From Desulfonispora thiosulfatigenes DSM 11270 (GTDB lineage Bacteria; Bacillota; Peptococcia; Peptococcales; Desulfonisporaceae), in the NCBI RefSeq assembly GCF_900176035.1, contig NZ_FWWT01000016.1:80409-144408 (forward strand): a DNA stretch of 64,000 bases, written 5' to 3'. Positions within the stretch are counted from its first letter, which is position 1. Every line of letters starts with the position of its first letter. A program made the translations under genes and the position numbers. Shown one piece after another: positions 1-64,000 of this stretch. The notes below the pieces were generated by a model. That model ran no database searches and had not been told where the DNA came from. It was given only the letters and a program-made list of their open reading frames with translations.

Positions 1-1344
1 AGAGATAAATTAAACAGAGACGTTTTCGAATCAGTCTGTGCATTTTTAAATAGGAATGGGGGTCACCTGTTTCTTGGTGTTGAGGATAAAGGTGGAATTA
101 CTGGTATTGACCCTGAATCGGTTGAAAAGGTTAAGAAAGATTTTGTAACCTCTATGAATAATCCTCAAAAAATCAGCCCAACTTTCTACTTATCAGTCGA
201 AGAGATTGAAATTGATGGAAAACAAATTCTTTATATCTTTATCCCAGAGAGCTCCCAAGTCCATCGCTGTAATGGAAGAATTTTTGATCGAAATGAAGAT
301 GGGGATATTGATATTACTAATAATACAAATATTGTGTCTGGATTGTATATGAGAAAACAAGGAACATATACAGAAAATAAAATATTTCCCTTTGCAGAAA
401 TTTCAGAACTAAAAAGTGAGCTTTTTATAAAAGTTAGAAAATTAGCAGCTAATCAAAAACCGAATCATCCATGGAAATCAATGGACGATTTAGAACTTTT
501 AAAAAGTGCGGGTCTATATTTAAAAGATTTGCAAAGTGGAAAAGAAGGACTTACTTTAGGCGGGATTCTTATCTTTGGTAGTGACCAATTAATTCATGCG
601 GCATTACCACACTATAGAACTGATGCAATTCTGCGTAGAGAAAATATTGACCGTTATGATGACAGGGACGATATAAGGATTAATTTAATAGATAGTTATG
701 AACGATTAATGCAGTTTGTTGCAAAACACCTTAACGATAAATTCTTTCTGGAAAATGATCAGAGGATTAGTGTTAGGGATAAGATATTCCGAGAGGTCAT
801 ATCAAATATATTAATTCACAGAGAGTTTGCAAATCCATTTCCAGCAAAACTAGTAATTGAAAAAAATCGAGTTATTACAGAAAATAGCAATAAGCCACAT
901 GGTAATGGTATCATTGATCCAGATAATTTTTCACCGTTTCCTAAAAATCCTACGATCGCAAAATTTTTCAAGGAAATAGGTTGGGTGGATGAACTTGGTT
1001 CGGGAGTTAGAAATATTTATAAGTACAATAAGATTTATTCGGGAGCGGATCCTACTTTTATGGAAGGAGATGTATTTAACACTATTATTCCTTTGACTGA
1101 GCAAGTTACCGAGCAAGTTACCGAGCAAGTTACCGAGCAAGTTGATGAATCAATTAAAAAATTATTAGATTTTTGCAAGGATCCAAAAACCAGGAGTGAA
1201 ATGCAAGTATTTATGAAAATTAATCACAGGGAACATTTTAGAACAAAAATACTTAATCCTTTGATCAAAGTTGGATTATTAAAACTAACAATACCTGATA
1301 AACCTAGGAGTCCAAAACAACAATATTACTCTGTAAATAGATAA
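1..1344 (+). CDS. AlbA_2 (Schlafen-type) ATP-binding protein, 5' end outside window
   Basis: The reading frame is open from base 1, so the ATG at 154 is internal and the gene starts upstream. The first codons read CAFLNRNGGHLFLGVED, the typical AlbA_2 core (formerly 'divergent AAA-4'), and a histidine-kinase-like ATPase segment follows (VISNILIHREF, then DELGSGVRNIYKY). The C-terminus has a TEQV tandem repeat and a winged-helix-like tail. Proteins of this type are annotated as putative transcriptional regulators or ATP-binding helicase-like proteins, often in defence or accessory loci; the actual role is unknown. A second, divergent member lies at 28011-29471. The family is clear, the function is not. 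Confidence 0.85.
   Translation, partial: RDKLNRDVFESVCAFLNRNGGHLFLGVEDKGGITGIDPESVEKVKKDFVTSMNNPQKISPTFYLSVEEIEIDGKQILYIFIPESSQVHRCNGRIFDRNEDGDIDITNNTNIVSGLYMRKQGTYTENKIFPFAEISELKSELFIKVRKLAANQKPNHPWKSMDDLELLKSAGLYLKDLQSGKEGLTLGGILIFGSDQLIHAALPHYRTDAILRRENIDRYDDRDDIRINLIDSYERLMQFVAKHLNDKFFLENDQRISVRDKIFREVISNILIHREFANPFPAKLVIEKNRVITENSNKPHGNGIIDPDNFSPFPKNPTIAKFFKEIGWVDELGSGVRNIYKYNKIYSGADPTFMEGDVFNTIIPLTEQVTEQVTEQVTEQVDESIKKLLDFCKDPKTRSEMQVFMKINHREHFRTKILNPLIKVGLLKLTIPDKPRSPKQQYYSVNR
1096..1143 (+). repeat. 4 x 12-bp in-frame tandem repeat (TEQV)
   Basis: Four consecutive copies of a 12-base unit (actgagcaagtt, then accgagcaagtt three times) encode TEQV four times between the ATPase-like part and the C-terminal helix-turn-helix-like tail. 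The nearly identical codons point to recent slippage expansion. The length keeps the frame. Confidence 0.95.
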
Positions 1345-1400
1345 TAATAGGGATATATAAGAATGGATTAATAAAGTTCAAGGAAAGGAAAGGATTAAAA

Positions 1401-2882
1401 ATGTTAAGAAACTTAATACTAGGGATGAAAGATAGTAGAAAAGGAAAACAGCAGATTATTTGTTCATTAATCATTTTTGCTATCTTATTTTTGAATGTTA
1501 ATGCTGTATATGCATTAGATATAAATTCGCCAGCTGCAGCTCTCATTGAGTTTAAAACGGGAAAAATTATATATGAAAAAGATAGTAACACCCCAAGGCC
1601 AATGGCAAGTACAACCAAGATAATGACCTATTTACTGACTCTGGAGGCAGTTAACGAGGGGAAAATTAAATTAAGTGATAACGTGAAAATAAGTAAAAAT
1701 GCAGCAAATTCTGGAGGCTCAGCTTATAATTTAAAACAGGGTGATATAGTAACAGTAAATGAACTTTTAGCCTCCATGTTAATAATTTCAGCCAGTGATT
1801 CTGCCGTTGCCTTAGCCGAATATGTAGGGGGTAGTGTGGGTGATTTTGCTGCAAAAATGAATGAAAAAGCAAAATCGCTTGGACTAACTAGTGCCTATTT
1901 TATTAATCCTCATGGCATACCTTTAAAAAATGGCAGTCAAAATCACATATCCCCTAAAGACCTAGCGCTATTAGCTAAATATACTCTGGATAAGTATGGA
2001 GATCATTTAATAAGCATTACAAGTCAAAAGTACTTTAATGGGGTTTATAGGAATTATTCTCAGAAAAACACAAATAAATTATTAGAGACCACATCTTATA
2101 CAGACGGGTTAAAAACGGGTTTTACCACTTTGGCAGGTTTTTGTTTAGTTTCAAGTGCGAAAGTTAAAGATACAGATAATAGATTTATTGCAGTTATAAT
2201 GGGTGGGAAAACAGCAAAAGAGAGAAATGATGATAGTAAAAGGCTCTTAGAATATGGCTTAAATAATTTTGAAGAGCAAATTGTCATAAAAAAAGGAGAA
2301 ATCTTAGGGTACTCACTAATTAATTCAGATGAGTATATACCCATTGAATTTATAGCTACAGATACTCTTTCCGTTTTCACGCCAAAATACATAAATTTAG
2401 TCCAAAACAAAGAGATTATATTTATAACTAATAATTTGGACAAGGATATTTTAAATCAAGGAGATATAAAGGCTGTTTTAAAACTTAATGACGGAACAGA
2501 AAGAGAAATCAGGGTGACGCCAAAGAGAGGTATTTCTGTTTTTATTGACGATGAGCCCATTACATTTGAAGGGGTTACCCCGATTGTTAAAGATAATACC
2601 ACATTGCTACCCTTAAGAAAAGTAACAGAGTCTCTGGGTGGATTTATAGAATGGGATCCATCAACTTCAACTATTACCGGGGGAAAAGATGATTACTCTT
2701 ATAAATTAACAATTGATAGCAAAGAGGCCGTGGTAAATGGAGAATCTGTAGGCTTACTTACACCTCCTCTTATAATAGAAGGATCTACAATGGTCCCTAT
2801 AAGATTTGTAGCAGAGAGCTTAGGGATGGAAGTTAAATGGGATAGCGATATACGAGCAGTAAAGATAAATAATAAAGAGTAA
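1401..2882 (+). CDS. D-alanyl-D-alanine carboxypeptidase (S11) with C-terminal stalk-type domain
   Basis: Secreted penicillin-binding D,D-carboxypeptidase that trims the terminal D-Ala of peptidoglycan stem peptides. A signal segment covers about residues 19-38. The serine motif STTK is at 70-73 (Ser70, Lys73) and the KTG triad at 238-240. The usual SxN motif appears as SAS within ISASDSAVALAEY, so its Asn seems replaced. Residues about 375-490 resemble a copper-amine-oxidase N-terminal-like domain (LLPLRKVTESLGG, then MVPIRFVAESLGM), a frequent wall-associated appendage in Clostridia. An SD-like aaggaaagg precedes the ATG by about 10 bases. It is a DacF/DacB-like enzyme; which paralog cannot be told. 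Confidence 0.9.
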   Translation: MLRNLILGMKDSRKGKQQIICSLIIFAILFLNVNAVYALDINSPAAALIEFKTGKIIYEKDSNTPRPMASTTKIMTYLLTLEAVNEGKIKLSDNVKISKNAANSGGSAYNLKQGDIVTVNELLASMLIISASDSAVALAEYVGGSVGDFAAKMNEKAKSLGLTSAYFINPHGIPLKNGSQNHISPKDLALLAKYTLDKYGDHLISITSQKYFNGVYRNYSQKNTNKLLETTSYTDGLKTGFTTLAGFCLVSSAKVKDTDNRFIAVIMGGKTAKERNDDSKRLLEYGLNNFEEQIVIKKGEILGYSLINSDEYIPIEFIATDTLSVFTPKYINLVQNKEIIFITNNLDKDILNQGDIKAVLKLNDGTEREIRVTPKRGISVFIDDEPITFEGVTPIVKDNTTLLPLRKVTESLGGFIEWDPSTSTITGGKDDYSYKLTIDSKEAVVNGESVGLLTPPLIIEGSTMVPIRFVAESLGMEVKWDSDIRAVKINNKE

Positions 2883-2926
2883 GAATGAGGGAATTATGGT
2901 AGACTTTAAAATTTTCACTAATTGAT

Positions 2927-2955
2927 TTTACACAATTTAGTTGTTATACTATAAT
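2927..2955 (+). promoter_or_regulatory. Sigma-A-type promoter of the cps operon
   Basis: TTTACA at 2927-2932, a 17-base spacer and a perfect TATAAT at 2950-2955. This predicts transcription start near 2962, about 70 bases before cpsB. A weaker overlapping candidate (TTGACA 2958, 19 bases, TAAAAT 2983) lies just downstream. Confidence 0.7.
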
Positions 2956-3034
2956 AGTTGACAAATATAGTCACAATTTCCCTAAAATAGCATTTAAAAA
3001 AGGTCGAACAACTAAGAAAAGAAGGTATTGTATA

Positions 3035-3859
3035 ATGGTTGATTTACATAGTCATATTTTACCTGAAATAGATGATGGTTCTAAAAGCATGGAAGAAACC
3101 CTAAAGATGGGTAGAATTGCAGCCTCGCAAGGTTTTAATAAAATTATTGCCACCCCTCATTATATCGAAGGCGAGTATACCATCACAAAGGACAAGCTTT
3201 TAGAAACAATTAAACGCGTTAATGCTTGCTTTCAAAAAGAGAATATCAAATTAGAAGTATTACCTGGCGCTGAAGTTTACCTTTCACCTAGTTTACCCGC
3301 AAAATTAAAAGCCGGAGAGATTTCTACTTTAAATAACAGCCCGTATATTTTAATTGAATTTCCTATGCGTGACATCCCAGTTTATACAGAAGATATTTTA
3401 TATGAAGTTAGATTGCTCGGGTATAAACCAGTAATAGCTCATCCAGAGCGTTATAGCAAGGTAATGGAAGACCCAAATTATTTAAAAAGTTTAATTGAAC
3501 AAGGAAATTATGTGCAAATTAATAGCATGAGTATCACCGGAGGGTTAGGCGAAAGGGTCAAAAAGACAGCCCAAATCTTGTTAAAACATAAAATGGTTCA
3601 CTTTATTGGAACTGATGCTCACTCACCTAGAGCAAGGTCGCCAAAGATTCAAGGCGCCATTGAACAAATGAAAAAATGGACAGATGAAAACTATCTAGAA
3701 AAAATCCTGAAAAATGGCTATAATCTTATTAGTGGTGAGGAAATAATTGTCTTAGAACCCTTGATCTACCAGAATAGGAACGCCTTTTTAGCAAAATTCA
3801 GGAGTATATTTAATATCAAAAAACGCAAAAACATCTGGACAAGTAGTAATCGAGCTTAA
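3035..3859 (+). CDS. cpsB: CpsB/YwqE-type PHP tyrosine-protein phosphatase
   Basis: Manganese-dependent phosphotyrosine phosphatase of the PHP fold that, by family knowledge, dephosphorylates the capsule tyrosine kinase CpsD. The sequence opens MVDLHSHILPEIDDGS with metal ligands His5 and His7. Further ligand motifs are ATPHYI, IAHPERY and GTDAHS in family order. At 274 aa it is slightly longer than the usual 250 because of a basic C-terminal tail (IKKRKN). It is first in an operon with a secreted protein, CpsC and CpsD, and sits behind a good promoter. Confidence 0.93.
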   Translation: MVDLHSHILPEIDDGSKSMEETLKMGRIAASQGFNKIIATPHYIEGEYTITKDKLLETIKRVNACFQKENIKLEVLPGAEVYLSPSLPAKLKAGEISTLNNSPYILIEFPMRDIPVYTEDILYEVRLLGYKPVIAHPERYSKVMEDPNYLKSLIEQGNYVQINSMSITGGLGERVKKTAQILLKHKMVHFIGTDAHSPRARSPKIQGAIEQMKKWTDENYLEKILKNGYNLISGEEIIVLEPLIYQNRNAFLAKFRSIFNIKKRKNIWTSSNRA

Positions 3860-3912
3860 ATTTGACATTAAAACAAAAAAGCAAAAGCAAAGATCAAAAA
3901 ATGAGGTGAAAT

Positions 3913-4575
3913 ATGAAAGGTTTATTTAAACGCCCTAGAACTTACATATCACTACTTTTACTAGTAGTTGTACTTGTAGCAGGAGGATTCTTTTATAATT
4001 ATTATCAAATCTATAAAAGCGTAGCTGATCCATCTAATGATAAGGCCAGCGATGTTGTAGTGGAAAATCCTTTCGACAAAATAGAGGGAACAGATGAGGG
4101 CAAGATTGATAAGGATGAAAATGGACAAATAGACGGCTCACAAAATGGAGCACAAGGATCCCAAGGTGATGCAAATAATGGAGCAAATGACGGATCAAAT
4201 AATGCACCAAGCACTAATTCTAACAAACCATCTTATGAGCAAATAGTAGGTACCTATAAAGGGAAATTTGCTAGCCTCCAAGCAAAACAAGAAGGCAAGA
4301 TAAATGGAGTAATTGCTCAAGGCAAGGCAGAGTATGTAGCAGCCAAAAATAATGGTACATCTGTCATGAAAATAGGCACTAAATATCTAAATCTAATCAA
4401 TAAAATGGAAGGTCAGGCTGATAGCGAATTCAATGCGTTAAAAGGTCAGTTTGAAAGTGAGTTAAAGAAATACTCCTATGATACAAAAATCGTAGGGGAA
4501 ATTGATAGCTATTATAGATACAAAAAACAAGCAACCAAGGCACAAATGTTTTCAAAGGCAAAAGGCAGCCTTTAA
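3913..4575 (+). CDS. Membrane-anchored protein of unknown function in cps operon
   Basis: I do not recognise the family. It is a 220-aa protein with a short basic N-terminus and a single hydrophobic helix at about residues 11-30, so it should be anchored with the bulk outside. An acidic then Asn/Gly/Ser/Gln-rich low-complexity linker (about 45-100) joins to a mixed-charge, probably helical domain (about 105-220, starting YEQIVGTYKGKF). It is preceded by atgaggtgaaat as SD and lies between the phosphatase and the chain-length protein, suggesting an accessory role in polysaccharide export or regulation. That role is inferred only from position. Confidence 0.75.
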   Translation: MKGLFKRPRTYISLLLLVVVLVAGGFFYNYYQIYKSVADPSNDKASDVVVENPFDKIEGTDEGKIDKDENGQIDGSQNGAQGSQGDANNGANDGSNNAPSTNSNKPSYEQIVGTYKGKFASLQAKQEGKINGVIAQGKAEYVAAKNNGTSVMKIGTKYLNLINKMEGQADSEFNALKGQFESELKKYSYDTKIVGEIDSYYRYKKQATKAQMFSKAKGSL

Positions 4576-4605
4576 CTAGTTTATTTACAGAAGGGAAGAA
4601 CACGG

Positions 4606-5298
4606 ATGGAGGATATGGACACAATTGACCTCAGGGAATATGCAGAAGTACTGTGGAAAAGGAAATGGCTCATTGCTATCATCACAACAGTAGCTATGGC
4701 TATAAGTGCTATCGTAAGTTTTTATGTATTAGAGCCTGTATATGAAACCTTTGCCACAATGATGGTAGGTAAGACCAAAGCACCAGAGCAAATGGTGGAG
4801 TATGATGATGTGCTCTTAAGTCAAAAGCTAGTAAAAACATACGGGGAGATAGCGAAAAGTAAAACCGTTTCTAAAGAAGTAATCGCAAACTTTGGTCTAG
4901 ACATCACACCAGAGCAAATGAAAAACAAGGTTACTGTAAGTCCGGTAGGAGATACCGAAATTATCATGATTAAAGTACAAGATACAGACCCCGAACTCGC
5001 TGCTAAACTTGCTAATAATTTGTCTTGGGTTTTTATGAAGCATGTGACGAATTTTATGAAGGTCGATAACGTGCAAGTAATAGACCAGGCAGAAGTGCCA
5101 AAAAATCCAATTAAGCCTAATAAACTACTCAATATTGCTATTGCCGGAATATTAGGACTAATGATTAGCATCGGAATTATCTTTATTTTAGAATATTTAG
5201 ATAATACATTTAAGGCACCAAGTGATGTAGAAAAGTATTTAGATTTACCCATTATCGGAGCTATTCCTATGATGGATGAAAAAACAGGATCAGCATAG
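4606..5298 (+). CDS. cpsC: Wzz/CpsC-type chain-length and kinase-activator protein
   Basis: Polysaccharide co-polymerase of the YveK/CapA family. Residues about 1-17 are cytosolic (TIDLREYAEVLWKRKW), transmembrane helix 1 is at about 18-40, the extracellular Wzz domain at 41-170, a proline-containing stretch PKNPIKPNK precedes helix 2 at about 172-195, and the cytosolic tail EYLDNTFKAPSDVEKYLDLP normally activates the partner kinase. At 230 aa it matches the Gram-positive split form, with the kinase as the separate next gene. SD gaagggaag lies before the ATG; another in-frame ATG follows three codons later. Confidence 0.92.
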   Translation: MEDMDTIDLREYAEVLWKRKWLIAIITTVAMAISAIVSFYVLEPVYETFATMMVGKTKAPEQMVEYDDVLLSQKLVKTYGEIAKSKTVSKEVIANFGLDITPEQMKNKVTVSPVGDTEIIMIKVQDTDPELAAKLANNLSWVFMKHVTNFMKVDNVQVIDQAEVPKNPIKPNKLLNIAIAGILGLMISIGIIFILEYLDNTFKAPSDVEKYLDLPIIGAIPMMDEKTGSA

Positions 5299-5318
5299 CG
5301 CGGAAATGGGGAGGCAAA

Positions 5319-6050
5319 ATGAGTTTATTAGATATCATATCACTAAAAAATCCTAAATCACCAATTGCTGAAGCATATCGAACTCTTAGAACAAATATTC
5401 AGTTTTCTGACCTTGATAAAGCTTTAAAAACAATTATTATCACCAGTTCCGTACCCGGAGAAGGAAAGACTACGAGTATTTGTAATCTTGCCGTAACGAT
5501 GGCTCAGGCAAATAGTAAAGTATTATTAATTGATTGTGACCTTAGAAAGTCGCAGCTACATAAAAGGTTTGAACTAAGTAATAGTAAAGGACTTACAAAT
5601 GTACTAGCCCAAAAAATTCCGCATCAAGATATTATTCAAAAAACTGCAATTGAAGGGTTAGATGTATTAACAGCAGGACCTAAGCCCCCAAATCCTTCTG
5701 AACTTTTAGGTTCTAATGCAATGAAGGATTTTATCGCAGAAATGTCTAAAGAATATGACAGAGTGCTAATTGATGCCCCGCCAATTGGAGTAGTAACAGA
5801 TGCTGGAATCTTAGCAAGCTTTGCAGATGGAGTTATTTTAGTAGTAGCAGCTAGACAAGTTCCTATTGAAGGAGCTCAGCGTTCTAAGGAACTTTTAGAA
5901 AGAGTACAGGCAAATATTTTAGGGGTACTACTTAATAAAATACCAAACGACAGCAGAGGATATTATTCTTACTATTATTATCACGAATATTATGAAAATG
6001 ATGATACAGAAGACAAGCCTACTCATTCTAAAAAAAGACGCAAGAAATAG
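5319..6050 (+). CDS. cpsD: CpsD/YwqD-type bacterial tyrosine kinase
   Basis: Cytosolic BY-kinase that autophosphorylates a C-terminal tyrosine cluster and works with CpsC to control polysaccharide assembly. Walker A is VPGEGKTT at 45-52, Walker A' is LLIDCDLR near 72-79, and Walker B is VLIDAPP near 150. The tail around residues 214-226 is tyrosine-rich (RGYYSYYYYHEYYEN), the usual autophosphorylation cluster, followed by a basic end. SD ggggaggc precedes the ATG. The usual opposing phosphatase is cpsB three genes upstream. Confidence 0.95.
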   Translation: MSLLDIISLKNPKSPIAEAYRTLRTNIQFSDLDKALKTIIITSSVPGEGKTTSICNLAVTMAQANSKVLLIDCDLRKSQLHKRFELSNSKGLTNVLAQKIPHQDIIQKTAIEGLDVLTAGPKPPNPSELLGSNAMKDFIAEMSKEYDRVLIDAPPIGVVTDAGILASFADGVILVVAARQVPIEGAQRSKELLERVQANILGVLLNKIPNDSRGYYSYYYYHEYYENDDTEDKPTHSKKRRKK

Positions 6051-6074
6051 TTTGGGTTATAGATATAATCACAA

Positions 6075-6113
6075 AATGAAGTATTAGAATGAAGCATTAA
6101 AATGAAGGATTAA
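6075..6113 (+). repeat. 3 x 13-bp imperfect tandem repeat
   Basis: Three consecutive 13-base units of the form aatgaag(N)attaa or attag in the cpsD-SLH gap. The rest of the gap to 6199 is AT-rich with no convincing terminator. A TATAAT-like box at 6064 has no good -35. Confidence 0.85.
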
Positions 6114-6199
6114 CATGAAATATGCTAGACCCTTAAATAAGAGGTTTAAATATTTTTATGAATGTAAGAAAACTACTTGAATTAAAAAGGAGAATGATT

Positions 6200-7309
6200 A
6201 TGGTTAAAAAGATCTTAACTTTAGCAGTTTTAGGAATATTCCTCTGCGGAACGATGGTCTCTTATGCTGCAGATGTAAGTGAAGGTGTACTAGTGGATGT
6301 TTTAGACAAAGCAAGTGATCATCCACGCAAAGACGAAATTTTAGGTGTGATTGGGGAAAGTTTAAAAACTGATGGTGGTATTGATTTTGCTAAAGCAATG
6401 ATAGATAGTACATTATCTAAGGAAGAAAAACAAAAATTAAATGATAAAGGAATTTCTGAACAAGATATTAAAAATTCTTTAGATGATTTAAAATCTTGGG
6501 CGCCTTCTGAAAGAGCAGATCTTGTTAACTATGTAAAAAACAATCAAATGGACAAAGCAAAAGACCTAATTAAAAGCAAAGGCCTTGTAGAAAGTAATAC
6601 TCCTTCTAAGCCAGGTGGAGGCGGTGCTGCAGCTAATACTGATAACAAAACAGAAGATAAACCAGCAGACAAGCCAGATGCAACTAAACCAGATACAACC
6701 AAACCAGAAGCAAATAAACCAGGAACTGTAACTCCAAATGTACCACAGGCTACTAATTTTAAAGACATCAAAGGTCACTGGGCACAAAAGAACATTGAAA
6801 AAATGGCGGCTTTAAAACTAGTTGGGGGAATGACTAATGACACCTTTGCTCCCGAGTCATCAGTAACTAGAAGTCAAATGATTGCCTTAATTGCCAGAAT
6901 TTTCGATGTAAAAGAAACAACTGGCCAAGGGGAACTACCTTTTACAGACCTTAAAAAAGGCGACTGGGACTATAATGTAGTACAGGCAGCGTACGCGGCT
7001 AAATTAGCAAGTGGTACCTCAGCTACTACCTTTGAACCAAATAAACCAGTAACTAGAGAACAAATGATGGCTATGGTTATGAATGGTTTAAAGTATAAAA
7101 ATATTAATTTAGATGTAACGAATTCAAAAGATTTAAAAGCTTACAAAGACTATAATAAGATTTCAAATTGGGCATTAGATTCAATGCAGCAAGGTGTAGA
7201 CCTAGGTTTAATCGCAGGTAAAACAAAAGAAACACTTGAGGCCAAAGGAACTGCAACAAGAGCAGAAGCTGTAACAATTTTAGAAAGAGTTTATAATTTA
7301 GTAAAATAA
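6200..7309 (+). CDS. S-layer-homology (SLH) secreted protein 1
   Basis: Secreted surface protein anchored to the wall polysaccharide by C-terminal SLH repeats. Start chosen at ATG 6200 because aaaggag (6186-6192) lies 7 bases upstream and the product then begins MVKKILTLAVLGIFLCG with cleavage after SYA; the longer start at 6158 lacks an SD and would bury the signal peptide. A helical N-terminal domain (about 25-130) is followed by a Pro/Lys/Asp/Thr-rich linker and three SLH units (starting FKDIKGHWAQKNIEKM, FTDLKKGDWDYNVVQA and YNKISNWALDSMQQG). Function of the N-terminal domain is unknown. Confidence 0.9.
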   Translation: MVKKILTLAVLGIFLCGTMVSYAADVSEGVLVDVLDKASDHPRKDEILGVIGESLKTDGGIDFAKAMIDSTLSKEEKQKLNDKGISEQDIKNSLDDLKSWAPSERADLVNYVKNNQMDKAKDLIKSKGLVESNTPSKPGGGGAAANTDNKTEDKPADKPDATKPDTTKPEANKPGTVTPNVPQATNFKDIKGHWAQKNIEKMAALKLVGGMTNDTFAPESSVTRSQMIALIARIFDVKETTGQGELPFTDLKKGDWDYNVVQAAYAAKLASGTSATTFEPNKPVTREQMMAMVMNGLKYKNINLDVTNSKDLKAYKDYNKISNWALDSMQQGVDLGLIAGKTKETLEAKGTATRAEAVTILERVYNLVK

Positions 7310-7333
7310 AAACAATAAATTAAGATGGGTTTA

Positions 7334-7366
7334 AGGCTGTACGATAAGAAAAATATTTTACAGCCT
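7334..7366 (+). other. Intercistronic stem-loop between the two SLH genes
   Basis: Perfect 8-bp inverted repeat AGGCTGTA/TACAGCCT with a 17-base AT-rich loop. No T-run follows, so an mRNA processing or stabilising hairpin is more likely than a terminator. Confidence 0.6.
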
Positions 7367-7394
7367 AAAGTTTAATAAAATGAGGAGGATGAAA

Positions 7395-10208
7395 ATGAGA
7401 AACAAAAAGGTTATTGCATTAGTAGTATGTTTTTTATTTATGTTTAACATTGTCGCAATTAGTGGGGCAGCTAGTGTACAGGCAGCTGGTAGCGCAGGAA
7501 GCAGTGGTGGTATAAATTCAGAGATGAGTTTTTCGGAACTTAAAGCAACAGTTACTAAGCTATTAACTAAAGTTGCTGAGAGTAAAAGTGAAAAGAAAGA
7601 TTATTTATATAGTGCACTAAAGGCAGGCGTAACAGGTGAAGGTGATGCAATAGGAGGATTTATCACCATAGCCACTGGTATGATTAATGATATGTATGAT
7701 GAAAAAAGTACTTCATATAACAAAAAGTTCATCGTTTATATGGATAATGAAGGTATTTCAGACGACGATCTGAAAACTTCTTTAGAATTAATTAAATTAT
7801 TTAACATATTCACAATTGAAGATAGAATAACAATGGTTAACCAAATGGAAAATGGAGAAATCCCAGCAAACTTAAATCAAGATGAAGAAAGATTAGTAAA
7901 AAAATTAAATGAAAAGCTTCCTGAATTAGAAAAAGCTCTTAAAAGCTTTAATACAGAGTTTGATTTAAGTATGTATGCCTTTGTTTTAACAACATTACAA
8001 AGCAAGTCACAAACGCCAGTAATTACTGATGCAGCAGAAGGTAATATTAAGGTAGTAATTCCAGATAAAATTGGCAAAATGGCTAAAGCTGAGTTCATTA
8101 ATACCGTAGATACAGCTCTTAAAGGCATTAATGTTAGAGGATTTGAGTACACAAGCTTTACTGAAATGACTGATGAATTTGAAAAAGCTGTAAATGACAA
8201 ATTAACAACTGAGCAAAAGCAAACTTTAAAAAATATCTTAGCAAACTATAACTTATATGACCAAAACAAAACAAAACCAGTAATTACGCTTGATAAGGGA
8301 ACAGATAAGGTTTATTTAGAAAAAACAGAGCCAGCCCCTGATTCTGATATTAGTTATAACGTGCTTAACGGATATACTGCAGTAGATGTATTTGGGCAAG
8401 ACATAACAGAAGATGTATATTGCACAGTTAACGGTGAAAAGGTAAAGTATGTAAATACATCGAAAGTACGTAAGAATATTGTCGAATATAATGTCGAAGA
8501 TAGCTTAGGCAATAAAGCTGAGACAGTAACTAGAACTGTATACGTTTTAGCTCCAGTTGAACTAGGTACTCCTGTAAAGGTTGTAGAGGGAATGCCTGTT
8601 ATGATTGAAGGTGGTACAACACTTGAAGGACTTCCAGCAGGTATAACAATTACAGTAAATACACCAGCAGCAAATGAAGCAGTAGTTCCAAGTGGTATTG
8701 CTCCAGCTGGAAAACCATTAAAGTTCGATATTAAATTAACAGATGAGCAAAAGAAAAAAGGTGTTGTAATTAGAATACCTACTACTAATAAAGACGCAGT
8801 ACTTTCATATTTCAACACTGAAAGACAAAAGTGGGAAGTACAAGAAAAATCTGAAGTTATCACTGTAGATGGAAAATTATATGTAGAAGCAAGAGTGCAC
8901 CACTTCTCTATCTATGGTCCTTTAGCAAAATCAGCTCAGTTAATGGCTGATAGTATTGCCGAAATTGCAAATCCTGCTAAAAACGCAGAAAGCTTAAAAT
9001 TACCAAGCTTTGCTGGATTTAAGGTAGAAGTTATAGAATCAAGTAATGAGAGCGTAATTGAAAATGGTACAGCGGGTAAAGTAATCCCTCAGAGCTCTGA
9101 ACAAACAGTAACCTTTAAAATTAAAGTTACAAATGAAAATAAGCAAGGTGAAACAGCTACAACACCAGAATTTACCGTAGTAGTTCCTGCTAAGTCATCT
9201 AGTGGCGGTGGCGGCTCTGGTGGATCAGGCGGAGGCGGTGGAGGCGGAAGCGCTTCAGTTGACACCTCTAAAACACAAGAAATCGGCGCTTATAATGGTG
9301 GTAGCTTCACTCACGGAAATGCAACAGTTAACTTCTTAACAAATGCATTTGACTTTGCAGATAATATCAAAGTAACTATCAAGAAATTAACAAGCACAAG
9401 CAGTTTACCACATGCAGCTAATCAAAAGTTCGTAAGTGATGTAGTAGAAATCACTAAAGATGTAAAAGGTGACTTCAAAAAGCCTGTAACTGTGAGCTTA
9501 AAATATGACAACAATAAAGTAGATTTAACTAAGTCTGACGTAGCTATTTACTGGTTAAACGAAACAACTAAGAAATGGGTTAAATTAGATAATGTTAAAG
9601 TAGACACTGATAAGAATGTAGTAAGCGGTGAAGTAACTCACTTTACTAAATTTGCTGTTATCGCAACATCAAATGAAATTCCTATAGCAATTGAACTTAC
9701 AGACATCAAAGGACATTGGGCAGAAAAAGACATTAAAGCATTAGTAGAATTAGGTGCTATCGGTGGTTATGCTGATAAGACATTTAAACCAGATAACAAA
9801 ATTACAAGAGCAGAATTTGCTAAAATCTTAGTAAAAGCATATAAGATTGATAATAAAAATGGCAAAGTATTTGCTGATACTCAAAACCACTGGGCTAAAA
9901 ATGATATCGCAGCAGCAGAGAGTAATGGTATCGTAAGTGGATATAGTGCTACTAAATTTGGTCCAGATGATGTAATTACACGTGAACAAATGGCAGCAAT
10001 GGTAGTTAATGCAGCTAGTTTACAAAATGTAAAAGGTGAACTTAACTTCACAGACAAAGCAAAAATAAGTGCATGGGCAGTTGACGTAGTTGGTGCTGCA
10101 ACAGCAAGTAAAATTGTTGGAGGATACCCAGATAATACATTTGGCCCACAAAACAATGCTACAAGAGCAGAAGCAGCTTCTGTAATTATGAGAGCATTAA
10201 CAAAGTAA
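7395..10208 (+). CDS. Large SLH surface protein 2
   Basis: About 937 aa when started at ATG 7395, which has gaggagg (7382-7388) 6 bases upstream. The earlier ATG 7380 overlaps that SD and is unlikely. A signal peptide ends near VQAAG. The middle is a long helical/beta region with a bacterial-surface-like segment around VFGQDITEDVYCTVNG, a glycine/serine-rich hinge near residue 605, then a beta domain and three C-terminal SLH units (TDIKGHWAEKDIKALV, FADTQNHWAKNDIAAA, FTDKAKISAWAVDVVG). It has only one cysteine that I can see. Likely an abundant cell-wall or S-layer component; no enzymatic motif was recognised. Confidence 0.9.
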   Translation: MRNKKVIALVVCFLFMFNIVAISGAASVQAAGSAGSSGGINSEMSFSELKATVTKLLTKVAESKSEKKDYLYSALKAGVTGEGDAIGGFITIATGMINDMYDEKSTSYNKKFIVYMDNEGISDDDLKTSLELIKLFNIFTIEDRITMVNQMENGEIPANLNQDEERLVKKLNEKLPELEKALKSFNTEFDLSMYAFVLTTLQSKSQTPVITDAAEGNIKVVIPDKIGKMAKAEFINTVDTALKGINVRGFEYTSFTEMTDEFEKAVNDKLTTEQKQTLKNILANYNLYDQNKTKPVITLDKGTDKVYLEKTEPAPDSDISYNVLNGYTAVDVFGQDITEDVYCTVNGEKVKYVNTSKVRKNIVEYNVEDSLGNKAETVTRTVYVLAPVELGTPVKVVEGMPVMIEGGTTLEGLPAGITITVNTPAANEAVVPSGIAPAGKPLKFDIKLTDEQKKKGVVIRIPTTNKDAVLSYFNTERQKWEVQEKSEVITVDGKLYVEARVHHFSIYGPLAKSAQLMADSIAEIANPAKNAESLKLPSFAGFKVEVIESSNESVIENGTAGKVIPQSSEQTVTFKIKVTNENKQGETATTPEFTVVVPAKSSSGGGGSGGSGGGGGGGSASVDTSKTQEIGAYNGGSFTHGNATVNFLTNAFDFADNIKVTIKKLTSTSSLPHAANQKFVSDVVEITKDVKGDFKKPVTVSLKYDNNKVDLTKSDVAIYWLNETTKKWVKLDNVKVDTDKNVVSGEVTHFTKFAVIATSNEIPIAIELTDIKGHWAEKDIKALVELGAIGGYADKTFKPDNKITRAEFAKILVKAYKIDNKNGKVFADTQNHWAKNDIAAAESNGIVSGYSATKFGPDDVITREQMAAMVVNAASLQNVKGELNFTDKAKISAWAVDVVGAATASKIVGGYPDNTFGPQNNATRAEAASVIMRALTK

Positions 10209-10230
10209 GTTAAATTTACAATTAAATGGT

Positions 10231-10264
10231 CCCCTGGATAATTATTACTACCAGGGGTCATTTT
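10231..10264 (+). terminator. Intrinsic terminator after SLH protein 2
   Basis: Stem CCCCTGG (10231) with CCAGGGG (10251), loop of about 13 AT-rich bases, followed by tcatttt. Confidence 0.75.
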
Positions 10265-10342
10265 AATTTATCAATAACCGAAATTTAGATAATAACTATA
10301 TAGTAATTTAATACTAATTGATACAAAATTCGACATTATTTT

Positions 10343-10371
10343 TTGACTAGATGTTATATGATGCATATAAT
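10343..10371 (+). promoter_or_regulatory. Sigma-A-type promoter for the sugar dehydratase gene
   Basis: TTGACT at 10343-10348, 17-base spacer, TATAAT at 10366-10371. Leaves an AT-rich leader of about 120 bases before the start at 10496. Confidence 0.75.
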
Positions 10372-10495
10372 AGGTTAAATATTGTAAAAAAGTAAGTATT
10401 ATCAAAGAGAATATTAAATTCTAACTCTGCAAATATATAATATTAACCAAAAATAATATTATTTAGTATAAAGTGTGGTGGAGGTATTAAGTAAC

Positions 10496-12436
10496 ATGTT
10501 TAATAACATAAATAAAAACATCAGGGTTTTGTCGCTGATGTTGATTGATGCACTCATAGTTAATATTTCATTATTTGGGTCTTTGCTGATTCGCTTTGAC
10601 TGGGCAATACCTCTTAATTATTTACAACTAGTTAATAAATATGCTTTACTTTTTACCATTATTAGTTTAGCTTGCTTTGCCATGTTTGGGCTGTATAAAC
10701 GTGTGTGGCAGTACGCTAGCATCGGTGAATTAATCACGATAATGTTAGCTGTTACGGTAGGGACTACTTTAAAAATTACCTTTGGCTACTTAATTGTAAA
10801 TACAGAAGGTCCATTTTTACCACGAAGTGTACTCCTTTTAACTTGGTTTATGACTATCTTTATGATTGGTGGATCTCGCTTAATTTGGAGATTGTATAGG
10901 GAGCATAAAGCAGGAGGGCATATTAAAGGTGGCAAGCCCGTTGTGATTTATGGAGCTGGAGATGCAGGAGTCATGGTGGCTAGAGAAATGCGCAATCATT
11001 TTTCGACGCAAATAAATGTAGTGGGATTTATTGATGATGATCATGTTAAACGTGGTCTTAAATTATTAGGATTACCTGTCCTAGGAGATAGAGAGAATAT
11101 AGCGAAGGTTGTAGAAAAGTATGGAATTGAAAGAATTATCTTAGCCATTCCATCAGCCGAGGGAAAAGAAGTTAGAAAAGTAGTCGAAATATGTAAAGAA
11201 ACAAGTGCTGAGGTGCAAATATTACCAGGTATGTTTGATTTAATCGATGGAACGATTTCCGTAAATAATATTCGGGAAGTGCAAATTGAAGATTTATTAG
11301 GTAGAGAGCCTGTGAAGGTCGATTTAGAAGAAATAACAGAGTATACACATAATAAGACAGTCCTTGTAACAGGGGCAGGAGGCTCGATTGGATCAGAGCT
11401 GTGCCGTCAAGTGGCTAGATTTTCACCTAAAAAGCTGTTATTATTAGACATTTATGAGCATACTATATATGATTTAGAAATAGAATTACGTAATGAATTT
11501 CCAGAACTTAAAATTTATCCATTGATTAAAGATATCAGAGAAAAAGAATCCATGGAAAATGTATTCCGTGATTATTCGCCACAGGTAGTCTTTCATGCAG
11601 CAGCTCATAAGCATGTACCTTTAATGGAGCATAATCCTGAAGAAGCTATTAAAAATAATATTAAGGGTACATATAATGTAGCCCAAGCCGCAGATAGATT
11701 TAATGTGCAAAAGTTTGTCATGATTTCCACCGATAAGGCCGTAAATCCAACGAGCGTAATGGGAGCAACTAAGCGCGTGGGTGAAATGATTATTCAGCAC
11801 ATGGATAAAATTAGTAAGACAAGCTTTGTAGCTGTTCGTTTTGGTAATGTTTTAGGCAGTAAGGGCAGCGTTATCCCTTTATTTAAAAGGCAAATAGCAA
11901 ATGGTGGCCCTGTAACTGTGACTCATCCAGAAATGGTGCGTTTCTTTATGACTATACCAGAAGCAGTCCAGCTCGTTATCCAAGCAGGAGCCATGGCAAG
12001 AGGTGGCGAGATCTTTATCCTTGATATGGGTGAGCCTGTAAAAATAATGGATTTAGCTAATAGTTTAATAAAATTATCCGGCTTTGAGCCTAATGTCGAT
12101 ATAGACATAAAGATTTCAGGCGTAAGACCTGGAGAAAAATTATATGAAGAACTCTTAACAGCTGATGACGTGTGCGATGCTACTACGCATAAAAGGATTT
12201 TTGTCGAAAAGCCGTCCGAGCCTGATGTAGCTGTAATGGAAGAAATAATCCTCGGTATCATGACAGATAATTTACCTGTAAATAAAGCAGGCGTTGAAAT
12301 ATACTTAAAGAATTTAATTCCATCATTTAGAGAAAAATGTGCAGAGAATTCAGCCGACTTTGACGAGCAAGAAGAAGTAAATGAGCAAGATTTAGACTTT
12401 AAATCAAATGAAGCAAATAATGTATTAGTAAGTTAA
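10496..12436 (+). CDS. Membrane UDP-sugar 4,6-dehydratase (CapD/WbpM/PglF type)
   Basis: Converts UDP-GlcNAc-type substrates to 4-keto-6-deoxy sugars, the first step to bacillosamine or FucNAc/QuiNAc residues in surface glycans. Four N-terminal transmembrane helices (about 1-115) precede a first Rossmann unit (GAGDAGVMVAREM, about 152) and the SDR catalytic unit (GAGGSIGSELCRQ, about 292). The catalytic region STDKAVNPTSVMGATKR has Met in place of the usual SDR Tyr, as in the large WbpM/PglF subfamily. Start ATG 10496 follows ggagg (10480-10484); GTG 10475 is less likely as it overlaps that SD. Neighbouring cps genes and galE fit glycan synthesis. Confidence 0.92.
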   Translation: MFNNINKNIRVLSLMLIDALIVNISLFGSLLIRFDWAIPLNYLQLVNKYALLFTIISLACFAMFGLYKRVWQYASIGELITIMLAVTVGTTLKITFGYLIVNTEGPFLPRSVLLLTWFMTIFMIGGSRLIWRLYREHKAGGHIKGGKPVVIYGAGDAGVMVAREMRNHFSTQINVVGFIDDDHVKRGLKLLGLPVLGDRENIAKVVEKYGIERIILAIPSAEGKEVRKVVEICKETSAEVQILPGMFDLIDGTISVNNIREVQIEDLLGREPVKVDLEEITEYTHNKTVLVTGAGGSIGSELCRQVARFSPKKLLLLDIYEHTIYDLEIELRNEFPELKIYPLIKDIREKESMENVFRDYSPQVVFHAAAHKHVPLMEHNPEEAIKNNIKGTYNVAQAADRFNVQKFVMISTDKAVNPTSVMGATKRVGEMIIQHMDKISKTSFVAVRFGNVLGSKGSVIPLFKRQIANGGPVTVTHPEMVRFFMTIPEAVQLVIQAGAMARGGEIFILDMGEPVKIMDLANSLIKLSGFEPNVDIDIKISGVRPGEKLYEELLTADDVCDATTHKRIFVEKPSEPDVAVMEEIILGIMTDNLPVNKAGVEIYLKNLIPSFREKCAENSADFDEQEEVNEQDLDFKSNEANNVLVS

Positions 12437-12446
12437 TGATTAGATG

Positions 12447-12481
12447 GACCTCAGGTATAAATTGCCATGGGGTCTTTTTTT
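12447..12481 (+). terminator. Intrinsic terminator after the dehydratase gene
   Basis: Stem gacctca/tggggtc (one G-U pair) around 12447-12474 followed by seven T. Confidence 0.8.
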
Positions 12482-12818
12482 ATGCTATCCATTTCCTGCA
12501 CAAGAACCTAGGTATAAAACCACGTCAACTGGCGCAGAATAGCAAATTTGTAAGAAAATCAAGATAATTCATATATAAACATAATAAAACTTATAATGAG
12601 CATTAACAAAGTTGATTATAGATAAGTAGGAACTTAGACTAAATTAGTAGAATTACTTATACATATAAGATAAAGAGTTAATAGATATTAAAAAGATCAA
12701 AAATTACAAAGGAGATTTACACGTTTACCTTTACAGACATTTCCTATTGAACTGGTGAACTATTATGAACTATGAATTAATGAATTAATGAATTAATTAT
12801 AAAATGGAGGGATTTAAG
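12482..12818. other. 337-bp intergenic region, AT-rich, no gene seen
   Basis: No open frame with a ribosome binding site. A TATAAT-like box near 12590 has a poor -35. At 12773-12796 the 8-mer TGAATTAA is repeated three times in tandem just upstream of the SD of the next gene. Confidence 0.7.
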
Positions 12819-13094
12819 ATGATGAAATTTGAAATTTCCGAAAATTCAGCAAAATACTTCGAACCTAAAGCAAAAGAGGAATTTAACTGGTTAGCACTTT
12901 TAGTGATGTCAAATAAACTTTTACACAATGCCTTTATTGGAGTTTGTTTTGTTTTATTTATTATGCCTATAATTGTAGGTCTTTCCATTTTCGGAATATT
13001 TGCAATTCCAGCCTGGTTTATCACTAAAGTAACGGGATTTAAAACTAGAGATAGAAAACACTTAAGGACCGGTTGGAGATTTACCTCATTGTAA
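12819..13094 (+). CDS. Small membrane protein of unknown function
   Basis: 91 aa when started at ATG 12819 or 12822. The SD ggaggg (12806-12811) lies 7 bases upstream, and the ATG at 12804 overlaps it. A polar N-terminus (FEISENSAKYFEPKAKEEF) leads into one long or two short hydrophobic segments (about 28-65) and a basic C-terminal tail (TRDRKHLRTGWR). Not recognised. It is monocistronic, with its own terminator downstream. Confidence 0.7.
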   Translation: MMKFEISENSAKYFEPKAKEEFNWLALLVMSNKLLHNAFIGVCFVLFIMPIIVGLSIFGIFAIPAWFITKVTGFKTRDRKHLRTGWRFTSL

Positions 13095-13105
13095 AAATGA
13101 TAAGC

Positions 13106-13164
13106 TCCCCTTTAGGTAGAAGGTTTAAGAAATAAAACTTGACTACTTAGAGGGGATTATTTTT
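13106..13164 (+). terminator. Terminator palindrome, dispersed family copy A
   Basis: A 14-bp imperfect stem (tcccctttaggtag at 13106 with ctacttagagggga at 13143, two G-U pairs), a 23-base loop, then ttattttt. Similar elements lie at 32838, 50265 and 51775. Confidence 0.8.
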
Positions 13165-13360
13165 GCGATATATTAGGGTTAATTTATATAAGCTAAGCGC
13201 AAAGGTGTATAGAAGTGAGCATTAGATGTATAAAAATGAGATAAAGTCTAAGACTAATAGTGATGTAAATTTGCAACTAACTGGTATATATTAGCATCTA
13301 AGACAGATTTAGTGTATAATATATATAGTGTTTTTATTTTAGCCTAGAAAGGGTTTTTCT

Positions 13361-13813
13361 ATGTCGTTTCAAAAAATTATTGCCTGGGTCTTAGTTGTCA
13401 TTTGGATGGGAGTTATTTTTAGCTTTTCAGCTCAAGTTGCTAACAAATCTAATCAATTAAGTACTGGTATCACAGAAATAATTGCTAAAACAGTGCAAAA
13501 GGTTGTACCACAGGCAGACCTTAAAATAAAAAATATAAATCATTTAATTCGCAAAAATGCGCATTTCTTTGTGTATTTAGTACTCGGATTATTAGTTGCT
13601 TATGCCTTAAAAACCCTCGGCGTTCATGGCTTTAAGGCCTTTTTTATTGGCTTAGTATTTTGCATTATTTATGCTATTTTAGATGAATTACACCAAATGT
13701 ATGTACCAGGCAGGGGGCCAGGGCTAAAGGATGTCTTGATTGATAGCGCCGGGGCGAGTGTGGGTATTTGTACTTTTATGATTATTTATTATTTACTGAA
13801 AAAGCAGATTTGA
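13361..13813 (+). CDS. VanZ-family membrane protein
   Basis: 150 aa with three to four hydrophobic helices and the VanZ signatures RKNAHFFVYLVLGLL and DELHQMYVPGRGPGLKDVLIDSAG. VanZ proteins are small integral membrane proteins; the namesake gives low-level teicoplanin resistance, but most homologs have no assigned activity. It lies alone between terminators. The start is the ATG after gaaagggttttt, with an imperfect SD. Confidence 0.85.
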   Translation: MSFQKIIAWVLVVIWMGVIFSFSAQVANKSNQLSTGITEIIAKTVQKVVPQADLKIKNINHLIRKNAHFFVYLVLGLLVAYALKTLGVHGFKAFFIGLVFCIIYAILDELHQMYVPGRGPGLKDVLIDSAGASVGICTFMIIYYLLKKQI

Positions 13814-13992
13814 AAAAACATAAATTCTCATATTACATAGATTTAATCAAAATATTTAGTGCTGGTATTTAAATATAAGTAAAGCTGTATTGCCGTAATG
13901 CAATAGGATATATAGATTTCTTAGCATATTTTTGAAAGATAAAAATATTAGTTAAGCACTATTTTTAAAAAAAGAAAGGATGAACTAATATT

Positions 13993-14985
13993 ATGAATAT
14001 ACTAGTAACTGGTGGTGCTGGATATATTGGCTCACATACTTGTGTGGCTTTATTAGAAGCAGGCCATAGCGTATTTATAGCGGATAATTTTTCTAATAGT
14101 AAGCCGGAAAGCTTAGAAAAAATAAAACAAACATCAGGTCAAGACGTAACATTCTATCAAATAGATGTAACAGAAGAAGGTGAAGTAGATGAAGTATTTT
14201 CTAAGCATACTTTTAATGGCGTAATTCACTTTGCTGGCCTTAAAGCAGTGGGCGAATCTGTAGCAAAACCTCTAGAATATTATTATAATAACGTCGTAAG
14301 TACGTTGATTCTTGCCAAGGCATGCCTAAAATATAATGTGCCAAGATTTGTCTTTTCCTCCTCTGCTACGGTGTATGGCGATAATATTTCACCTTTTCAC
14401 GAAGAAATGGATTTACTTCCAACCACTAATCCATACGGGGAAACTAAAGCCATGAGTGAACGTATCTTAATGGATGTTGCAAAGGTTAATCCTAGGTTTA
14501 GCGTATCCCTTTTGCGTTATTTTAATCCCGTGGGTGCTCATGAAAGTGGTTTAATTGGCGAAAATCCTAATGGAATTCCGAATAATTTAATGCCTTTTGT
14601 GACCCAAGTGGCAAAAGGAAAACGTGACAAGTTAAGTGTCTTTGGTAATGACTATGATACAGTAGATGGTACTGGGGTTAGGGATTATATTCATGTGGTG
14701 GACCTAGCTGAAGGTCACGTGGCAGCAATGGAACATTTAGCACCTGGTGTACATATTCATAATCTTGGGACAGGCCAGGGTACCTCTGTATTAGAACTTG
14801 TTCATGCTTTTATGGAAGTAAATGGAGTAGATGTACCGTATGAAATCGTAGACAGACGTCCGGGCGACATCGCTACTTGCTATGCTAATGCAGCTAAAGC
14901 AGAACGAGAACTAGGATGGAAAGCAAAAAAAGGCATCAAAGAAATGTGTAAAGACGCCTGGAGATTTGAGCAGGGGAATAAATAA
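13993..14985 (+). CDS. galE: UDP-glucose 4-epimerase
   Basis: Interconverts UDP-glucose and UDP-galactose through an NAD-bound 4-keto intermediate. The NAD-binding GGAGYIGSH is at 7-15, the catalytic SSSATVYG serine segment near 122, and the Tyr-x-x-x-Lys at about 148-152 (YGETK). At 330 aa it has the family length. SD agaaagga lies 13 bases before the ATG. It supplies galactosyl donors for the adjacent surface-polysaccharide genes; no Leloir-pathway partner genes are nearby. Confidence 0.96.
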   Translation: MNILVTGGAGYIGSHTCVALLEAGHSVFIADNFSNSKPESLEKIKQTSGQDVTFYQIDVTEEGEVDEVFSKHTFNGVIHFAGLKAVGESVAKPLEYYYNNVVSTLILAKACLKYNVPRFVFSSSATVYGDNISPFHEEMDLLPTTNPYGETKAMSERILMDVAKVNPRFSVSLLRYFNPVGAHESGLIGENPNGIPNNLMPFVTQVAKGKRDKLSVFGNDYDTVDGTGVRDYIHVVDLAEGHVAAMEHLAPGVHIHNLGTGQGTSVLELVHAFMEVNGVDVPYEIVDRRPGDIATCYANAAKAERELGWKAKKGIKEMCKDAWRFEQGNK

Positions 14986-14997
14986 AATACATCTTAT

Positions 14998-15035
14998 CTA
15001 GGTTTAGCGTATCCCTTTTACATTATTTTAATTCC
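14998..15035 (+). pseudogene. Short duplicated fragment of galE
   Basis: 38 bases downstream of galE match galE positions 14492-14529 with about three differences (ctaggtttagcgtatccctt is shared). Flanking sequence does not match, so this is a remnant of a second epimerase gene or a local partial duplication. Confidence 0.75.
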
Positions 15036-15042
15036 ATCTATG

Positions 15043-15068
15043 CACCTGCCATTTTGGTAGGTGTTTTT
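15043..15068 (+). terminator. Intrinsic terminator after galE
   Basis: Stem CACCTGCC/GGTAGGTG with a 5-base loop, followed by five T. Confidence 0.85.
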
Positions 15069-15130
15069 GTTATTTGCAGACAAAGTGTTGTGCGGTGGAT
15101 AATGTGAGAAATACTTTAAATTTATATTTA

Positions 15131-15160
15131 TTGACACGCAATACTAAATTGAATTATTAT
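15131..15160 (+). promoter_or_regulatory. Promoter of the GT2-CotH cluster
   Basis: TTGACA at 15131-15136, an 18-base spacer and TATTAT at 15155-15160, about 100 bases before the first gene. This is the only good promoter seen for the seven-gene run. Confidence 0.6.
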
Positions 15161-15263
15161 TAAGACAAAATATGCGTACATAAAATTATGCAATATTATT
15201 TATCATCTTTCACATTAATCTACATAAATTATACTAATTAATCATATAAAGGTAGGTGATGGG

Positions 15264-16067
15264 ATGGAAAGTAGAAAAGAAGTAAATAAGCAGCAGATTT
15301 ACTATGCTAGGACATATCGCCACTTAAAAGGGAACTTGAAGCAGTCTTTGCTTTATCTTTTTCTTTTTATAATTCCCATCTTAGTTTTGCTACTCTTTTT
15401 ATATGGTGATGTAACAATTATTATGAGCAAAATGGCTATAAGTTTTCTTAAAGAAATCTGGCCAAATAAGAGTTTTTCAATCGCGCAATTTGAGCTCGTC
15501 AGGGGTCTAACCGATGTTAGTGCTGTCCAGACTATAACTGTAATGCCTAGTTTAAAAGAAATTTATATAAATATTATTGTTAATATTGTACTATTACTTT
15601 TCCTATTTAGTGGTAAAAGAAAGACAAAACCCATTTCAATCTATCTTGTGATTTTAGTTTTTTTCCATTTGGTTAGCTGCATATATTTTCTCTTCGCAGC
15701 CAAGTACTTTCCCTATTCTACGAGTGATTTTTCAGAACTTTATATGAAGCAGCAAGTGGGTATCTGGATTTTTTTCCTAGTTCTTACTGGAATAATTACA
15801 GCATTTATGGGCAGTGGATATTTTATAACCAGAATGGCTACAGTGATAGGCATCATGACTTATTCACTTATTTTTGGAGTTATTCGCTACATTGTCTCTT
15901 TATACATCCTTCTTGAGTTTTCCATATTATACATGATAATAATGTTTTTTTTCTTGGGTCCATTTTTTGACTTTTTGTATCTTGTTGCCATTTACTCTTT
16001 CTTTATGAATCGAATGATTAATGTCTACGAGTTAAAACGTGGAAAGGAAAGATGGATATGGTCATAA
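15264..16067 (+). CDS. Polytopic membrane protein, first gene of EPS cluster
   Basis: 267 aa, not recognised as a named family. A basic N-terminus (ARTYRHLKGNLKQ) is followed by about five to six hydrophobic helices, with one extracellular-type loop (about 55-95) between the first and second. The C-terminus is basic (VYELKRGKERW) and overlaps the next gene by 16 bases, so translation is coupled to the glycosyltransferase. A membrane partner of the synthase is the natural inference. SD is aggtgatggg. Confidence 0.8.
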   Translation: MESRKEVNKQQIYYARTYRHLKGNLKQSLLYLFLFIIPILVLLLFLYGDVTIIMSKMAISFLKEIWPNKSFSIAQFELVRGLTDVSAVQTITVMPSLKEIYINIIVNIVLLLFLFSGKRKTKPISIYLVILVFFHLVSCIYFLFAAKYFPYSTSDFSELYMKQQVGIWIFFLVLTGIITAFMGSGYFITRMATVIGIMTYSLIFGVIRYIVSLYILLEFSILYMIIMFFFLGPFFDFLYLVAIYSFFMNRMINVYELKRGKERWIWS

Positions 16068-17329
16068 ATGTATTAAAACTATATATGTTCTTGATCATAG
16101 TAATAATGCTTATTTATGCTGGCAGACATATGGTTTTTTCCTACAATAGAGTATTCGTGAAACAACGAATTTACTATAATGATATTATTTCTAGTGTTAT
16201 GCCTAGTATATCTATCCTAATTCCTATGCATAATGAAGAGCTAGTTATCCATTATATAATGGAGTCACTTCTTGCTTGTGATTATGACAAGGATAGAATG
16301 GAAATAATTCCTATAAATGACAACTCAACCGATAGAACGTGGGAGATCTTAGAGGAGTACAGTCAGCAGTATGAATTCATCCGTCCTCTAAATAGGGATT
16401 CAGAGCTCAATGGGAAACCAGCAGCACTAAATGATGCTATGGAAATAGCGAAGGGTGATATTATTATTGTTTTTGATGCTGATTATAGACCAGCAAAGGA
16501 TATGCTAAAGCAATTGGCTGTAGCTTTTGGAGATCCTGAGGTTGGAGCTGTAATGGGGCGAGTTATACCATATAACACCAATACTAATCTTTTGACTAGA
16601 TTATTAACTTTAGAGCGTTCAGGAGGATATCAGGTAGATCAGCAAGCTCGATACAATATGAGATTAATTCCACAATATGGTGGTACTGTAGGAGGATTTC
16701 GCAGAGAGATTTTCATGGAAATGGGAGGCTTTAATCCATCGGTATTAGCTGAAGATACTGAGTTGACTTATCGCCTTTATATCAAAGGCTGGAAGGTTAT
16801 TTATGCTAATTCGGCAGAATGTTATGAGGAAGCCCCTGAAACGTGGTCAGTTAGAGCACGCCAGATTCTAAGATGGTCGCGTGGGCACAATAATGTTTTG
16901 TTTAGGTATTTTTTTAAGACACTTACTACTACTAATATGAATTTTCGGGAAAAGGTAGATGGCATTCTTCTTTTAATGGTCTATGCGATTCCCTTTTTGC
17001 TAGCCCTAGGTATCCTAGACTCCTTGGTACTCTTTCTTCTAGGAGAAATGAATATTTTTGCTGGATGGTGGGTATTACTTTTTATCGGTGCTTATAGTAC
17101 ATTTGGAAATTTTGCACCTTTTTATCAAATTGGTAGTGCACAGATGATGGATGGAACTCGAAAGGAAGTGCTTCTGTTACCACTTGTCATGTTTAATTTC
17201 TTCTTTTATATGTGGAATATTAGTCTAGGATTTTTGTATGCTATTGTAGATATTATTACTAGGCGAAATGTTAAATGGGCTAAAACTAATAGATTTACAA
17301 AGCAGCCCTCTGAGGAGGTGCGCTCTTGA
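16052..17329 (+). CDS. Membrane processive-type family 2 glycosyltransferase
   Basis: Cytosolic-facing polysaccharide synthase of the cellulose/hyaluronan/poly-GlcNAc type. An N-terminal helix (about 5-25) precedes the GT-A core: SILIPMHNEE, IIPINDNSTD, the metal-binding VFDADYRP, a TED-equivalent LAEDTELTYRL, and the product-binding QILRW (the QxxRW signature). Three to four C-terminal helices follow. At 425 aa it lacks a PilZ domain. The sugar polymer is unknown. It overlaps both neighbours, placing it at the heart of this cluster. Confidence 0.92.
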   Translation: MDMVINVLKLYMFLIIVIMLIYAGRHMVFSYNRVFVKQRIYYNDIISSVMPSISILIPMHNEELVIHYIMESLLACDYDKDRMEIIPINDNSTDRTWEILEEYSQQYEFIRPLNRDSELNGKPAALNDAMEIAKGDIIIVFDADYRPAKDMLKQLAVAFGDPEVGAVMGRVIPYNTNTNLLTRLLTLERSGGYQVDQQARYNMRLIPQYGGTVGGFRREIFMEMGGFNPSVLAEDTELTYRLYIKGWKVIYANSAECYEEAPETWSVRARQILRWSRGHNNVLFRYFFKTLTTTNMNFREKVDGILLLMVYAIPFLLALGILDSLVLFLLGEMNIFAGWWVLLFIGAYSTFGNFAPFYQIGSAQMMDGTRKEVLLLPLVMFNFFFYMWNISLGFLYAIVDIITRRNVKWAKTNRFTKQPSEEVRS

Positions 17330-19077
17330 TGGAAAATATGATTTTACTGATTATGGTATTTATCCTGCTTTTGACGGCGCCAGTATGGATTGCTTATATA
17401 TATTTTAAAAAGGACTCTGCAAATGCGCCGTATATTAATAAAAATAGAGACAGGGATCCCCGATATTTTGGGATTTCTTTCTCTAGAATGATTAAGGAAA
17501 AGTGGCATACACGGGACCTGGAAGGTTATATGATGCTTTCACGCCTAGAAAAAACCATTAGTTCAGAGGTGCTGGGGTCTTTAGAAGATGTGGAGGATAT
17601 TGTAATTGCTGAAGAAGATGAATTCCATCCAGTAAAGAAGCATCGCTTTTTAAAGGAAATATATGCTAGGGGTCAGGTGTGGCTAGAAGGTATAACGGAG
17701 CTAAGAGCCATTTATAGTGATAAAGATATGATGATTGGAAATAATACTCACATTTTCCGGTGGTTAGATGCAGAAGGAACTGTAGCTATTTTTGATAGTT
17801 GTCAATTAGGGGTCAGTGCTACTAGTGCAATAAGGATAAGTATTGGTTATGACTGTTCTTTTCGTAGACTCTATGCACCAGAGATTCTGTTAGGTCAGCA
17901 TGCTGGAAAGGAAGCTTTAAATAACGTGGCTCAGCGTATTAAGGAGAATAACTTTTGTCTAGAAGAAATTCCTGATGCGATTTATCGAGTAAAAACATCT
18001 TTATGGCAATATCTTGAAGATGAGGAAATCCTTTTAGGGTCAGTTATAGCTACTGAAGATTTGCAGATTACCGAGGATACAATTATTCATGGAGATGTAA
18101 GAGGACAAAAAAGTATTAAAATTTTAGATCGTGCTATTATTTGTGGAAATGTATTTGCAGAAGGAAAAATTATTTTGGGTGAATTTAGCTGTGTACTGGG
18201 CAATTTATTTTCGCAGGAGACAATTATCCTAGAAAAGGGCGCTGTAGTAGGGAAAAGGGGGCGGATATCCTCAGTTGTTGCCCGGGAAGGCATTATTTTT
18301 GAAGGAGATAATTTTGTTTATGGACTTGTAAGCTGTGAACATGGTGGAAGGACATCGCCAGCTAAAGAAAATCAGGGAGAAGGCGTGCGACAATATAGCT
18401 ATCTAGCTAAGGTAGAAGAAAATAAAAGTCTTATCTTTAAGAATGCGGAAAGCTTTGTAAATCATGACCCTCAAGGATTTAGACGCCAAAAAGAAATTGA
18501 AAAAGTAGAAATCCCTGAAGGTGTACTCTTTATACCTCGTTCCTTTTTTTATGAATGCAGCGGAATAAGGGAACTTAAACTGCCTTCAACTTTAGCAGAA
18601 ATTCATGATTTTGCTTTTAAAGGATGTGCTCAGCTAAAAGAGCTTTCTTTAATTGATTTAAAAAGGTTAAGAAAAATTGGCACTTCTGCTTTTGAAGGTT
18701 GTACTCGCCTAGAACGCGTCATCTTGCCAGGAGGATTTGAGGAAATTGGTATAGCAGCATTTTCTGGATGCACTATGTTAACAGAAGTAATTATCGAGGA
18801 ACCTGCTGCAAGTCTTTATAAGATTGGAAGCCATGCTTTCATGAACTGTATAAATCTTCAAAATTTAGAACTGCCCGCAGGAGAAATTGAAATAGGAATC
18901 AGTGCATTTAGAGGGTGTGACCAGCTAGATACCGTGATTAAAGAAAGAGGTTTAGAGCAAGCAGAATTAATAAATAAAAAAGGTTTAGATCAAGTAGAAT
19001 TAAGAAAGAAAAAGGATTTAGATCAAATAGAATTAATAAAGAAAGAAGGAGGTGTCTTAGCAGATGGAGCTGAATAG
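17329..19077 (+). CDS. Membrane-anchored bactofilin-like plus leucine-rich-repeat protein
   Basis: About 582 aa from ATG 17329 (SD gaggaggtg at 17312), sharing one base with the upstream stop; TTG 17326 is an alternative. An N-terminal hydrophobic helix (about 1-24) anchors it. Residues about 233-340 repeat short beta strands of polymer-forming/bactofilin style (IIHGDVRGQ, IICGNVFAEGKIILG, VLGNLFSQ). Residues about 395-540 are BspA-type leucine-rich repeats (IHDFAFKGCAQLKELSL, IGTSAFEGCTRLERVIL, IGIAAFSGCTMLTEVII). The tail is an 11-residue charged repeat. A scaffold role in polymer secretion is inferred; I know of no characterised protein with this order. Confidence 0.8.
   Translation: MENMILLIMVFILLLTAPVWIAYIYFKKDSANAPYINKNRDRDPRYFGISFSRMIKEKWHTRDLEGYMMLSRLEKTISSEVLGSLEDVEDIVIAEEDEFHPVKKHRFLKEIYARGQVWLEGITELRAIYSDKDMMIGNNTHIFRWLDAEGTVAIFDSCQLGVSATSAIRISIGYDCSFRRLYAPEILLGQHAGKEALNNVAQRIKENNFCLEEIPDAIYRVKTSLWQYLEDEEILLGSVIATEDLQITEDTIIHGDVRGQKSIKILDRAIICGNVFAEGKIILGEFSCVLGNLFSQETIILEKGAVVGKRGRISSVVAREGIIFEGDNFVYGLVSCEHGGRTSPAKENQGEGVRQYSYLAKVEENKSLIFKNAESFVNHDPQGFRRQKEIEKVEIPEGVLFIPRSFFYECSGIRELKLPSTLAEIHDFAFKGCAQLKELSLIDLKRLRKIGTSAFEGCTRLERVILPGGFEEIGIAAFSGCTMLTEVIIEEPAASLYKIGSHAFMNCINLQNLELPAGEIEIGISAFRGCDQLDTVIKERGLEQAELINKKGLDQVELRKKKDLDQIELIKKEGGVLADGAE
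18944..19047 (+). repeat. 3 x 33-bp tandem repeat (11-residue units) at gene 3' end
   Basis: Three 33-base units encode KKGLDQVELRK-like 11-residue repeats (GLEQAELIN, GLDQVELRK, DLDQIELIK) at the C-terminus of the bactofilin/LRR protein, just before the overlap with the next gene. Confidence 0.85.
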
Positions 19078-20179
19078 AAAAAAATTAGCCCTGATGGGTT
19101 TAGCAGGTGCCCTTATTTTAATCATTTTGACCTCTGTTTTTTCACTCCTTCATACATATCTTGATAAAACGAAATCTTTAAAGGAATCAAAGGTGAGTCA
19201 CGTGGAACTTGTAAACCAAAATCCAAATCAAAACCAAAACCAAAGCCAAAATCCAAACCAAAATCAAGGTCTAGAGGCAGATTATAAAATAAAGATGGAG
19301 CCAGATAGCATTACGGATGAATGGATTTATTATCCAGAACGAGTTATTAAGCGCATTAATTATAATGAACAAGAAATAACAACAAAAGCTTCTGAAATTA
19401 ATCGATTTTATGAGATGATCCCAGGGTCAGTGCAAAAGTATTTTATGTTGGTACCAGGGAGAATAGGATATGAGCCAGGTCTCACAGAATATGCAAAGGG
19501 AATGTGGCAAACAAAAGAAAAGTTTCAAGACCTTTTAAATACTAGTGTGAAAATAGTGGATGTTTCAGAAAGTTTAGCACAGCATAAATCAGAGTATCTC
19601 TTTTTTAGAACTGATAATGCTTGGACAGCTAGGGGAGCATATTATGGAGCACAAGATTTTTTAAAGGCTAGTAATACGGATATTATCTATACTTTAGCTG
19701 ACTATCAGGAGACTTGGAGTAACTTATACACCGGGGCAAGAAAGTTAGATAAAGAGTGGAAGATCTCTCATAATCTCCAAGATAAAATATATCATTATAG
19801 AAATACTGAGAACATTTTTTGGCAGAATATTGTAGTAGGAAACAAAGAAAATCAGTATGTGATGTCAAGAGAGCCTATTATTTCAATTTCTCGCACGGGT
19901 ATAGACACTTTTGTAGGGGGCATCTTTTCCCATTCAATGCTAGAAGGAAGTGGAAACAATAAAAAAACCTTGCTCCTAATAGGTAATTTCGATGCGAAAG
20001 TTTTTGCTCCCTGGCTGCTTCCTTATTATGAAAAGATATATTTTGCAAACAGCATTTATTATCAAGGTGATAAGGACGAATTTCAGAAAATTTTTACGGA
20101 ATATAATATTAAGGATGTTCTGATTTTAGAAGGAGTATATACGATGGAAAAGGGTCAAATATACGATAAATGGTCGTAA
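19064..20179 (+). CDS. DHHW-like secreted/membrane protein with altered motif
   Basis: 371 aa. The N-terminal anchor is at about 9-28, followed by an Asn/Gln-rich spacer (about 50-67), then a domain resembling DHHW/AlgX-type SGNH proteins that in other systems modify exopolysaccharide. The diagnostic segment reads RTDNAWTARGAYYGA (about 182-196), where the usual motif is D-H-H-W, so both histidines appear lost. The second conserved block, LLLIGNFDAKVFAPWL, has NFD where the family usually has DSF. It may be a non-catalytic structural variant. It overlaps the previous gene by 14 bases with its own SD (gaaggaggtg). Confidence 0.7.
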   Translation: MELNRKKLALMGLAGALILIILTSVFSLLHTYLDKTKSLKESKVSHVELVNQNPNQNQNQSQNPNQNQGLEADYKIKMEPDSITDEWIYYPERVIKRINYNEQEITTKASEINRFYEMIPGSVQKYFMLVPGRIGYEPGLTEYAKGMWQTKEKFQDLLNTSVKIVDVSESLAQHKSEYLFFRTDNAWTARGAYYGAQDFLKASNTDIIYTLADYQETWSNLYTGARKLDKEWKISHNLQDKIYHYRNTENIFWQNIVVGNKENQYVMSREPIISISRTGIDTFVGGIFSHSMLEGSGNNKKTLLLIGNFDAKVFAPWLLPYYEKIYFANSIYYQGDKDEFQKIFTEYNIKDVLILEGVYTMEKGQIYDKWS

Positions 20180-20221
20180 TATTAAAGGGAAAAATTAGGA
20201 TTAAGGTAACGATTGAATTAA

Positions 20222-20264
20222 GGATAAAGGTGAAATTAGGATAAAGATAAAAATATGGATAAAG
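20222..20264 (+). repeat. Three spaced copies of GGATAAAG before the VTC gene
   Basis: GGATAAAG occurs at 20222, 20239 and 20257, spaced 17-18 bases, in the 100-base gap between the DHHW-like and VTC genes and directly upstream of the SD aggaggtg. Confidence 0.7.
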
Positions 20265-20279
20265 AATAGGAGGTGTAGA

Positions 20280-20960
20280 ATGCAAACAGTTTTTCGAAAA
20301 GAAATCAAATATATAATTTATAGATCGGACTTTTTAAGGATTAAAAAGCATCTAGATGCAGTCTTAGAAAAGGATGCTCATGGTGGGCCTGATGGATATC
20401 TGGTGAGATCTCTTTATTTTGACTCACTCTATGATAGAGACCTAAATGATGTGTTAGATGGTGTCCTAGAAAAAAGAAAGATACGAATTCGGATATACAA
20501 TCCAGAGCAAGAAAAGGCAAAGCTTGAGTATAAATGTAAAAGTGGTACTGATGGTAGAAAAAATGGATTACAAATAACTCGAGAAGAAGTGCATAAAATG
20601 GAACACATGGACTATTCATTTTTAATGGATCGACCAGAAGAAATTGCCTGGGAAATATATAGAAGACTGCTCTCAGGTGCCTACACCCCAAAGACTATTA
20701 TCGAGTATCAAAGGCTAGCTTATATTTATCCTGTGAGTGATGTCCGCATATCTTTTGACACAGATATACGAACAAGCGGCACCCCATTTGGACTTTATGA
20801 ATCAGCACCTTTAGGAATACCTGTTATGATGCCACATTTAGGGGTTTTAGAGGTGAAATATAGTGGGTTTCTTCCAACGATTATTAAAGAATTAATAGCA
20901 CCTTTAGATCATGTAGCCGTAGCAAATAGTAAATATGCCGTTTCAAGATTATTTGTATAA
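20280..20960 (+). CDS. VTC-domain protein (polyphosphate polymerase fold)
   Basis: 226 aa, essentially one VTC domain of the triphosphate tunnel superfamily. Visible features are FRKEIKYIIY at the N-terminus, RKIRIRIYN (basic tunnel strand), LEYKCKSG and GVLEVKYSG at the end. Eukaryotic Vtc4 makes polyphosphate from ATP; the role of bacterial stand-alone VTC proteins is largely undefined. The gene is followed after 13 bases by DUF4956 and then CotH, an association seen in other Firmicutes. Substrate in this system is unknown. Confidence 0.88.
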   Translation: MQTVFRKEIKYIIYRSDFLRIKKHLDAVLEKDAHGGPDGYLVRSLYFDSLYDRDLNDVLDGVLEKRKIRIRIYNPEQEKAKLEYKCKSGTDGRKNGLQITREEVHKMEHMDYSFLMDRPEEIAWEIYRRLLSGAYTPKTIIEYQRLAYIYPVSDVRISFDTDIRTSGTPFGLYESAPLGIPVMMPHLGVLEVKYSGFLPTIIKELIAPLDHVAVANSKYAVSRLFV

Positions 20961-20973
20961 AGGGGAGATTTAG

Positions 20974-21654
20974 ATGAACGAATTTATTCTTGAAAATTTG
21001 ACTAACACAGAATCATTAAAAGTTTCGGTAATTTTACTAAATAATATTGTTGCTTTAGCGGTAGTAGCTTTTATTATGCTCACATATCGAATCACCTATA
21101 CAGGAACAGCTTATAGTAAAAAATATAATATTTCTCTTGGGATGATTGCGATTATTACAACAATGATTATGAGTGTTATTAGTAATAATTTAGCACTTTC
21201 ACTAGGTATGGTCGGTGCACTTTCTATTATTCGTTTTCGTACAGCAGTTAAAGATGTACGGGATTCAGCCTTTATCTTTTGGGCCATTGCTTCAGGGATT
21301 GGGTGTGGGGTAAGTCAATATATGCTCATTGCTATTGGTAGCTTTGTTTTATTTGTATTTCTTTTAATCATGCGCCAAATATCTCCCGATAATCGTCAGC
21401 TTATTATAATTCAAACTATTCCAGCTGTTCAAAATAAGGTAGAAGGAGCAATTACGGAACATTTAGGCAAAAAGGTACGCTTGACCATGAAAAACTTAAC
21501 CAAGGAAACATGTGAAATGGTTTATACAGTCTCCGAGGGAGCTTTAGAAAAGGCAAATCAAATCCAGATGGTGGATATTGTCCAAAAATTGATTAAAATT
21601 GAAGGTGTGCATCGGGTAAATGTGGTGGAACAGCTAGATGACATCTCGCGTTAA
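20974..21654 (+). CDS. DUF4956 membrane protein
   Basis: 226 aa with about three to four hydrophobic helices (residues about 20-45, 55-80 and 110-135) and the conserved segment LGMVGALSIIRFRTAVKD typical of DUF4956, then a soluble C-terminal domain (about 145-226, LGKKVRLTMKNLTKE). No biochemical function is known for the family. Its repeated pairing with VTC and CotH genes suggests a membrane partner of the VTC protein. SD is aggggag. Confidence 0.88.
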   Translation: MNEFILENLTNTESLKVSVILLNNIVALAVVAFIMLTYRITYTGTAYSKKYNISLGMIAIITTMIMSVISNNLALSLGMVGALSIIRFRTAVKDVRDSAFIFWAIASGIGCGVSQYMLIAIGSFVLFVFLLIMRQISPDNRQLIIIQTIPAVQNKVEGAITEHLGKKVRLTMKNLTKETCEMVYTVSEGALEKANQIQMVDIVQKLIKIEGVHRVNVVEQLDDISR

Positions 21655-21669
21655 GAGGAGGTAAACCTC

Positions 21670-23061
21670 ATGAAAAAAACCATAGCACTTCTGCTTTTTG
21701 CCCTTTTAATTATTATCCTTGCAGTTAACTTGGAGCAAATCATTATAGGTATCAAGAAAATAGATGTAAAACCACCTTTTACGGATAAGAATATAGAATA
21801 CCAAAAGGCTTTAGAAGATGACTTTACTACGAATTTGCCAGTTATTATAATTGATACAAAAAAGCAAATGATAGATAAAGATACAAAAACATGGGCAAAG
21901 GCAGCTGTTTTAGAAAAGGTGCCAGGAGGAAAAAGTATTCTCAGTAAGCCAGATCAAGTAATGGATATTCAAATAAATTATCGCGGTGCTTCCTCTTATG
22001 CCTACTTTGACAAGCGTCAATATAGAATTAAATTTTTTAAAGATACTAATAGCACAAAAGAGCTAAATTATGAATTAGCCGGAATGGAGCCTGATAGTGA
22101 GTGGGTGCTGCATGGACCTTTTTTAGATCGAACTTTAATGAGAAATCATCTAATTTATGGCCTAGCAGGAGAAATTATGGACTGGGCACCTGATTCGAGG
22201 TTTATGGAACTATTTGTTAATGGCTATTATCAAGGTGTTTATTTAGCTGTAGAACCCGTGACAAGTGGAGCATCAAGACTTCGCTTAAATACATTTGGTC
22301 TAGTATCTGGAAACACTCCCTATATTGTAAAAAGGGAGCGCATAGATACAGAAATAGAAAGCATTTCAACTTATGGAGAAATAGCAGGACATACGTCACA
22401 AGAACTTTCAATCGAATATCCAGCTAGTAAAAACTTAACCCATGCTCAAAGAAAATTTATCGAAAATGATCTAAGTACCTTTGAAACTGTGCTTTATGGA
22501 GATAAGTTTGCTGATCCAGAAAAAGGTTATGCAAAATATATTGATGTGGATTCCTTCGTGGATTATGTAATTATTAATGAAGCTACCATGAATTATGATG
22601 CAGGTAAATTTTCGGTCTACGCCTATAAAGACCTTAATGAAAAACTTAAAATGACAGTGTGGGATTTTAATAACTCGTATAATCATTATCAATGGTCTTA
22701 TCATAAATATGACCAATTTTTCCTAACAGATTCCCCGTGGTTTGATCGTCTATTACAGGATCGGCAATTTGTCGAAAAGGTCGTTCACCGGTATCGTGAA
22801 CTGCGCAAAGATATCTTAAGTACAGAAAATATCCATCAGCATATTGATGATTATCAGATGGAACTAGGTAGTGCCATTGATCGGAATTTTGACGTGTGGG
22901 GTTATTCTTTTAGATTAACCTTACTATTCAAAAAAGGGGAACAAGAAAGAGAGCCAAGAAATTACGACGACGCCATTTTGCAACTAAAAACTGCAATCGA
23001 ATCAAGATTTTCTTTCCTTGATGAAAATATAGAGGAACTGTATAAAAATTGTGTTAATTAA
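21670..23061 (+). CDS. CotH-family secreted kinase-like protein
   Basis: 463 aa, N-terminal signal or anchor (about 4-22), then a CotH domain: KQYRIKF-like strand RQYRIKFFKD, LFVNGYYQGVYLAVE, the catalytic-loop-like FVDYVIINEATMNYD, and KMTVWDFNNSYNHY. CotH of Bacillus phosphorylates spore-coat proteins. Here the metal-binding DxD of the family appears as DFN, so activity is uncertain. It is the last gene of the cluster, separated by 15 bases from DUF4956, and probably acts outside the membrane on the polymer or a surface protein. Confidence 0.88.
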   Translation: MKKTIALLLFALLIIILAVNLEQIIIGIKKIDVKPPFTDKNIEYQKALEDDFTTNLPVIIIDTKKQMIDKDTKTWAKAAVLEKVPGGKSILSKPDQVMDIQINYRGASSYAYFDKRQYRIKFFKDTNSTKELNYELAGMEPDSEWVLHGPFLDRTLMRNHLIYGLAGEIMDWAPDSRFMELFVNGYYQGVYLAVEPVTSGASRLRLNTFGLVSGNTPYIVKRERIDTEIESISTYGEIAGHTSQELSIEYPASKNLTHAQRKFIENDLSTFETVLYGDKFADPEKGYAKYIDVDSFVDYVIINEATMNYDAGKFSVYAYKDLNEKLKMTVWDFNNSYNHYQWSYHKYDQFFLTDSPWFDRLLQDRQFVEKVVHRYRELRKDILSTENIHQHIDDYQMELGSAIDRNFDVWGYSFRLTLLFKKGEQEREPRNYDDAILQLKTAIESRFSFLDENIEELYKNCVN

Positions 23062-23146
23062 TATGATTGAAAAAGGTAGGACTATTGTTAGCAAATATCC
23101 AGAAATAGAGAAGTAATTATTTTTGGATATTTGTTATGGAAAATTA

Positions 23147-23217
23147 CAAAAAAACCAGTAGAGGGAGCATAAAATATACTCAGCACGTTGGTGCATTAGT
23201 ACATTACCGCTCTCTAC
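23147..23217 (-). terminator. Terminator of ansA (minus strand), convergent with CotH
   Basis: On the minus strand GTAGAGAGC (23217-23209) pairs with GCTCCCTCTAC (23168-23158), with an inner hairpin gcac/gtgc, and is followed by a run of T (23154-23147). It separates the convergent CotH and asparaginase genes. Confidence 0.6.
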
Positions 23218-23309
23218 AGGGGTTACTTAGTATTTAAAATCTTATAAATTCTCTGTAACAAGCGCTTACATGATTAATTTACAAACATCGGCGACAAGCG
23301 CCTGCACCA

Positions 23310-24290
23310 TTAATCCACAAAAATTTCTGCAATTTCCTTGGGATCATTTGTCTGTGCTAGGGCTAGCATTAATTTTAATCTCGCTTTTTGCCCGGAAATT
23401 TCACCAGCCAGGATTACCCCTAGTTCTTTTAAATGTTTTCCTCCACCTTCATAGCCATAAACATCAAGTACGCGCCCACCATGTACTCTGGTAGTAAGTA
23501 CGACGGGAATGTTTTTAGCAATTGCCAGTTTTATCCCTGGGATTACGCCAGGTGGAATATTACCCCGTCCTAAACCTTCTAGCACAATGCCTTTTACGCC
23601 TTTTTCTACGAGTAATTTGATAATCGTATCATCTACTCCCGAGGCTAATTTAATTAAATGCACATCTTCTACTAAATCATTTATGTTAAGCTTTTGTACT
23701 CCAAGGGGCAAGCGCTTAAAGATAACCTGGTCATTATCTACATAACCAATTGGGCCCCAAAAAGGAGAGGCAAACGTTTTAATATTAGCAGAGTGAGTTT
23801 TTGTGACATCACGCGCGGTATGTATTTCTTCATTCAATACGATTAAAACCCCTTTACCCGCGGCATCTTTAGAATAGGCTGTTTTAACTGCATCCAGGAT
23901 ATTTTTAGGCCCATCAGGACTAATTTCAGCTGAGCTTCTCATCGCAGCTGTTAAGCAGACCGGCTTATTACTAGTAATGACTAAATCTAACATATAAGCA
24001 GTTTCTTCTAAGGTATCTGTACCATGGGTAATGACAACGCCTGCTACATCTTCTTGCGCTAAAATATCATCTACCCTTTTAGCAAGTGTAAACATAATTT
24101 TCGGTGTCATATGTGGGCTGGGTATATTTGAATACTCCATTACTTCAATCGGGCAAATATCTTTTAGTGGAGGGACAGCTTCAACTAATTCAGCTCCTGT
24201 CACTGCGGGAACAATCCCTTGCTTTACGGGATCATAACGCATGGCAATTGTTCCGCCTGTGGAAATTACTACTACCTTTGCTTTGGTCAT
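23310..24290 (-). CDS. ansA: L-asparaginase
   Basis: Hydrolyses L-asparagine to aspartate and ammonia. Catalytic motif 1 is TGGTIA at 11-16 and motif 2 is HGTDTLEETA at 89-98; the later segment ARDVTKTHSANI carries the conserved Lys. At 326 aa without a signal peptide it should be cytosolic. SD ggagaaaaata lies before the ATG. The 30 bases beyond its stop contain a degenerate second copy of its own 3' end (acaagcgc...ttaatccac against acaagcgc...ttaatttac at about 23262-23290). Confidence 0.94.
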   Translation of the reverse strand: MTKAKVVVISTGGTIAMRYDPVKQGIVPAVTGAELVEAVPPLKDICPIEVMEYSNIPSPHMTPKIMFTLAKRVDDILAQEDVAGVVITHGTDTLEETAYMLDLVITSNKPVCLTAAMRSSAEISPDGPKNILDAVKTAYSKDAAGKGVLIVLNEEIHTARDVTKTHSANIKTFASPFWGPIGYVDNDQVIFKRLPLGVQKLNINDLVEDVHLIKLASGVDDTIIKLLVEKGVKGIVLEGLGRGNIPPGVIPGIKLAIAKNIPVVLTTRVHGGRVLDVYGYEGGGKHLKELGVILAGEISGQKARLKLMLALAQTNDPKEIAEIFVD

Positions 24291-24345
24291 TTATTTTTCT
24301 CCTTCCATACTAAATCATCAAGTAGACCAGGGTAGGGGTGTTTTT

Positions 24346-24480
24346 CTAAATGCTCCCTGTGCCAACTATAATATCATGAAGTTTATTGGTCATAAAGCTG
24401 ATACCCGCATCATCTTGACTTACAAGTTCAGCAAGCTCTGCTAAGATATTAACCTTTTCTTGCGAATATTCTACTGACAT
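24346..24480 (-). CDS. Small 44-residue protein upstream of ansA
   Basis: A short frame on the minus strand: MSVEYSQEKVNILAELAEL begins it and DIIVGTGSI ends it, with an aaaggaag SD about 8 bases before the ATG. It lies about 55 bases upstream of ansA on the same strand and could be cotranscribed. I do not recognise it. The amphipathic helix-like start suggests a small regulatory or structural peptide, or the leftover of a larger gene. Confidence 0.5.
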   Translation of the reverse strand: MSVEYSQEKVNILAELAELVSQDDAGISFMTNKLHDIIVGTGSI

Positions 24481-24901
24481 TACACTGACTTCCTTTTGAA
24501 TTTTATATAGATATCTTTTTCCTTATATGAAATACTTATACAAAAAAACATAAAATCATGTCAGTATTTTATTCAAGGAATTAATAGGAATTATCCTTTG
24601 GGAGGTACATTTGGTCTTTACTATGAATAGTGATGAAAAACAATTACTAAAAGAAGAATTAATTTTACTCCAGTGAAACAAGCTATTGCTACTTTCTACT
24701 GGGGTATTGTTTGGCAGCAAGGCTCTAAAATATCATTTGTATTATAGTACCCTTTTTTTATGACTTAAGCCATTAACTTAGCAACCCCCCCCCAACTTAG
24801 CAAGCCAATTATAAGTTTTCAGATAATTTGCTATACTGTATATAGGCGTTAAATTAGGCATTAAAATAGCAAGGATCAGGATTTTAAAAATATGAAAAGA
24901 G
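24481..24901. other. 421-bp divergent intergenic region before the MATE gene
   Basis: No confident gene. A 21-codon frame (TTG 24610, SD gggagg) ends within an imperfect hairpin near 24670-24705. At 24775-24803 a C9 run is framed by the direct repeat AACTTAGCAA. A TATACT box near 24831 is the best candidate -10 for the MATE gene, with a poor -35. Confidence 0.6.
24775..24803 (+). repeat. C9 homopolymer flanked by AACTTAGCAA direct repeats
   Basis: AACTTAGCAA (24775-24784), nine C (24785-24793), AACTTAGCAA (24794-24803). Such a C-run is very unusual in this AT-rich sequence. Confidence 0.95.
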
Positions 24902-26314
24902 ATGAGAAATAAAATGGTGCAAAATAAACCAGATTTAAGAAATGATAAAGTCTTACCTTTATTATTTAAATTATCGCTTCCTATAATAATGGCTCAGTTA
25001 GTTAACCTTTTATATAATGTCGTTGACAGGATATATATCGGTAGAATGGCAAATGGTGAAATTGCGATGGCTGGGGTGGGGGTAGCGCTCCCGATTATTA
25101 TTATCGTAGCTGCCTTTAGTGGTCTGATTGGCATGGGGGGTGCCCCTTTGGTTGCGATTAAAATGGGTGAAGGGGATAATGATGGCGCAGAAAAGATACT
25201 CAGTAATAGTTTTGTCACTTTAATAATTATTTCGGTTATTCTGACTTCAGCGATTATTCTCTTTAAAAGTAAAATAGTCTGGCTTTTTGGAGCAAGTACC
25301 ACGACCGTTGGGTATACATTAGATTATTTAACTATATACATGCTAGGAACAATTTCTGTGCAAATAGCCCTTGGCATGAACCCTTTTATCAATACGCAAG
25401 GGTTTACCAAAATAGGTATGAAGACGGTTATGATTGGTGCTGTGGCTAATATAATTCTTGATCCTATTTTTATTTTTGGCCTTAATATGGGAGTAAAGGG
25501 AGCAGCCCTTGCTACGGTTATCGCACAAACCCTTTCTGCAATTTGGGTCTTGAAATTTTTAATTAGTGGTGAAAGTAAATTAAAGATTAGAAAAGCCTAT
25601 TTAATTCCTGAATTTAAAATTATGAAGTCCGTGATAGCTCTAGGGATATCGCCTTTTGTAATGCAATCCACAGAAAGCCTTGTCTTAATTTCTTTAAATA
25701 ATATGTTAATGCTTCATGGCGGAGACTTAGCTGTAAGTGCGATGACTATTATGTCGAGCATTATGCAGATGATTTTACTTCCTGTAGTGGGCTTAAGTAA
25801 TGGTGCCCAACCAATTATTAGCTATAATTTTGGGGCAAGACAATTTGACCGAGTGCAGGCGGCGTTTAAAATTTTAGTCAAGAGTGCACTTTGTTATACA
25901 GTTGTTATTTATACTTTATTAATGACGCTACCTCATGTATTTGTGTTGATTTTTAATAATGATCCTGCGTTACTAAAAATAGCAACGTGGAGTATTCGAA
26001 TTTATTTTGCTGGCATTTTCGCTTTAGGCGTACAAATATCATGCCAAATGACCTTTATCGCCCTTGGAAAAGCGCGGATTTCTATTTTACTTGCTTTACT
26101 GCGAAAGGTAATTTTATTAATTCCGTTAATCTTTATCTTGCCCCATTTCTGTGAAAATAAACCCTTTGGAGTATTACTAGCAGCTCCAATTGCCGACATT
26201 ACCGCAAGTATTACAACTGGGATTTGCTTTGCCGTATTTTATAAAAAGAAACTTTCCCTAACTAAGGAAATAAAACCTGAGGCAGGGCTTACCTTGACCC
26301 ATAGCGGAAATTAA
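24902..26314 (+). CDS. MATE-family multidrug/Na+ antiporter
   Basis: 470-aa inner-membrane transporter with about 12 helices. It starts LLFKLSLPIIMAQLVNLLYN followed by VVDRIYIGRM, the typical MATE N-terminal half, and LSNGAQPIISYNFGA marks the second half. MATE proteins export cationic drugs or metabolites using Na+ or H+ gradients; the substrate cannot be predicted. The start is ambiguous between 24902 and ATG 24914, both behind weak purine-rich SD sites. It is monocistronic. Confidence 0.93.
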   Translation: MRNKMVQNKPDLRNDKVLPLLFKLSLPIIMAQLVNLLYNVVDRIYIGRMANGEIAMAGVGVALPIIIIVAAFSGLIGMGGAPLVAIKMGEGDNDGAEKILSNSFVTLIIISVILTSAIILFKSKIVWLFGASTTTVGYTLDYLTIYMLGTISVQIALGMNPFINTQGFTKIGMKTVMIGAVANIILDPIFIFGLNMGVKGAALATVIAQTLSAIWVLKFLISGESKLKIRKAYLIPEFKIMKSVIALGISPFVMQSTESLVLISLNNMLMLHGGDLAVSAMTIMSSIMQMILLPVVGLSNGAQPIISYNFGARQFDRVQAAFKILVKSALCYTVVIYTLLMTLPHVFVLIFNNDPALLKIATWSIRIYFAGIFALGVQISCQMTFIALGKARISILLALLRKVILLIPLIFILPHFCENKPFGVLLAAPIADITASITTGICFAVFYKKKLSLTKEIKPEAGLTLTHSGN

Positions 26315-26320
26315 CAAAAA

Positions 26321-26364
26321 ACTGGATGCATGGCCCGTTAAAGTAGCGGCACCATGCATCCAGT
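26321..26364 (-). terminator. Strong terminator, mainly for the LysM gene
   Basis: Perfect 13-bp stem ACTGGATGCATGG/CCATGCATCCAGT. On the minus strand it is followed by six T (complement of the A-run at 26315-26320), so it fits the minus-strand LysM gene; on the plus strand it may also stop MATE transcription. Confidence 0.85.
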
Positions 26365-26462
26365 TGTGTAATATCTTAATTAAATTAATTGTATTCTTTA
26401 CTTGGATCTGATTAATACAGCACTTCTTCTTATTATACTATTTAGTAGATATTCTTAAGATA

Positions 26463-27029
26463 TTATCTAGCAGGTATTCTAATTATTTGTCCAGGGCTAA
26501 TGAAATTAGGGTTTATGATTTCTGGATTTACCATGAGTATGCTCTGTATGGGTACATTAAATCTAAGAGAAATACTATAAAGAGTATCGCCAGGCTGAAC
26601 TAAATAATTAAAAACAGGTGTTGGCGGCATAGGGGGGATAGGGACATATCCGCAATTAACTCCTAGAGCCTTCCAAGTAGCAACATTAACCACTCCAGTA
26701 ACTGGTAATCCTCTAGCCTGTTGTAATCTTCTCACAGCATCATCAGTCATAGAGCCAAAATAACCGGTGATTGGTCCATAATAAAAACCAGAATATCTTA
26801 AGGCAATTTGTAATCTTCTAACAGCAGCTCCACGGTTTCCCATTCTTAAAGTTGGGCAAAAGGCCGGTGGCTTTTCTTCTGGCGCAGGGATCATGACAAC
26901 TAGGCCGACATATATATTATCAGGGTCTTTAATATTAGGGTTAGCTTGTAATAATTGATCTAAAGTAACATTATATTTCTCGGCAATGCTATTTAGAGTA
27001 TCACCAGACTGAACAGTATACTTTTGCAT
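26463..27029 (-). CDS. LysM-peptidoglycan-binding-LysM protein
   Basis: 188 aa with three clear modules: LysM 1 (about 2-48, YTVQSGDTLNSIAEKYNVT), a PG_binding_1 domain (about 58-125, GNRGAAVRRLQIALRYSGF, then TDDAVRRLQQARGLP) and LysM 2 (about 140-187, YLVQPGDTLYSISLRFNVP). There is no signal peptide or catalytic domain. Such proteins in spore formers are typically deposited in the spore coat/cortex from the mother cell, or bind the wall after non-classical release; that role is inference. SD aaaggagg is strong. Confidence 0.9.
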   Translation of the reverse strand: MQKYTVQSGDTLNSIAEKYNVTLDQLLQANPNIKDPDNIYVGLVVMIPAPEEKPPAFCPTLRMGNRGAAVRRLQIALRYSGFYYGPITGYFGSMTDDAVRRLQQARGLPVTGVVNVATWKALGVNCGYVPIPPMPPTPVFNYLVQPGDTLYSISLRFNVPIQSILMVNPEIINPNFISPGQIIRIPAR

Positions 27030-27111
27030 TTTGATAACCTCCTTTTTGAAATTACTTTGAAATTATTCCTATGATATATTATGGTTATTATTTTTTGAGG
27101 GTTCATAATAA

Positions 27112-27522
27112 TCTAAGAAATTTGACTTTGGAGCTCCTTATATTAATTTAGTCGGGATAGGTAGAGCGGCGATGGCAGCAGCATTAGTTGGAAAACAAAT
27201 TGGTGATTTACTAGAAAAAGGCACAGTACCCAAGGAATATCAAAGGTTTGGCTCAACCGTGGAAGAAATATTTGATGATATCAGACAATTAAAGTTAACC
27301 TATGGAGATAAAACCACAGAAATCTCGCCTGGGGCAATTGGTTTATATTCTTATTTAAATAGAGTTTCCGTAGGTGTGCAGCAGTTAATGGCTTTAAATC
27401 GTAAATTCATGCTAGAACATATTGACCGCACGGACATCGTGCCGTTAACAGAACTTGCAGCAAAGGTTACAGGGCTAAAGACCTTTGAAGAGTTGACAGA
27501 GCAGGAGCTGGATAATATATAA
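27112..27522 (+). pseudogene. C-terminal remnant of an FMN-binding glutamate-synthase-family protein
   Basis: After a stop at 27109 the frame reads FGAPYINLVGIGRAAM, then LVGKQIGDLLEKGTVPK and PGAIGLYSYLNRVSVGVQQLM. This matches the end of the roughly 500-residue FMN-binding glutamate synthase (GltB-like) family, where GAPY..MGRA and GVQQLMAG blocks are conserved. Only about 135 codons remain and the FMN and catalytic regions are absent. A shorter frame from ATG 27172 could be translated, but it has no good start context. The neighbouring mazF remnant suggests a rearrangement site. Confidence 0.75.
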
Positions 27523-27595
27523 AAGTAATAAAAGGCTTAAAATGGATAGCATGATTAAAATGTTTAATAGGCTAATATTTAAAAGTTCATGTATC

Positions 27596-27703
27596 TATAT
27601 ATAATAGATGCAGTAGTGAATATAGTATTATATTTTAGCGAAAAGGAATAGGTTTTAAATTTAAAAGCGGCTTACCATGGGTGAGTCGTTTTTTGCTATT
27701 TAT
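27596..27703 (+). pseudogene. mazF 3'-end remnant plus terminator, copy 1 of direct repeat
   Basis: 108 bases about 85-90% identical to 30025-30134. Read in frame it gives IIDAVVNIVLYFSEKE and stop (TAG 27649), the same C-terminus as the mazF remnant at 29887-30080. A terminator follows (gcggcttacc, loop atg, ggtgagtcgt, six T; about 27665-27696). The rest of the toxin gene is missing here. Confidence 0.7.
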
Positions 27704-28010
27704 GGACTTTAAAGGGTTATCTTTCAGGATGATTTACGGTAAAAGAAATTATTTAAATTATTAAGACATGAGTTAAGTTAGATAGGAGGTAATTTATCTA
27801 ATAGACCAAATATTACAAAATAATTGATATATTAGACTAAATTAAAGAACCTAAACTTGGATATGATATAATAGAATTGAAATAAGATAAACTGGATTAA
27901 GTTTAAAACAAATTAAAATATAGCTAATTATTTGAGTGGTAGAAAATTGCATATTTCAAGATAAACTTTAAAAAAGTAAAGAAAAAGTAATTTTTTTAAG
28001 GGGGAGTTAA
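27704..28010. other. 307-bp leader region of the second AlbA_2 gene
   Basis: No gene seen. An extended -10 (TGATATAAT, 27864-27872) without a clear -35 is the likely promoter, leaving an A-rich leader of about 130 bases. Confidence 0.55.
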
Positions 28011-29471
28011 ATGTCACGAGATGGAGGTTTTCTGATAAGTCTACTTACGGAACTAAGAGGGCTTCCGAAAGAAACAGGATGGGTAGAATTTAAACAGAAC
28101 AATGCGCAGCCTGAAATGATCGGTGAGTATATCTCAGCTCTAAGTAATTCGGCAGCATTAGAAGGAAAAAAGGATGCTTATTTAGTATGGGGTATAGAAG
28201 ATGAAACTCATAATATCATAGGAACGACTTTTCGTCCAAGTGCCGTTAAAAAGGGTAATGAAGAACTTGAAAATTGGCTTTTAAGGCTTTTATCACCACG
28301 TATTATGTTTAGATTTTTTGAAATTGAGACTGATGATGGTTTAGTTGTCATACTACAAATTGAAAGAGCTTCTAATAAGCCAGTTCAGTTTCAAGGTCAA
28401 GAATATATTCGCATAGGGTCTTATAAAAAAAATATAAAGGAATATCCTGAAAAGGAGCGTGAACTTTGGCGCATTTTTGATCAGAAACCCTATGAAGATT
28501 TGATATCATTACAAAATATTCCAGAAGATGAAGTGCTCAATTACTTAGATTATAGTAAATACTTTGAATTACAGGATATCCCATTACCAGAAAATAGATA
28601 TTTAATCTTAGAAAGACTTGTTGAAGATAAAATGATAATGAAAAATTCTGCAGCTGGATATGATATAACAAATTTAGGAGCGATTTTGCTTGCAAAAGAA
28701 TTATCTAAATTCCCTAATTTAAAAAGAAAATCAGTGCGGGTAATAATCTATAAAGGAAAAAATAGAATTGAAACTGTACGTGAACAAGAGGGAGGCAAGG
28801 GTTATGCTTCAGGATTTGAAGGATTAATTGGGTTTATTGATAACCTTTTACCAAGAAATGAAGTGATTGAGAAAGCCCTTAGGAAAGAGGTTCCTATGTA
28901 TCCTGAATTATCAGTCCGTGAATTAGTAGCAAATGCAATAATTCATCAAGATTTAACATTACGAGGGACAGGTCCAATGATTGAAATATTTACAGATCGA
29001 ATGGAAATAACTAATCCAGGAATTCCTTTAGTGAATACAGAACGTTTTTTAGATAGTCCTCCACGATCAAGAAATGAATCTTTAGCGTCCTTTATGAGAA
29101 GAGTAGGTGTTTGTGAGGAAAGAGGAAGTGGGATAGATAAGGTAGTTTCTCAAACTGAATTTTATCAATTACCCGCTCCTGTAATTGAAGTAACAGAAGA
29201 ACATACACGTGTTACTTTATATAGTTATAAGCCATTTAATGAAATGGAGAAAGAGGAAAAGATACAAGCTTGTTATTTTCACGCATGTCTAAAATATGTT
29301 TCAAAGGACTATATGACTAACGCTAGTCTTAGACAACGTTTTGGATTAGATGATAAAAATAGTTCGACGGCTTCCAGAATTATAAGGGATGCTGTAGATG
29401 CAAACAAAGTTAAGCCACTTGATCCTAATACCGCACCAAGATACATGAAATATGTTCCTTACTGGGCGTAG
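28011..29471 (+). CDS. AlbA_2 (Schlafen-type) ATP-binding protein
   Basis: 486 aa. The N-terminal AlbA_2 domain is about 15-130 (VEFKQNNAQPEMIGEYIS, then DAYLVWGIEDETHNIIG), the middle is ATPase-like with SVRELVANAIIHQDLTL (about 300) and EERGSGIDKVVSQT (about 368), and a winged-helix-like tail follows. The family is annotated as putative DNA-binding transcriptional regulators or ATP-binding proteins and is common in accessory and defence loci; its activity here is unknown. SD is aagggggag. It sits between two copies of a mazF 3' end, which suggests acquisition or rearrangement at a toxin-antitoxin locus. Confidence 0.88.
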   Translation: MSRDGGFLISLLTELRGLPKETGWVEFKQNNAQPEMIGEYISALSNSAALEGKKDAYLVWGIEDETHNIIGTTFRPSAVKKGNEELENWLLRLLSPRIMFRFFEIETDDGLVVILQIERASNKPVQFQGQEYIRIGSYKKNIKEYPEKERELWRIFDQKPYEDLISLQNIPEDEVLNYLDYSKYFELQDIPLPENRYLILERLVEDKMIMKNSAAGYDITNLGAILLAKELSKFPNLKRKSVRVIIYKGKNRIETVREQEGGKGYASGFEGLIGFIDNLLPRNEVIEKALRKEVPMYPELSVRELVANAIIHQDLTLRGTGPMIEIFTDRMEITNPGIPLVNTERFLDSPPRSRNESLASFMRRVGVCEERGSGIDKVVSQTEFYQLPAPVIEVTEEHTRVTLYSYKPFNEMEKEEKIQACYFHACLKYVSKDYMTNASLRQRFGLDDKNSSTASRIIRDAVDANKVKPLDPNTAPRYMKYVPYWA

Positions 29472-29511
29472 TTAATCATAAAATATAGCTTAATGCTGAT
29501 TAAAATTCTAA

Positions 29512-29542
29512 TTTTAACTTGCTGGTAACTTGCACAACTGAT
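29512..29542 (+). repeat. 31-bp direct repeat, copy 1, upstream of mazE
   Basis: Identical to 29588-29618 and spaced 76 bases. Each copy contains AACTTGC twice (AACTTGCTGGTAACTTGC). It is a possible operator for MazE-type autorepression. Confidence 0.9.
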
Positions 29543-29587
29543 CTAAAAGAGTGTAAAAAGACGTCAAATATAAGTAAAAAGGCGTAT

Positions 29588-29618
29588 TTTTAACTTGCTG
29601 GTAACTTGCACAACTGAT
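29588..29618 (+). repeat. 31-bp direct repeat, copy 2, upstream of mazE
   Basis: Identical to 29512-29542. It ends about 30 bases before the mazE start. Confidence 0.9.
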
Positions 29619-29647
29619 TTTAAAAGCGACTTACAGGGGTGATGATG

Positions 29648-29887
29648 ATGTATTCTACTATACAAAAGTGGGGTAATAGTCAAGCAGTCAGGATACCAAA
29701 ATATATATTAGAAATGACCGGATTAAATGAAAATGACCAAGTAGAATTAAAGGTTCAAGAGGGGATAATGGTGCTAATTCCTGTTAAAAAACATAAGACA
29801 CTAAAAGAAAGAATTAGTAATTATACCGGTGATTATAAATGTGCTGAGTGGGATACAGGTAAGCCTCAAGGAGAAGAGGTACTCTAA
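29648..29887 (+). CDS. mazE: MazE/AbrB-type antitoxin (orphan)
   Basis: About 79 aa of the SpoVT-AbrB fold: TIQKWGNSQAVRIPKYILE is the DNA-binding signature, and the acidic C-terminus (ISNYTGDYKCAEWDTGKP) resembles the toxin-binding tail of MazE. Start placed at ATG 29648, about 6 bases after aggggtg; GTG 29639 and two further ATGs precede it in frame. Its stop overlaps the ATG of the mazF remnant, as in intact mazEF operons. Because the toxin gene is broken, this antitoxin is presumably an orphan, perhaps protecting against another toxin or acting only as a repressor. Confidence 0.88.
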   Translation: MYSTIQKWGNSQAVRIPKYILEMTGLNENDQVELKVQEGIMVLIPVKKHKTLKERISNYTGDYKCAEWDTGKPQGEEVL

Positions 29888-30080
29888 TGTTATATTTACC
29901 TGAACAAGGCGATATTTTTCTTTTAGATTTCGACCCACAAAAACTACTGGTGTACTTATGTGTGAACAAGCTAAAGCATTAGATATAGCGGCTAGAAAAT
30001 TCTAATTTTGTGAAAAAGTACCTGTATATATAATAGATGCAGTAGTGAATATAGTATTATATTGTAACGAAAAGGAATAG
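29887..30080 (+). pseudogene. mazF: mazF toxin gene with central deletion
   Basis: The ATG overlaps the mazE stop. The first 18 codons, MLYLPEQGDIFLLDFDPQ, match the MazF N-terminus. They are then joined, in another frame, to TTGVLMCEQAKALDIAARK, the conserved MazF C-terminal block, with a TAA just after it and then CEKVPVYIIDAVVNIVLY to TAG 30078. Roughly 60 central residues, including most of the ribonuclease barrel, are absent. No functional toxin can be made. The last 56 bases form part of the duplicated segment also present at 27596. Confidence 0.85.
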
Positions 30081-30134
30081 GTTTTGAATTTTAAAAGCGG
30101 CTTACCCCAGGGTGAGTCGTTTTTTGCTATTTAT
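30025..30134 (+). repeat. 110-bp direct repeat copy 2: mazF 3' end plus terminator
   Basis: Corresponds to 27596-27703. It includes the same hairpin (gcggcttacc/ggtgagtcgt, here with a different loop) and six T at about 30118-30125, acting as terminator of the mazEF remnant operon. Confidence 0.88.
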
Positions 30135-30183
30135 TTTCTTCTTTAGTAAGCTTTATGAAAATATCAATTAGGAGGAGAATAAA

Positions 30184-30873
30184 ATGGCAAAAATCATAAA
30201 AAAATTAATTAAATATAATTTCAGCACAGGAAACAAGCCAGAGTATCTAGTGATTCATGATACTGGTAATAGGAGAAAGGGTGCAAATGCCTTAGCACAT
30301 TTCAATTATTTTAATGGTGGCAATCGAGGGGCTTCTGCGCATTATTTTGTCGATGATAAAGAAATAATTCAGGTAGTCGAGGATTGTAATGCAGCCTGGC
30401 ACTGCGGCGATGGAAAGGGTAAATATGGGATTACAAATTATAATTCACTAGGGATTGAGATTTGCCTTAATTCTGATGGGGACTATGAACAGACTTTAAA
30501 AAATGCACTAGTTTTAATTAATTCTCTGCAAGATAAGCATGGAATTAGCAATGAAAAGGTAGTGCGTCATTTTGATGCTAGTAGAAAAATATGCCCTGGG
30601 AGTATGAGCACGGAAAATTGGCGGAAGTGGCATGAGTTTAAGAAAGATTTAGCACAATTAAATAAGCAGATTAATCAAAGAAACAAGGAAAAGTATGAAG
30701 ATACCGACCTTTTAGATCCTCATTACTTTGAGGTTTGCAGTGCTATTACAAAATTACATCAACAGGGGATAATTAATTCACCGGAGTATTGGCATAAAAA
30801 CTTGGGGTTAGGTGGTATGGTTAAGGGGGAATATGTGGCTACCTTATTAAAGAGAGTTGCTTTAAAATTATAA
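30184..30873 (+). CDS. N-acetylmuramoyl-L-alanine amidase (Amidase_2)
   Basis: Zinc amidase that cleaves between MurNAc and L-Ala of peptidoglycan. The zinc ligands are His25 (VIHDTG), His129 (VRHFDAS) and Cys137 (KICPG), the usual T7-lysozyme-like set; the substrate segment HYFVDDKEIIQVVEDCNAAWH is present. At 229 aa, an extra C-terminal domain (about 170-229, CSAITKLHQQGIINSPEYW) resembles a helical domain seen in clostridial or phage lysins. There is no signal peptide, which also fits a phage-derived endolysin. SD aggaggag is strong. Confidence 0.9.
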   Translation: MAKIIKKLIKYNFSTGNKPEYLVIHDTGNRRKGANALAHFNYFNGGNRGASAHYFVDDKEIIQVVEDCNAAWHCGDGKGKYGITNYNSLGIEICLNSDGDYEQTLKNALVLINSLQDKHGISNEKVVRHFDASRKICPGSMSTENWRKWHEFKKDLAQLNKQINQRNKEKYEDTDLLDPHYFEVCSAITKLHQQGIINSPEYWHKNLGLGGMVKGEYVATLLKRVALKL

Positions 30874-31125
30874 CTATAAAAGCCGTGTATAACGTTTAAT
30901 TTAACCTTAAATATGATAAAATAAGCTTAATTCAATAAATAGTAAAACTAATTATATGAGAGGTTTAAAATAATATTTATAATATGCGAAAAATTCTTCT
31001 GTTCATTAAAGAAAGAGTGTAAGCTAATTAAAGATTACAAGTACAATAAAAATTTTCTAAAATTTGAGATAGAAGAGAATAAATTTAGAAAAAATTAAAT
31101 ATTTTGAAGAAATGAGGTAAACCAA

Positions 31126-32262
31126 ATGTTAAAGATATTATCAATTTTCGGAACTCGCCCGGAGGCTATTAAAATGGCACCTCTGGTAAAAGAGCTCGAA
31201 AAGAGTGAATATATTGACTCTAAGGTATGTGTGACAGCGCAGCATAGGCAAATGCTTGATCAGGTGTTAAAGACCTTTAAGATAGTACCTGATTATGATT
31301 TAAATATTATGAAAGATCGTCAAACATTAACCGGCGTGACTAACAAGGTTTTAAGTGGAATTGAGGAAATCTTTGAACAGGACAAGTTTGACATGGTTTT
31401 AGTGCATGGAGATACGACCACGACCTTTGCATCGAGTTTAGCAGCCTTTTATAGTCAAATCAAAGTTGGTCATGTGGAAGCGGGCCTAAGGACATATAAT
31501 AAATATTCTCCTTATCCTGAGGAAATGAATCGCCAAATGACTGGAATTTTAGCTGACCTTCATTTTTCACCTACGGGGGTGGCGAGGGATAATTTAGTGC
31601 AGGAAAACAAACCAGAAAGCGCAATTTACATTACAGGCAATACGGTAATCGATGCTTTGACTACTACTGTGGATGAAGGATATCATCATGAGGTTTTAGA
31701 GAAGATCTCTAAAGATAAGAGAATAGTTTTAGTGACTGCTCATCGTAGGGAAAACTTAGGTGAACCTTTAGAAAACATTTGTAAGGCTATTTTACGCTTA
31801 GTTGAGGAATTCCCTGATATTGAAGTGATTTATCCTGTGCATTTAAATCCAAGGGTTAGAGAGGTTACTGATAAATATTTAAGTACGCAAGAGAGAATTC
31901 ATTTAATAGAGCCTTTAGATGTACTAGACTTTCATAACTTTATGAATAGGGCGTATTTAATTTTAACGGACTCAGGAGGATTACAAGAAGAAGCGCCTTC
32001 TTTAGGTAAGCCGGTCTTGGTTTTACGGGACACAACTGAAAGACCAGAAGGGGTAAGTGCAGGAACTTTAAAGCTTGTGGGTACGGATGAAGAATTAATT
32101 TATAGTGAAGCAAAAGAATTATTAACTAATGAGGAAAGTTATCTAAAAATGGCTCAGACTGCGAATCCTTATGGTGATGGTAAGGCTTCAAAACGCATAG
32201 TTGAGGCTATCCTACATTATTTCGGCAAGGGTGAAAAGCCTGAAGAATTTCGTCTAAATTAA
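31126..32262 (+). CDS. wecB: UDP-N-acetylglucosamine 2-epimerase (non-hydrolysing)
   Basis: Interconverts UDP-GlcNAc and UDP-ManNAc for wall teichoic or secondary cell-wall polysaccharide synthesis. GTRPEAIKMAP is at 9-19; HGDTTTTFAS and VGHVEAGLRT mark the N-domain, and TDSGGLQEEAPSLGKPVLVLRD binds the nucleotide in the C-domain. At 378 aa it has normal length. It is monocistronic with SD gaggtaaa. ManNAc-containing wall polymer is the expected anchor for the SLH proteins of this window. Confidence 0.95.
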   Translation: MLKILSIFGTRPEAIKMAPLVKELEKSEYIDSKVCVTAQHRQMLDQVLKTFKIVPDYDLNIMKDRQTLTGVTNKVLSGIEEIFEQDKFDMVLVHGDTTTTFASSLAAFYSQIKVGHVEAGLRTYNKYSPYPEEMNRQMTGILADLHFSPTGVARDNLVQENKPESAIYITGNTVIDALTTTVDEGYHHEVLEKISKDKRIVLVTAHRRENLGEPLENICKAILRLVEEFPDIEVIYPVHLNPRVREVTDKYLSTQERIHLIEPLDVLDFHNFMNRAYLILTDSGGLQEEAPSLGKPVLVLRDTTERPEGVSAGTLKLVGTDEELIYSEAKELLTNEESYLKMAQTANPYGDGKASKRIVEAILHYFGKGEKPEEFRLN

Positions 32263-32461
32263 GAATTCAGACTGGAATAAAAATGTAAATTAGAATAAGA
32301 ATTTAACTTAATTTAAGAATTAACTTTAAATTACAAAAAATATTGTGATATTTATCATAGCAAAAATGGGTACAAGAGTGGTATTATATTAATATGCAAT
32401 TATGTTTTAATAATGATGAAAATAAATTTGATTCTTAATATAGCTTAAAGGAGATGTCTTT

Positions 32462-32827
32462 ATGTATAATGAAAAAGTTATAGAATATGCTAAAAACCCT
32501 CGTAACCAAGGTGGAATGGATAACCCAGATGCTGTTGGTGAAATTTCAAATCCTGATTGTGGGGACGCTACTACAATCTTCTTAAAAGTAGAAAATAATA
32601 TTATCGTAGATGTAAAGTTTGATACTTTTGGTTGTGCGGCAGCAGTAGCAACTAGCAGTAAATTAACTGAAATGGTTAAAGGAAAAAGCATTGACGATGC
32701 TTTAGAAATCACTGATGAAATGGTTGCTGATGAATTAGGTGGATTACCACTTAAGAAAATGCATTGCTCTAACATCGGAATAGATGCTTTAAGAGAAGCA
32801 ATCAAAGAATATAAGGAAAATAATTAA
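32462..32827 (+). CDS. nifU: NifU/IscU-type iron-sulfur scaffold protein
   Basis: 121-aa cytosolic scaffold for Fe-S cluster assembly. The three ligand cysteines are visible: Cys33 (NPDCGD, with Asp35), Cys58 (GCAAA) and Cys102 (HCSN). It is the short NifU N-domain form common in anaerobes. No cysteine desulfurase is adjacent, so sulfur must come from an enzyme elsewhere. SD aaaggagat precedes the ATG. Confidence 0.93.
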   Translation: MYNEKVIEYAKNPRNQGGMDNPDAVGEISNPDCGDATTIFLKVENNIIVDVKFDTFGCAAAVATSSKLTEMVKGKSIDDALEITDEMVADELGGLPLKKMHCSNIGIDALREAIKEYKENN

Positions 32828-32837
32828 ACAATAAAAA

Positions 32838-32885
32838 GCCCCTTATAGTAAGCAGTTATATTTCATACTGTCTACGATAAGGGGC
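32838..32885 (-). terminator. Convergent terminator palindrome, dispersed family copy B
   Basis: Imperfect stem gccccttatagtaagcagt (32838) with actgtctacgataaggggc (32867). It is followed by T5 on the minus strand, serving sdhB, and shared with nifU on the plus strand. Confidence 0.8.
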
Positions 32886-32923
32886 ATATCTCTGACTTTT
32901 TTTAATTATTTCTAAATATTAAT

Positions 32924-33670
32924 TTAATTACTTCTGAATATTGATTTAATTGCATGTTTTGTTACTTCTTTTTTCAGCTCTGCAAGGGATGCTGTAAGTG
33001 GTATTTGCTTTGGACATTCCCTTACGCAGTTTTGAGAGTTACCACATTCTTGGATTCCTCCAGGCTGAATTAAGGCAGCGATACGTTCTTCTTTTTCAAT
33101 ATGACCTGTTGGATGAAGACTTGCTAAATGTGCTTGAGCTACAGCAGCTGGACCAATAAAGTCAGTTTTTTCGCTATAGTTTGGACAACTTTGGGCACAT
33201 ACGCCACAAGACATACAACGAGATAAATTATACGTAACTTCTTGTTGTTTAGAGTTTTGTTTTGGTCCAGGGCCTAGATCATAAGTTCCATCTATTGATA
33301 TCCAAGCCCGCACCCTTTTTAAAGCATCAAATATAGGGGCTCTATCTACATATAAATCCCTGATTATTTTAAATTTGTTTAAAGGCTCTAAGGTAATAGG
33401 CTGAGTTAATTGTTCTACTAAAGCCGTACAAGACTGTCTAGCCTTACCATTAACGATCATAGAGCAAGCACCACATACTTCTTCTAAACAGTTTGATTCC
33501 CAGACAACTGGTGTTGTTTTTTCACCTTTTAAATTAACTGGATTTTTCTGGATTGCCATCAGACATGAAATTACGTTCATATTACTAGACTGAGGCACTT
33601 TAAATTCTTCCCAATAAGGTTTAGTTTCAGGGCTATCTTGTCTTTTTATCTTAAGATGCACAGTTTTCAT
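32924..33670 (-). CDS. sdhB: Fumarate reductase/succinate dehydrogenase iron-sulfur subunit
   Basis: Electron-transfer subunit with three clusters: the [2Fe-2S] ligands in SNCLEEVCGACS and RQSC, the ferredoxin-type CMSCGVCAQSCP, and CGNSQNCVRECP for the third cluster. Start set at the ATG 33670 (product MKTVHLKIKRQ) with SD gggagg inside the sdhA 3' end, so the genes overlap by 20 bases; the longer frame (MRREEKK) is unlikely. With sdhC and sdhA it forms the three-subunit complex. In a lactate-fermenting anaerobe it more likely reduces fumarate; direction is inference. Confidence 0.93.
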   Translation of the reverse strand: MKTVHLKIKRQDSPETKPYWEEFKVPQSSNMNVISCLMAIQKNPVNLKGEKTTPVVWESNCLEEVCGACSMIVNGKARQSCTALVEQLTQPITLEPLNKFKIIRDLYVDRAPIFDALKRVRAWISIDGTYDLGPGPKQNSKQQEVTYNLSRCMSCGVCAQSCPNYSEKTDFIGPAAVAQAHLASLHPTGHIEKEERIAALIQPGGIQECGNSQNCVRECPKQIPLTASLAELKKEVTKHAIKSIFRSN

Positions 33671-35459
33671 CGTCTTTTTTTCCTCCCTTCGCATCCTTTG
33701 TTTCCTTTGCTTCTGTTCCTTGTTTATCTACATCGTAAACACGTTTTCTTGGTGGGATAAGAGAAACATCAACGTCTTCATAACTAAGCACGGGACCATT
33801 TTTAGTATATTTAGCTTTAGTTGTTTTTAAGAATTGTTCGTCATCTCTTTCAGGGAAATCTGGTTTATAGTGAGCCCCACGACTTTCGTTTCTATTTAGA
33901 GCGCCTAAGGTAATAACACGTGCCATTTCAATCATATTTTTCAGTTGACGAGTAAGATGAACACTTTGATTACTATAACGACTCGTATCAGCTAAACCAA
34001 TGTTTTTATATCTTTCTAAAAATTCCTGTAGTTTATCATCTGTTGCTTTTAAGCGATCATTATATCTAACAACTGTCACATTATCAGTCATGATGTTTCC
34101 TAATTCTTCGTGCAATTTGAATGGATTTTCTTTACCATCCATTTTATAAATATCATCAACTAATCTTTGTTGCTTTTTCGTTTCTCTTTCAAATACAGAA
34201 GAAGGAGTGTCTTTAACATCTACGCCACACATATATTCAACTGCAGCAGGTCCTGCAATAGTTCCACCATAAACGGTTGATAAAAGTGAATTTGCTCCTA
34301 AACGGTTAGCCCCATGATATTGGTAATCAGTTTCCCCAACTGCAAATAGTCCTGGAATATTGGTCATTTGATTATTATCAACCCATAATCCGCCCATACT
34401 ATAATGCATACCTGGGAATATTTTCATTGGAACTTTACGTGGATCATCACCAATGAATTTTTCATATATTTCAATAATTCCGCCTAATTTACGGTCAAGT
34501 AATTTAGAATCAATATGAGATAAATCAAGAAAAACCATATTTTTTCCGTCAACGCCAAGTTTTTGATTAACGCAAACATCAAAGATTGCTCTAGTTGCAA
34601 TATCACGTGGCACTAGGTTTCCATAAGCTGGGTACATTTCCTCTAAGAAGTACCAAGGCTTTCCATCTTTATATGTCCAAACACGACCACCCTCGCCTCT
34701 AGCAGACTCAGACATTAAACGTAATTTGTCATCACCTGGGATAGCAGTAGGATGAACCTGGATAAATTCTCCGTTAGCGTAATAAGCACCATATTGATAA
34801 GTAACACTATGAGCACTACCTGTGTTAATTACAGAGTTAGTACTTTTACCATAAACCATTCCAATACCACCAGTTGCTAGCACTGTAGCACCAGATTTAA
34901 AGGATTTAATTTCCATGCTGTGTAAATCTTGAGCTACGATACCCACACAAGATCCATTATCATTTAAGATAGGAGATAAGTACTCCCAGCCTTCATATTT
35001 AGTAACTTTACCTTCAGCTTCATATTTACGAACTTGTTCATCTAATGCGTATAATAATTGTTGTCCTGTAGTTGCCCCAGCAAAAGCTGTACGACAGTGC
35101 TTAGTTCCTCCAAAACGACGGAAATCTAAAAATCCTTCAGGTGTTCTATTAAAAGGCACGCCCATTCTATCAAATAAATAGATAATTCCAGGAGCTGCTT
35201 CACACATATTTTTAACAGGTGTTTGATTAGCTAAAAAGTCTCCACCATAAACTGTATCGTCAAAATGTTCCCACGGGGAGTCACCTTCACCCTTTGTATT
35301 TACTGCTCCATTAATTCCACCTTGAGCGCACACAGAGTGAGAACGCTTAACAGGAACTACTGAGAAAAGTAAAACATTTGATCCTTGTTCTACTGCCTTT
35401 ATAACTGTCATAAGACCAGCAAGCCCGCCGCCTACAACGATTATTTCTTTTTTTGACAT
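33651..35459 (-). CDS. sdhA: Fumarate reductase/succinate dehydrogenase flavoprotein subunit
   Basis: 602-aa FAD subunit. It has the dinucleotide motif GGGLAGLMTVIKA at 9-21, the covalent-FAD histidine segment SHSVCAQGGINGAVN, the dicarboxylate-site EFIQVHPTAIPG and the catalytic arginine segment SESARGEGGRVW. The acidic/lysine-rich C-terminal tail (EAKETKDAKGGKKDDE) is unusual and overlaps the sdhB SD. SD aggaggtt precedes the ATG. The length and three-gene order sdhC-A-B match the Bacillus/epsilon-proteobacterial type B complex. Confidence 0.95.
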   Translation of the reverse strand: MSKKEIIVVGGGLAGLMTVIKAVEQGSNVLLFSVVPVKRSHSVCAQGGINGAVNTKGEGDSPWEHFDDTVYGGDFLANQTPVKNMCEAAPGIIYLFDRMGVPFNRTPEGFLDFRRFGGTKHCRTAFAGATTGQQLLYALDEQVRKYEAEGKVTKYEGWEYLSPILNDNGSCVGIVAQDLHSMEIKSFKSGATVLATGGIGMVYGKSTNSVINTGSAHSVTYQYGAYYANGEFIQVHPTAIPGDDKLRLMSESARGEGGRVWTYKDGKPWYFLEEMYPAYGNLVPRDIATRAIFDVCVNQKLGVDGKNMVFLDLSHIDSKLLDRKLGGIIEIYEKFIGDDPRKVPMKIFPGMHYSMGGLWVDNNQMTNIPGLFAVGETDYQYHGANRLGANSLLSTVYGGTIAGPAAVEYMCGVDVKDTPSSVFERETKKQQRLVDDIYKMDGKENPFKLHEELGNIMTDNVTVVRYNDRLKATDDKLQEFLERYKNIGLADTSRYSNQSVHLTRQLKNMIEMARVITLGALNRNESRGAHYKPDFPERDDEQFLKTTKAKYTKNGPVLSYEDVDVSLIPPRKRVYDVDKQGTEAKETKDAKGGKKDDENCAS

Positions 35460-35486
35460 TTCATAACCTCCTAAAGGTTTAATTTT

Positions 35487-36128
35487 CTAGTGTACAAAAG
35501 CAAAAGCCATTTGTAATCCAAAGTAAGCTGAAACAAAGAAAAGTGCAATCATTACATAGCTGAAATATTTTTGTGAATTTAAACCGATAACTAATCCCCA
35601 GTTTAACGCAAAGTTCCATAGTCCATTAATAAAGTGAAATAAAGCAGATAAAAGAGCTACTATATATATACCTAAAATTATAGGGTCACTAAAAGCTGTT
35701 GTAATTCTTTCATACATAGATAAATCATCAGTACCAAATCTAATGGTATAAACATGATAAATTACAAAAGCTGCCGTAAGTAGACCTGTGATTCGTTGAA
35801 AATAGAACATCCAGTTTCTAAGAGTAGGGTATAATTTCACATTATTCTTAGATTGAACAGCAAAGATAACCCCATAGATACCATGAAATAATAATGGAAG
35901 AGCAATAAAAAAGATTTCTAAGAAAAGTAGTAAAGGTAATCCTTGGATAAAGTTTACAGTCTCATTAAATGCTGCCTCACCCTTCATTGCTGTTGCGTTT
36001 GCAATTAAGTGTTCTGCCAGGAAAAATCCTAAAGGTATAACCCCTAATAATGAATGAAGCTTTCTTGATGCAAAGTCCCAGTACGTATTTGTATTAGTAG
36101 CTTGGGTGGCTAAAACTGGTTCTGCCAT
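35487..36128 (-). CDS. sdhC: Cytochrome b558-type membrane anchor subunit
   Basis: 213 aa with five hydrophobic helices. Histidines in the helices (SRKLHSLLG, FLAEHLIA, FVIYHVYTIRF, LFHFINGLWNF) fit di-heme coordination by a type B SdhC/FrdC. It exchanges electrons with menaquinone in the membrane. It is first in the operon, with a strong SD (aaaggagg) and its own promoter. No fourth subunit gene is present. Confidence 0.92.
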   Translation of the reverse strand: MAEPVLATQATNTNTYWDFASRKLHSLLGVIPLGFFLAEHLIANATAMKGEAAFNETVNFIQGLPLLLFLEIFFIALPLLFHGIYGVIFAVQSKNNVKLYPTLRNWMFYFQRITGLLTAAFVIYHVYTIRFGTDDLSMYERITTAFSDPIILGIYIVALLSALFHFINGLWNFALNWGLVIGLNSQKYFSYVMIALFFVSAYFGLQMAFAFVH

Positions 36129-36244
36129 TTGTTAAAATCCTCCTTTAAAGATAATTTTAATTATTATAAATTATTCAGAATATTTGAAATAATTCTGAAT
36201 GTATTACACGCAAAATAAAGTGTTTAAGTAACTTATACTATTAA

Positions 36245-36273
36245 ATTATATAGCAGCATACTTTTTATTTCAA
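36245..36273 (-). promoter_or_regulatory. Sigma-A-type promoter of sdhCAB
   Basis: On the minus strand: TTGAAA (36273-36268), 17-base spacer, TATAAT (36250-36245). Leaves a leader of about 110 bases before sdhC. Confidence 0.75.
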
Positions 36274-36778
36274 ATTCAAAATTTTTATAATATTAAGAGA
36301 AATTAACTTGTCAATAATTAAAATTTATTGGTTCTAAGTGGTTGACAAATTCGTTCATAAGTGTAATAGGTTCTGAGAATTAGAAAAGGTATCAGTAATA
36401 GATAATAGTAATGACTGAATCTATAAGTGATCTGGTGGATAAATATGTAATTTAGTGTATAAGTGGCTAAATAAGTAAATATTTAAATAGTTAGTCAATC
36501 AATTAATATGTATGTAGAGCAAGGACGAGTATGCATACTGCGTAAGAGAATTATTTCACAAGTTGGAGGTATTATGTCTATATTCTGAAAATTCCCTCAA
36601 AGGGAAGAAATATAGTTACATGCTAGAAATCATAAACAATATTTATAATTAATTTATAAAATTGCAAATATTTTGCATAAACTTACATAGATAATATATA
36701 TATTAAGTATAAGTATTGACCCTACAGGAGTTCGCTTGGGATGGATTTTAAAAAAGATTAAACTCATAAAAATAACTG
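36274..36778. other. Long divergent intergenic region between sdhC and the flavoprotein gene
   Basis: About 500 bases without a convincing gene. A TTGACA at 36342 has no good -10. At 36564-36588 a strong SD (ggaggt) precedes a four-codon frame (MSIF, stop) that runs into a hairpin (ttccct caa agggaa with outer ctatatt/aatatag arms), reminiscent of a leader peptide but without a T-run. The segment at 36716-36750 (ttgaccctacaggagttcgc) is locally less AT-rich and unexplained. Confidence 0.5.
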
Positions 36779-36807
36779 TTGCCAAACATAACAAATTCTA
36801 ATATAAT
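36779..36807 (+). promoter_or_regulatory. Sigma-A-type promoter of the CoA-disulfide reductase gene
   Basis: TTGCCA (36779-36784), 17-base spacer, TATAAT (36802-36807). Predicts a leader of about 210 bases. Confidence 0.75.
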
Positions 36808-37023
36808 AAAGTTAAGAATATGGTAACAATAAGTTACATAATATCTTATAATAAAAACGTACGAGATGTGAAAAAAATATCAAACACACAACTAAATATA
36901 CTAATAAGTTTAACCTTATGCCTTAATTTGTGAAACATGAAACGAATTAGGGTAATTTGAAGGCGTATTAATTGTATTATTAATTTATTCAGATAACCAG
37001 ATAAATTGAAGGAGTTGACTTTA

Positions 37024-38700
37024 GTGGAAGAGTTAAAGATTGTTGTTATTGGTGGAGTTGCTGTAGGTCCTAAAGCAGCAGCAAGAGCAAAAAGATGTAA
37101 TTCAAATGCAAAGGTAACTTTAATTGAAAGAGGAACATATTTATCATACGGAGCTTGTGGACTTCCATACTATATTGGTGGAGCAGTTGGAGAAATGGAA
37201 GATTTAATGACTACTGCTTATGGAACATTACGTGACCAAAAATATTTTAGTGAAGTTAAAGATATCAATGTAATGCCTGGTCATGAAGCTACTAAAATTG
37301 ATCGTGCTAATAAAAAAGTAATTGTAAAAGAATTAGCAACTGGCGAAGTAAAAGAAATTCCTTATGATAAATTAGTTTTAGCTACTGGAGCTAAGCCTGT
37401 AACACCTAAAATGCCTGGCGTAGAAGGTAAAGGAGTATTTAAATTAACAACTCCTCAAGATGGCCTTGCAATTAAAGATTATTGTTTAAAAAACGATGTA
37501 GACAATGTAATTGTAATGGGTGCGGGTCTTATTGGACTTGAGTTTGCTGAAAACATTGTAAACTGGGGACCAAGTGTTACAATCGTAGAAATGCAAGATA
37601 GAGTGTTACCAGGACTATTAGACAAAGAAATGTCTATCTCTTTCCGTAAATATTTAGAAAGCGAAGACATGGTAATTCATACAGATGCTAAAATTAATGA
37701 AGTAGTTTTAGACGAAGAAGGCAAAGTAAAAGGTGTAGAAACTGAAAAAGGATTCGTTGAAGGACAATTATTATTAGTATCTATTGGTGTAAGACCAAAT
37801 CTTGAATTAGCCGAGGAAGCTGGTTTAGAAGTAGATAGAAGCATTATTGTAAATGAATATATGCAAACAAGTGATCCAGATATTTATGCTGGTGGAGACT
37901 GTGTAGCTAGTGTTAACAGAGTAACAGGACAAAATGCTTATGTTCCACTTGGTTCTACAGCTAATAAACATGGTAGAATTATTGGTACAAACATCACTGG
38001 TGGAAAAGAAAAATTCCCTGGTATCGTAGGTACTGGTATTGCAAAAGTATTTGATTGGTCAGTAGCAAGAACTGGTCTTAGCCAGCCACAAGCAGAGAGT
38101 TTAGGTTATGATACTATCTCTGTAGTTGTTGCAGGTCATGATAAGCCTTTCTTCTACCCTGGTTCATCTAACGTATTAATTAAATTAATTGCAGATAAAA
38201 ATACTCGTAAAGTATTAGGCGCACAATTAATTGGACCTGGAGATATTAATGGACGTATCAACCAATTAGTAGTAGCAATTAGCCTTGGATGTACTGCTAG
38301 TGAAGTTGCAAACTTTGACTATGCATATGCTCCACCATTTAGTGAAGCAGTAGACGTAATTATTCATGCTGGAAACGTTCTTAATAACTTAATTGACGGC
38401 ACTATGAACAAAATTAGCTTTGAAGAAGCAGAACCTAAATTAAATGCTGAAGGTACAGTATTCCTTGATGTAAGAACTGAGTTAGAACGTCAAAGGTTAC
38501 CAGTTCCGGGAGAAAATATCATTCATATCCCATTCGACAACTTTAGAGATAGAATGAATGAAATTCCAAAAGATAAAGAAATCATTTGCTGCTGTGATAC
38601 TGGTACAAGAGCAAATGAAGTACAAATGGTATTAAAACGTAATGGTTATAATGATGCAAAATTATTAGAGGCTGGTGTATGGTTCTGGCCTTGGAACTAA
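37024..38700 (+). CDS. CoA-disulfide-reductase-like flavoprotein with rhodanese domain
   Basis: About 558 aa from GTG 37024 (SD gaaggag at 37008; the TTG at 37006 overlaps it). The FAD motif is VVIGGVAVGPKAAARAK and the redox cysteine lies in YLSYGACGLPYYIGG, as in CoA-disulfide reductases. The NAD motif is VIVMGAGLIGLEFAE, and the dimer domain includes YAPPFSEAVDVI. The C-terminal rhodanese domain starts FLDVRTELERQRLP and has the loop CCDTGTRANE with a cysteine. Such CDR-rhodanese fusions reduce CoA-persulfide, polysulfide or CoA disulfide with NAD(P)H. The highly optimised codons and strong promoter suggest high expression. Confidence 0.9.
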   Translation: MEELKIVVIGGVAVGPKAAARAKRCNSNAKVTLIERGTYLSYGACGLPYYIGGAVGEMEDLMTTAYGTLRDQKYFSEVKDINVMPGHEATKIDRANKKVIVKELATGEVKEIPYDKLVLATGAKPVTPKMPGVEGKGVFKLTTPQDGLAIKDYCLKNDVDNVIVMGAGLIGLEFAENIVNWGPSVTIVEMQDRVLPGLLDKEMSISFRKYLESEDMVIHTDAKINEVVLDEEGKVKGVETEKGFVEGQLLLVSIGVRPNLELAEEAGLEVDRSIIVNEYMQTSDPDIYAGGDCVASVNRVTGQNAYVPLGSTANKHGRIIGTNITGGKEKFPGIVGTGIAKVFDWSVARTGLSQPQAESLGYDTISVVVAGHDKPFFYPGSSNVLIKLIADKNTRKVLGAQLIGPGDINGRINQLVVAISLGCTASEVANFDYAYAPPFSEAVDVIIHAGNVLNNLIDGTMNKISFEEAEPKLNAEGTVFLDVRTELERQRLPVPGENIIHIPFDNFRDRMNEIPKDKEIICCCDTGTRANEVQMVLKRNGYNDAKLLEAGVWFWPWN

Positions 38701-38717
38701 TATAAAGGAATAAAGAG

Positions 38718-38749
38718 CAGCTTACCTAATTAAGGTAGGCTGTTTTTTT
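38718..38749 (+). terminator. Intrinsic terminator
   Basis: 10-bp stem cagcttacct/aggtaggctg with a 5-base loop, followed by seven T. Confidence 0.88.
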
Positions 38750-38866
38750 GTTGACTCAACTATTATTAAAAGTGCTTATTATAATGAAGGAAAGGTGTTT
38801 AGTTGCAGGAAATTTTATTTTGGTGTCGAATGGTAATAGAGGTATAAATGTGAAGGGGGAGACATA

Positions 38867-40702
38867 ATGAGAAGATTTAGTAAAACTATTTGCTGGGGTA
38901 TAGTCTTAATGTTCATGGTAACAATTTTAGCCCCAAGTGCTCTATATGCGGCATCAAAATATGGTGAATTTCCAGATGTAAAAAGTGACCATTGGGCTAA
39001 ACAAGTAGTGACAAAGATGCAATTAAGACAAGTAGTTAATGGCTATGCAGAGGGTAAGAACTTTGTATTTAAGCCAGATCAATCTGTGACAAAAATGGAA
39101 GCTGTAATTATGGCTATTAGATTAATGGAACTTAAAGAAACTGATGTATCTGAAGGAACTTACATTCCATTTACTGTTCCAGACTGGGCTAAGGGTGCAG
39201 CCAAAGCAGCTGTAGATAAAGGAATTATCAAGGAAAATGATTTTAAAGGAACAGAAAAAGCATCAAGAGAATGGATTACGAGATTATTAATCAGAATGGT
39301 AGATAAAGATAATGCTGCAGAGTTAGCTACTGCAACAAATGATACTTTAAGTTTTACAGATACTAAAAAGATCTCTAAAGAATATGCCCCTTATGTAAAA
39401 TTGGCCGTTAAATTAGGATTAGCTAGAGGAAACACGGATAATACCTTTGCACCTAATACTGCTGTAACAAGAGCGCAAATGGTTGCTTTTTTAAGTAGAA
39501 CCGAAGATTTATTAGAAATCACATCACCTAATGTATTAATTGGTGAAGTTACAGAAATTATTGGAGATAATATTACAATTGTAACTCCTAAAGGTGTAAA
39601 GTATACATTAGTTTATGATGGAAAAAGCAATCTATATAACAAAGAGGGCAAGATAATTGAAGGAAAAAAAATAAATGTTGAAAACTGGATTTACACAATT
39701 GTTAGAGGAAATACTATTGAATATTTAGAAATGAGAGACAAAGGTGAATTTGAAACAAATACTAATCCAACACCGACGCCTAAGCCTGAATTAGATAAGG
39801 ATAAATTAATTGAAACAAAAGGTAGCATTATATCTGTTAAAGCTGAGGAAAAAGTGATATTTGTTAAAATGGATGATGGTAATATCGAAAAATATAGCAT
39901 AGACAGTAAAATTAGTTTAGTAGATAGTAATAATAAAGAAATTAAATTAGCTGATTTAAGTTCGGATGATAGGGTAGAACTTTATTTTACAGATAAAGGT
40001 GAGCTAGTTGAACTTAGTCTGATTACAAATAAAGTAGCGACTACTTTTAAAAAGGGCACAATTCATGATATCGTTCAAGATGGAAGTAGCGTTTTAATTA
40101 AAAATTCAGATGGAATTAAAATTTACTCTATTGATAAGAATACAACAATTAAAATAGGTACAAAATTAGAAGTTGATGCCAAAAGCTTAAAGTCAGGTGA
40201 TGAAGTTGAATTTACCTATACAGGTAGCATGTTAGATACAATCACCGTAACTAATGGTAATTTTGATGATGCAAGTAAAGGTAAAGTAATAAGTATAAAT
40301 GATAAAGCTGTTACTTATGAAAATGCAAATGGAGATTTAGTATCTCATTACCTTAGTACAAATGTAAAAGTTATTTTTGGTGATGGTAATGCAAAATTAG
40401 GGGATATAAAACCAGGCGATACTATTGAAGTAAAGTTAAAAGATAAAAAGGTTACAGAAATCTCAGTTCCATCTCGTAATTTAATCGAAAAAGTAACTGG
40501 AAAACTTGAAGTAGACTATGGTGCAGATGGGATTATCGTCATTGCAGATGCCAATAATAATTTAAAAGCGTATAAAGTAGATAGTAATACTGATACTAAA
40601 GTAAATGGATATACGAATAGTCTATATTCTCTTAAAAAGGGTATGAGTATTGAAATTGAAGTTAGAGATGAAAGAGTAATTTATTTAAGGGCAAATTATT
40701 AA
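38867..40702 (+). CDS. SLH surface protein 3 with N-terminal SLH repeats
   Basis: 611 aa. The signal peptide ends near LYAASKY. Three SLH-like units occupy about residues 30-220 (FPDVKSDHWAKQVV, the degenerate FTVPDWAKGAAKAAV, FTDTKKISKEYAPYV), then a short Pro/Thr linker (about 300) and at least four related beta modules with alternating 'KGxI..I..DG..V.I' strands (KGTIHDIVQDGSSVLIKN, GKVISINDKAVTYEN). SLH position at the N-terminus contrasts with the two SLH proteins upstream. It is probably a wall-attached structural or adhesion protein; no catalytic motif was found. Confidence 0.88.
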   Translation: MRRFSKTICWGIVLMFMVTILAPSALYAASKYGEFPDVKSDHWAKQVVTKMQLRQVVNGYAEGKNFVFKPDQSVTKMEAVIMAIRLMELKETDVSEGTYIPFTVPDWAKGAAKAAVDKGIIKENDFKGTEKASREWITRLLIRMVDKDNAAELATATNDTLSFTDTKKISKEYAPYVKLAVKLGLARGNTDNTFAPNTAVTRAQMVAFLSRTEDLLEITSPNVLIGEVTEIIGDNITIVTPKGVKYTLVYDGKSNLYNKEGKIIEGKKINVENWIYTIVRGNTIEYLEMRDKGEFETNTNPTPTPKPELDKDKLIETKGSIISVKAEEKVIFVKMDDGNIEKYSIDSKISLVDSNNKEIKLADLSSDDRVELYFTDKGELVELSLITNKVATTFKKGTIHDIVQDGSSVLIKNSDGIKIYSIDKNTTIKIGTKLEVDAKSLKSGDEVEFTYTGSMLDTITVTNGNFDDASKGKVISINDKAVTYENANGDLVSHYLSTNVKVIFGDGNAKLGDIKPGDTIEVKLKDKKVTEISVPSRNLIEKVTGKLEVDYGADGIIVIADANNNLKAYKVDSNTDTKVNGYTNSLYSLKKGMSIEIEVRDERVIYLRANY

Positions 40703-40723
40703 TAAGTAAATATGTAAGTATGG

Positions 40724-40752
40724 CCGGCAACAGTTCACTGGTGCCGGTCTTT
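40724..40752 (+). terminator. Intrinsic terminator
   Basis: Stem ccggca-cagt/actg-tgccgg with one A-G mismatch and a 2-base loop, then tcttttta. Confidence 0.88.
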
Positions 40753-40835
40753 TTATATTTAAAAATTGTTCAATATGCATTATTTTGTGATAAAATAGCT
40801 AAGTATGTGTGATACTAAGAAAAAAGGGTGATTTT

Positions 40836-42011
40836 ATGTACGATAATATTTTAATTAGATATGGAGAAATAGGCCTTAAGGGTAAAAATCAAAAGGATTT
40901 TTTACATAGATTAGTAAAAAACATTAAAATGAGAATCAAAGGAATTGGTAATGACGAAACAAAAGTTGTATTAGAAAGAGGTCGTGTTTTTGTAGTTATA
41001 AACGGCCAAGACCCAGAAATTTTTTATAAAGCTTTAGGTACTATTTTTGGGATTTTATCATTTAGCCCTGTGCGCAAGGTGGGTTTAGATTTAGATGAAA
41101 TTAATAAAGCTGCGCTAGAGGAATTTAAGTCTTTAGGAGAAATGCCTGAAAATTTCAAGGTTAATGCCCGTAGATCGTTTAAATTATTTCCTTTAGATTC
41201 TATTGAGCTGCAAAGAGAAGTAGGACACTATATTTTAGTAAATACACCAGGATTAAAGGTAGATGTGCATAATCCAAAAGCTGAAGTATGGGTTGAAGTT
41301 AGGGAAGAAGCTGCTTACGTATATAGTAAAAAGATAAATGGAATCGGCGGATTACCTATTGGTACAGGTGGTAAGGCTATGCTTTTACTTTCTGGTGGAA
41401 TTGATAGCCCGGTAGCAGGTTGGATGACTATGCGTAGAGGTTTAGAAATAGAAGCTGTATATTTCCATAGTCACCCCTATACGAGTGAAAAGGCAAAGGA
41501 AAAGGTATTAGACTTAGCAAGAGTTTTAGCTGAGTATTCTGGGAAGATTAAGGTGCATATTGTACCTTTTACGCAAATTCAAGAGGCTATTAGTGCTAAA
41601 TGTTTTGAATCTTTATGGATTACCATTATGCGTAGATTTATGATGAGAATTTCAGAGAGAATAGCAGAGCAACAAGGTATGCTAGCTTTAGCAACTGGAG
41701 AAAGCCTAGGACAAGTAGCCAGCCAAACCGTAGAAAGTATGCATGCTATTACGGGGGTAATTAATACGCCTGTAATCAGACCTTTAGTGTGTATGGATAA
41801 AAGAGAAATCATAGATGTGTCTGAAAAAATAGGGACTTATGAAATTTCTATTAGACCTTTTATTGACTGCTGTACAGTATTTTTACCTAAAGCACCAAAG
41901 ACAAAGCCGAAAAGAGAAGCCTGTGAAAAGGCTGAAAAGTATTTAGACATAGAAGCATTAGTGCAAAAAGCTATAGATGATACCGAGGTCGTAATCGTTA
42001 AAAAAGGTTAA
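40836..42011 (+). CDS. thiI: tRNA 4-thiouridine sulfurtransferase ThiI
   Basis: About 391 aa from ATG 40836 (SD aagggtg; the in-frame GTG 40809 is too far from any SD). The N-terminal ferredoxin-like/THUMP part covers about 1-165 and contains RYGEIGLKGKN. The PP-loop ATP pyrophosphatase LLLSGGIDSPVAGWM is at about 184-198. No C-terminal rhodanese domain is present, as is usual in Gram-positives. It introduces sulfur into tRNA U8 and in some species serves thiamine synthesis; it needs a cysteine desulfurase, not encoded here. Confidence 0.95.
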   Translation: MYDNILIRYGEIGLKGKNQKDFLHRLVKNIKMRIKGIGNDETKVVLERGRVFVVINGQDPEIFYKALGTIFGILSFSPVRKVGLDLDEINKAALEEFKSLGEMPENFKVNARRSFKLFPLDSIELQREVGHYILVNTPGLKVDVHNPKAEVWVEVREEAAYVYSKKINGIGGLPIGTGGKAMLLLSGGIDSPVAGWMTMRRGLEIEAVYFHSHPYTSEKAKEKVLDLARVLAEYSGKIKVHIVPFTQIQEAISAKCFESLWITIMRRFMMRISERIAEQQGMLALATGESLGQVASQTVESMHAITGVINTPVIRPLVCMDKREIIDVSEKIGTYEISIRPFIDCCTVFLPKAPKTKPKREACEKAEKYLDIEALVQKAIDDTEVVIVKKG

Positions 42012-42092
42012 GATAACATGCAAAAGGTTAAATAAATAATTTATAGCAATATAATAGTAGGAAAATATAAAAATATAGAAATATAAAATAAG

Positions 42093-42168
42093 GAAATAAA
42101 GAAATAAAGAATAAAGAATAAAGAAATAAAGAATAAAGAAATAAAGAAATAAAGAAATAAAGAATAAA
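42093..42168 (+). repeat. (G)AAATAAA/(G)AATAAA tandem repeat, 10 units
   Basis: Ten consecutive 7- or 8-base units (gaaataaa or gaataaa) in the thiI-thioesterase gap; the mix of unit lengths suggests ongoing slippage. The remainder of the 216-base gap is A-rich with no gene. Confidence 0.95.
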
Positions 42169-42227
42169 GACTTAAAAATAAAAAATAAAGAACTAAGGGA
42201 AAAAGGATTTAACAGAGGAGGTACTTT

Positions 42228-42695
42228 ATGCAAATTTTTAGAGAACCAGAAAATAAAGGGATAAACTCAGAACTTTTTAATAATATAATTAAATCCACGG
42301 AAGAATGTGCATATTATGACCATATGGATTTATTTGTATCATCTTTAGGTAAAGGCGAAGCAGAGATTGAAATTCCTGTGCAAAAAAAACATTTTAATAG
42401 CTTAAATATCGTTCATGGTGGAGTAGTTTTTTCTTTAGCAGATACGGTTATGGGAATGGCTATTAATACCATGGATACTGATTGTGTAACGATAGATGCA
42501 CAGATTAATTACATTAAATCTGGAAAAGCTGGTGATGTAATAAGAGCAAAAGGAGAAGTACTTAAGCTTGGCAGAAAAATCATTGTAACTAGAGCAGAAG
42601 TATATAATCAAAAAGACGAAATGCTCGCGGTTTTAAATGGCACTTATTATAATACGGGAGAAAAAATCTCCGAAAGACCTGCTCTAAAAGACTAG
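42228..42695 (+). CDS. PaaI-type hotdog-fold thioesterase
   Basis: 155 aa. The hotdog motif LNIVHGGVVFSLADTVMGMA (about 62-81) is that of PaaI/YdiI thioesterases that hydrolyse aromatic or acyl-CoA esters; INYIKSGKAGDVIRAKGEV follows. The N-terminal 35 residues are longer than usual. SD gaggaggt is strong. The substrate is unknown, though a phenylacetate-CoA ligase is present at 61989 in the same window. Confidence 0.88.
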   Translation: MQIFREPENKGINSELFNNIIKSTEECAYYDHMDLFVSSLGKGEAEIEIPVQKKHFNSLNIVHGGVVFSLADTVMGMAINTMDTDCVTIDAQINYIKSGKAGDVIRAKGEVLKLGRKIIVTRAEVYNQKDEMLAVLNGTYYNTGEKISERPALKD

Positions 42696-42878
42696 GGTGA
42701 AAAAATATCTTGCAAAAATGAGCAAGTAGTAATATAATTCAAATAATTTCAAAATAATTCAGGTCGCCTGAATTATCCGTAGAATAGTAGTATGGTAGCA
42801 CAGAAGAATAGTTTTTTATAGGGGTTTAAAACTAAAAATTGAAGTATGGTAGTATGGTAGGGTTAAGTCTGTGATAAC

Positions 42879-42907
42879 GGCACTCCTATTAGGTGTGCCT
42901 TTTTTTA
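42879..42907 (+). terminator. Terminator-like hairpin upstream of aroF
   Basis: Stem ggcactcct/aggtgtgcc (one T-T mismatch) with a 3-base loop followed by eight T. It lies 37 bases before the aroF start, so it may end upstream transcription or act as an attenuator for the aro operon. Three copies of AGTATGGTAG (42789, 42843, 42851) precede it. Confidence 0.75.
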
Positions 42908-42910
42908 TAG

Positions 42911-42940
42911 CTCCCTACCTTCTAAAAAAGGGAGGTTTTT
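42911..42940 (+). promoter_or_regulatory. aroF: Hairpin sequestering the aroF ribosome binding site
   Basis: CTCCCT (42911-42916) can pair with AGGGAG (42929-42934), which contains the aroF SD, and is followed by a T5 run (42936-42940). It looks like a second small terminator or an SD-occluding hairpin, 4 bases after the first terminator. Confidence 0.55.
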
Positions 42941-42943
42941 ATA

Positions 42944-43972
42944 ATGATTATTGTTATGGAGAAAAATGCAAGTGAAGAAAATATTAAAGGTGTTCAAGGA
43001 AAATTACAGAGTTGGGGATTTTCGATTCATTTATCCCAAGGCGTAGAAAAAACAATTATTGGAGCTGTGGGTGAAAAGTCTCATGAAGCTTGTAATGCTA
43101 TTGAAGCTTTAGAAGGTGTGGAAAAAGTAGTGACGGTTTTAACACCATATAAATTAGCAAGTAGGGAATTTAAAAAAGAAGATACAGTAATCACCATTGG
43201 TGATGTTAAAATAGGTGGTAAGGAAATCCAGGTTATGGCAGGTCCTTGTGCTGTAGAAAGCAGAGAGCAACTATTAGAAGTTGCAAGGCTAGCTAAAAAA
43301 GGTGGAGCTCGTATTTTAAGGGGAGGAGCTTTTAAACCTCGTACTTCTCCATACTCTTTCCAAGGATTAGAAGAAGAAGGATTAAAATACCTAGCTGAAG
43401 CTCGTGAACAAACAGGACTATTAATCGTAAGTGAAGTCATTGACCCTCGCGATGTAGAATTAGTGGCTAAATATGTAGATATTCTCCAAGTTGGAGCTAG
43501 AAATATGCAAAATTTTGCTCTTTTAAGAGCAGTAGGTAAAGCAAATAAACCAGTTCTTTTAAAAAGAGGAATTTCTGCAACTATCGAAGAGTGGATTATG
43601 GCTGGTGAATATATTTTAGCTGAAGGCAATGAAAATGTTATGTTTTGTGAACGTGGAATTAGAACATTTGAAACCTTTACCCGTAATACCTTAGATTTAT
43701 CGGCTGTTCCAATTATTAAACAATTAACTCATTTACCAATCATTGTAGATCCTAGTCATGGAACAGGAAAATGGAAATTAGTTAATGCAATGTCTAAAGG
43801 AGCTATTGCTTGTGGGGCTGATGGTTTGATTGTCGAAATGCACCCAGAGCCAAGTGAAGCCCTTTCTGATGGGCCTCAATCTCTAAAACCTGAAAAATAC
43901 GAAGAATTAATGAAAGAATTACAGGTTGTTGCTTCAGCAGTTGGCAGAAGCTTGGAGCTCGGGGAGGTTTAG
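42944..43972 (+). CDS. aroF: 3-deoxy-7-phosphoheptulonate (DAHP) synthase, type I-beta with regulatory N-domain
   Basis: First committed step of the shikimate pathway, condensing PEP and erythrose-4-phosphate. Residues 1-68 form the ferredoxin-like regulatory domain seen in Thermotoga-type enzymes ([14 protein letters not shown]), and the barrel begins near 75. Conserved barrel blocks include [40 protein letters not shown] and [10 protein letters not shown]. At 342 aa it has the expected length. It is the first gene of the aro operon, 3 bases upstream of tyrA, and the regulatory domain suggests feedback by an aromatic amino acid. Confidence 0.95.
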
Positions 43973-43975
43973 ACA

Positions 43976-45079
43976 TTGAATATTAAAAAAGTAACAATAA
44001 TTGGTCTTGGCTTAATTGGAGGCTCATGGGGCCTTGCTTTAAAAAGAACTTGCCCAGAAATAATAATAACAGGTGTAGATCTTGATAAAAATTCTCTTAA
44101 TCAAGGTCTAGAATTAGGAGTTATTGATAATATAAGCACAAGCCTTGCTAAAGGTGTGAAAGATGCTGATGTGGTGATTATTTCCACATTGGCATCTTCT
44201 GTAATTAAAGTAATTAATGAGATTATTCCTTTTTTAAAAAAAGGTGCTATTGTAACGGATACGGCTAGTACTAAGCAAAATATAGTCGAAGGCATAAAGA
44301 AAAGTTTGCCTGATGATATTTTTTATATTGGTGGCCACCCTATGGCAGGATCAGAAAAACAAGGAGTTTTAGGAGCGGATCCATACTTACTAGAAAATGC
44401 AGTTTATGTTTTAGCAAAAGAAAGTAATACTAATAAAGAGGCATTAAATAGTTTAGTATCCTTAATTACTAAGGTAGGTTCTAAAGTTTTATTTTTAAAA
44501 GCTGCAGAGCATGATCAAAAGGTAGCAGCTATTAGCCATTTACCACATTTAGTTGCAGCTGTACTCATGAATACGGTGGGTACTTTAGAAAACCAAAAAT
44601 CTGGATTTTTTCAACTAGCTGCTGGAGGGTTTAGAGATGTAACTAGAATAGCTGATAGTCACCCTCTAATGTGGAAAGATATTTTCATGGAGAATAAAGG
44701 GATGGTACTATCTTTAATAGAAACTTTTAGAAAGTCCTTAGATGAGGCAGAAAATGCAATAATCAATGAAAACGAAAATAATTTATTAGAATATTTATCA
44801 TCTGCTAAAAAATGGCGTGAGGAAGTTCCTCAAAGTTCTAAAGGATTATTACCTGTAATTTTTGATGTTGTTGTGACGGTACCTGATGAACCAGGAAAAA
44901 TCGGAAGTTTAGCAAATATTTTAGGTCAAGAAAATATTAATATTATGGATATTGAAATTTTACGGGTTAGAGAAGGTGGCGGTGAAGTCTTACGCTTTGG
45001 CTTTAGAACAGAAGATGAGGCTAAAAGAGCGGTTAAAGTAATGAATCAAGAAGGCTACTTAGCTAGGGCTAGAATTTAG
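43976..45079 (+). CDS. tyrA: Prephenate dehydrogenase with C-terminal ACT domain
   Basis: Oxidatively decarboxylates prephenate to 4-hydroxyphenylpyruvate for tyrosine. NAD-binding [13 protein letters not shown] is at about 10-22. [12 protein letters not shown] and [12 protein letters not shown] carry the catalytic-histidine regions. A C-terminal ACT domain (about 297-367, [20 protein letters not shown]) indicates tyrosine feedback. The start is TTG 43976 behind ggggaggttt. Genes on both sides are nearly contiguous. Confidence 0.94.
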
Positions 45080-45090
45080 GGGGCATTAGA

Positions 45091-46374
45091 ATGGAAAAAG
45101 AAGTTAGTAAAATACCTAAATTAACAGGTAAAATCAAAGTACCAGGAGATAAATCAATCTCACATAGAGCAATTATGTTTGGTGCTTTGGCATGGGGAAA
45201 AACAAATGTTAAAGGTTTCTTGCAAGGTGAAGATTGCTTAAGTACAATAAAATGCTTTCGAAAGCTAGGTATAAAAATCGAGCAAAATAATGATGAAGTC
45301 CAGATTTGGGGCAAAGGTTTAAAGGGCTTAACAGAGCCTCAAGATATTTTAGATGTTGGAAACTCAGGTACAACGCTAAGACTAATTTCAGGAATCTTAG
45401 CCGGACAAAATTTTCTCTCTATTTTAACAGGTGATAATTCCATTCGTAAAAGGCCAATGGCTAGAGTAACAGATCCTTTAAGACTTATGGGGGCAGATAT
45501 TAGTGGTAGAGAAAATGGCAAATTAGCTCCTTTGGTAATTAAAGGTCAAAATTTAAAAGCTATTAATTTTACTAGTCCCGTGGCTAGTGCGCAGGTAAAG
45601 TCAGCTATTTTACTGGCTGGGCTCTATGCAGAAGGAATTACAGAAGTTAACGAACCCTCTAAATCAAGAAATCACACAGAAATAATGCTCAAAAGCTTTG
45701 GTGCAGAAATAGATGAAGTGGATAATAAAGTACGAATAAAACCTATGCCTAATTTACAGGCGCAAGATATCCACGTACCAGGAGATATATCCAGCGCTGC
45801 TTTCTTTTTAGTAGCAGGAGCAATTCATCCAAGTGCTGATCTTTTATTAGAAGGAGTAGGACTTAATCCTACCCGTACGGGCATAATTGATGTGTTGCAG
45901 CAAATGGGAGCGAATCTCGAAATAACTGAAACCTGGACCTCAGCAGGTGAGGAAGTAGGTAATATTAGAATTAAAAGTAGTAATTTAAAAGGAATAAAAT
46001 TTGGTGGAGATATTATTCCCCGTTTAATAGATGAAATACCTGTGATAGCAGTAGCAGCTTGTTTTGCTAGTGGCATCACTGAAATTAGAGATGCTGAAGA
46101 ACTAAAAGTAAAAGAAAGCAATAGACTTAGCACGATAGCAACTGAACTCACAAAACTAGGTGCAAAAATAGAAGAATTACCAGATGGTTTAAGAATAGAG
46201 GGCAACAGTAGTTTAACTGGAAAACTAGTCGAAAGCTATCATGACCACCGAATTGCTATGAGTTTAGCCGTTGCTGGAATCATGGCCGAAGGAACAACTG
46301 TTATTAAAGATTCAGAGTGTGTAGATATCTCTTTCCCAGGCTTCTTTGAAATGCTTGTAGGTAAACTAGACTAA
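45091..46374 (+). CDS. aroA: 5-enolpyruvylshikimate-3-phosphate synthase
   Basis: Transfers enolpyruvyl from PEP to shikimate-3-phosphate. [15 protein letters not shown] carries the PEP/S3P-binding lysine near residue 21, [14 protein letters not shown] is the PEP loop, and [15 protein letters not shown] with YHDHRIAMS are the later catalytic segments. It has normal length (427 aa). SD agggggc lies 11 bases after tyrA. The substrate S3P requires a shikimate kinase, which is not in this window. Confidence 0.96.
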
Positions 46375-46380
46375 GGGAAT

Positions 46381-46468
46381 AATAAATAAGGTGTTAGTAA
46401 ATATGGTAATAAATCTGATAATAAATAAGGTGTTAGTAAATATGGTAATAAATCTGATAATAAATTAG
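46381..46468 (+). repeat. 39-bp tandem duplication between aroA and aroE
   Basis: A 39-base unit (46381-46419) is repeated exactly at 46420-46458, and a partial third unit begins at 46459 and runs into the aroE ribosome binding site. Each unit contains a taaggtg-like SD, so the initiation region has been copied. Confidence 0.95.
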
Positions 46469-46474
46469 GTGATA

Positions 46475-47314
46475 ATGGTGATTAATGGAAAAACAAAATT
46501 AATTGGCGTTTTAGGAGATCCTATTGAGCATAGTTTTTCTCCTTTTATGCACAATACCGTTTATGAAAAATTAGGCTTAAATTATGCCTATCTTCCTTTA
46601 AAAGTAGAAAAAGAACAATTAGGTCAAGCTATTGAAGGACTAAGGGCACTTGGATTTATTGGTGTTAATGTTACTATTCCCCACAAAGAAAATATTATGC
46701 AGTATTTAAAAGAAGTTAGTAAAGAAGCAGAATTAATGGGAGCAGTTAATACTATTGTTTTAACAAAAGGTGGATATATCGGGGAAAATACCGATGGCAA
46801 AGGTTTTTTAAAGTCCTTAAAAGAAGAAGGATTTGATCCGAAAAATAAAAAGGTAATCGTTTTAGGAGCGGGAGGAGCAGCAAGGGCAGTAGCTGTAAGC
46901 CTTGCCTTAGAAGGAGTAGACCAGGTTTGCATCATAAATCGTACTAGAGAAAAAGGCGAAAAAATAGCCCAAATTATAACGGAAAAAATAGGGGTAAATT
47001 GTACCGTGCATAATTATGACGATAAGTTAGATAATATATTTAAACAAGCAAATTTAATCGTTAATACTACTTCCTTAGGAATGCATCCAGATGTGGATAA
47101 AATGCCTCCTCTTAATCCAACCTTATTTTCTAGTAACCATTTAGTAGTTGATTTGATTTATAATCCTGAAGAAACAAAACTTTTAAAATTGGCAAAACAG
47201 CAAAATGCTAAAACGCTAAATGGTTTAGGGATGCTAATTTATCAAGGTGAATACGCTTTTAAAATGTGGATACCTGAAGAAGAGGTCGATTTTAAGAAAA
47301 TATTAGACATTTAA
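46475..47314 (+). CDS. aroE: Shikimate dehydrogenase
   Basis: NADPH-dependent reduction of 3-dehydroshikimate. The substrate site is HSFSPFMHNTVYEKL and NVTIPHKEN with the catalytic Lys; NTDGKGF and the nucleotide motif GAGGAARAVAVSL follow, with NRTREKG selecting NADPH. About 279 aa from ATG 46475; GTG 46469 and GTG 46478 are alternatives because the repeat upstream blurs the SD (ttaggtg). The operon context is unambiguous. Confidence 0.94.
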   Translation: MVINGKTKLIGVLGDPIEHSFSPFMHNTVYEKLGLNYAYLPLKVEKEQLGQAIEGLRALGFIGVNVTIPHKENIMQYLKEVSKEAELMGAVNTIVLTKGGYIGENTDGKGFLKSLKEEGFDPKNKKVIVLGAGGAARAVAVSLALEGVDQVCIINRTREKGEKIAQIITEKIGVNCTVHNYDDKLDNIFKQANLIVNTTSLGMHPDVDKMPPLNPTLFSSNHLVVDLIYNPEETKLLKLAKQQNAKTLNGLGMLIYQGEYAFKMWIPEEEVDFKKILDI

Positions 47315-47320
47315 GAAAAC

Positions 47321-47390
47321 TTAAGATATTTAAAAATATTAGATATCTAAGTAAATATAAGATATTTAAGCAAATTTAAGATATTTTATT
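47321..47390 (+). repeat. AAGATATTT repeats before aroC
   Basis: AAGATATTT occurs at 47323, 47359 and 47378, with a further agatatct at 47341, in the AT-rich aroE-aroC gap. The aroC frame remains open upstream to 47406 but lacks initiation signals. Confidence 0.7.
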
Positions 47391-47531
47391 ATATAAAGCT
47401 AATTAGTGGCGAACTTATTATACCCTGGCGGTAAAGATTTTCTGCAATTGCTTGAGCTCTTTCTTTTCATTTTTGAGCCTTTTAGCGTAGATAATATAAT
47501 AATCTTTAAAGTATTAAATGGAGGTGATTTT

Positions 47532-48698
47532 GTGCTCAGATATTTAACAAGTGGGGAGTCGCACGGTAAGGCGTTGGTCGCTATTGTGGAAGGATTTCCG
47601 GCTGGTTTTGAGATAAGTGAAGAATACATAAATAAACAATTAAAGAAACGTCAAGGTGGCCATGGCAGGGGCGGACGTATGGCTATTGAAACTGATAAAG
47701 TACAAATAATTGCAGGTGTTCGTGATGGAAAATCTATGGGTAGTCCGATTACCCTTATGATTGAAAATAAAGACTGGGAAAACTGGCAAAATATTATGCA
47801 AGCAGCTAAGGGCGCTCATATTGAGGAAAGAAAGGTGACTAAGCCTCGCCCAGGGCACGCTGATTTAACAGGAACAATTAAATATAATCATAAAGATGTG
47901 CGTAATGTTTTAGAAAGAGCAAGTGCAAGAGAAACCGCTATCAGAGTAGCAGTGGGAGCTCTTGCTGAATGTATTTTACAGCATTTTGAGATTGATGTTT
48001 TTGGGCACGTTGTGAAAATTGCGACAGTAGATGCAAAGGTTAATTATGAAAATTTAAACGAAGAATTATATAATACACCTCTTTATTGTACGGATGAAGT
48101 GGCTACTGGTGAAATGATTAAGATTATTGATGAAGCGAAGAATAATGGCGACTCCTTAGGGGGAATAGTAGAAGTAGTAGCAAAAAATGTCCCTAAGGGT
48201 TTAGGCAGTTATGTGCATTGGGATCGTAAATTAGATGCGCGTCTTGCTTATGCTGTTATGAGTATTCAGGCAATTAAGGCGGTTGAACTAGGTGCAGGTT
48301 TTAACAGTGCCAATTTAAGTGGTTCTGAGCTTCATGATGAAATTTATTTTTCCGGTGAAAAAGGTTTTTATCATGAAACTAATAATTCTGGGGGCATTGA
48401 AGGTGGGATGAGTAATGGAGAGCCGATCATTCTACGGGCAGCAATGAAGCCAATTCCTACTTTATATAAGCCACTTAAAAGCGTTGATTATTTTACCAAG
48501 GAACAATACGAAGCATCAGTAGAAAGATCAGATAGCTGTGCTGTTTCTGCTGCGGCTATTGTGGCGCAAAGTGTAGTTTCACTGGAAATAGCTAATAGCT
48601 TTTTAGAAAAATTTGCAGGTGATAATTTGCAAGAAATAGAGGGTAATTATGAGAACTATGTAAATTATTTAGCTGAAATTAACGAAGTAAGTAGGTGA
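47532..48698 (+). CDS. aroC: Chorismate synthase
   Basis: FMN-dependent conversion of EPSP to chorismate. Start GTG 47532 is chosen because ggaggtgat ends 4 bases upstream and the product then begins MLRYLTSGESHGKAL, the conserved N-terminus; the frame upstream to 47406 is probably untranslated. Conserved RQGGHGRGGRMAIETD, RASARETA and NNSGGIEGGMSNGEPI are all present. At 388 aa it is the usual Firmicute length. It overlaps the possible GTG 48695 of aroB. Confidence 0.95.
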   Translation: MLRYLTSGESHGKALVAIVEGFPAGFEISEEYINKQLKKRQGGHGRGGRMAIETDKVQIIAGVRDGKSMGSPITLMIENKDWENWQNIMQAAKGAHIEERKVTKPRPGHADLTGTIKYNHKDVRNVLERASARETAIRVAVGALAECILQHFEIDVFGHVVKIATVDAKVNYENLNEELYNTPLYCTDEVATGEMIKIIDEAKNNGDSLGGIVEVVAKNVPKGLGSYVHWDRKLDARLAYAVMSIQAIKAVELGAGFNSANLSGSELHDEIYFSGEKGFYHETNNSGGIEGGMSNGEPIILRAAMKPIPTLYKPLKSVDYFTKEQYEASVERSDSCAVSAAAIVAQSVVSLEIANSFLEKFAGDNLQEIEGNYENYVNYLAEINEVSR

Positions 48699-48703
48699 GA
48701 TAT

Positions 48704-49786
48704 GTGGAGCAAATAAAGGTTGATTTACAGGAACGAAGTTATCCTATTTATCTAGGGGAAAACATTATTCCTAAACTGGCTAGAGATTTAGCTACTAAAT
48801 ATGAAGGTCGTCAAATCATTATTGTTAGTAATGATGAAATTTTCACCTATTATGGTAAGGAATTATTAGATGAGCTTACTTCGTGCGATATTATTACAGA
48901 AATTATTCCTACAGGAGAAGAATATAAAACTTTTCATATGGCGGAGCAAATATTAAGTAAAATGATTAGAGCGCGTTTTAATCGCGACGCTTTATTAATC
49001 GCTTTAGGTGGAGGCGTAGTTGGTGATTTAGCGGGTTTTGTGGCAAGTATTTATCAAAGAGGAATAGATTTTATTCAAATACCAACTACTCTCTTAGCAA
49101 CTGTAGATAGTAGTGTCGGGGGAAAGGTTGCCGTAAATCATACCCTTGGAAAAAATTTAATAGGATCTTTTTATCAACCTAAAGAAGTCTGGATTGATGT
49201 GAAGGTTTTACATACATTACCGGAACGAGAATGGAAGGCTGGTTTAGCTGAGGTAATTAAATATGGTGTGATTTGGGATAAAGAATTATATGAATTTTTA
49301 GAAGAAAATTCTACAGATTTAACTAAGGATAATTTAAATTTAGCTCAAAAAATAATTAGTAGATCATGCAGGATAAAGGCTGAAGTGGTAAGTAAAGATG
49401 AACGCGAAGAAAATTTACGGGCAATTTTGAATTTTGGACATACATTTGGTCATGCCTTAGAAAGTGCTACCGGGTATAATTATTACCGTCATGGGGAAGC
49501 AGTAGCGATTGGGATGGTTATGGCAGGAAAGCTTGCCCTAGAGATTGGTATGTGGAATATAAATGAATATCAAAAACTTAAAAATTTATTGGTTAAGGTA
49601 GGTCTGCCTATTGATTTTCCTTCAGAAATATCACGCGAACAAATTTATACTAATTTATTTTTAGATAAGAAAATAAAGGATAAAAAATTGATTTTTATTT
49701 TACCACAGAGTCTAGGACAGGTTGAAATCGTAAAAAATGTAAATATAGAAATAGTCAAAGAGTTAATCCAGAAATTTAGGGCGTAA
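48704..49786 (+). CDS. aroB: 3-dehydroquinate synthase
   Basis: Zn/NAD enzyme cyclising DAHP to dehydroquinate. About 360 aa from GTG 48704, which has aggtgag 6 bases upstream; GTG 48695, overlapping the aroC stop, is the alternative. Visible motifs are LGGGVVGDLAGFVAS, PTTLLATVDSSVGGK, the zinc-site AEVIKYG and NFGHTFGHALE, and YRHGEAVAIGM. Confidence 0.95.
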   Translation: MEQIKVDLQERSYPIYLGENIIPKLARDLATKYEGRQIIIVSNDEIFTYYGKELLDELTSCDIITEIIPTGEEYKTFHMAEQILSKMIRARFNRDALLIALGGGVVGDLAGFVASIYQRGIDFIQIPTTLLATVDSSVGGKVAVNHTLGKNLIGSFYQPKEVWIDVKVLHTLPEREWKAGLAEVIKYGVIWDKELYEFLEENSTDLTKDNLNLAQKIISRSCRIKAEVVSKDEREENLRAILNFGHTFGHALESATGYNYYRHGEAVAIGMVMAGKLALEIGMWNINEYQKLKNLLVKVGLPIDFPSEISREQIYTNLFLDKKIKDKKLIFILPQSLGQVEIVKNVNIEIVKELIQKFRA

Positions 49787-49875
49787 ATAAACTTATAGTT
49801 AAAAGTTTAACTTTTAATAACTGAGTAATCATGGGTTTAAGATGGAAAATAAGTGTATGAGGAGGGATTAGTTAG

Positions 49876-50234
49876 ATGAGTGTTAAATCAATACGTGGAG
49901 CGATTGATATTTCGGAAAATACCAGCAAAGCAATTTTAGAAGCAACGAAAAAATTACTGCTGGAAATCAAAGAAAAAACAATTTAGATAAAGAGGCTATT
50001 ATCAATATTTTGTTTACCGTTACTCCTGATTTAAATGCTGCTTTCCCGGCTAAGGCAGCCAGAGAATTAGGCTGGACAAATGTTCCCTTAATGTGCGCGC
50101 AGGAGATTGATGTACCAGGAGCGATTCCCTTTTGTATTAGAGTTATGCTTTTAGTTAATTTAGCGCAGGATCAACAGGCCAATCATATTTATTTAGGCAA
50201 AACAACGGTCTTAAGAGAAGATATTAAAGATTAA
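49876..50234 (+). pseudogene. aroH: AroH-type chorismate mutase with frameshift in an A-run
   Basis: From ATG 49876 (SD ggaggg) the product reads MSVKSIRGAIDISENTSK up to KEKTI and stops at TAG 49984. Adding one A to the A6 run at 49973-49978 restores a full AroH: KEKNNLDKEA, then VTPDLNAAFPAKAARELG, VPLMCAQEIDVPG, IRVMLLV and HIYLGKTTVL. All expected AroH segments are present at normal length (about 119 aa). It is last in the aro operon. It could be a pseudogene, a sequencing indel, or expression by -1 slippage (Lys AAA codon on A6). Confidence 0.88.
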
Positions 50235-50264
50235 AATAAAATCAACTGAATAGATCTTAAAATT

Positions 50265-50317
50265 TCCCTTCGGGTAGACGTTATCACATGTAACCTTCTA
50301 TTCTAAGGGATTTTTTT
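50265..50317 (+). terminator. Terminator of the aro operon, dispersed palindrome copy D
   Basis: Stem tccctt...gggtaga (50265) with tctattct...aaggga (50297-50310), several G-U pairs, followed by seven T. Confidence 0.82.
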
Positions 50318-50400
50318 AGGGAAATTTTTAATTACATAAAATACTAAGGTATAGGCTTTAAAAGAGCGGGGAATCATAAGCATATGGGAGGTGAGTAATT

Positions 50401-50658
50401 TTGTTTAACAATAAAAAAGGTTTAGGTTTAGATGATTTTCCAGAAGAAGTACAAGATGTCATTAAGGATGGTAAAAAACATGGTGTTACCGATGAAATGA
50501 TGTCTAAAGGTATGGTGAGTATAGGTAATATGATGGCTAAATTTGTTAAGCCTGATTCACCAGAAGAAGCGTTAATTAAAGAAATGTGGCAAGTAGCAGA
50601 TGATGAAGAAAAATCTACTATGGCTAATTTAGTCTTAAAGGTTGGCAAAGACAAATAA
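50401..50658 (+). CDS. DUF3243-like small protein
   Basis: 85 aa, TTG start behind ggaggtgag. The segment VKPDSPEEALIKEMWQVADD followed by EEKSTMANLVLKV matches the DUF3243 pattern (YmfJ of Bacillus). It is soluble, helical and acidic; its function is unknown. It has its own terminator immediately downstream. Confidence 0.75.
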   Translation: MFNNKKGLGLDDFPEEVQDVIKDGKKHGVTDEMMSKGMVSIGNMMAKFVKPDSPEEALIKEMWQVADDEEKSTMANLVLKVGKDK

Positions 50659-50667
50659 AAATGGTAA

Positions 50668-50695
50668 AATCCGGAATATAGCTTCCGGATTTTTT
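50668..50695 (+). terminator. Intrinsic terminator
   Basis: Perfect 9-bp stem AATCCGGAA/TTCCGGATT with a 6-base loop and a T-run. Confidence 0.9.
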
Positions 50696-50696
50696 C

Positions 50697-50891
50697 TTAA
50701 TAATAACGTTCTAGGGCAATGATTATTATACCAATAAAGAGCAGTATATTACCTGGCCAATTTAATTTTAAGTACATTTTTTTTCTTTTTTCGAGAGGTA
50801 ATTCTTTATTAACAGATAAATAATAAAGACCAGATGTTTTAACGATGACACCTACTAAAATTAATGCATACGCGATAGTTTGAATTTTCAT
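50697..50891 (-). CDS. Small two-helix membrane protein
   Basis: 64 aa on the minus strand, starting MKIQTIAYALILVGVIVK, with a basic central loop (LPLEKRKKMYLK) and a second helix (ILLFIGIIIIALE). SD aagaggtg lies 5 bases upstream. I do not recognise it. The clear SD and the classic hairpin-membrane layout support a real gene. Confidence 0.68.
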   Translation of the reverse strand: MKIQTIAYALILVGVIVKTSGLYYLSVNKELPLEKRKKMYLKLNWPGNILLFIGIIIIALERYY

Positions 50892-51012
50892 AAATACACC
50901 TCTTCTTAATTTACTATCTTAAATTATATATGATAAATAAGTTTTTGGAATAAGAAATAAGTAATATTGAATATATTCATAAGGTTAGAAATTTTTAAAG
51001 GAGGTATAACGT

Positions 51013-51744
51013 ATGCGTAGAAGCTTTTTTATAGTTATAAATCTCAATCTCAGGTTATTATTAACCTTTTCAATATTTTTAATTTTAATAATGTTCCTAG
51101 GATTTTCAAATCCTGCTTTAAGAGCATTTAGTAACGATGCTAGGGATACTTTAATCGTAATAGATCCTGGGCATGGTGGGATAGATGGAGGAGCTGTTCA
51201 TGGCACAGAAATGGAAAAGAATATCAACTTAGATTTTTCCTTGAAATTATATGAAGAGTTAAAGGATGATAAATTTAATGTGGTAATGACTAGAGATAGT
51301 GATGTCTCTTTAGAAGATAAAAGCGAAATAACGGCTTCAAGATATTTAATGGACTTAAATGGAAGAAAAAGTATTATTAATAATAGTAATGCCAAGGTTT
51401 TTGTTAGCATACATAGTGATGCCCAGCCTCTTAATCTTGATAAGCGGGGAGTTACTATATTTTATTATCCTACATCAGTTGAAAGTAAAAATGTTGCTGA
51501 AGAAATTGCCCAAAATATTGATGAAGTAGTTTATAAAAAAATGCTAAAAAACCCAGAATTAAAATCCACAGTTATACCTCGTAATTTATATGTACTAAGG
51601 GAATCAAGTGTTCCAGGGGTACTGATAGAAGTAGGTTTTTTAACAAATGCTGAAGATAAAAAGCTATTAGTAGATAGTAAATATCAAGAAAAAATGGCTC
51701 TAGCAATAAAAAAAGGTTTAATAGAGTATCTAAAGACAAATTAA
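51013..51744 (+). CDS. cwlD: N-acetylmuramoyl-L-alanine amidase, CwlD-like
   Basis: 243 aa with an uncleaved N-terminal helix (about 14-33) and a single Amidase_3 domain: VIDPGHGGIDGGAVHG, the zinc histidine segment VFVSIHSDAQ and catalytic-Glu segment VPGVLIEVGFLTN. Size and architecture match CwlD, which makes muramic lactam in spore cortex and is needed for germination. Without sporulation-sigma signals visible, assignment to CwlD rather than a vegetative amidase is likely but not certain. SD aaaggaggt is strong. Confidence 0.85.
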   Translation: MRRSFFIVINLNLRLLLTFSIFLILIMFLGFSNPALRAFSNDARDTLIVIDPGHGGIDGGAVHGTEMEKNINLDFSLKLYEELKDDKFNVVMTRDSDVSLEDKSEITASRYLMDLNGRKSIINNSNAKVFVSIHSDAQPLNLDKRGVTIFYYPTSVESKNVAEEIAQNIDEVVYKKMLKNPELKSTVIPRNLYVLRESSVPGVLIEVGFLTNAEDKKLLVDSKYQEKMALAIKKGLIEYLKTN

Positions 51745-51774
51745 AGAAAATTAAATCCGAGATAATTCGATATG

Positions 51775-51831
51775 CTCCCTTTATAGTAGACAGTTATATT
51801 ATTTTAACTGACTACTATAAGGGGAGTTTTT
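51775..51831 (+). terminator. Terminator palindrome, dispersed family copy C
   Basis: Stem ctccctttatagtagacagt (51775) with actgactactataaggggag (51807), loop of 12 AT bases, then five T. Both arms resemble copy B at 32838. Confidence 0.88.
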
Positions 51832-51891
51832 ATATGTAAAGTATAAGTCTAAAATTTTTGCTCATAATAATAGTGGAAGGGGTGAAAAGCA

Positions 51892-52602
51892 ATGTTAACT
51901 ATAGTTGTAAGAACTCTGATTATATATTTTACACTTTTAGTATTTATGAGAATTATGGGTAAAAGAGAAATTGGTCAATTATCAGCGATTGATTTTGTAG
52001 TAGCAATTGCTATTGCAGAGTTAGGCGCTATTCCTATGGAGGATCCAAATATCCCTTTATTAAGAGGCTTAATACCTATTGCTCTTTTAGCTACCTTTCA
52101 GATTAGTTTATCCTTACTTTGTCTTAAAAATAATTTATTTCGTAAGGTTATTTATGGTAAACCAAATATATTGATATCCAATGGAATTATCAAACAAAAA
52201 GAAATGAAGTCCGCAAGGTATAATATTGATGACTTACTGACACAACTTCGTGAAAAAAGTGTATTTAATGTTGCTGATGTTGAGTATGCTATTTTAGAAA
52301 CCTCAGGTCAGTTAACAGTTTCTTTAAAGCCTGAAAAGCGTGCACTATGCCCTGAAGATATGAAAATGAATATGGATTTTGAAGGAATTCCTACTACATT
52401 AGTTGATGATGGAGAAGTAAATTATCAAGCTTTAGGTCACTTGGGTAAAGATATGGATTGGTTACAGCAAGAAATTATTAAACGAAATATAGACGGTTTA
52501 CAAAACGTATTTTTTGCTAATATAACTCCTAAAGGAAGTGTTTATATGGTGGAAAGGGAAGAAAAAAGAAAGGCTAAAAATAAAACTAGCAAAACAAGTT
52601 AA
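51892..52602 (+). CDS. DUF421 (YetF/YcaP-type) membrane protein
   Basis: 236 aa. Three N-terminal helices (about 4-22, 33-50, 58-78) contain the conserved MRIMGKREIGQLSAIDFVVAI. Two DUF421 soluble repeats follow (IDDLLTQLREKSVFNVADVEYAILE, then AILETSGQLTVSLKP). In Bacillus, YetF-family proteins are associated with spore or membrane functions, but the biochemical role is unknown. SD ggggtg. Confidence 0.9.
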   Translation: MLTIVVRTLIIYFTLLVFMRIMGKREIGQLSAIDFVVAIAIAELGAIPMEDPNIPLLRGLIPIALLATFQISLSLLCLKNNLFRKVIYGKPNILISNGIIKQKEMKSARYNIDDLLTQLREKSVFNVADVEYAILETSGQLTVSLKPEKRALCPEDMKMNMDFEGIPTTLVDDGEVNYQALGHLGKDMDWLQQEIIKRNIDGLQNVFFANITPKGSVYMVEREEKRKAKNKTSKTS

Positions 52603-52687
52603 CTCTAAAAAAAAATAAAGTTAAATACATAAAAGGGAAAATATGTATTATGTAGAATATATAAGATAGGACAAGGAGGGGTATATT

Positions 52688-53575
52688 TTGAAAAGAAAAA
52701 CATTATTATTTGTAATTTTGGTTTTAACAGCTATAACAGTTGGATGTGCTAGTAATGCACAAGTAACAGAGGTAGCAGTAAGTAAAGAAGAAATTATTCA
52801 AATGCCTGAGCCTATCTTAAAGGAACTAGAGGAATTAAAGAGTAAAGAAACTTACCAAGCCTTTGACATGGGAGGAGAAATCCTTTTATTTGTTTCTTTA
52901 GGAGAAAAGCAAAGTGATGGGTATGAAGTAAAATTAGAACGAGCAGGCATTAAGGATGACAAATTATATGTACAGGTTAATAAAAAGGAACCTACTAGTA
53001 AACCAGAAGCAGAGGTAGTTACATATCCTACAGCTTTAGGCAAGGTTAGTGGCGATGCACTTCCACGGCAGATTGTCTTTATTGATGGTACTGATTATAC
53101 CAAGGTAATTGAAGAAGTATCAGTTTCGCCTGTTTTAGGTGAGCAAGAATCTATTATTAATTTATACTTTGCTAGCACAGAAGGAAACTTAAAAAATGAA
53201 ACGAGATCATTTAGTAGTTTTCCTAATGCTACAAAAGGAACGGAAGTTTTAGCTGAACTTTTAAAAGGACCCCAAAAACAAAATGGCCTTAAAAGTATAA
53301 TTCCAGAAGGAACTAAGGTTTTAAACTATGAATATGCTGGAAGTACAGGGATTGCAACTGTTGATTTATCAAAGGACATAAGCAAAGTATCTGGAAGTAA
53401 GGATGAAAGCCTAGTGGTTTATTCAATAGTAAATACTTTAACTGAATTACCAGGCATAGAAAAGGTCAAGTTTTTAATTGAAGGTAATGAAGTAGAAACC
53501 TTAGCAGGTAATATTTCTCTTAAAGACCCAATTGATAGAAATGCTGAATTACTTCATGATAATACTTTAAAATAA
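52688..53575 (+). CDS. GerMN-domain lipoprotein
   Basis: 295 aa, TTG start behind aaggagggg. The signal peptide ends at Cys20 (TVGC lipobox), so it is likely lipidated and exported. The C-terminal GerMN domain (about 155-280) has FPNATKGTEVLAELLKGP and STGIATVDLSKDI. GerM is required for sporulation and germination in Bacillus, and GerMN domains occur in wall-associated lipoproteins. Only one GerMN domain is present, versus two in GerM. The N-terminal half (about 30-150) is not recognised. Confidence 0.87.
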   Translation: MKRKTLLFVILVLTAITVGCASNAQVTEVAVSKEEIIQMPEPILKELEELKSKETYQAFDMGGEILLFVSLGEKQSDGYEVKLERAGIKDDKLYVQVNKKEPTSKPEAEVVTYPTALGKVSGDALPRQIVFIDGTDYTKVIEEVSVSPVLGEQESIINLYFASTEGNLKNETRSFSSFPNATKGTEVLAELLKGPQKQNGLKSIIPEGTKVLNYEYAGSTGIATVDLSKDISKVSGSKDESLVVYSIVNTLTELPGIEKVKFLIEGNEVETLAGNISLKDPIDRNAELLHDNTLK

Positions 53576-53584
53576 ATTTTTTTT

Positions 53585-53616
53585 CCCATCTGTAGAGAGC
53601 AGATGGGATTTTTTTT
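53585..53616 (+). terminator. Intrinsic terminator
   Basis: 8-bp stem CCCATCTG/CAGATGGG followed by a run of T. Confidence 0.92.
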
Positions 53617-53679
53617 GCATGTATCCTTCTATTTAGTAATATATTGAAAATAGACTGATGCTATAAGGAGGACGAAATA

Positions 53680-54672
53680 GTGTTATTAGAACTTTTATTA
53701 GGATTAACAGTTATTTTGATTGGTGCAGAGTTATTTACTAATGGGATAGAATGGTTAGGGGTAAGAATGAAATTTTCTGAAGGGGCGGTAGGTTCAGTAC
53801 TTTCCGCTGTAGGTACAGCTTTACCAGAGTCTATGATTCCTGTTGTAGCCATTTTATTTAACCCTAGTGAATCTTCTTCTCATATTGGGATTGGCGCAAT
53901 TTTAGGGGCTCCCTTTATGTTAGGAACTTTAGCCTTTTTTATCACAGGGCTTTCGGCAAGAATGTTTCTTTGGAGAAAAGATAAAAAATATTATTTAAAT
54001 GTAGACTGCAAAGTTGTAAGTAATGATATAATCTTTTTTATAATTATGTATAGTCTTGCAATGGGTGCATCATTTATTGGTTTTATGCACATTAAAAAAG
54101 CTATTGCTATCTTATTAATTTTAGGATATGGATATTATGTAAAGAGAACTTTTAAATCAGGTGATAGATTAGGTGGGCATAATTTACGTGCCTTATATTG
54201 TAACTTTTCAGAAAAACCACGTTTAAGAATGATTTTACTACAAATATTCGTGGCTTTAACGGCTATTATCTTAGGCGCTCATTACTTTGTGAGCGGAATA
54301 GAAACTTTAGCTATGAAGATGAAAATTCCTTATTTAGTATTAGCTTTAATAATTGCACCTATAGCTACTGAATTGCCAGAAAAGTTTAACAGTGTTTTAT
54401 GGATTAGCCAGAAAAAAGATACTTTGGCTATTGGGAATATTACGGGAGCTATGGTTTTTCAAAGTTCGCTTCTTCCGGCTCTGGGAATTTTAACTACGCC
54501 TTGGGATCTAAATGGGATTTCTTTGTTAAGTGGGATTTTAGTTTTAATATCTGCGCTAGTTTTATTGATTAGCTTAAAACGCAATAGATTTTTAAAAACC
54601 TCATCTTTAATGTTTAGTGGAATTTTCTATCTAATTTTTATTTCAATAGTTTTATGGGCTATGTTTAGTTAG
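53680..54672 (+). CDS. Sodium/calcium-exchanger-family transporter
   Basis: 330 aa with ten predicted helices arranged as two repeats. The alpha repeats are SVLSAVGTALPESMIPV (about 45-62) and LIIAPIATELPEKFNSV (about 226-242), carrying the acidic ion-binding residues of the CaCA superfamily. It likely exports Ca2+ or another cation against Na+ or H+. The GTG start follows aaggagga. Confidence 0.9.
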   Translation: MLLELLLGLTVILIGAELFTNGIEWLGVRMKFSEGAVGSVLSAVGTALPESMIPVVAILFNPSESSSHIGIGAILGAPFMLGTLAFFITGLSARMFLWRKDKKYYLNVDCKVVSNDIIFFIIMYSLAMGASFIGFMHIKKAIAILLILGYGYYVKRTFKSGDRLGGHNLRALYCNFSEKPRLRMILLQIFVALTAIILGAHYFVSGIETLAMKMKIPYLVLALIIAPIATELPEKFNSVLWISQKKDTLAIGNITGAMVFQSSLLPALGILTTPWDLNGISLLSGILVLISALVLLISLKRNRFLKTSSLMFSGIFYLIFISIVLWAMFS

Positions 54673-54720
54673 AGGATTTTTATGCTATAATATTGTTAGT
54701 TTTGTAGATGAGGTGAAGAA

Positions 54721-55425
54721 ATGTTTAAAGCTGTATTATTTGATTTAGATGGAACTTTATTACCTTTTGATTTGGATTATTTTGTGAAAAACTATTTCGA
54801 GTCGTTGGCAGATTATTGTAAAGATTATGTCGACCCTAAGAGTTTAATTAAAAACATGGGCATTTCCTTAGATGCGATGCTTAAAAATACGGGTGAAATC
54901 ACTAATGAAGAAATGTTCATGCAAACCTTTTTACCAGCTTTAAATAAGGGAATAGATGAAATGTATCCTTTATTTGAAAAATTCTATTTAGAGGAATTTC
55001 CAAATCTAAAGAAATACACCGAGTATAATGCTTTATCTTCAGAAATAACAAAAGAGGTTATGAAAAAAGGGTATAAAACAGCGCTTGCTACTAACCCTGT
55101 TTTTCCAAGACAGGCGACCTTGCATAGAATGGATTGGGCTGGCATAAAGGATTTACCGTGGGATTTAGTAACTACATATGAAGATTTTTATACCTGTAAG
55201 CCTAATCTTGCTTATTTTGAAGATGTTTGTGATAGACTCAGTGTAAATCCTAAGGATTGTATCATGATTGGTAATGATGCACAGGAGGATTTAGCAGCTA
55301 GTGAACTTGGTATGAAAACATTTTTAGTAAAAGATTGCTTAATTGATCGTAAAAATACTAATTATAAGCCTGATTATGTAGGAACTTTAGATGATGTGTA
55401 TCAATTCATTAAACAATTACCATAA
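54721..55425 (+). CDS. HAD-superfamily hydrolase
   Basis: 234 aa, probable phosphatase. Motif I is LFDLDGTLL with Asp8 and Asp10, motif II lies around ALATNPVF, motif III is Lys in TCKPNLAYF, and motif IV is MIGNDAQEDLAAS. A helical cap lies between motif I and II. The substrate is unknown. It follows the exchanger after 48 bases, with SD gatgaggtg. Confidence 0.9.
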   Translation: MFKAVLFDLDGTLLPFDLDYFVKNYFESLADYCKDYVDPKSLIKNMGISLDAMLKNTGEITNEEMFMQTFLPALNKGIDEMYPLFEKFYLEEFPNLKKYTEYNALSSEITKEVMKKGYKTALATNPVFPRQATLHRMDWAGIKDLPWDLVTTYEDFYTCKPNLAYFEDVCDRLSVNPKDCIMIGNDAQEDLAASELGMKTFLVKDCLIDRKNTNYKPDYVGTLDDVYQFIKQLP

Positions 55426-55477
55426 TAGATGGGTGTAATTTGTGATAAATTCATAAAGTGTGAAAGGAGAGCTGCTA

Positions 55478-56026
55478 TTGAGAAGTGCACGGGTTAGGGG
55501 TAGGACAAATATTGATGAAACAGCTTCATGGTATATACCTTTAATTTTAGTTTTTTTGGCGGGAGCAATAGGAATTTTATTTGGTTCTTTAGTGGGTAAA
55601 ATTTCTACACCTATAATGGGTTTTGCTAGTCTTATTTTTTTAGCTTTAATTTTTATTGCTTTAGTTATTACCTGGGCGATTAATCGAAACTTAGTATTAG
55701 TTAAAAATGAATTATTAAAAGATGGATGGAAAAATCAACATAATGCCTTTTCGATGTTAATTAATGAATTGCAGCAAAATTTAGAAGCTAATAGTTATAT
55801 AGAGACAAGTAATAAGGCGTTTGAATCGTTAAGACATGAAAACATGCTTTTCCCACCGTTAATTTATGAAAATTTATTAGAAGTTTATAAAAGATTAGAA
55901 TCATTAAAAGATGTAAGCAATGATGAATTTAAAGACATCATTGCTAATGAAATGGATTTAGCTAGTTTAATTTATAATCTTCAAGAATATCAGCAAAAGA
56001 TACGCAAACATTTTGTATACATATAA
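55478..56026 (+). CDS. Small membrane protein of unknown function
   Basis: About 182 aa from TTG 55478 (aaaggag 8 bases upstream; the GTG at 55460 precedes that SD). Two adjacent hydrophobic helices (about 20-45 and 50-72) are followed by a soluble helical region (LINELQQNLEANSYIE, then LIYNLQEYQQKIRKHF). I do not recognise the family. The layout is that of a membrane-tethered coiled protein. Confidence 0.72.
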   Translation: MRSARVRGRTNIDETASWYIPLILVFLAGAIGILFGSLVGKISTPIMGFASLIFLALIFIALVITWAINRNLVLVKNELLKDGWKNQHNAFSMLINELQQNLEANSYIETSNKAFESLRHENMLFPPLIYENLLEVYKRLESLKDVSNDEFKDIIANEMDLASLIYNLQEYQQKIRKHFVYI

Positions 56027-56239
56027 TTAAATAGTTTTATACTAATTAAATAAAAGATTGTGCAAATTAAAAAGGTATTTTTCCTTTTTAGTTTACTGTC
56101 CAATATTTCATAACGGAAGCATTGGGATAAGCGAACTAAAGGATTTAATACTTTTTTTTTGAGCATTAATTATAGTAGTAATTTAGAAATATATTTCTAA
56201 AAAGGGGAAAGATAAAGAGTAAAGGTACTTTGTCGAAAC
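56027..56239. other. Intergenic region before the lactate operon
   Basis: AT-rich, no gene seen. A small hairpin AAAAAGG/CCTTTTT (56069-56089) is a weak terminator candidate for the preceding gene. The rest lacks recognisable structure. Confidence 0.6.
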
Positions 56240-56268
56240 TTGTTTTCCGATAACTAGCTAGTTATAAT
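56240..56268 (+). promoter_or_regulatory. Promoter of the lactate operon with palindromic operator in the spacer
   Basis: TTGTTT (56240-56245), 17-base spacer, TATAAT (56263-56268). The perfect 14-base palindrome TAACTAGCTAGTTA (56251-56264) fills the spacer and touches the -10, a classic repressor position. Confidence 0.72.
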
Positions 56269-56370
56269 AAAAGATAAGTAAAAATACACAAAGCATATAA
56301 AATAAAAGTTTAAATATATTTTGATTTAAGAACGAAGTTCGTAACGACAACTTTAGAAGGAAGTGAAAAA

Positions 56371-56979
56371 ATGAAGATGACGCTAGATAAAAAGGTAGAT
56401 TGGACTAAAAGCCTTCCAAAAGATTCTGGAACAGAGGAATTATTTCAAGAATTTAAAGAAAAGGCGGAAGCATTAACGGTAAAAGTGATTAATGTTAAAA
56501 CTGCAGCTGAAGCTGAAGCGAGTATTTTAAAAGAAATTACAGAAGAAAAAGCTAAAATTGTATGCGCAGTCAAAAGTATGGAATTAGTTAATATCCAAAA
56601 CATACAGGAAAAGGCTAAAAAGTCAGGGGTGGACTTTTCTTTAGAGATAGATCGAGATATTATAGAAAAGGCGCAAATTGGTATTTCGGAGTTTGATTTA
56701 GGTATAGCAGATTTAGGGACTATTGTGCAGGATGCTGATGATGTGCAAAAAAGACTAGTTTCTACCTTACCACCGATTCACATAGCTGTTTTACAGAAGA
56801 AGGCTATTGTCGATACTTTGCAATCCTCACTAGAGGTAATCAATAAAACTTATAATGGTAATCCATCAAACTTTATCGCTTATGTAACCGGACCAAGTAA
56901 AACTAGTGATATTGAAAGAGTATTAACAATTGGAGTACATGGACCTGGAAAGTTAATCGTTGTAGTAATCGATCAGTAG
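56371..56979 (+). CDS. lutC: LutC-type LUD-domain lactate utilisation protein
   Basis: 202 aa of the LUD (YkgG) fold, one subunit of the iron-sulfur L-lactate dehydrogenase complex LutABC that oxidises lactate to pyruvate. The conserved segment FDLGIADLGTIVQDADD is followed by STLPPIHIAVLQKKAIV and TGPSKTSDIERVLTIGVHGP. SD gaaggaagtg. It lies 13 bases before the LutB-LutA fusion gene, so the two genes together encode all three expected Lut functions. Confidence 0.92.
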   Translation: MKMTLDKKVDWTKSLPKDSGTEELFQEFKEKAEALTVKVINVKTAAEAEASILKEITEEKAKIVCAVKSMELVNIQNIQEKAKKSGVDFSLEIDRDIIEKAQIGISEFDLGIADLGTIVQDADDVQKRLVSTLPPIHIAVLQKKAIVDTLQSSLEVINKTYNGNPSNFIAYVTGPSKTSDIERVLTIGVHGPGKLIVVVIDQ

Positions 56980-56992
56980 GGAGTGATTAGAA

Positions 56993-59173
56993 ATGGCAAA
57001 AAATAAACCTTTTAAAGATAAAATAAATAAAGCTTTAAATAACCCAGACTTACGTAGGGCGCTTTATAATTTTGGGAATGACTATCCAAAATCACGAGAA
57101 AAGGCTTATGGTGATATTGATTTTGAAGAGTTAAGAAAAGAAGTTGCTACTATAAAAGCAAATGCGGCCAATGATTTTGAAAATTTAGCTAATCAATTTG
57201 AGACTAAAATAAAAGAACGTGGAGCTAATGTTCATAGGGCTAAAAATGGACAAGATGTTGTAGAAATTTTAAAAGGGATTGCTGACCAAAGAAATGCAAA
57301 GATATGTGTAAAATCCAAATCAATGGCAACTGAAGAAATAGAATTAAACCATCATATGGCACAGTATATGGAAATGGTAGAGACGGATTTAGGCGAATGG
57401 ATTTTACAACAAGTAGGTGAAAAACCATCGCATATGGTAATGCCAGCTATCCATTTGACTAAGGAAAGATGTGCTGAAATTTTTTCAGATGCTTTAGGAC
57501 AAAAGGTAGAACCTGACATCAAAAATATGGTTAGATTAGCCAGAGAAGAATTAAGGGGTAAATTTCTCCAAGCTGATATAGGTGTATCTGGATGTAATAT
57601 TGCTGTTGCTGAAACAGGTACCATGTGTTTATTTACTAATGAAGGTAATGCTCGTTTAACTGCTACTTTACCTCCAGTTCATGTAGTTATTTTTGGATAT
57701 GAAAAATTAATTCATAATTTCAAGGATGTAGCACCTATTGCAAAAGCCCTGCCAAAAAGTGCTACCGGACAAACTTTAACAGCTTATTTAACTATGATTT
57801 CAGGCCCAACTCAAACTTTAAAGGATAAGGTAGGACCAGAGGTCGTTCCAAAAGAGCTACATGTTATTTTCTTAGATAACGGAAGAAAAGAATTTCTAAC
57901 TGATCCTGATTTTAAGGAAATGGGTCAATGTATACGCTGTGGATCTTGTATTAATGTTTGTCCTGTTTATCAATTATTAAGTGGTCATGTTTATGGCCAT
58001 ATTTATCCAGGTGGAATAGGTTCTTTATTAACCGCGTTTATGGATGGTAATACAGTTGCTTCTCAGCCACAAGAATTATGCATAGGTTGTGGTAAGTGTA
58101 AAGAAGTTTGCCCAGGACAAATTCCTATTCCTAATTTAATGCTAGAAATGCGTGATCGAATTAGAAAAGACGTTAAGTTACCTTTACTTCCTAATACGAT
58201 TGTAGGTGGAGTATTACCTAGGAAAAATATTCTCGATTTTGGATTGCGAGGGGCTTCTTGGGGAAGTGCAATCTTTGCAAAAGATGGTATTGAGGGAAGT
58301 AAATATATTAGGAAGTTACCTTTCCAATTTGGTGCTTTAACTGATTGGCGTAGTTTACCTACAATTAAAGCTAAACCTTTTAGAGATAGAATTAAAAAGA
58401 TTAATCAAGATGTGCCAAATAAAAAAGGTAAAATTGCCTTTTTCGGAGGCTGTGTTATAGATTATGCTTATCCAGAAATAGGGGAATCTGTTGTTAGTGT
58501 GTTGAATAAAGAAGGTTATGAAGTTGTGTACCCAGAGCAAACTTGTTGTGGGATACCTGCTTACTTTATGGGTAGAAAAGATGTTACAGCTCTTAATATA
58601 AAAAGTAATATCGATAATTTTGCTAAAGAAGAGTTTGATTATATTGTTAGTGCTTGTCCTACTTGTACTTTAGCGCTTAAAAAAGAATGGAGTCATTTAT
58701 TTAAAGACTCGCCAGAATATAAGGCGAAAGCTGATTTCGTATCAGAAAAAACATATGACCTTGTAAAACTCGTTTATGACTTACATGAAGGTAAAGGGGA
58801 AAATGTTCAAAGAGAGGGAAATGGCAAAAAGGATGTAACAGTAACTTATCATGATTCTTGTCATTTAAATAGAGAGCTAGGAGTAAAAGAAGAACCACGT
58901 AAAGTCCTAAAATCTATTAATAATATTAAATTTGTAGAAATGAATGAAGCTGATCGTTGCTGTGGTTTTGGGGGATCGTTCAATATGAAATTCCCTATGG
59001 TAGCCACAGAAATATTAAAGCGTAAATTAGATAATGCCGAGGAGAGTAAGGCAGAATTTATTGTTACTGACTGTCCAGGATGTATGATGCAGTTAAGAGG
59101 CGGACTAGATAATAGACATAATGCTAATGTTAGGGTACGTCATACTGCTGAAATCTTAGATAAAAAATATTGA
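56993..59173 (+). CDS. LutB-LutA fusion (LUD, ferredoxin and CCG domains)
   Basis: 726 aa. The LutB part covers about 1-470 with a LUD domain (GVSGCNIAVAETGTMCLFTN) and two 4Fe-4S motifs, CIRCGSCINVCP near 313 and CIGCGKCKEVCP near 363. From about 479 to the end the protein is LutA-like: FFGGCVIDYAYPEIG, EQTCCGIPAYF, YHDSCHLNREL, RCCGFGGSFN and DCPGCMMQL are the paired CCG modules of the heterodisulfide-reductase type. The fused LutA length (about 248 aa) equals the free subunit. Operon with lutC behind a strong promoter. Lactate as substrate is inferred from the family. Confidence 0.92.
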   Translation: MAKNKPFKDKINKALNNPDLRRALYNFGNDYPKSREKAYGDIDFEELRKEVATIKANAANDFENLANQFETKIKERGANVHRAKNGQDVVEILKGIADQRNAKICVKSKSMATEEIELNHHMAQYMEMVETDLGEWILQQVGEKPSHMVMPAIHLTKERCAEIFSDALGQKVEPDIKNMVRLAREELRGKFLQADIGVSGCNIAVAETGTMCLFTNEGNARLTATLPPVHVVIFGYEKLIHNFKDVAPIAKALPKSATGQTLTAYLTMISGPTQTLKDKVGPEVVPKELHVIFLDNGRKEFLTDPDFKEMGQCIRCGSCINVCPVYQLLSGHVYGHIYPGGIGSLLTAFMDGNTVASQPQELCIGCGKCKEVCPGQIPIPNLMLEMRDRIRKDVKLPLLPNTIVGGVLPRKNILDFGLRGASWGSAIFAKDGIEGSKYIRKLPFQFGALTDWRSLPTIKAKPFRDRIKKINQDVPNKKGKIAFFGGCVIDYAYPEIGESVVSVLNKEGYEVVYPEQTCCGIPAYFMGRKDVTALNIKSNIDNFAKEEFDYIVSACPTCTLALKKEWSHLFKDSPEYKAKADFVSEKTYDLVKLVYDLHEGKGENVQREGNGKKDVTVTYHDSCHLNRELGVKEEPRKVLKSINNIKFVEMNEADRCCGFGGSFNMKFPMVATEILKRKLDNAEESKAEFIVTDCPGCMMQLRGGLDNRHNANVRVRHTAEILDKKY

Positions 59174-59183
59174 TTTAAAAAAG

Positions 59184-59209
59184 TCTATCCAATCGGATAG
59201 ATTTTTTTT
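59184..59209 (+). terminator. Terminator of the lactate operon
   Basis: 7-bp stem TCTATCC/GGATAGA with a 4-base loop and eight T. Confidence 0.92.
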
Positions 59210-59305
59210 ATGGTTATTTTTCTATACTTATAGAATAAAAAAAGTATATACTTATAGTTACATATCAGAATTTTAAGAAACTTTGGACAGAAAGGTGATG
59301 TTTTA

Positions 59306-59956
59306 ATGAAAAGCTATTTTAAAGCTCCTAAGGTATCGGGGGCAGTGATAAAGAGATTACCTATGTATTATCGCTTTTTATTTTCTTTATACAATAATCA
59401 TGTAGAAAGAATATCATCTCGGGAATTAAGTCATATGATGGGTATTACATCTTCTCAATTAAGGCAAGACTTAAGTCATTTTGGTGAATTTGGTCAACAG
59501 GGATATGGTTATCGCGTAGACGAATTATTAAAAATAATCTCTGATATCTTAGGGATTACTAATCATTACACAGGTGTCATAATAGGAGCAGGTAATATAG
59601 GGAGAGCAATCTTAACTTATCCAGGATTTATCCAAAGAGGATTTATGGTAATGGGTATTTTTGATAACGATCCTAAAAAGATTGGTCAAACAGCTAGAGA
59701 TTTATATATAAAACCTATGGATGAATTACCACAGTTTTTACAAGAAGAACATATTGATATTGGGATTATCGTAACCCCAGCAAAATCTGCACAAATAGCA
59801 GCAGATGTTTTGGTGGAAAATGGGGTGAAGGGTATTTGGAACTTTGCTCCAACTGATTTAAAAATAGCGGATAATGTAATAGTAGAAAACATGTATTTAG
59901 GAGATAGTTTATTGGAATTATTCTATAAAATAAAGGAAAGGTCTGAGTCTGAATAA
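59306..59956 (+). CDS. rex: Redox-sensing transcriptional repressor Rex
   Basis: 216-aa NAD(H)-sensing repressor controlling fermentation and anaerobic respiration genes. The winged helix covers about 1-82 (ISSRELSHMMGITSSQLRQD, then LSHFGEFGQQGYGY), with the Rossmann core from GAGNIGRAI at 94 and FDNDPKKIGQ following. The C-terminal swapping helix ends LLELFYKI. Placed beside the lactate operon and in the same window as sdhCAB, both plausible targets, although I found no convincing Rex operator upstream of either. SD aaggtgatg. Confidence 0.95.
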   Translation: MKSYFKAPKVSGAVIKRLPMYYRFLFSLYNNHVERISSRELSHMMGITSSQLRQDLSHFGEFGQQGYGYRVDELLKIISDILGITNHYTGVIIGAGNIGRAILTYPGFIQRGFMVMGIFDNDPKKIGQTARDLYIKPMDELPQFLQEEHIDIGIIVTPAKSAQIAADVLVENGVKGIWNFAPTDLKIADNVIVENMYLGDSLLELFYKIKERSESE

Positions 59957-60101
59957 AGAGACTAGGCCTTTTTGGTTAGTTTTTAAAATTCATACTATAG
60001 CTTATATTTGGATAATAAAAAAAACTTTATTGCTTTATACCTGACTCTGTTATACAATAAGTGAAATAATAAAGTGTGTTAGATATCAGAGGGGTGATAA
60101 A

Positions 60102-60401
60102 ATGCAAGGAGCAAATTGTTGTATGGAAGATGTCCTAATTCTTGGTGAATTAGAAAAAATAAAAACAGTATCGGATCCATTAAGAGTAAAAGTATTAAAA
60201 ATACTTATCCAAAAAGAAGCTACTGTAAAGCAAATTGCTGATTCCCTAAATCAGTCTTCTGCTAAAATGCATTATCATGTTAAGGAGCTAGAAAAACAAA
60301 ATTTAATAAAATTAGTGAAGACTATTGAAAAGGGTGGCATTTTAGAGAAATATTATCGTGCTGTTGCAAAGAATTTCCGCATTGCCTTTGATATAAGTTA
60401 A
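60102..60401 (+). CDS. ArsR-type winged-helix regulator
   Basis: 99 aa. A single HTH_20-type winged helix: VSDPLRVKVLKILIQKE, KQIADSLNQSSAKMHYHVKEL (recognition helix), then the wing with TIEKGGILEKYY. The N-terminus has an unusual NCC pair (QGANCCMED) that could be metal- or redox-sensitive. SD ggggtgat. The target is unknown; the divergent YitT gene is separated by a terminator. Confidence 0.85.
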   Translation: MQGANCCMEDVLILGELEKIKTVSDPLRVKVLKILIQKEATVKQIADSLNQSSAKMHYHVKELEKQNLIKLVKTIEKGGILEKYYRAVAKNFRIAFDIS

Positions 60402-60597
60402 TTTGATTATTTTACGATAAATAGTCTAAAAATTCATAATATAATTGACAAGTCGGACAATTTGTTTGAATTTTACAGCTCAGAAGTTTTATGTCGAAAT
60501 TTTAGTTAGTTTATGGCAAGGTTTATTTTAAGACAAAACAAATAAAGGGAACATTATAAGTAAATTAAGAATGAATAATTTCTTTAGTAAACTGAAC

Positions 60598-60625
60598 AAA
60601 GGACACGAAGAGATTAGTGTCCTTT
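60598..60625 (-). terminator. Terminator for the YitT gene (possibly bidirectional)
   Basis: 9-bp stem AAAGGACAC/GTGTCCTTT, 10-base loop, between the convergent regulator and YitT genes. Confidence 0.7.
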
Positions 60626-60668
60626 GTCAGAAATGCTATACTCAGTTCCTTATATTTTTTATATTTTA

Positions 60669-61523
60669 TCATATTGTTTTTTGGGTATCCTTAAATCCTT
60701 CACCCAAAGCTTCATAAACTTCACTCACAATGACAAATGCTCCTGGGTCTATTTCTTTAACTAATTTTTTTAAACGAAAGATTTGCCATTTACCCACGAC
60801 ACAAAGTAGTAAATCATTTTTAGTTCCGGTAAAGCCACCTTGTCCTTCGATATAGGTAATTCCTCTATGTAACTCTGTTTTAATTTTTTCGCCAATTGAT
60901 TCATTTTTAGAAGAAAATATCAAAACTTGATTTGCCGAATCAATTCCTTCAAGAATATAATCAGTTATTTTACTAAAGACAAAGATAATTACTAGAGAAT
61001 ACAATGTTACAGTTAAACCAAAGAAAAATCCAACGGCACTTAAAACTATAAAATCAAAAATTAAATAAAAACGACCCATTTTTAGACCAAAAAACTTATT
61101 AAAGACCCGTCCAATGATATCCGAACCACCTGTAGTTCCTCCGTAACGGAGCACAAGTCCTATACCTGTTCCAGTTAGCACCCCACCAAATAAAGCTGCT
61201 AGTAATAAATCATCTACAATCAAGTGACAACCTGAAGTTAATTCTAGATTTAAAGAAGTAAAGACAACTCCTAAAACTGTTTTAGAAATAAACTCCCAAC
61301 CCCATAACTTCCAAGCTAAGAGCAGTAAAGGTACATTTGCCCAAAAAATAAAACTACTTAAAGACCAGCCAAGCTTGTAATGACAAATCAGAGCAATCCC
61401 TGTAAAACCACCCTCGGCAAGATTGTTAGCTATAATAAAATAGTTAACCCCAAAGGCAAAAATCAAAGTTCCAATATAGATTATTAAAATATCACGAATT
61501 TGCTGTTTCCAGATTTCACTCAC
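60669..61523 (-). CDS. YitT-family membrane protein (DUF161/DUF2179)
   Basis: 284 aa. Five to six hydrophobic helices (residues about 10-180) include LRYGGTTGGSDIIGRVFNKF. The C-terminal cytosolic DUF2179 domain (about 195-275) shows HRGITYIEGQGGFTG and EIDPGAFVIVSEVYEALGEGF. Family members are common multi-copy membrane proteins of Firmicutes without a firm transport assignment. SD gaggtgag. Confidence 0.92.
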   Translation of the reverse strand: MSEIWKQQIRDILIIYIGTLIFAFGVNYFIIANNLAEGGFTGIALICHYKLGWSLSSFIFWANVPLLLLAWKLWGWEFISKTVLGVVFTSLNLELTSGCHLIVDDLLLAALFGGVLTGTGIGLVLRYGGTTGGSDIIGRVFNKFFGLKMGRFYLIFDFIVLSAVGFFFGLTVTLYSLVIIFVFSKITDYILEGIDSANQVLIFSSKNESIGEKIKTELHRGITYIEGQGGFTGTKNDLLLCVVGKWQIFRLKKLVKEIDPGAFVIVSEVYEALGEGFKDTQKTI

Positions 61524-61622
61524 CTCACTTAAATTTAGTATTTCCTATACTTCTCATATTATCACAAATAATTGTTAAATTTAGGGTTAAAATACTTTTA
61601 ATTATTAAGAAAAATTAATATC

Positions 61623-61651
61623 TTGACTATTCTGATTTTTATACATATACT
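61623..61651 (+). promoter_or_regulatory. Sigma-A-type promoter of the T-box/paaK operon
   Basis: TTGACT (61623-61628), 17-base spacer, TATACT (61646-61651), so transcription starts near 61658 and enters the T-box leader. Confidence 0.8.
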
Positions 61652-61689
61652 TAAATGAAATATTAAAAGACTGTGAAAGAGAAAAGTAA

Positions 61690-61940
61690 TTTTAATAAAA
61701 GCTTACAGAGAGCTAGGGAGGCTGGGATCCTAGTAGCTAAGTATTAAAATGAAGTTCCCTCTGGAGTCGTCCACTGAATTTATAGTAAGTGAGACCGGAA
61801 TCTCTCGCCGTTATTAGGGAGAAGATATAAAAATTAGTCATTCTAATTATGTATCTTTTAAAGTGGGTTATTTATTAACCAACAAAGGTGGTACCGCGGA
61901 TATATCTCCCGTCCTTTATTAGAGGATGGGGGATTTTTTT
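61690..61940 (+). promoter_or_regulatory. T-box riboswitch with terminator
   Basis: tRNA-sensing leader. The T-box sequence AGGTGGTACCGCGG is at 61886-61899. It is followed by the terminator stem cccgtcct/aggatggg (61908-61930) and seven T (61934-61940). Upstream are a Stem I-like region with an AGAGAG motif (about 61704), a Stem III hairpin (agata/tatct around 61825-61858) and CTGGAG after the specifier loop. The specifier follows tgaa (61750-61753): it reads GTT in one register and TTC (Phe) one base later. I cannot decide without a covariance fold; Phe fits the downstream gene. Confidence 0.9.
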
Positions 61941-61988
61941 AGTTTTAAGTAGAAAATATTTTAATATTAATATAATGAGGTGATAATT

Positions 61989-63287
61989 TTGTATTGGAAT
62001 CCAAAGATAGAAACTATGTCTAGAGACGAAATAAAAGAAATCCAATCTGAACGTCTAGTAAATTTAGTAGAAAGAGTGTATTTTAATGTACCACATTATC
62101 GCCATGCTTTCCAGGATAAGGGTATAGAACCAGGGGATATTAAAAGTGTAGATGACTTAAAAAATCTTCCATTTACAATGAAATCAGATCTTAGAGATAG
62201 TTATCCATATGGAATGTTTGCGACACCCATTTCTGAAATTGTAAGACTTCATGCTTCTTCAGGTACAACGGGTAAACCAACCGTAGTAGGGTATACTAGA
62301 AAAGACTTAACTACCTGGTCAGAAATCATGGCAAGGGCACTTACTTGTGGAGGCGTTAAAAGAGACTCTGTGGTGCAAAATGCTTATGGATATGGGCTTT
62401 TTACTGGAGGATTAGGGGTACATTATGGAGTTGAAAGATTAGGCGCTTCTGTTATACCAATTTCAGGTGGAAATACAAGTAAACAAATTATGTTAATGCA
62501 AGACTTTGGCACAACAGTACTTACCTGTACTCCTTCTTATGCTATTTACTTAGCGGAAACAATGGAAAAAATGGGCATTGATCCAAAATCATTAAAACTT
62601 AAAAATGGTATTTTTGGTGCTGAACCATGGTCTGAAAATATGCGTACAGAAATTGAAAATAGATTAGGAATAACAGCTTTAGATATTTATGGTTTGTCTG
62701 AAGTAATGGGACCAGGGGTTGCTTGTGAGTGTAACGCAAAAGATGGTATGCATATTTATGAAGATCATTTTATTCCGGAAATTATTGATCCAGTGACTGA
62801 AAAAGTATTACCATATGGTACACAAGGAGAATTAGTTTTCACTACAATAACTAAAGAAGGAATTCCGATTATTCGCTATCGTACTAGAGATATATCTGTT
62901 TTAAATGCAGAGGTCTGTAATTGTGGTCGTACACATGTAAGAATGGGTAAAGTGATGGGTCGAACTGATGATATGTTAGTAATTAGAGGGGTAAATGTTT
63001 TCCCAACTCAAGTAGAGAGTATTTTATTAGAAATTGGAGAAACAGAGCCTCATTATCAATTAATTGTTAGTCGTAATGGAAATTTAGATGAATTACAAAT
63101 TGCAGTAGAGGTTTCTGAAGCAATGTTTTCAGATCAAATTAGCGGTCTAGAAAGATTACAAAAGGTTATTGCAGGAAAAGTTAATTCTATTCTTGGAATA
63201 TCTGCTAAAATAAAGTTAGTAGAACCAAATGCTATTCCTCGTAGTGAAGGAAAAGCTGTAAGAGTAATTGATAATAGAAAATTATAA
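61989..63287 (+). CDS. paaK: Phenylacetate-CoA ligase
   Basis: 432 aa from TTG 61989 (SD gaggtgat; product [15 protein letters not shown] as in most family members; GTG 61980 is inside the SD). The AMP-binding P-loop is [28 protein letters not shown] is the second core motif, and YRTRDISVL and [16 protein letters not shown] follow. It activates phenylacetate or other arylacetates to CoA thioesters. In anaerobes this gene often accompanies Phe/Trp fermentation via indolepyruvate oxidoreductase. A T-box leader controls it, and it is cotranscribed with an ACT protein. Confidence 0.94.
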
Positions 63288-63300
63288 GGGGGTAATATTT

Positions 63301-63726
63301 ATGATTAAGCAAATTTCCGTATTTTTGCAAAATGAAAAGGGAAGATTAGAAAAACTTATTTACATTTTAAGTGAAAACGATCTTAATATCAGAGCTCTTT
63401 CTATTGCTGATACCGAAGAATTTGGGGTATTACGTTTAATAGTAAATGATCCTGATAAGGCAAAAAATGTGCTTAATGAAAAAGGTTTTAGAGTGTCTGA
63501 AACTGAAGTAATTGCTGTAGAAGTACCTGATGTGCCGGGTGGATTAGCAGGGGCTTTACACAAATTAACTGAAAAAGGCATTAATATTGATTATATGTAT
63601 GCGTTTTTAACTAAAAAGTCAGATTTTGCTAATGTGATTTTTAGAGTAGAAGATACTCAAAAAGCTGAAGAAGTCTTAAATGCTGCAGGTGTAAAGGTGT
63701 TAGGTGGCGAGAGCGTTTACATGTGA
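63301..63726 (+). CDS. Tandem-ACT-domain protein
   Basis: 141 aa from ATG 63301 (SD agggggt; the longer frame from 63268 overlaps paaK). Two ACT domains in tandem: MIKQISVFLQNEKGRLEKLI (about 1-65) and VEVPDVPGGLAGALHKLTEKG (about 70-140). ACT domains bind amino acids. This protein regularly follows paaK in anaerobes, where it may sense an aromatic amino acid and modulate the ligase; no activity is established. Confidence 0.92.
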   Translation: MIKQISVFLQNEKGRLEKLIYILSENDLNIRALSIADTEEFGVLRLIVNDPDKAKNVLNEKGFRVSETEVIAVEVPDVPGGLAGALHKLTEKGINIDYMYAFLTKKSDFANVIFRVEDTQKAEEVLNAAGVKVLGGESVYM

Positions 63727-63758
63727 TGAAAAATTAAGGATATTACTGGATTGTAATT

Positions 63759-63787
63759 AAGGACGGCTGGGGTCGTCCTTTTTATAT
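63759..63787 (+). terminator. Intrinsic terminator
   Basis: 7-bp stem AAGGACG/CGTCCTT with an 8-base loop, followed by tttatattttt. Confidence 0.88.
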
Positions 63788-63848
63788 TTTTAAATTTACT
63801 TAAGAATTTAATTTTTTTGTTAATTTTTGTTTTTGCACAAAAAGAAAT

Positions 63849-63877
63849 TTGACAAGGAAAAAAGGGTAGGGTAATCT
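63849..63877 (+). promoter_or_regulatory. Sigma-A-type promoter for lgt
   Basis: Consensus TTGACA (63849-63854), 17-base spacer, TAATCT (63872-63877), about 33 bases before the start codon. Confidence 0.7.
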
Positions 63878-63909
63878 TGAAAAAGAGATTATTATGAGGG
63901 AGTGAAAGT

Positions 63910-64000
63910 ATGATTGACCCAGTTGCCCTGGAAATTGGGCCTTTACAAATTAGGTGGTATGGAATTTTGATGTCGACGGCTCTCCTACTAGGAACTATTT
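63910..64000 (+). CDS. lgt: Prolipoprotein diacylglyceryl transferase, 5' part only
   Basis: The window ends 30 codons into the gene. The translation MIDPVALEIGPLQIRWYGIL is the typical Lgt N-terminus leading into its first helix (MSTALLLGTI). Lgt attaches diacylglycerol to the lipobox cysteine of exported lipoproteins such as the GerMN protein in this window. SD gagggag is 8 bases upstream. Confidence 0.9.
   Translation, partial: MIDPVALEIGPLQIRWYGILMSTALLLGTI

Follow-up and report, generated by a model that had tools for sequence, protein, structure and literature searches.

The seven-gene locus of Desulfonispora thiosulfatigenes DSM 11270 is a genuine bacterial operon, whose most likely role is the synthesis and export of a sugar polymer for the cell surface. 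Positions are those of the window, namely the whole stretch of 64,000 nt from NZ_FWWT01000016.1 subjected to the analysis (Table 1). The locus, a previously undescribed variant among synthase-dependent exopolysaccharide systems, is probably the monoderm (clostridial) version of a widespread system of this type, with the scaffold and phospho-module roles proposed below.

Table 1. Features of the operon and related elements in the window
Feature	Positions	Strand	Evidence
Candidate sigma-70-type promoter, TTGACA-18-TATTAT	15131..15160	+	11/12 consensus positions; 104 bp 5' of P1 gene
P1, polytopic membrane protein, presumed synthase partner	15264..16067	+	6 TM helices, small extracytoplasmic hairpin
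GT2 processive glycosyltransferase (polymer synthase), distant PgaC relative	16052..17329	+	PF00535, 108 bits
Bactofilin-like beta-helix protein with C-terminal LRR_5 (bactofilin-LRR), membrane-anchored, presumed cytoplasmic scaffold	17326..19077	+	LRR_5, 110 bits
DHHW/AlgX-like extracytoplasmic protein, degenerate catalytic motif (DNAW)	19064..20179	+	PF14286, 46.5 bits (cut-off 25)
VTC domain triphosphate-tunnel enzyme	20280..20960	+	PF09359, 111 bits
DUF4956 membrane protein, MgtC/ACT-like C-terminal domain	20974..21654	+	PF16316, 57 bits
CotH kinase-fold protein, N-terminal membrane anchor, presumed extracytoplasmic	21670..23061	+	PF08757, 201.5 bits
A+T-rich hairpin, possible terminator without T run, between convergent genes	23089..23136	.	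-22.1 kcal/mol, z -4.9
WecB, UDP-GlcNAc 2-epimerase, possible precursor supply, outside operon	31126..32262	+	TIGR00236, 558.6 bits

All seven ORFs described in the initial annotation were found on the + strand (15264-23061), and the first four genes overlap, as claimed there, the overlaps being 16, 4, and 14 bp. A gap of 100 bp (20180-20279) separates the DHHW gene from the VTC gene, and the gaps downstream are 13 and 15 bp. Pfam supports the family assignments to GT2, LRR_5, DHHW, VTC, DUF4956, and CotH, while that to bactofilin fell below the cut-off. The proposed expression signals held in part. The "one good promoter" closely matches the consensus, albeit promoter-like sites are not enriched in the region (41 vs. 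40.0 in shuffles). As to the "convergent terminator", a pattern scan detected none 3' of CotH, where a strong hairpin lacking a T run is present. A search with Rfam for a c-di-GMP riboswitch 5' of the operon was negative for the window as well as for seven relatives.

The window GT2 (425 aa, no further domain) bears the GT-A family 2 motifs and TM segments of a processive synthase, and the residues of DxD (D142 and D144), ED (E234-D235), and QxxRW (Q271 and R274-W275) are invariant. P1 belongs to no family in Pfam or NCBIfam, and its homologue adjoins GT2 in 77 of the 80 GT2 loci compared. The AlphaFold2 model of P1 (pLDDT 91, pTM 0.86) had no clear counterpart among the folds listed: Foldseek matched nothing at E <= 0.001, and the VIA-align hits to helical proteins stayed under Z 8, below the tool's own noise guide. 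This counts against our best explanation. P1 was also considered as an exosortase (XrtG-type), an assignment rejected for the absence of a family match and of a conserved Cys in the alignment. Homologues of the bactofilin-LRR protein are present in 75 of the 80 loci. Against the reading preferred here, this protein scored 22.6 bits for PF04519, below the cut-off of 27.9, as did its homologues. Both P1 and bactofilin accompany GT2 in 72 of the 80 loci, which come from many phyla; P1-GT2-bactofilin is a conserved core across many phyla, both monoderm and diderm, and no description of it was found in the literature searched. We propose that GT2 and P1 would form a membrane complex polymerizing and exporting a hexosamine polymer, and that the membrane-anchored bactofilin-LRR protein may position or scaffold the synthase on the cytoplasmic face.

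In the diderm loci, the core is followed by a deacetylase-like protein (d2) and a YaiO barrel, in place of which the monoderm clostridia possess DHHW and VTC-DUF4956-CotH (henceforth the trio). Either the YaiO barrel or d2 was detected in 42 of the 80 GT2 loci, never alongside the trio. The polysaccharide-deacetylase signal of d2 is weak, and neither d2 nor d4 of the relatives significantly matched solved structures. The window lacks the d4 and d5 genes of the relatives, which counts against our best explanation.

Among the characterized systems compared, PgaCD/IcaAD is the nearest relative. It shares with the window operon a GT2 with DxD, ED, and QxxRW (29% identity between the window GT2 and E. 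coli PgaC over 254 aa), and the deacetylase-like protein of the diderm relatives adds to the likeness. On the other hand, the window GT2 scored 130.1 bits for TIGR03937, whose cut-off is 422.3, and the operon has no PgaB. Neither the profile nor the model of P1 matched E. coli PgaD, although P1 and PgaD occupy the same position beside the synthase.

Of the 80 related loci, 49 have a gene for WecB no more than 9 kb from the core, against none of 89 core-less VTC loci. This linkage suggests that the product is an N-acetylhexosamine polymer, possibly containing ManNAc, and that the substrate may be UDP-ManNAc or another UDP-HexNAc. In the window, however, WecB is 8 kb off in a separate transcription unit, which counts against our best explanation. 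The NGR system of E. coli (NfrBA; PMC8669472, PMC8669469) likewise has a WecB-dependent GT2 synthase, for which UDP-ManNAc has been proposed as the substrate, but it has no VTC trio, and the window operon contains neither a GT2 with a C-terminal MshEN domain nor an NfrA barrel. The window GT2 was considered as an NfrB orthologue for the shared WecB linkage, a reading that its weak similarity to NfrB did not support (46 bits vs. 191 for PgaC).

The initial annotation assumed that the DHHW protein modifies the polymer, which is unlikely, as the alignment of the catalytic blocks revealed DNAW and no Ser, with both the catalytic His and Ser gone. The catalytic His is retained in 9 of 10 MBOAT-linked homologues but in none of 20 MBOAT-less ones. 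The operon encodes no MBOAT, and the sole MBOAT of the genome resides on another contig; the Asp-x-His, Ser, and MBOAT partner of the DHHW/AlgX/AlgJ O-acetyltransferases are thus all absent. Judging from these residues, which have been lost as in all MBOAT-less relatives, the window protein probably does not acetylate. In this family, the active site has been lost in the DHHW proteins that have no MBOAT partner. It may instead be a non-catalytic AlgX/AlgJ relative that binds or guides the polymer at the outer face. The clostridial cellulose synthase system ccsZABHI (PMC7710045) resembles the window operon in combining a GT2 with MBOAT/DHHW partners in Clostridia, and one ccs-type locus (L094) carries the same trio. 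The system differs in the PilZ-bearing CcsA, the GH5 enzyme CcsZ, and the pairing of DHHW with MBOAT, none of which was found in the window.

The neighborhood check suggested in the initial annotation showed that the seven families recur together. In a GT2-led scan, with the loci counted by a six-frame profile search that also covers genes hidden under ORFs of the opposite strand (as in L107, L122, and L126), we identified 20 other loci whose genes share the order and strand seen in the window, all from Bacillota except one mislabelled contig. An arrangement kept in 20 loci is far beyond chance. All of the 21 trio-bearing GT2 sequences were placed inside a single clade of 34 rows with an SH-aLRT of 99 in the GT2 tree. 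In the trio tree, the 21 trios linked to the GT2 core formed one clade with a support of 99, and their sisters adjoin other GT2 synthases. Given this single, well-supported clade of GT2-linked trios, the synthase core and the trio appear to have been co-inherited. The first four genes and the trio could instead be a polysaccharide cluster and an independent cluster that merely happen to be neighbors. The 100-bp gap parts the two halves, and a nearby GT2 is missing from most VTC trios: in a sample of 88 VTC loci drawn irrespective of GT2, two contain this core, a few contain other GT2 synthases, and two contain Pel genes. Nevertheless, the promoter scan found no + strand promoter-like site in the gap and therefore gave no pointer to separate transcription of the halves. 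Together with the shared order in 20 loci and the single clades matching on both sides, this makes two unrelated operons highly improbable. The coupling of a polymer synthase to the trio, as initially claimed, thus stands for one inherited unit, but not for VTC loci in general, only 2 of 88 of which carry the core.

The usual neighbors of VTC in the 88 loci are two-component genes, found within five genes of VTC in 40 of them. DUF4956 is encoded next to VTC in 80, and a carbohydrate-binding protein, Cthe_2159, replaces CotH in 28. Counting against our best explanation, synthase-less trios are often found next to two-component genes, so that the trio may act outside polysaccharide synthesis.

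The polyphosphate polymerase of yeast has Vtc4 as its catalytic subunit. The window VTC profile matches the Vtc4 structure 3g3q (E 1.4e-4), and both the tunnel fold and the invariant basic tunnel residues agree with a polyphosphate polymerase, an activity that is predicted. The C-terminus of the DUF4956 model, which is of moderate confidence, resembles the C-terminal domain of the MgtC protein PA4635 (7qa5; E 1.8e-3, prob 1.0), albeit the Pfam score for MgtC is under the cut-off. In CotH, D310 and D332 are invariant and align with two Asp residues of the CotH structure 5jd9; given the fold and this catalytic pair, protein kinase activity is predicted.

That the trio affects an exopolysaccharide is borne out in a studied relative. 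The Pel operons of Gram-positive bacteria that have CotH-PPP-DUF4956 as accessory genes (PMC7112168, PMC12345266) resemble the window in placing the trio beside a synthase-dependent exopolysaccharide operon, and deletions of DUF4956 and CotH change both polymer and aggregation. In Streptococcus intermedius, the deletion of DUF4956 raised Pel and that of CotH lowered Pel, and in sputum medium either deletion left less than half of the aggregation (PMC12345266). No change of Pel or aggregation was reported upon VTC deletion (PMC12345266), counting against our best explanation. The Pel systems differ from the window in PelF, a GT4 with the PelG exporter, and in the absence of P1, bactofilin-LRR, and DHHW; neither PelF nor PelG was found in the window operon or its neighborhood, and the Pel-linked trios branch elsewhere on the trio tree.

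The trio might be an envelope sensor of phosphate or ion stress, mostly tied to OmpR-type two-component systems and captured here to regulate the synthase while adding nothing to the polymer. The two-component neighbors, their absence from all seven CotH-type trios linked to a synthase or to Pel (Fisher p 0.014), the resemblance of the DUF4956 C-terminus to MgtC and ACT domains, and the raised Pel upon DUF4956 deletion agree with such a role. Nonetheless, the lowered Pel of the CotH deletion and the reduced aggregation of both deletions find no simple explanation in a pure sensor. We regard this possibility as unlikely.

Both the phosphate-decorated and the phosphate-controlled polymer initially suggested are conjectural, and the decorated one is, in our view, somewhat more doubtful still than the sensor. 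VTC would make polyphosphate or an activated donor, DUF4956 would pass it across the membrane, and CotH would phosphorylate either the polysaccharide once exported or a protein at the cell surface. The match to Vtc4 with invariant tunnel residues, the membrane protein DUF4956 adjoining VTC, the anchor and conserved catalytic Asp of CotH, and the requirement of an extracytoplasmic kinase for a phosphate donor fit this idea. However, a sugar or polymer as the CotH substrate is unproven, Cthe_2159 replacing CotH is not a kinase, the VTC deletion in S. intermedius had no reported effect on Pel or aggregation, and the soluble domain of DUF4956 resembles a regulatory ACT/MgtC domain. A bolder version, which we consider very unlikely, takes the trio as a transmembrane phosphorelay, in which a split enzyme of the VTC type would produce a polyphosphate donor and export it for extracellular CotH to phosphorylate the polymer or its anchoring proteins, and the core as a new widespread class of UDP-ManNAc-using synthases. 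We rather favor the trio as an accessory phospho-module that would set the amount of polymer and cell attachment: cytosolic VTC and the MgtC/ACT-like DUF4956 may constitute a membrane-linked unit that senses or produces a (poly)phosphate compound, and CotH may phosphorylate a partner outside the membrane.

The association of VTC, DUF4956, and CotH is known elsewhere, as initially stated, from the Pel accessory genes (PMC7112168) and C. perfringens NELoc-2 (CP4_0458-0468; PMC2879425). The association is therefore not wholly new to the literature. NELoc-2 unites VTC, CotH, a GT2 synthase ("chitin synthase"), and DUF4956, which PMC2879425 calls tubulin/FtsZ and which was recognized here solely by its position and length. 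In the trio tree, the trios of NELoc-2-type loci (L040 and L062) are sister to that of the window. It differs in a distinct GT2, two VTC-DUF4956 pairs, and a HEAT-repeat protein and a protein of ~700 aa instead of P1 and bactofilin-LRR. The Zetaproteobacterial stalk cluster (PMC8250860) was set aside, as CotH and GT2 occur together there but the remaining genes differ. Altogether, the clostridial core carries a module also found in Pel, cellulose-type, and NELoc-2 exopolysaccharide systems, so that the role of bacterial VTC/DUF4956/CotH can be tested through one phenotype, the amount of surface polymer and attachment. These loci also correct the published claim that the arrangement of the trio was absent outside Pel loci.

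The operon of seven same-strand genes described in the initial annotation was recovered in full, with overlaps of 16, 4, and 14 bp among the first four ORFs, followed by a 100-bp gap and the last three ORFs spaced by 13 and 15 bp. The gene for a membrane protein (P1; 267 aa) lies directly 5' of the GT2 gene and shares the 16-bp overlap with it. Pfam found no family in P1 and assigned the subsequent products to GT2, LRR_5 (besides a sub-threshold bactofilin match), DHHW, VTC, DUF4956, and CotH. The single good promoter claimed earlier is kept here as a candidate, which matches the consensus well yet does not exceed the count in shuffled sequences, and the putative terminator is a strong A+T-rich hairpin 28 bp past CotH with no T run. 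The gap between the DHHW and VTC genes contains many imperfect repeats resembling GGATAAAG, and several relatives bear d5, a gene for a membrane protein of ~205 aa, at this position. As a synthase-dependent exopolysaccharide system, this gene combination is a version not described before; its relatives are C. perfringens NELoc-2 (PMC2879425), the Pel accessory genes (PMC7112168), and the clostridial cellulose locus (PMC7710045).

Coordinates of the operon and other features in the window
Feature	Position	Strand	Remark
Seven-ORF operon	15264-23061	+	
Candidate promoter	15131		
DHHW/VTC gap	20180-20279		
WecB (UDP-GlcNAc 2-epimerase)	31126-32262		outside the operon
Second envelope/polysaccharide region	3913-14985		upstream of the operon
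T-box leader	61664-61919	+	140 bits

The genome carries a single VTC gene, that of the window. We searched 398 genomes of the phylum, along with relatives and class, for VTC and retrieved 88 loci with flanks. DUF4956 adjoined VTC in 80 of them and CotH was within three genes in 46, while two-component genes (40/88) and Cthe_2159 (PF14262; 28/88) were far commoner neighbours than the P1-GT2-bactofilin core (2/88). Thus, the VTC-DUF4956-CotH trio is an independent module, of which the usual partner is not GT2. Pel genes occurred in two of the 88 loci, where PelF and PelG were confirmed; the trio is widespread outside Pel loci, contrary to the published statement that its arrangement had not been found there (PMC12345266). 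Across the VTC-DUF4956 pairs (loci L015-L105), the commonest flank was an OmpR-type response regulator with a histidine kinase, and in 28 of 88 a Cthe_2159-type carbohydrate-binding protein took the position of CotH.

The second search, with a three-sequence GT2 profile against 84,980 genomes, left 80 loci (45-73% identity), in which gene presence was scored by six-frame profile search. P1 was found in 77, the bactofilin-like protein in 75, and the complete trio in 20, two of which (L116 and L137) are on the same contigs as L025 and L085 of the VTC-led search. None of the 42 loci with YaiO or the deacetylase-like d2 has a complete trio. All 20 trio loci keep the genes on one strand in the same order, L127 alone lacking DHHW. 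Where named, the lineages were Bacillota, save for one contig labelled Candidatus Micrarchaeota (L119); this contig, which has the operon in its clostridial form, clusters with Clostridiaceae BRH_c20a and is probably a binning error.

Both trees came from a quick search with SH-aLRT as the only support. The GT2 tree placed every trio row (21, counting the window) inside one 34-row clade (99). In the VTC+DUF4956 tree, the 21 core-linked trios, most of which came from the GT2-led search, formed one clade (99), with three loci as its sister group, two NELoc-2-like and one of cellulose type; the resulting 24-member clade (99) was apart from the two-component- and Pel-linked trios. As an unbiased check, the five VTC-led trios within the 24-member clade (L025, L040, L062, L085, and L094) all lie beside a GT2 synthase. 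Altogether, in the lineage of the window both halves of the operon belong to a single unit, while the trio family overall is not bound to GT2.

GT2 retains the DxD, ED, and QxxRW motifs. The sole addition from NCBIfam was its distant relation to PgaC/IcaA (130 bits; cut-off 422), and the core GT2 profile scored E. coli PgaC (191 bits) above YaiP (106) and NfrB (46). P1 was modelled with high confidence (pLDDT 91) as six TM helices plus a small extracytoplasmic hairpin, with no clear match among solved structures; we infer that it is an obligate partner subunit of GT2. A positively charged stretch comes after the single TM segment at the N-terminus of the third protein, which makes a cytoplasmic location of its beta-helix and LRR parts probable. 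No description of this core was found in a limited set of papers. Of the 80 loci, 49 had WecB no more than 9 kb from the core, as against 0 of the 89 VTC loci that lack the core; together with d2 and the YaiO barrel in diderm members, this points to an N-acetylhexosamine polymer. By analogy with the E. coli NGR system, for which the same argument was made (PMC8669472, PMC8669469), WecB suggests that the polymer may contain ManNAc.

The initial annotation described DHHW/AlgX proteins as modifiers of polymers at the cell surface. It is established that the catalytic residues of AlgX/AlgJ are those of the family motif D-x-H-W and a Ser in a later G-D-S block. Among aligned homologues, those with an adjacent MBOAT kept the His in 9 of 10 cases and those without one in 0 of 20 (Fisher 7e-7, uncorrected for relatedness). 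The window protein reads DNAW and GNF, both His and Ser being lost, and the sole MBOAT of the genome sits on a different contig; thus, judged from its sequence, this protein ought to be left out when enzymes that modify the polymer are counted.

The VTC profile retrieved yeast Vtc4 structures (E 1.4e-4), and the Lys/Arg/Glu positions of the tunnel were invariant across 17 relatives. CotH, aligned to the CotH structure 5jd9, retains both catalytic Asp residues. The DUF4956 model, of moderate confidence, has TM helices and a beta-alpha-beta-beta-alpha-beta domain resembling, at the same confidence, the MgtC C-terminal domain and ACT domains. The only functional data found on the trio are the deletions in the Pel locus of S. 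intermedius (PMC12345266): loss of DUF4956 (SIR_1592) raised Pel and lowered aggregation, loss of CotH (SIR_1594) lowered both, and no change in either was reported for VTC (SIR_1593).

Gene content, order, co-inheritance, and active sites of the operon are established at the sequence level, and all of its chemistry is what we infer. Most likely, P1-GT2 would polymerise and export a hexosamine polymer, the bactofilin-LRR protein would be their scaffold, and the inactive DHHW protein would bind the emerging chain. The trio would most likely tune polymer amount and attachment via a phosphate-dependent step, for which signalling, protein phosphorylation, and phosphate on the polymer are candidates.

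In diderm loci (L140, L136, L141, L160, and others), P1-GT2-bactofilin is followed by a deacetylase-like protein of ~600 aa, a ~300-aa protein, which aligns with a clostridial 400-aa protein encoded after CotH, and the YaiO barrel; WecB is frequent there. These loci apparently represent an undescribed exopolysaccharide system. The yaiO-yaiX-yaiP-yaiS locus of E. coli K-12 (L191), in which yaiP (GT2) and yaiO scored 106 and 44 bits against the core GT2 and YaiO profiles, respectively, a deacetylase gene adjoins yaiP/yaiO, and IS2 interrupts yaiX, may be a distant member. In the window itself, the second envelope/polysaccharide region encodes an AAA_31-type P-loop ATPase, SLH-domain proteins, a nucleotide-sugar dehydratase-like protein, and a GalE-like epimerase.
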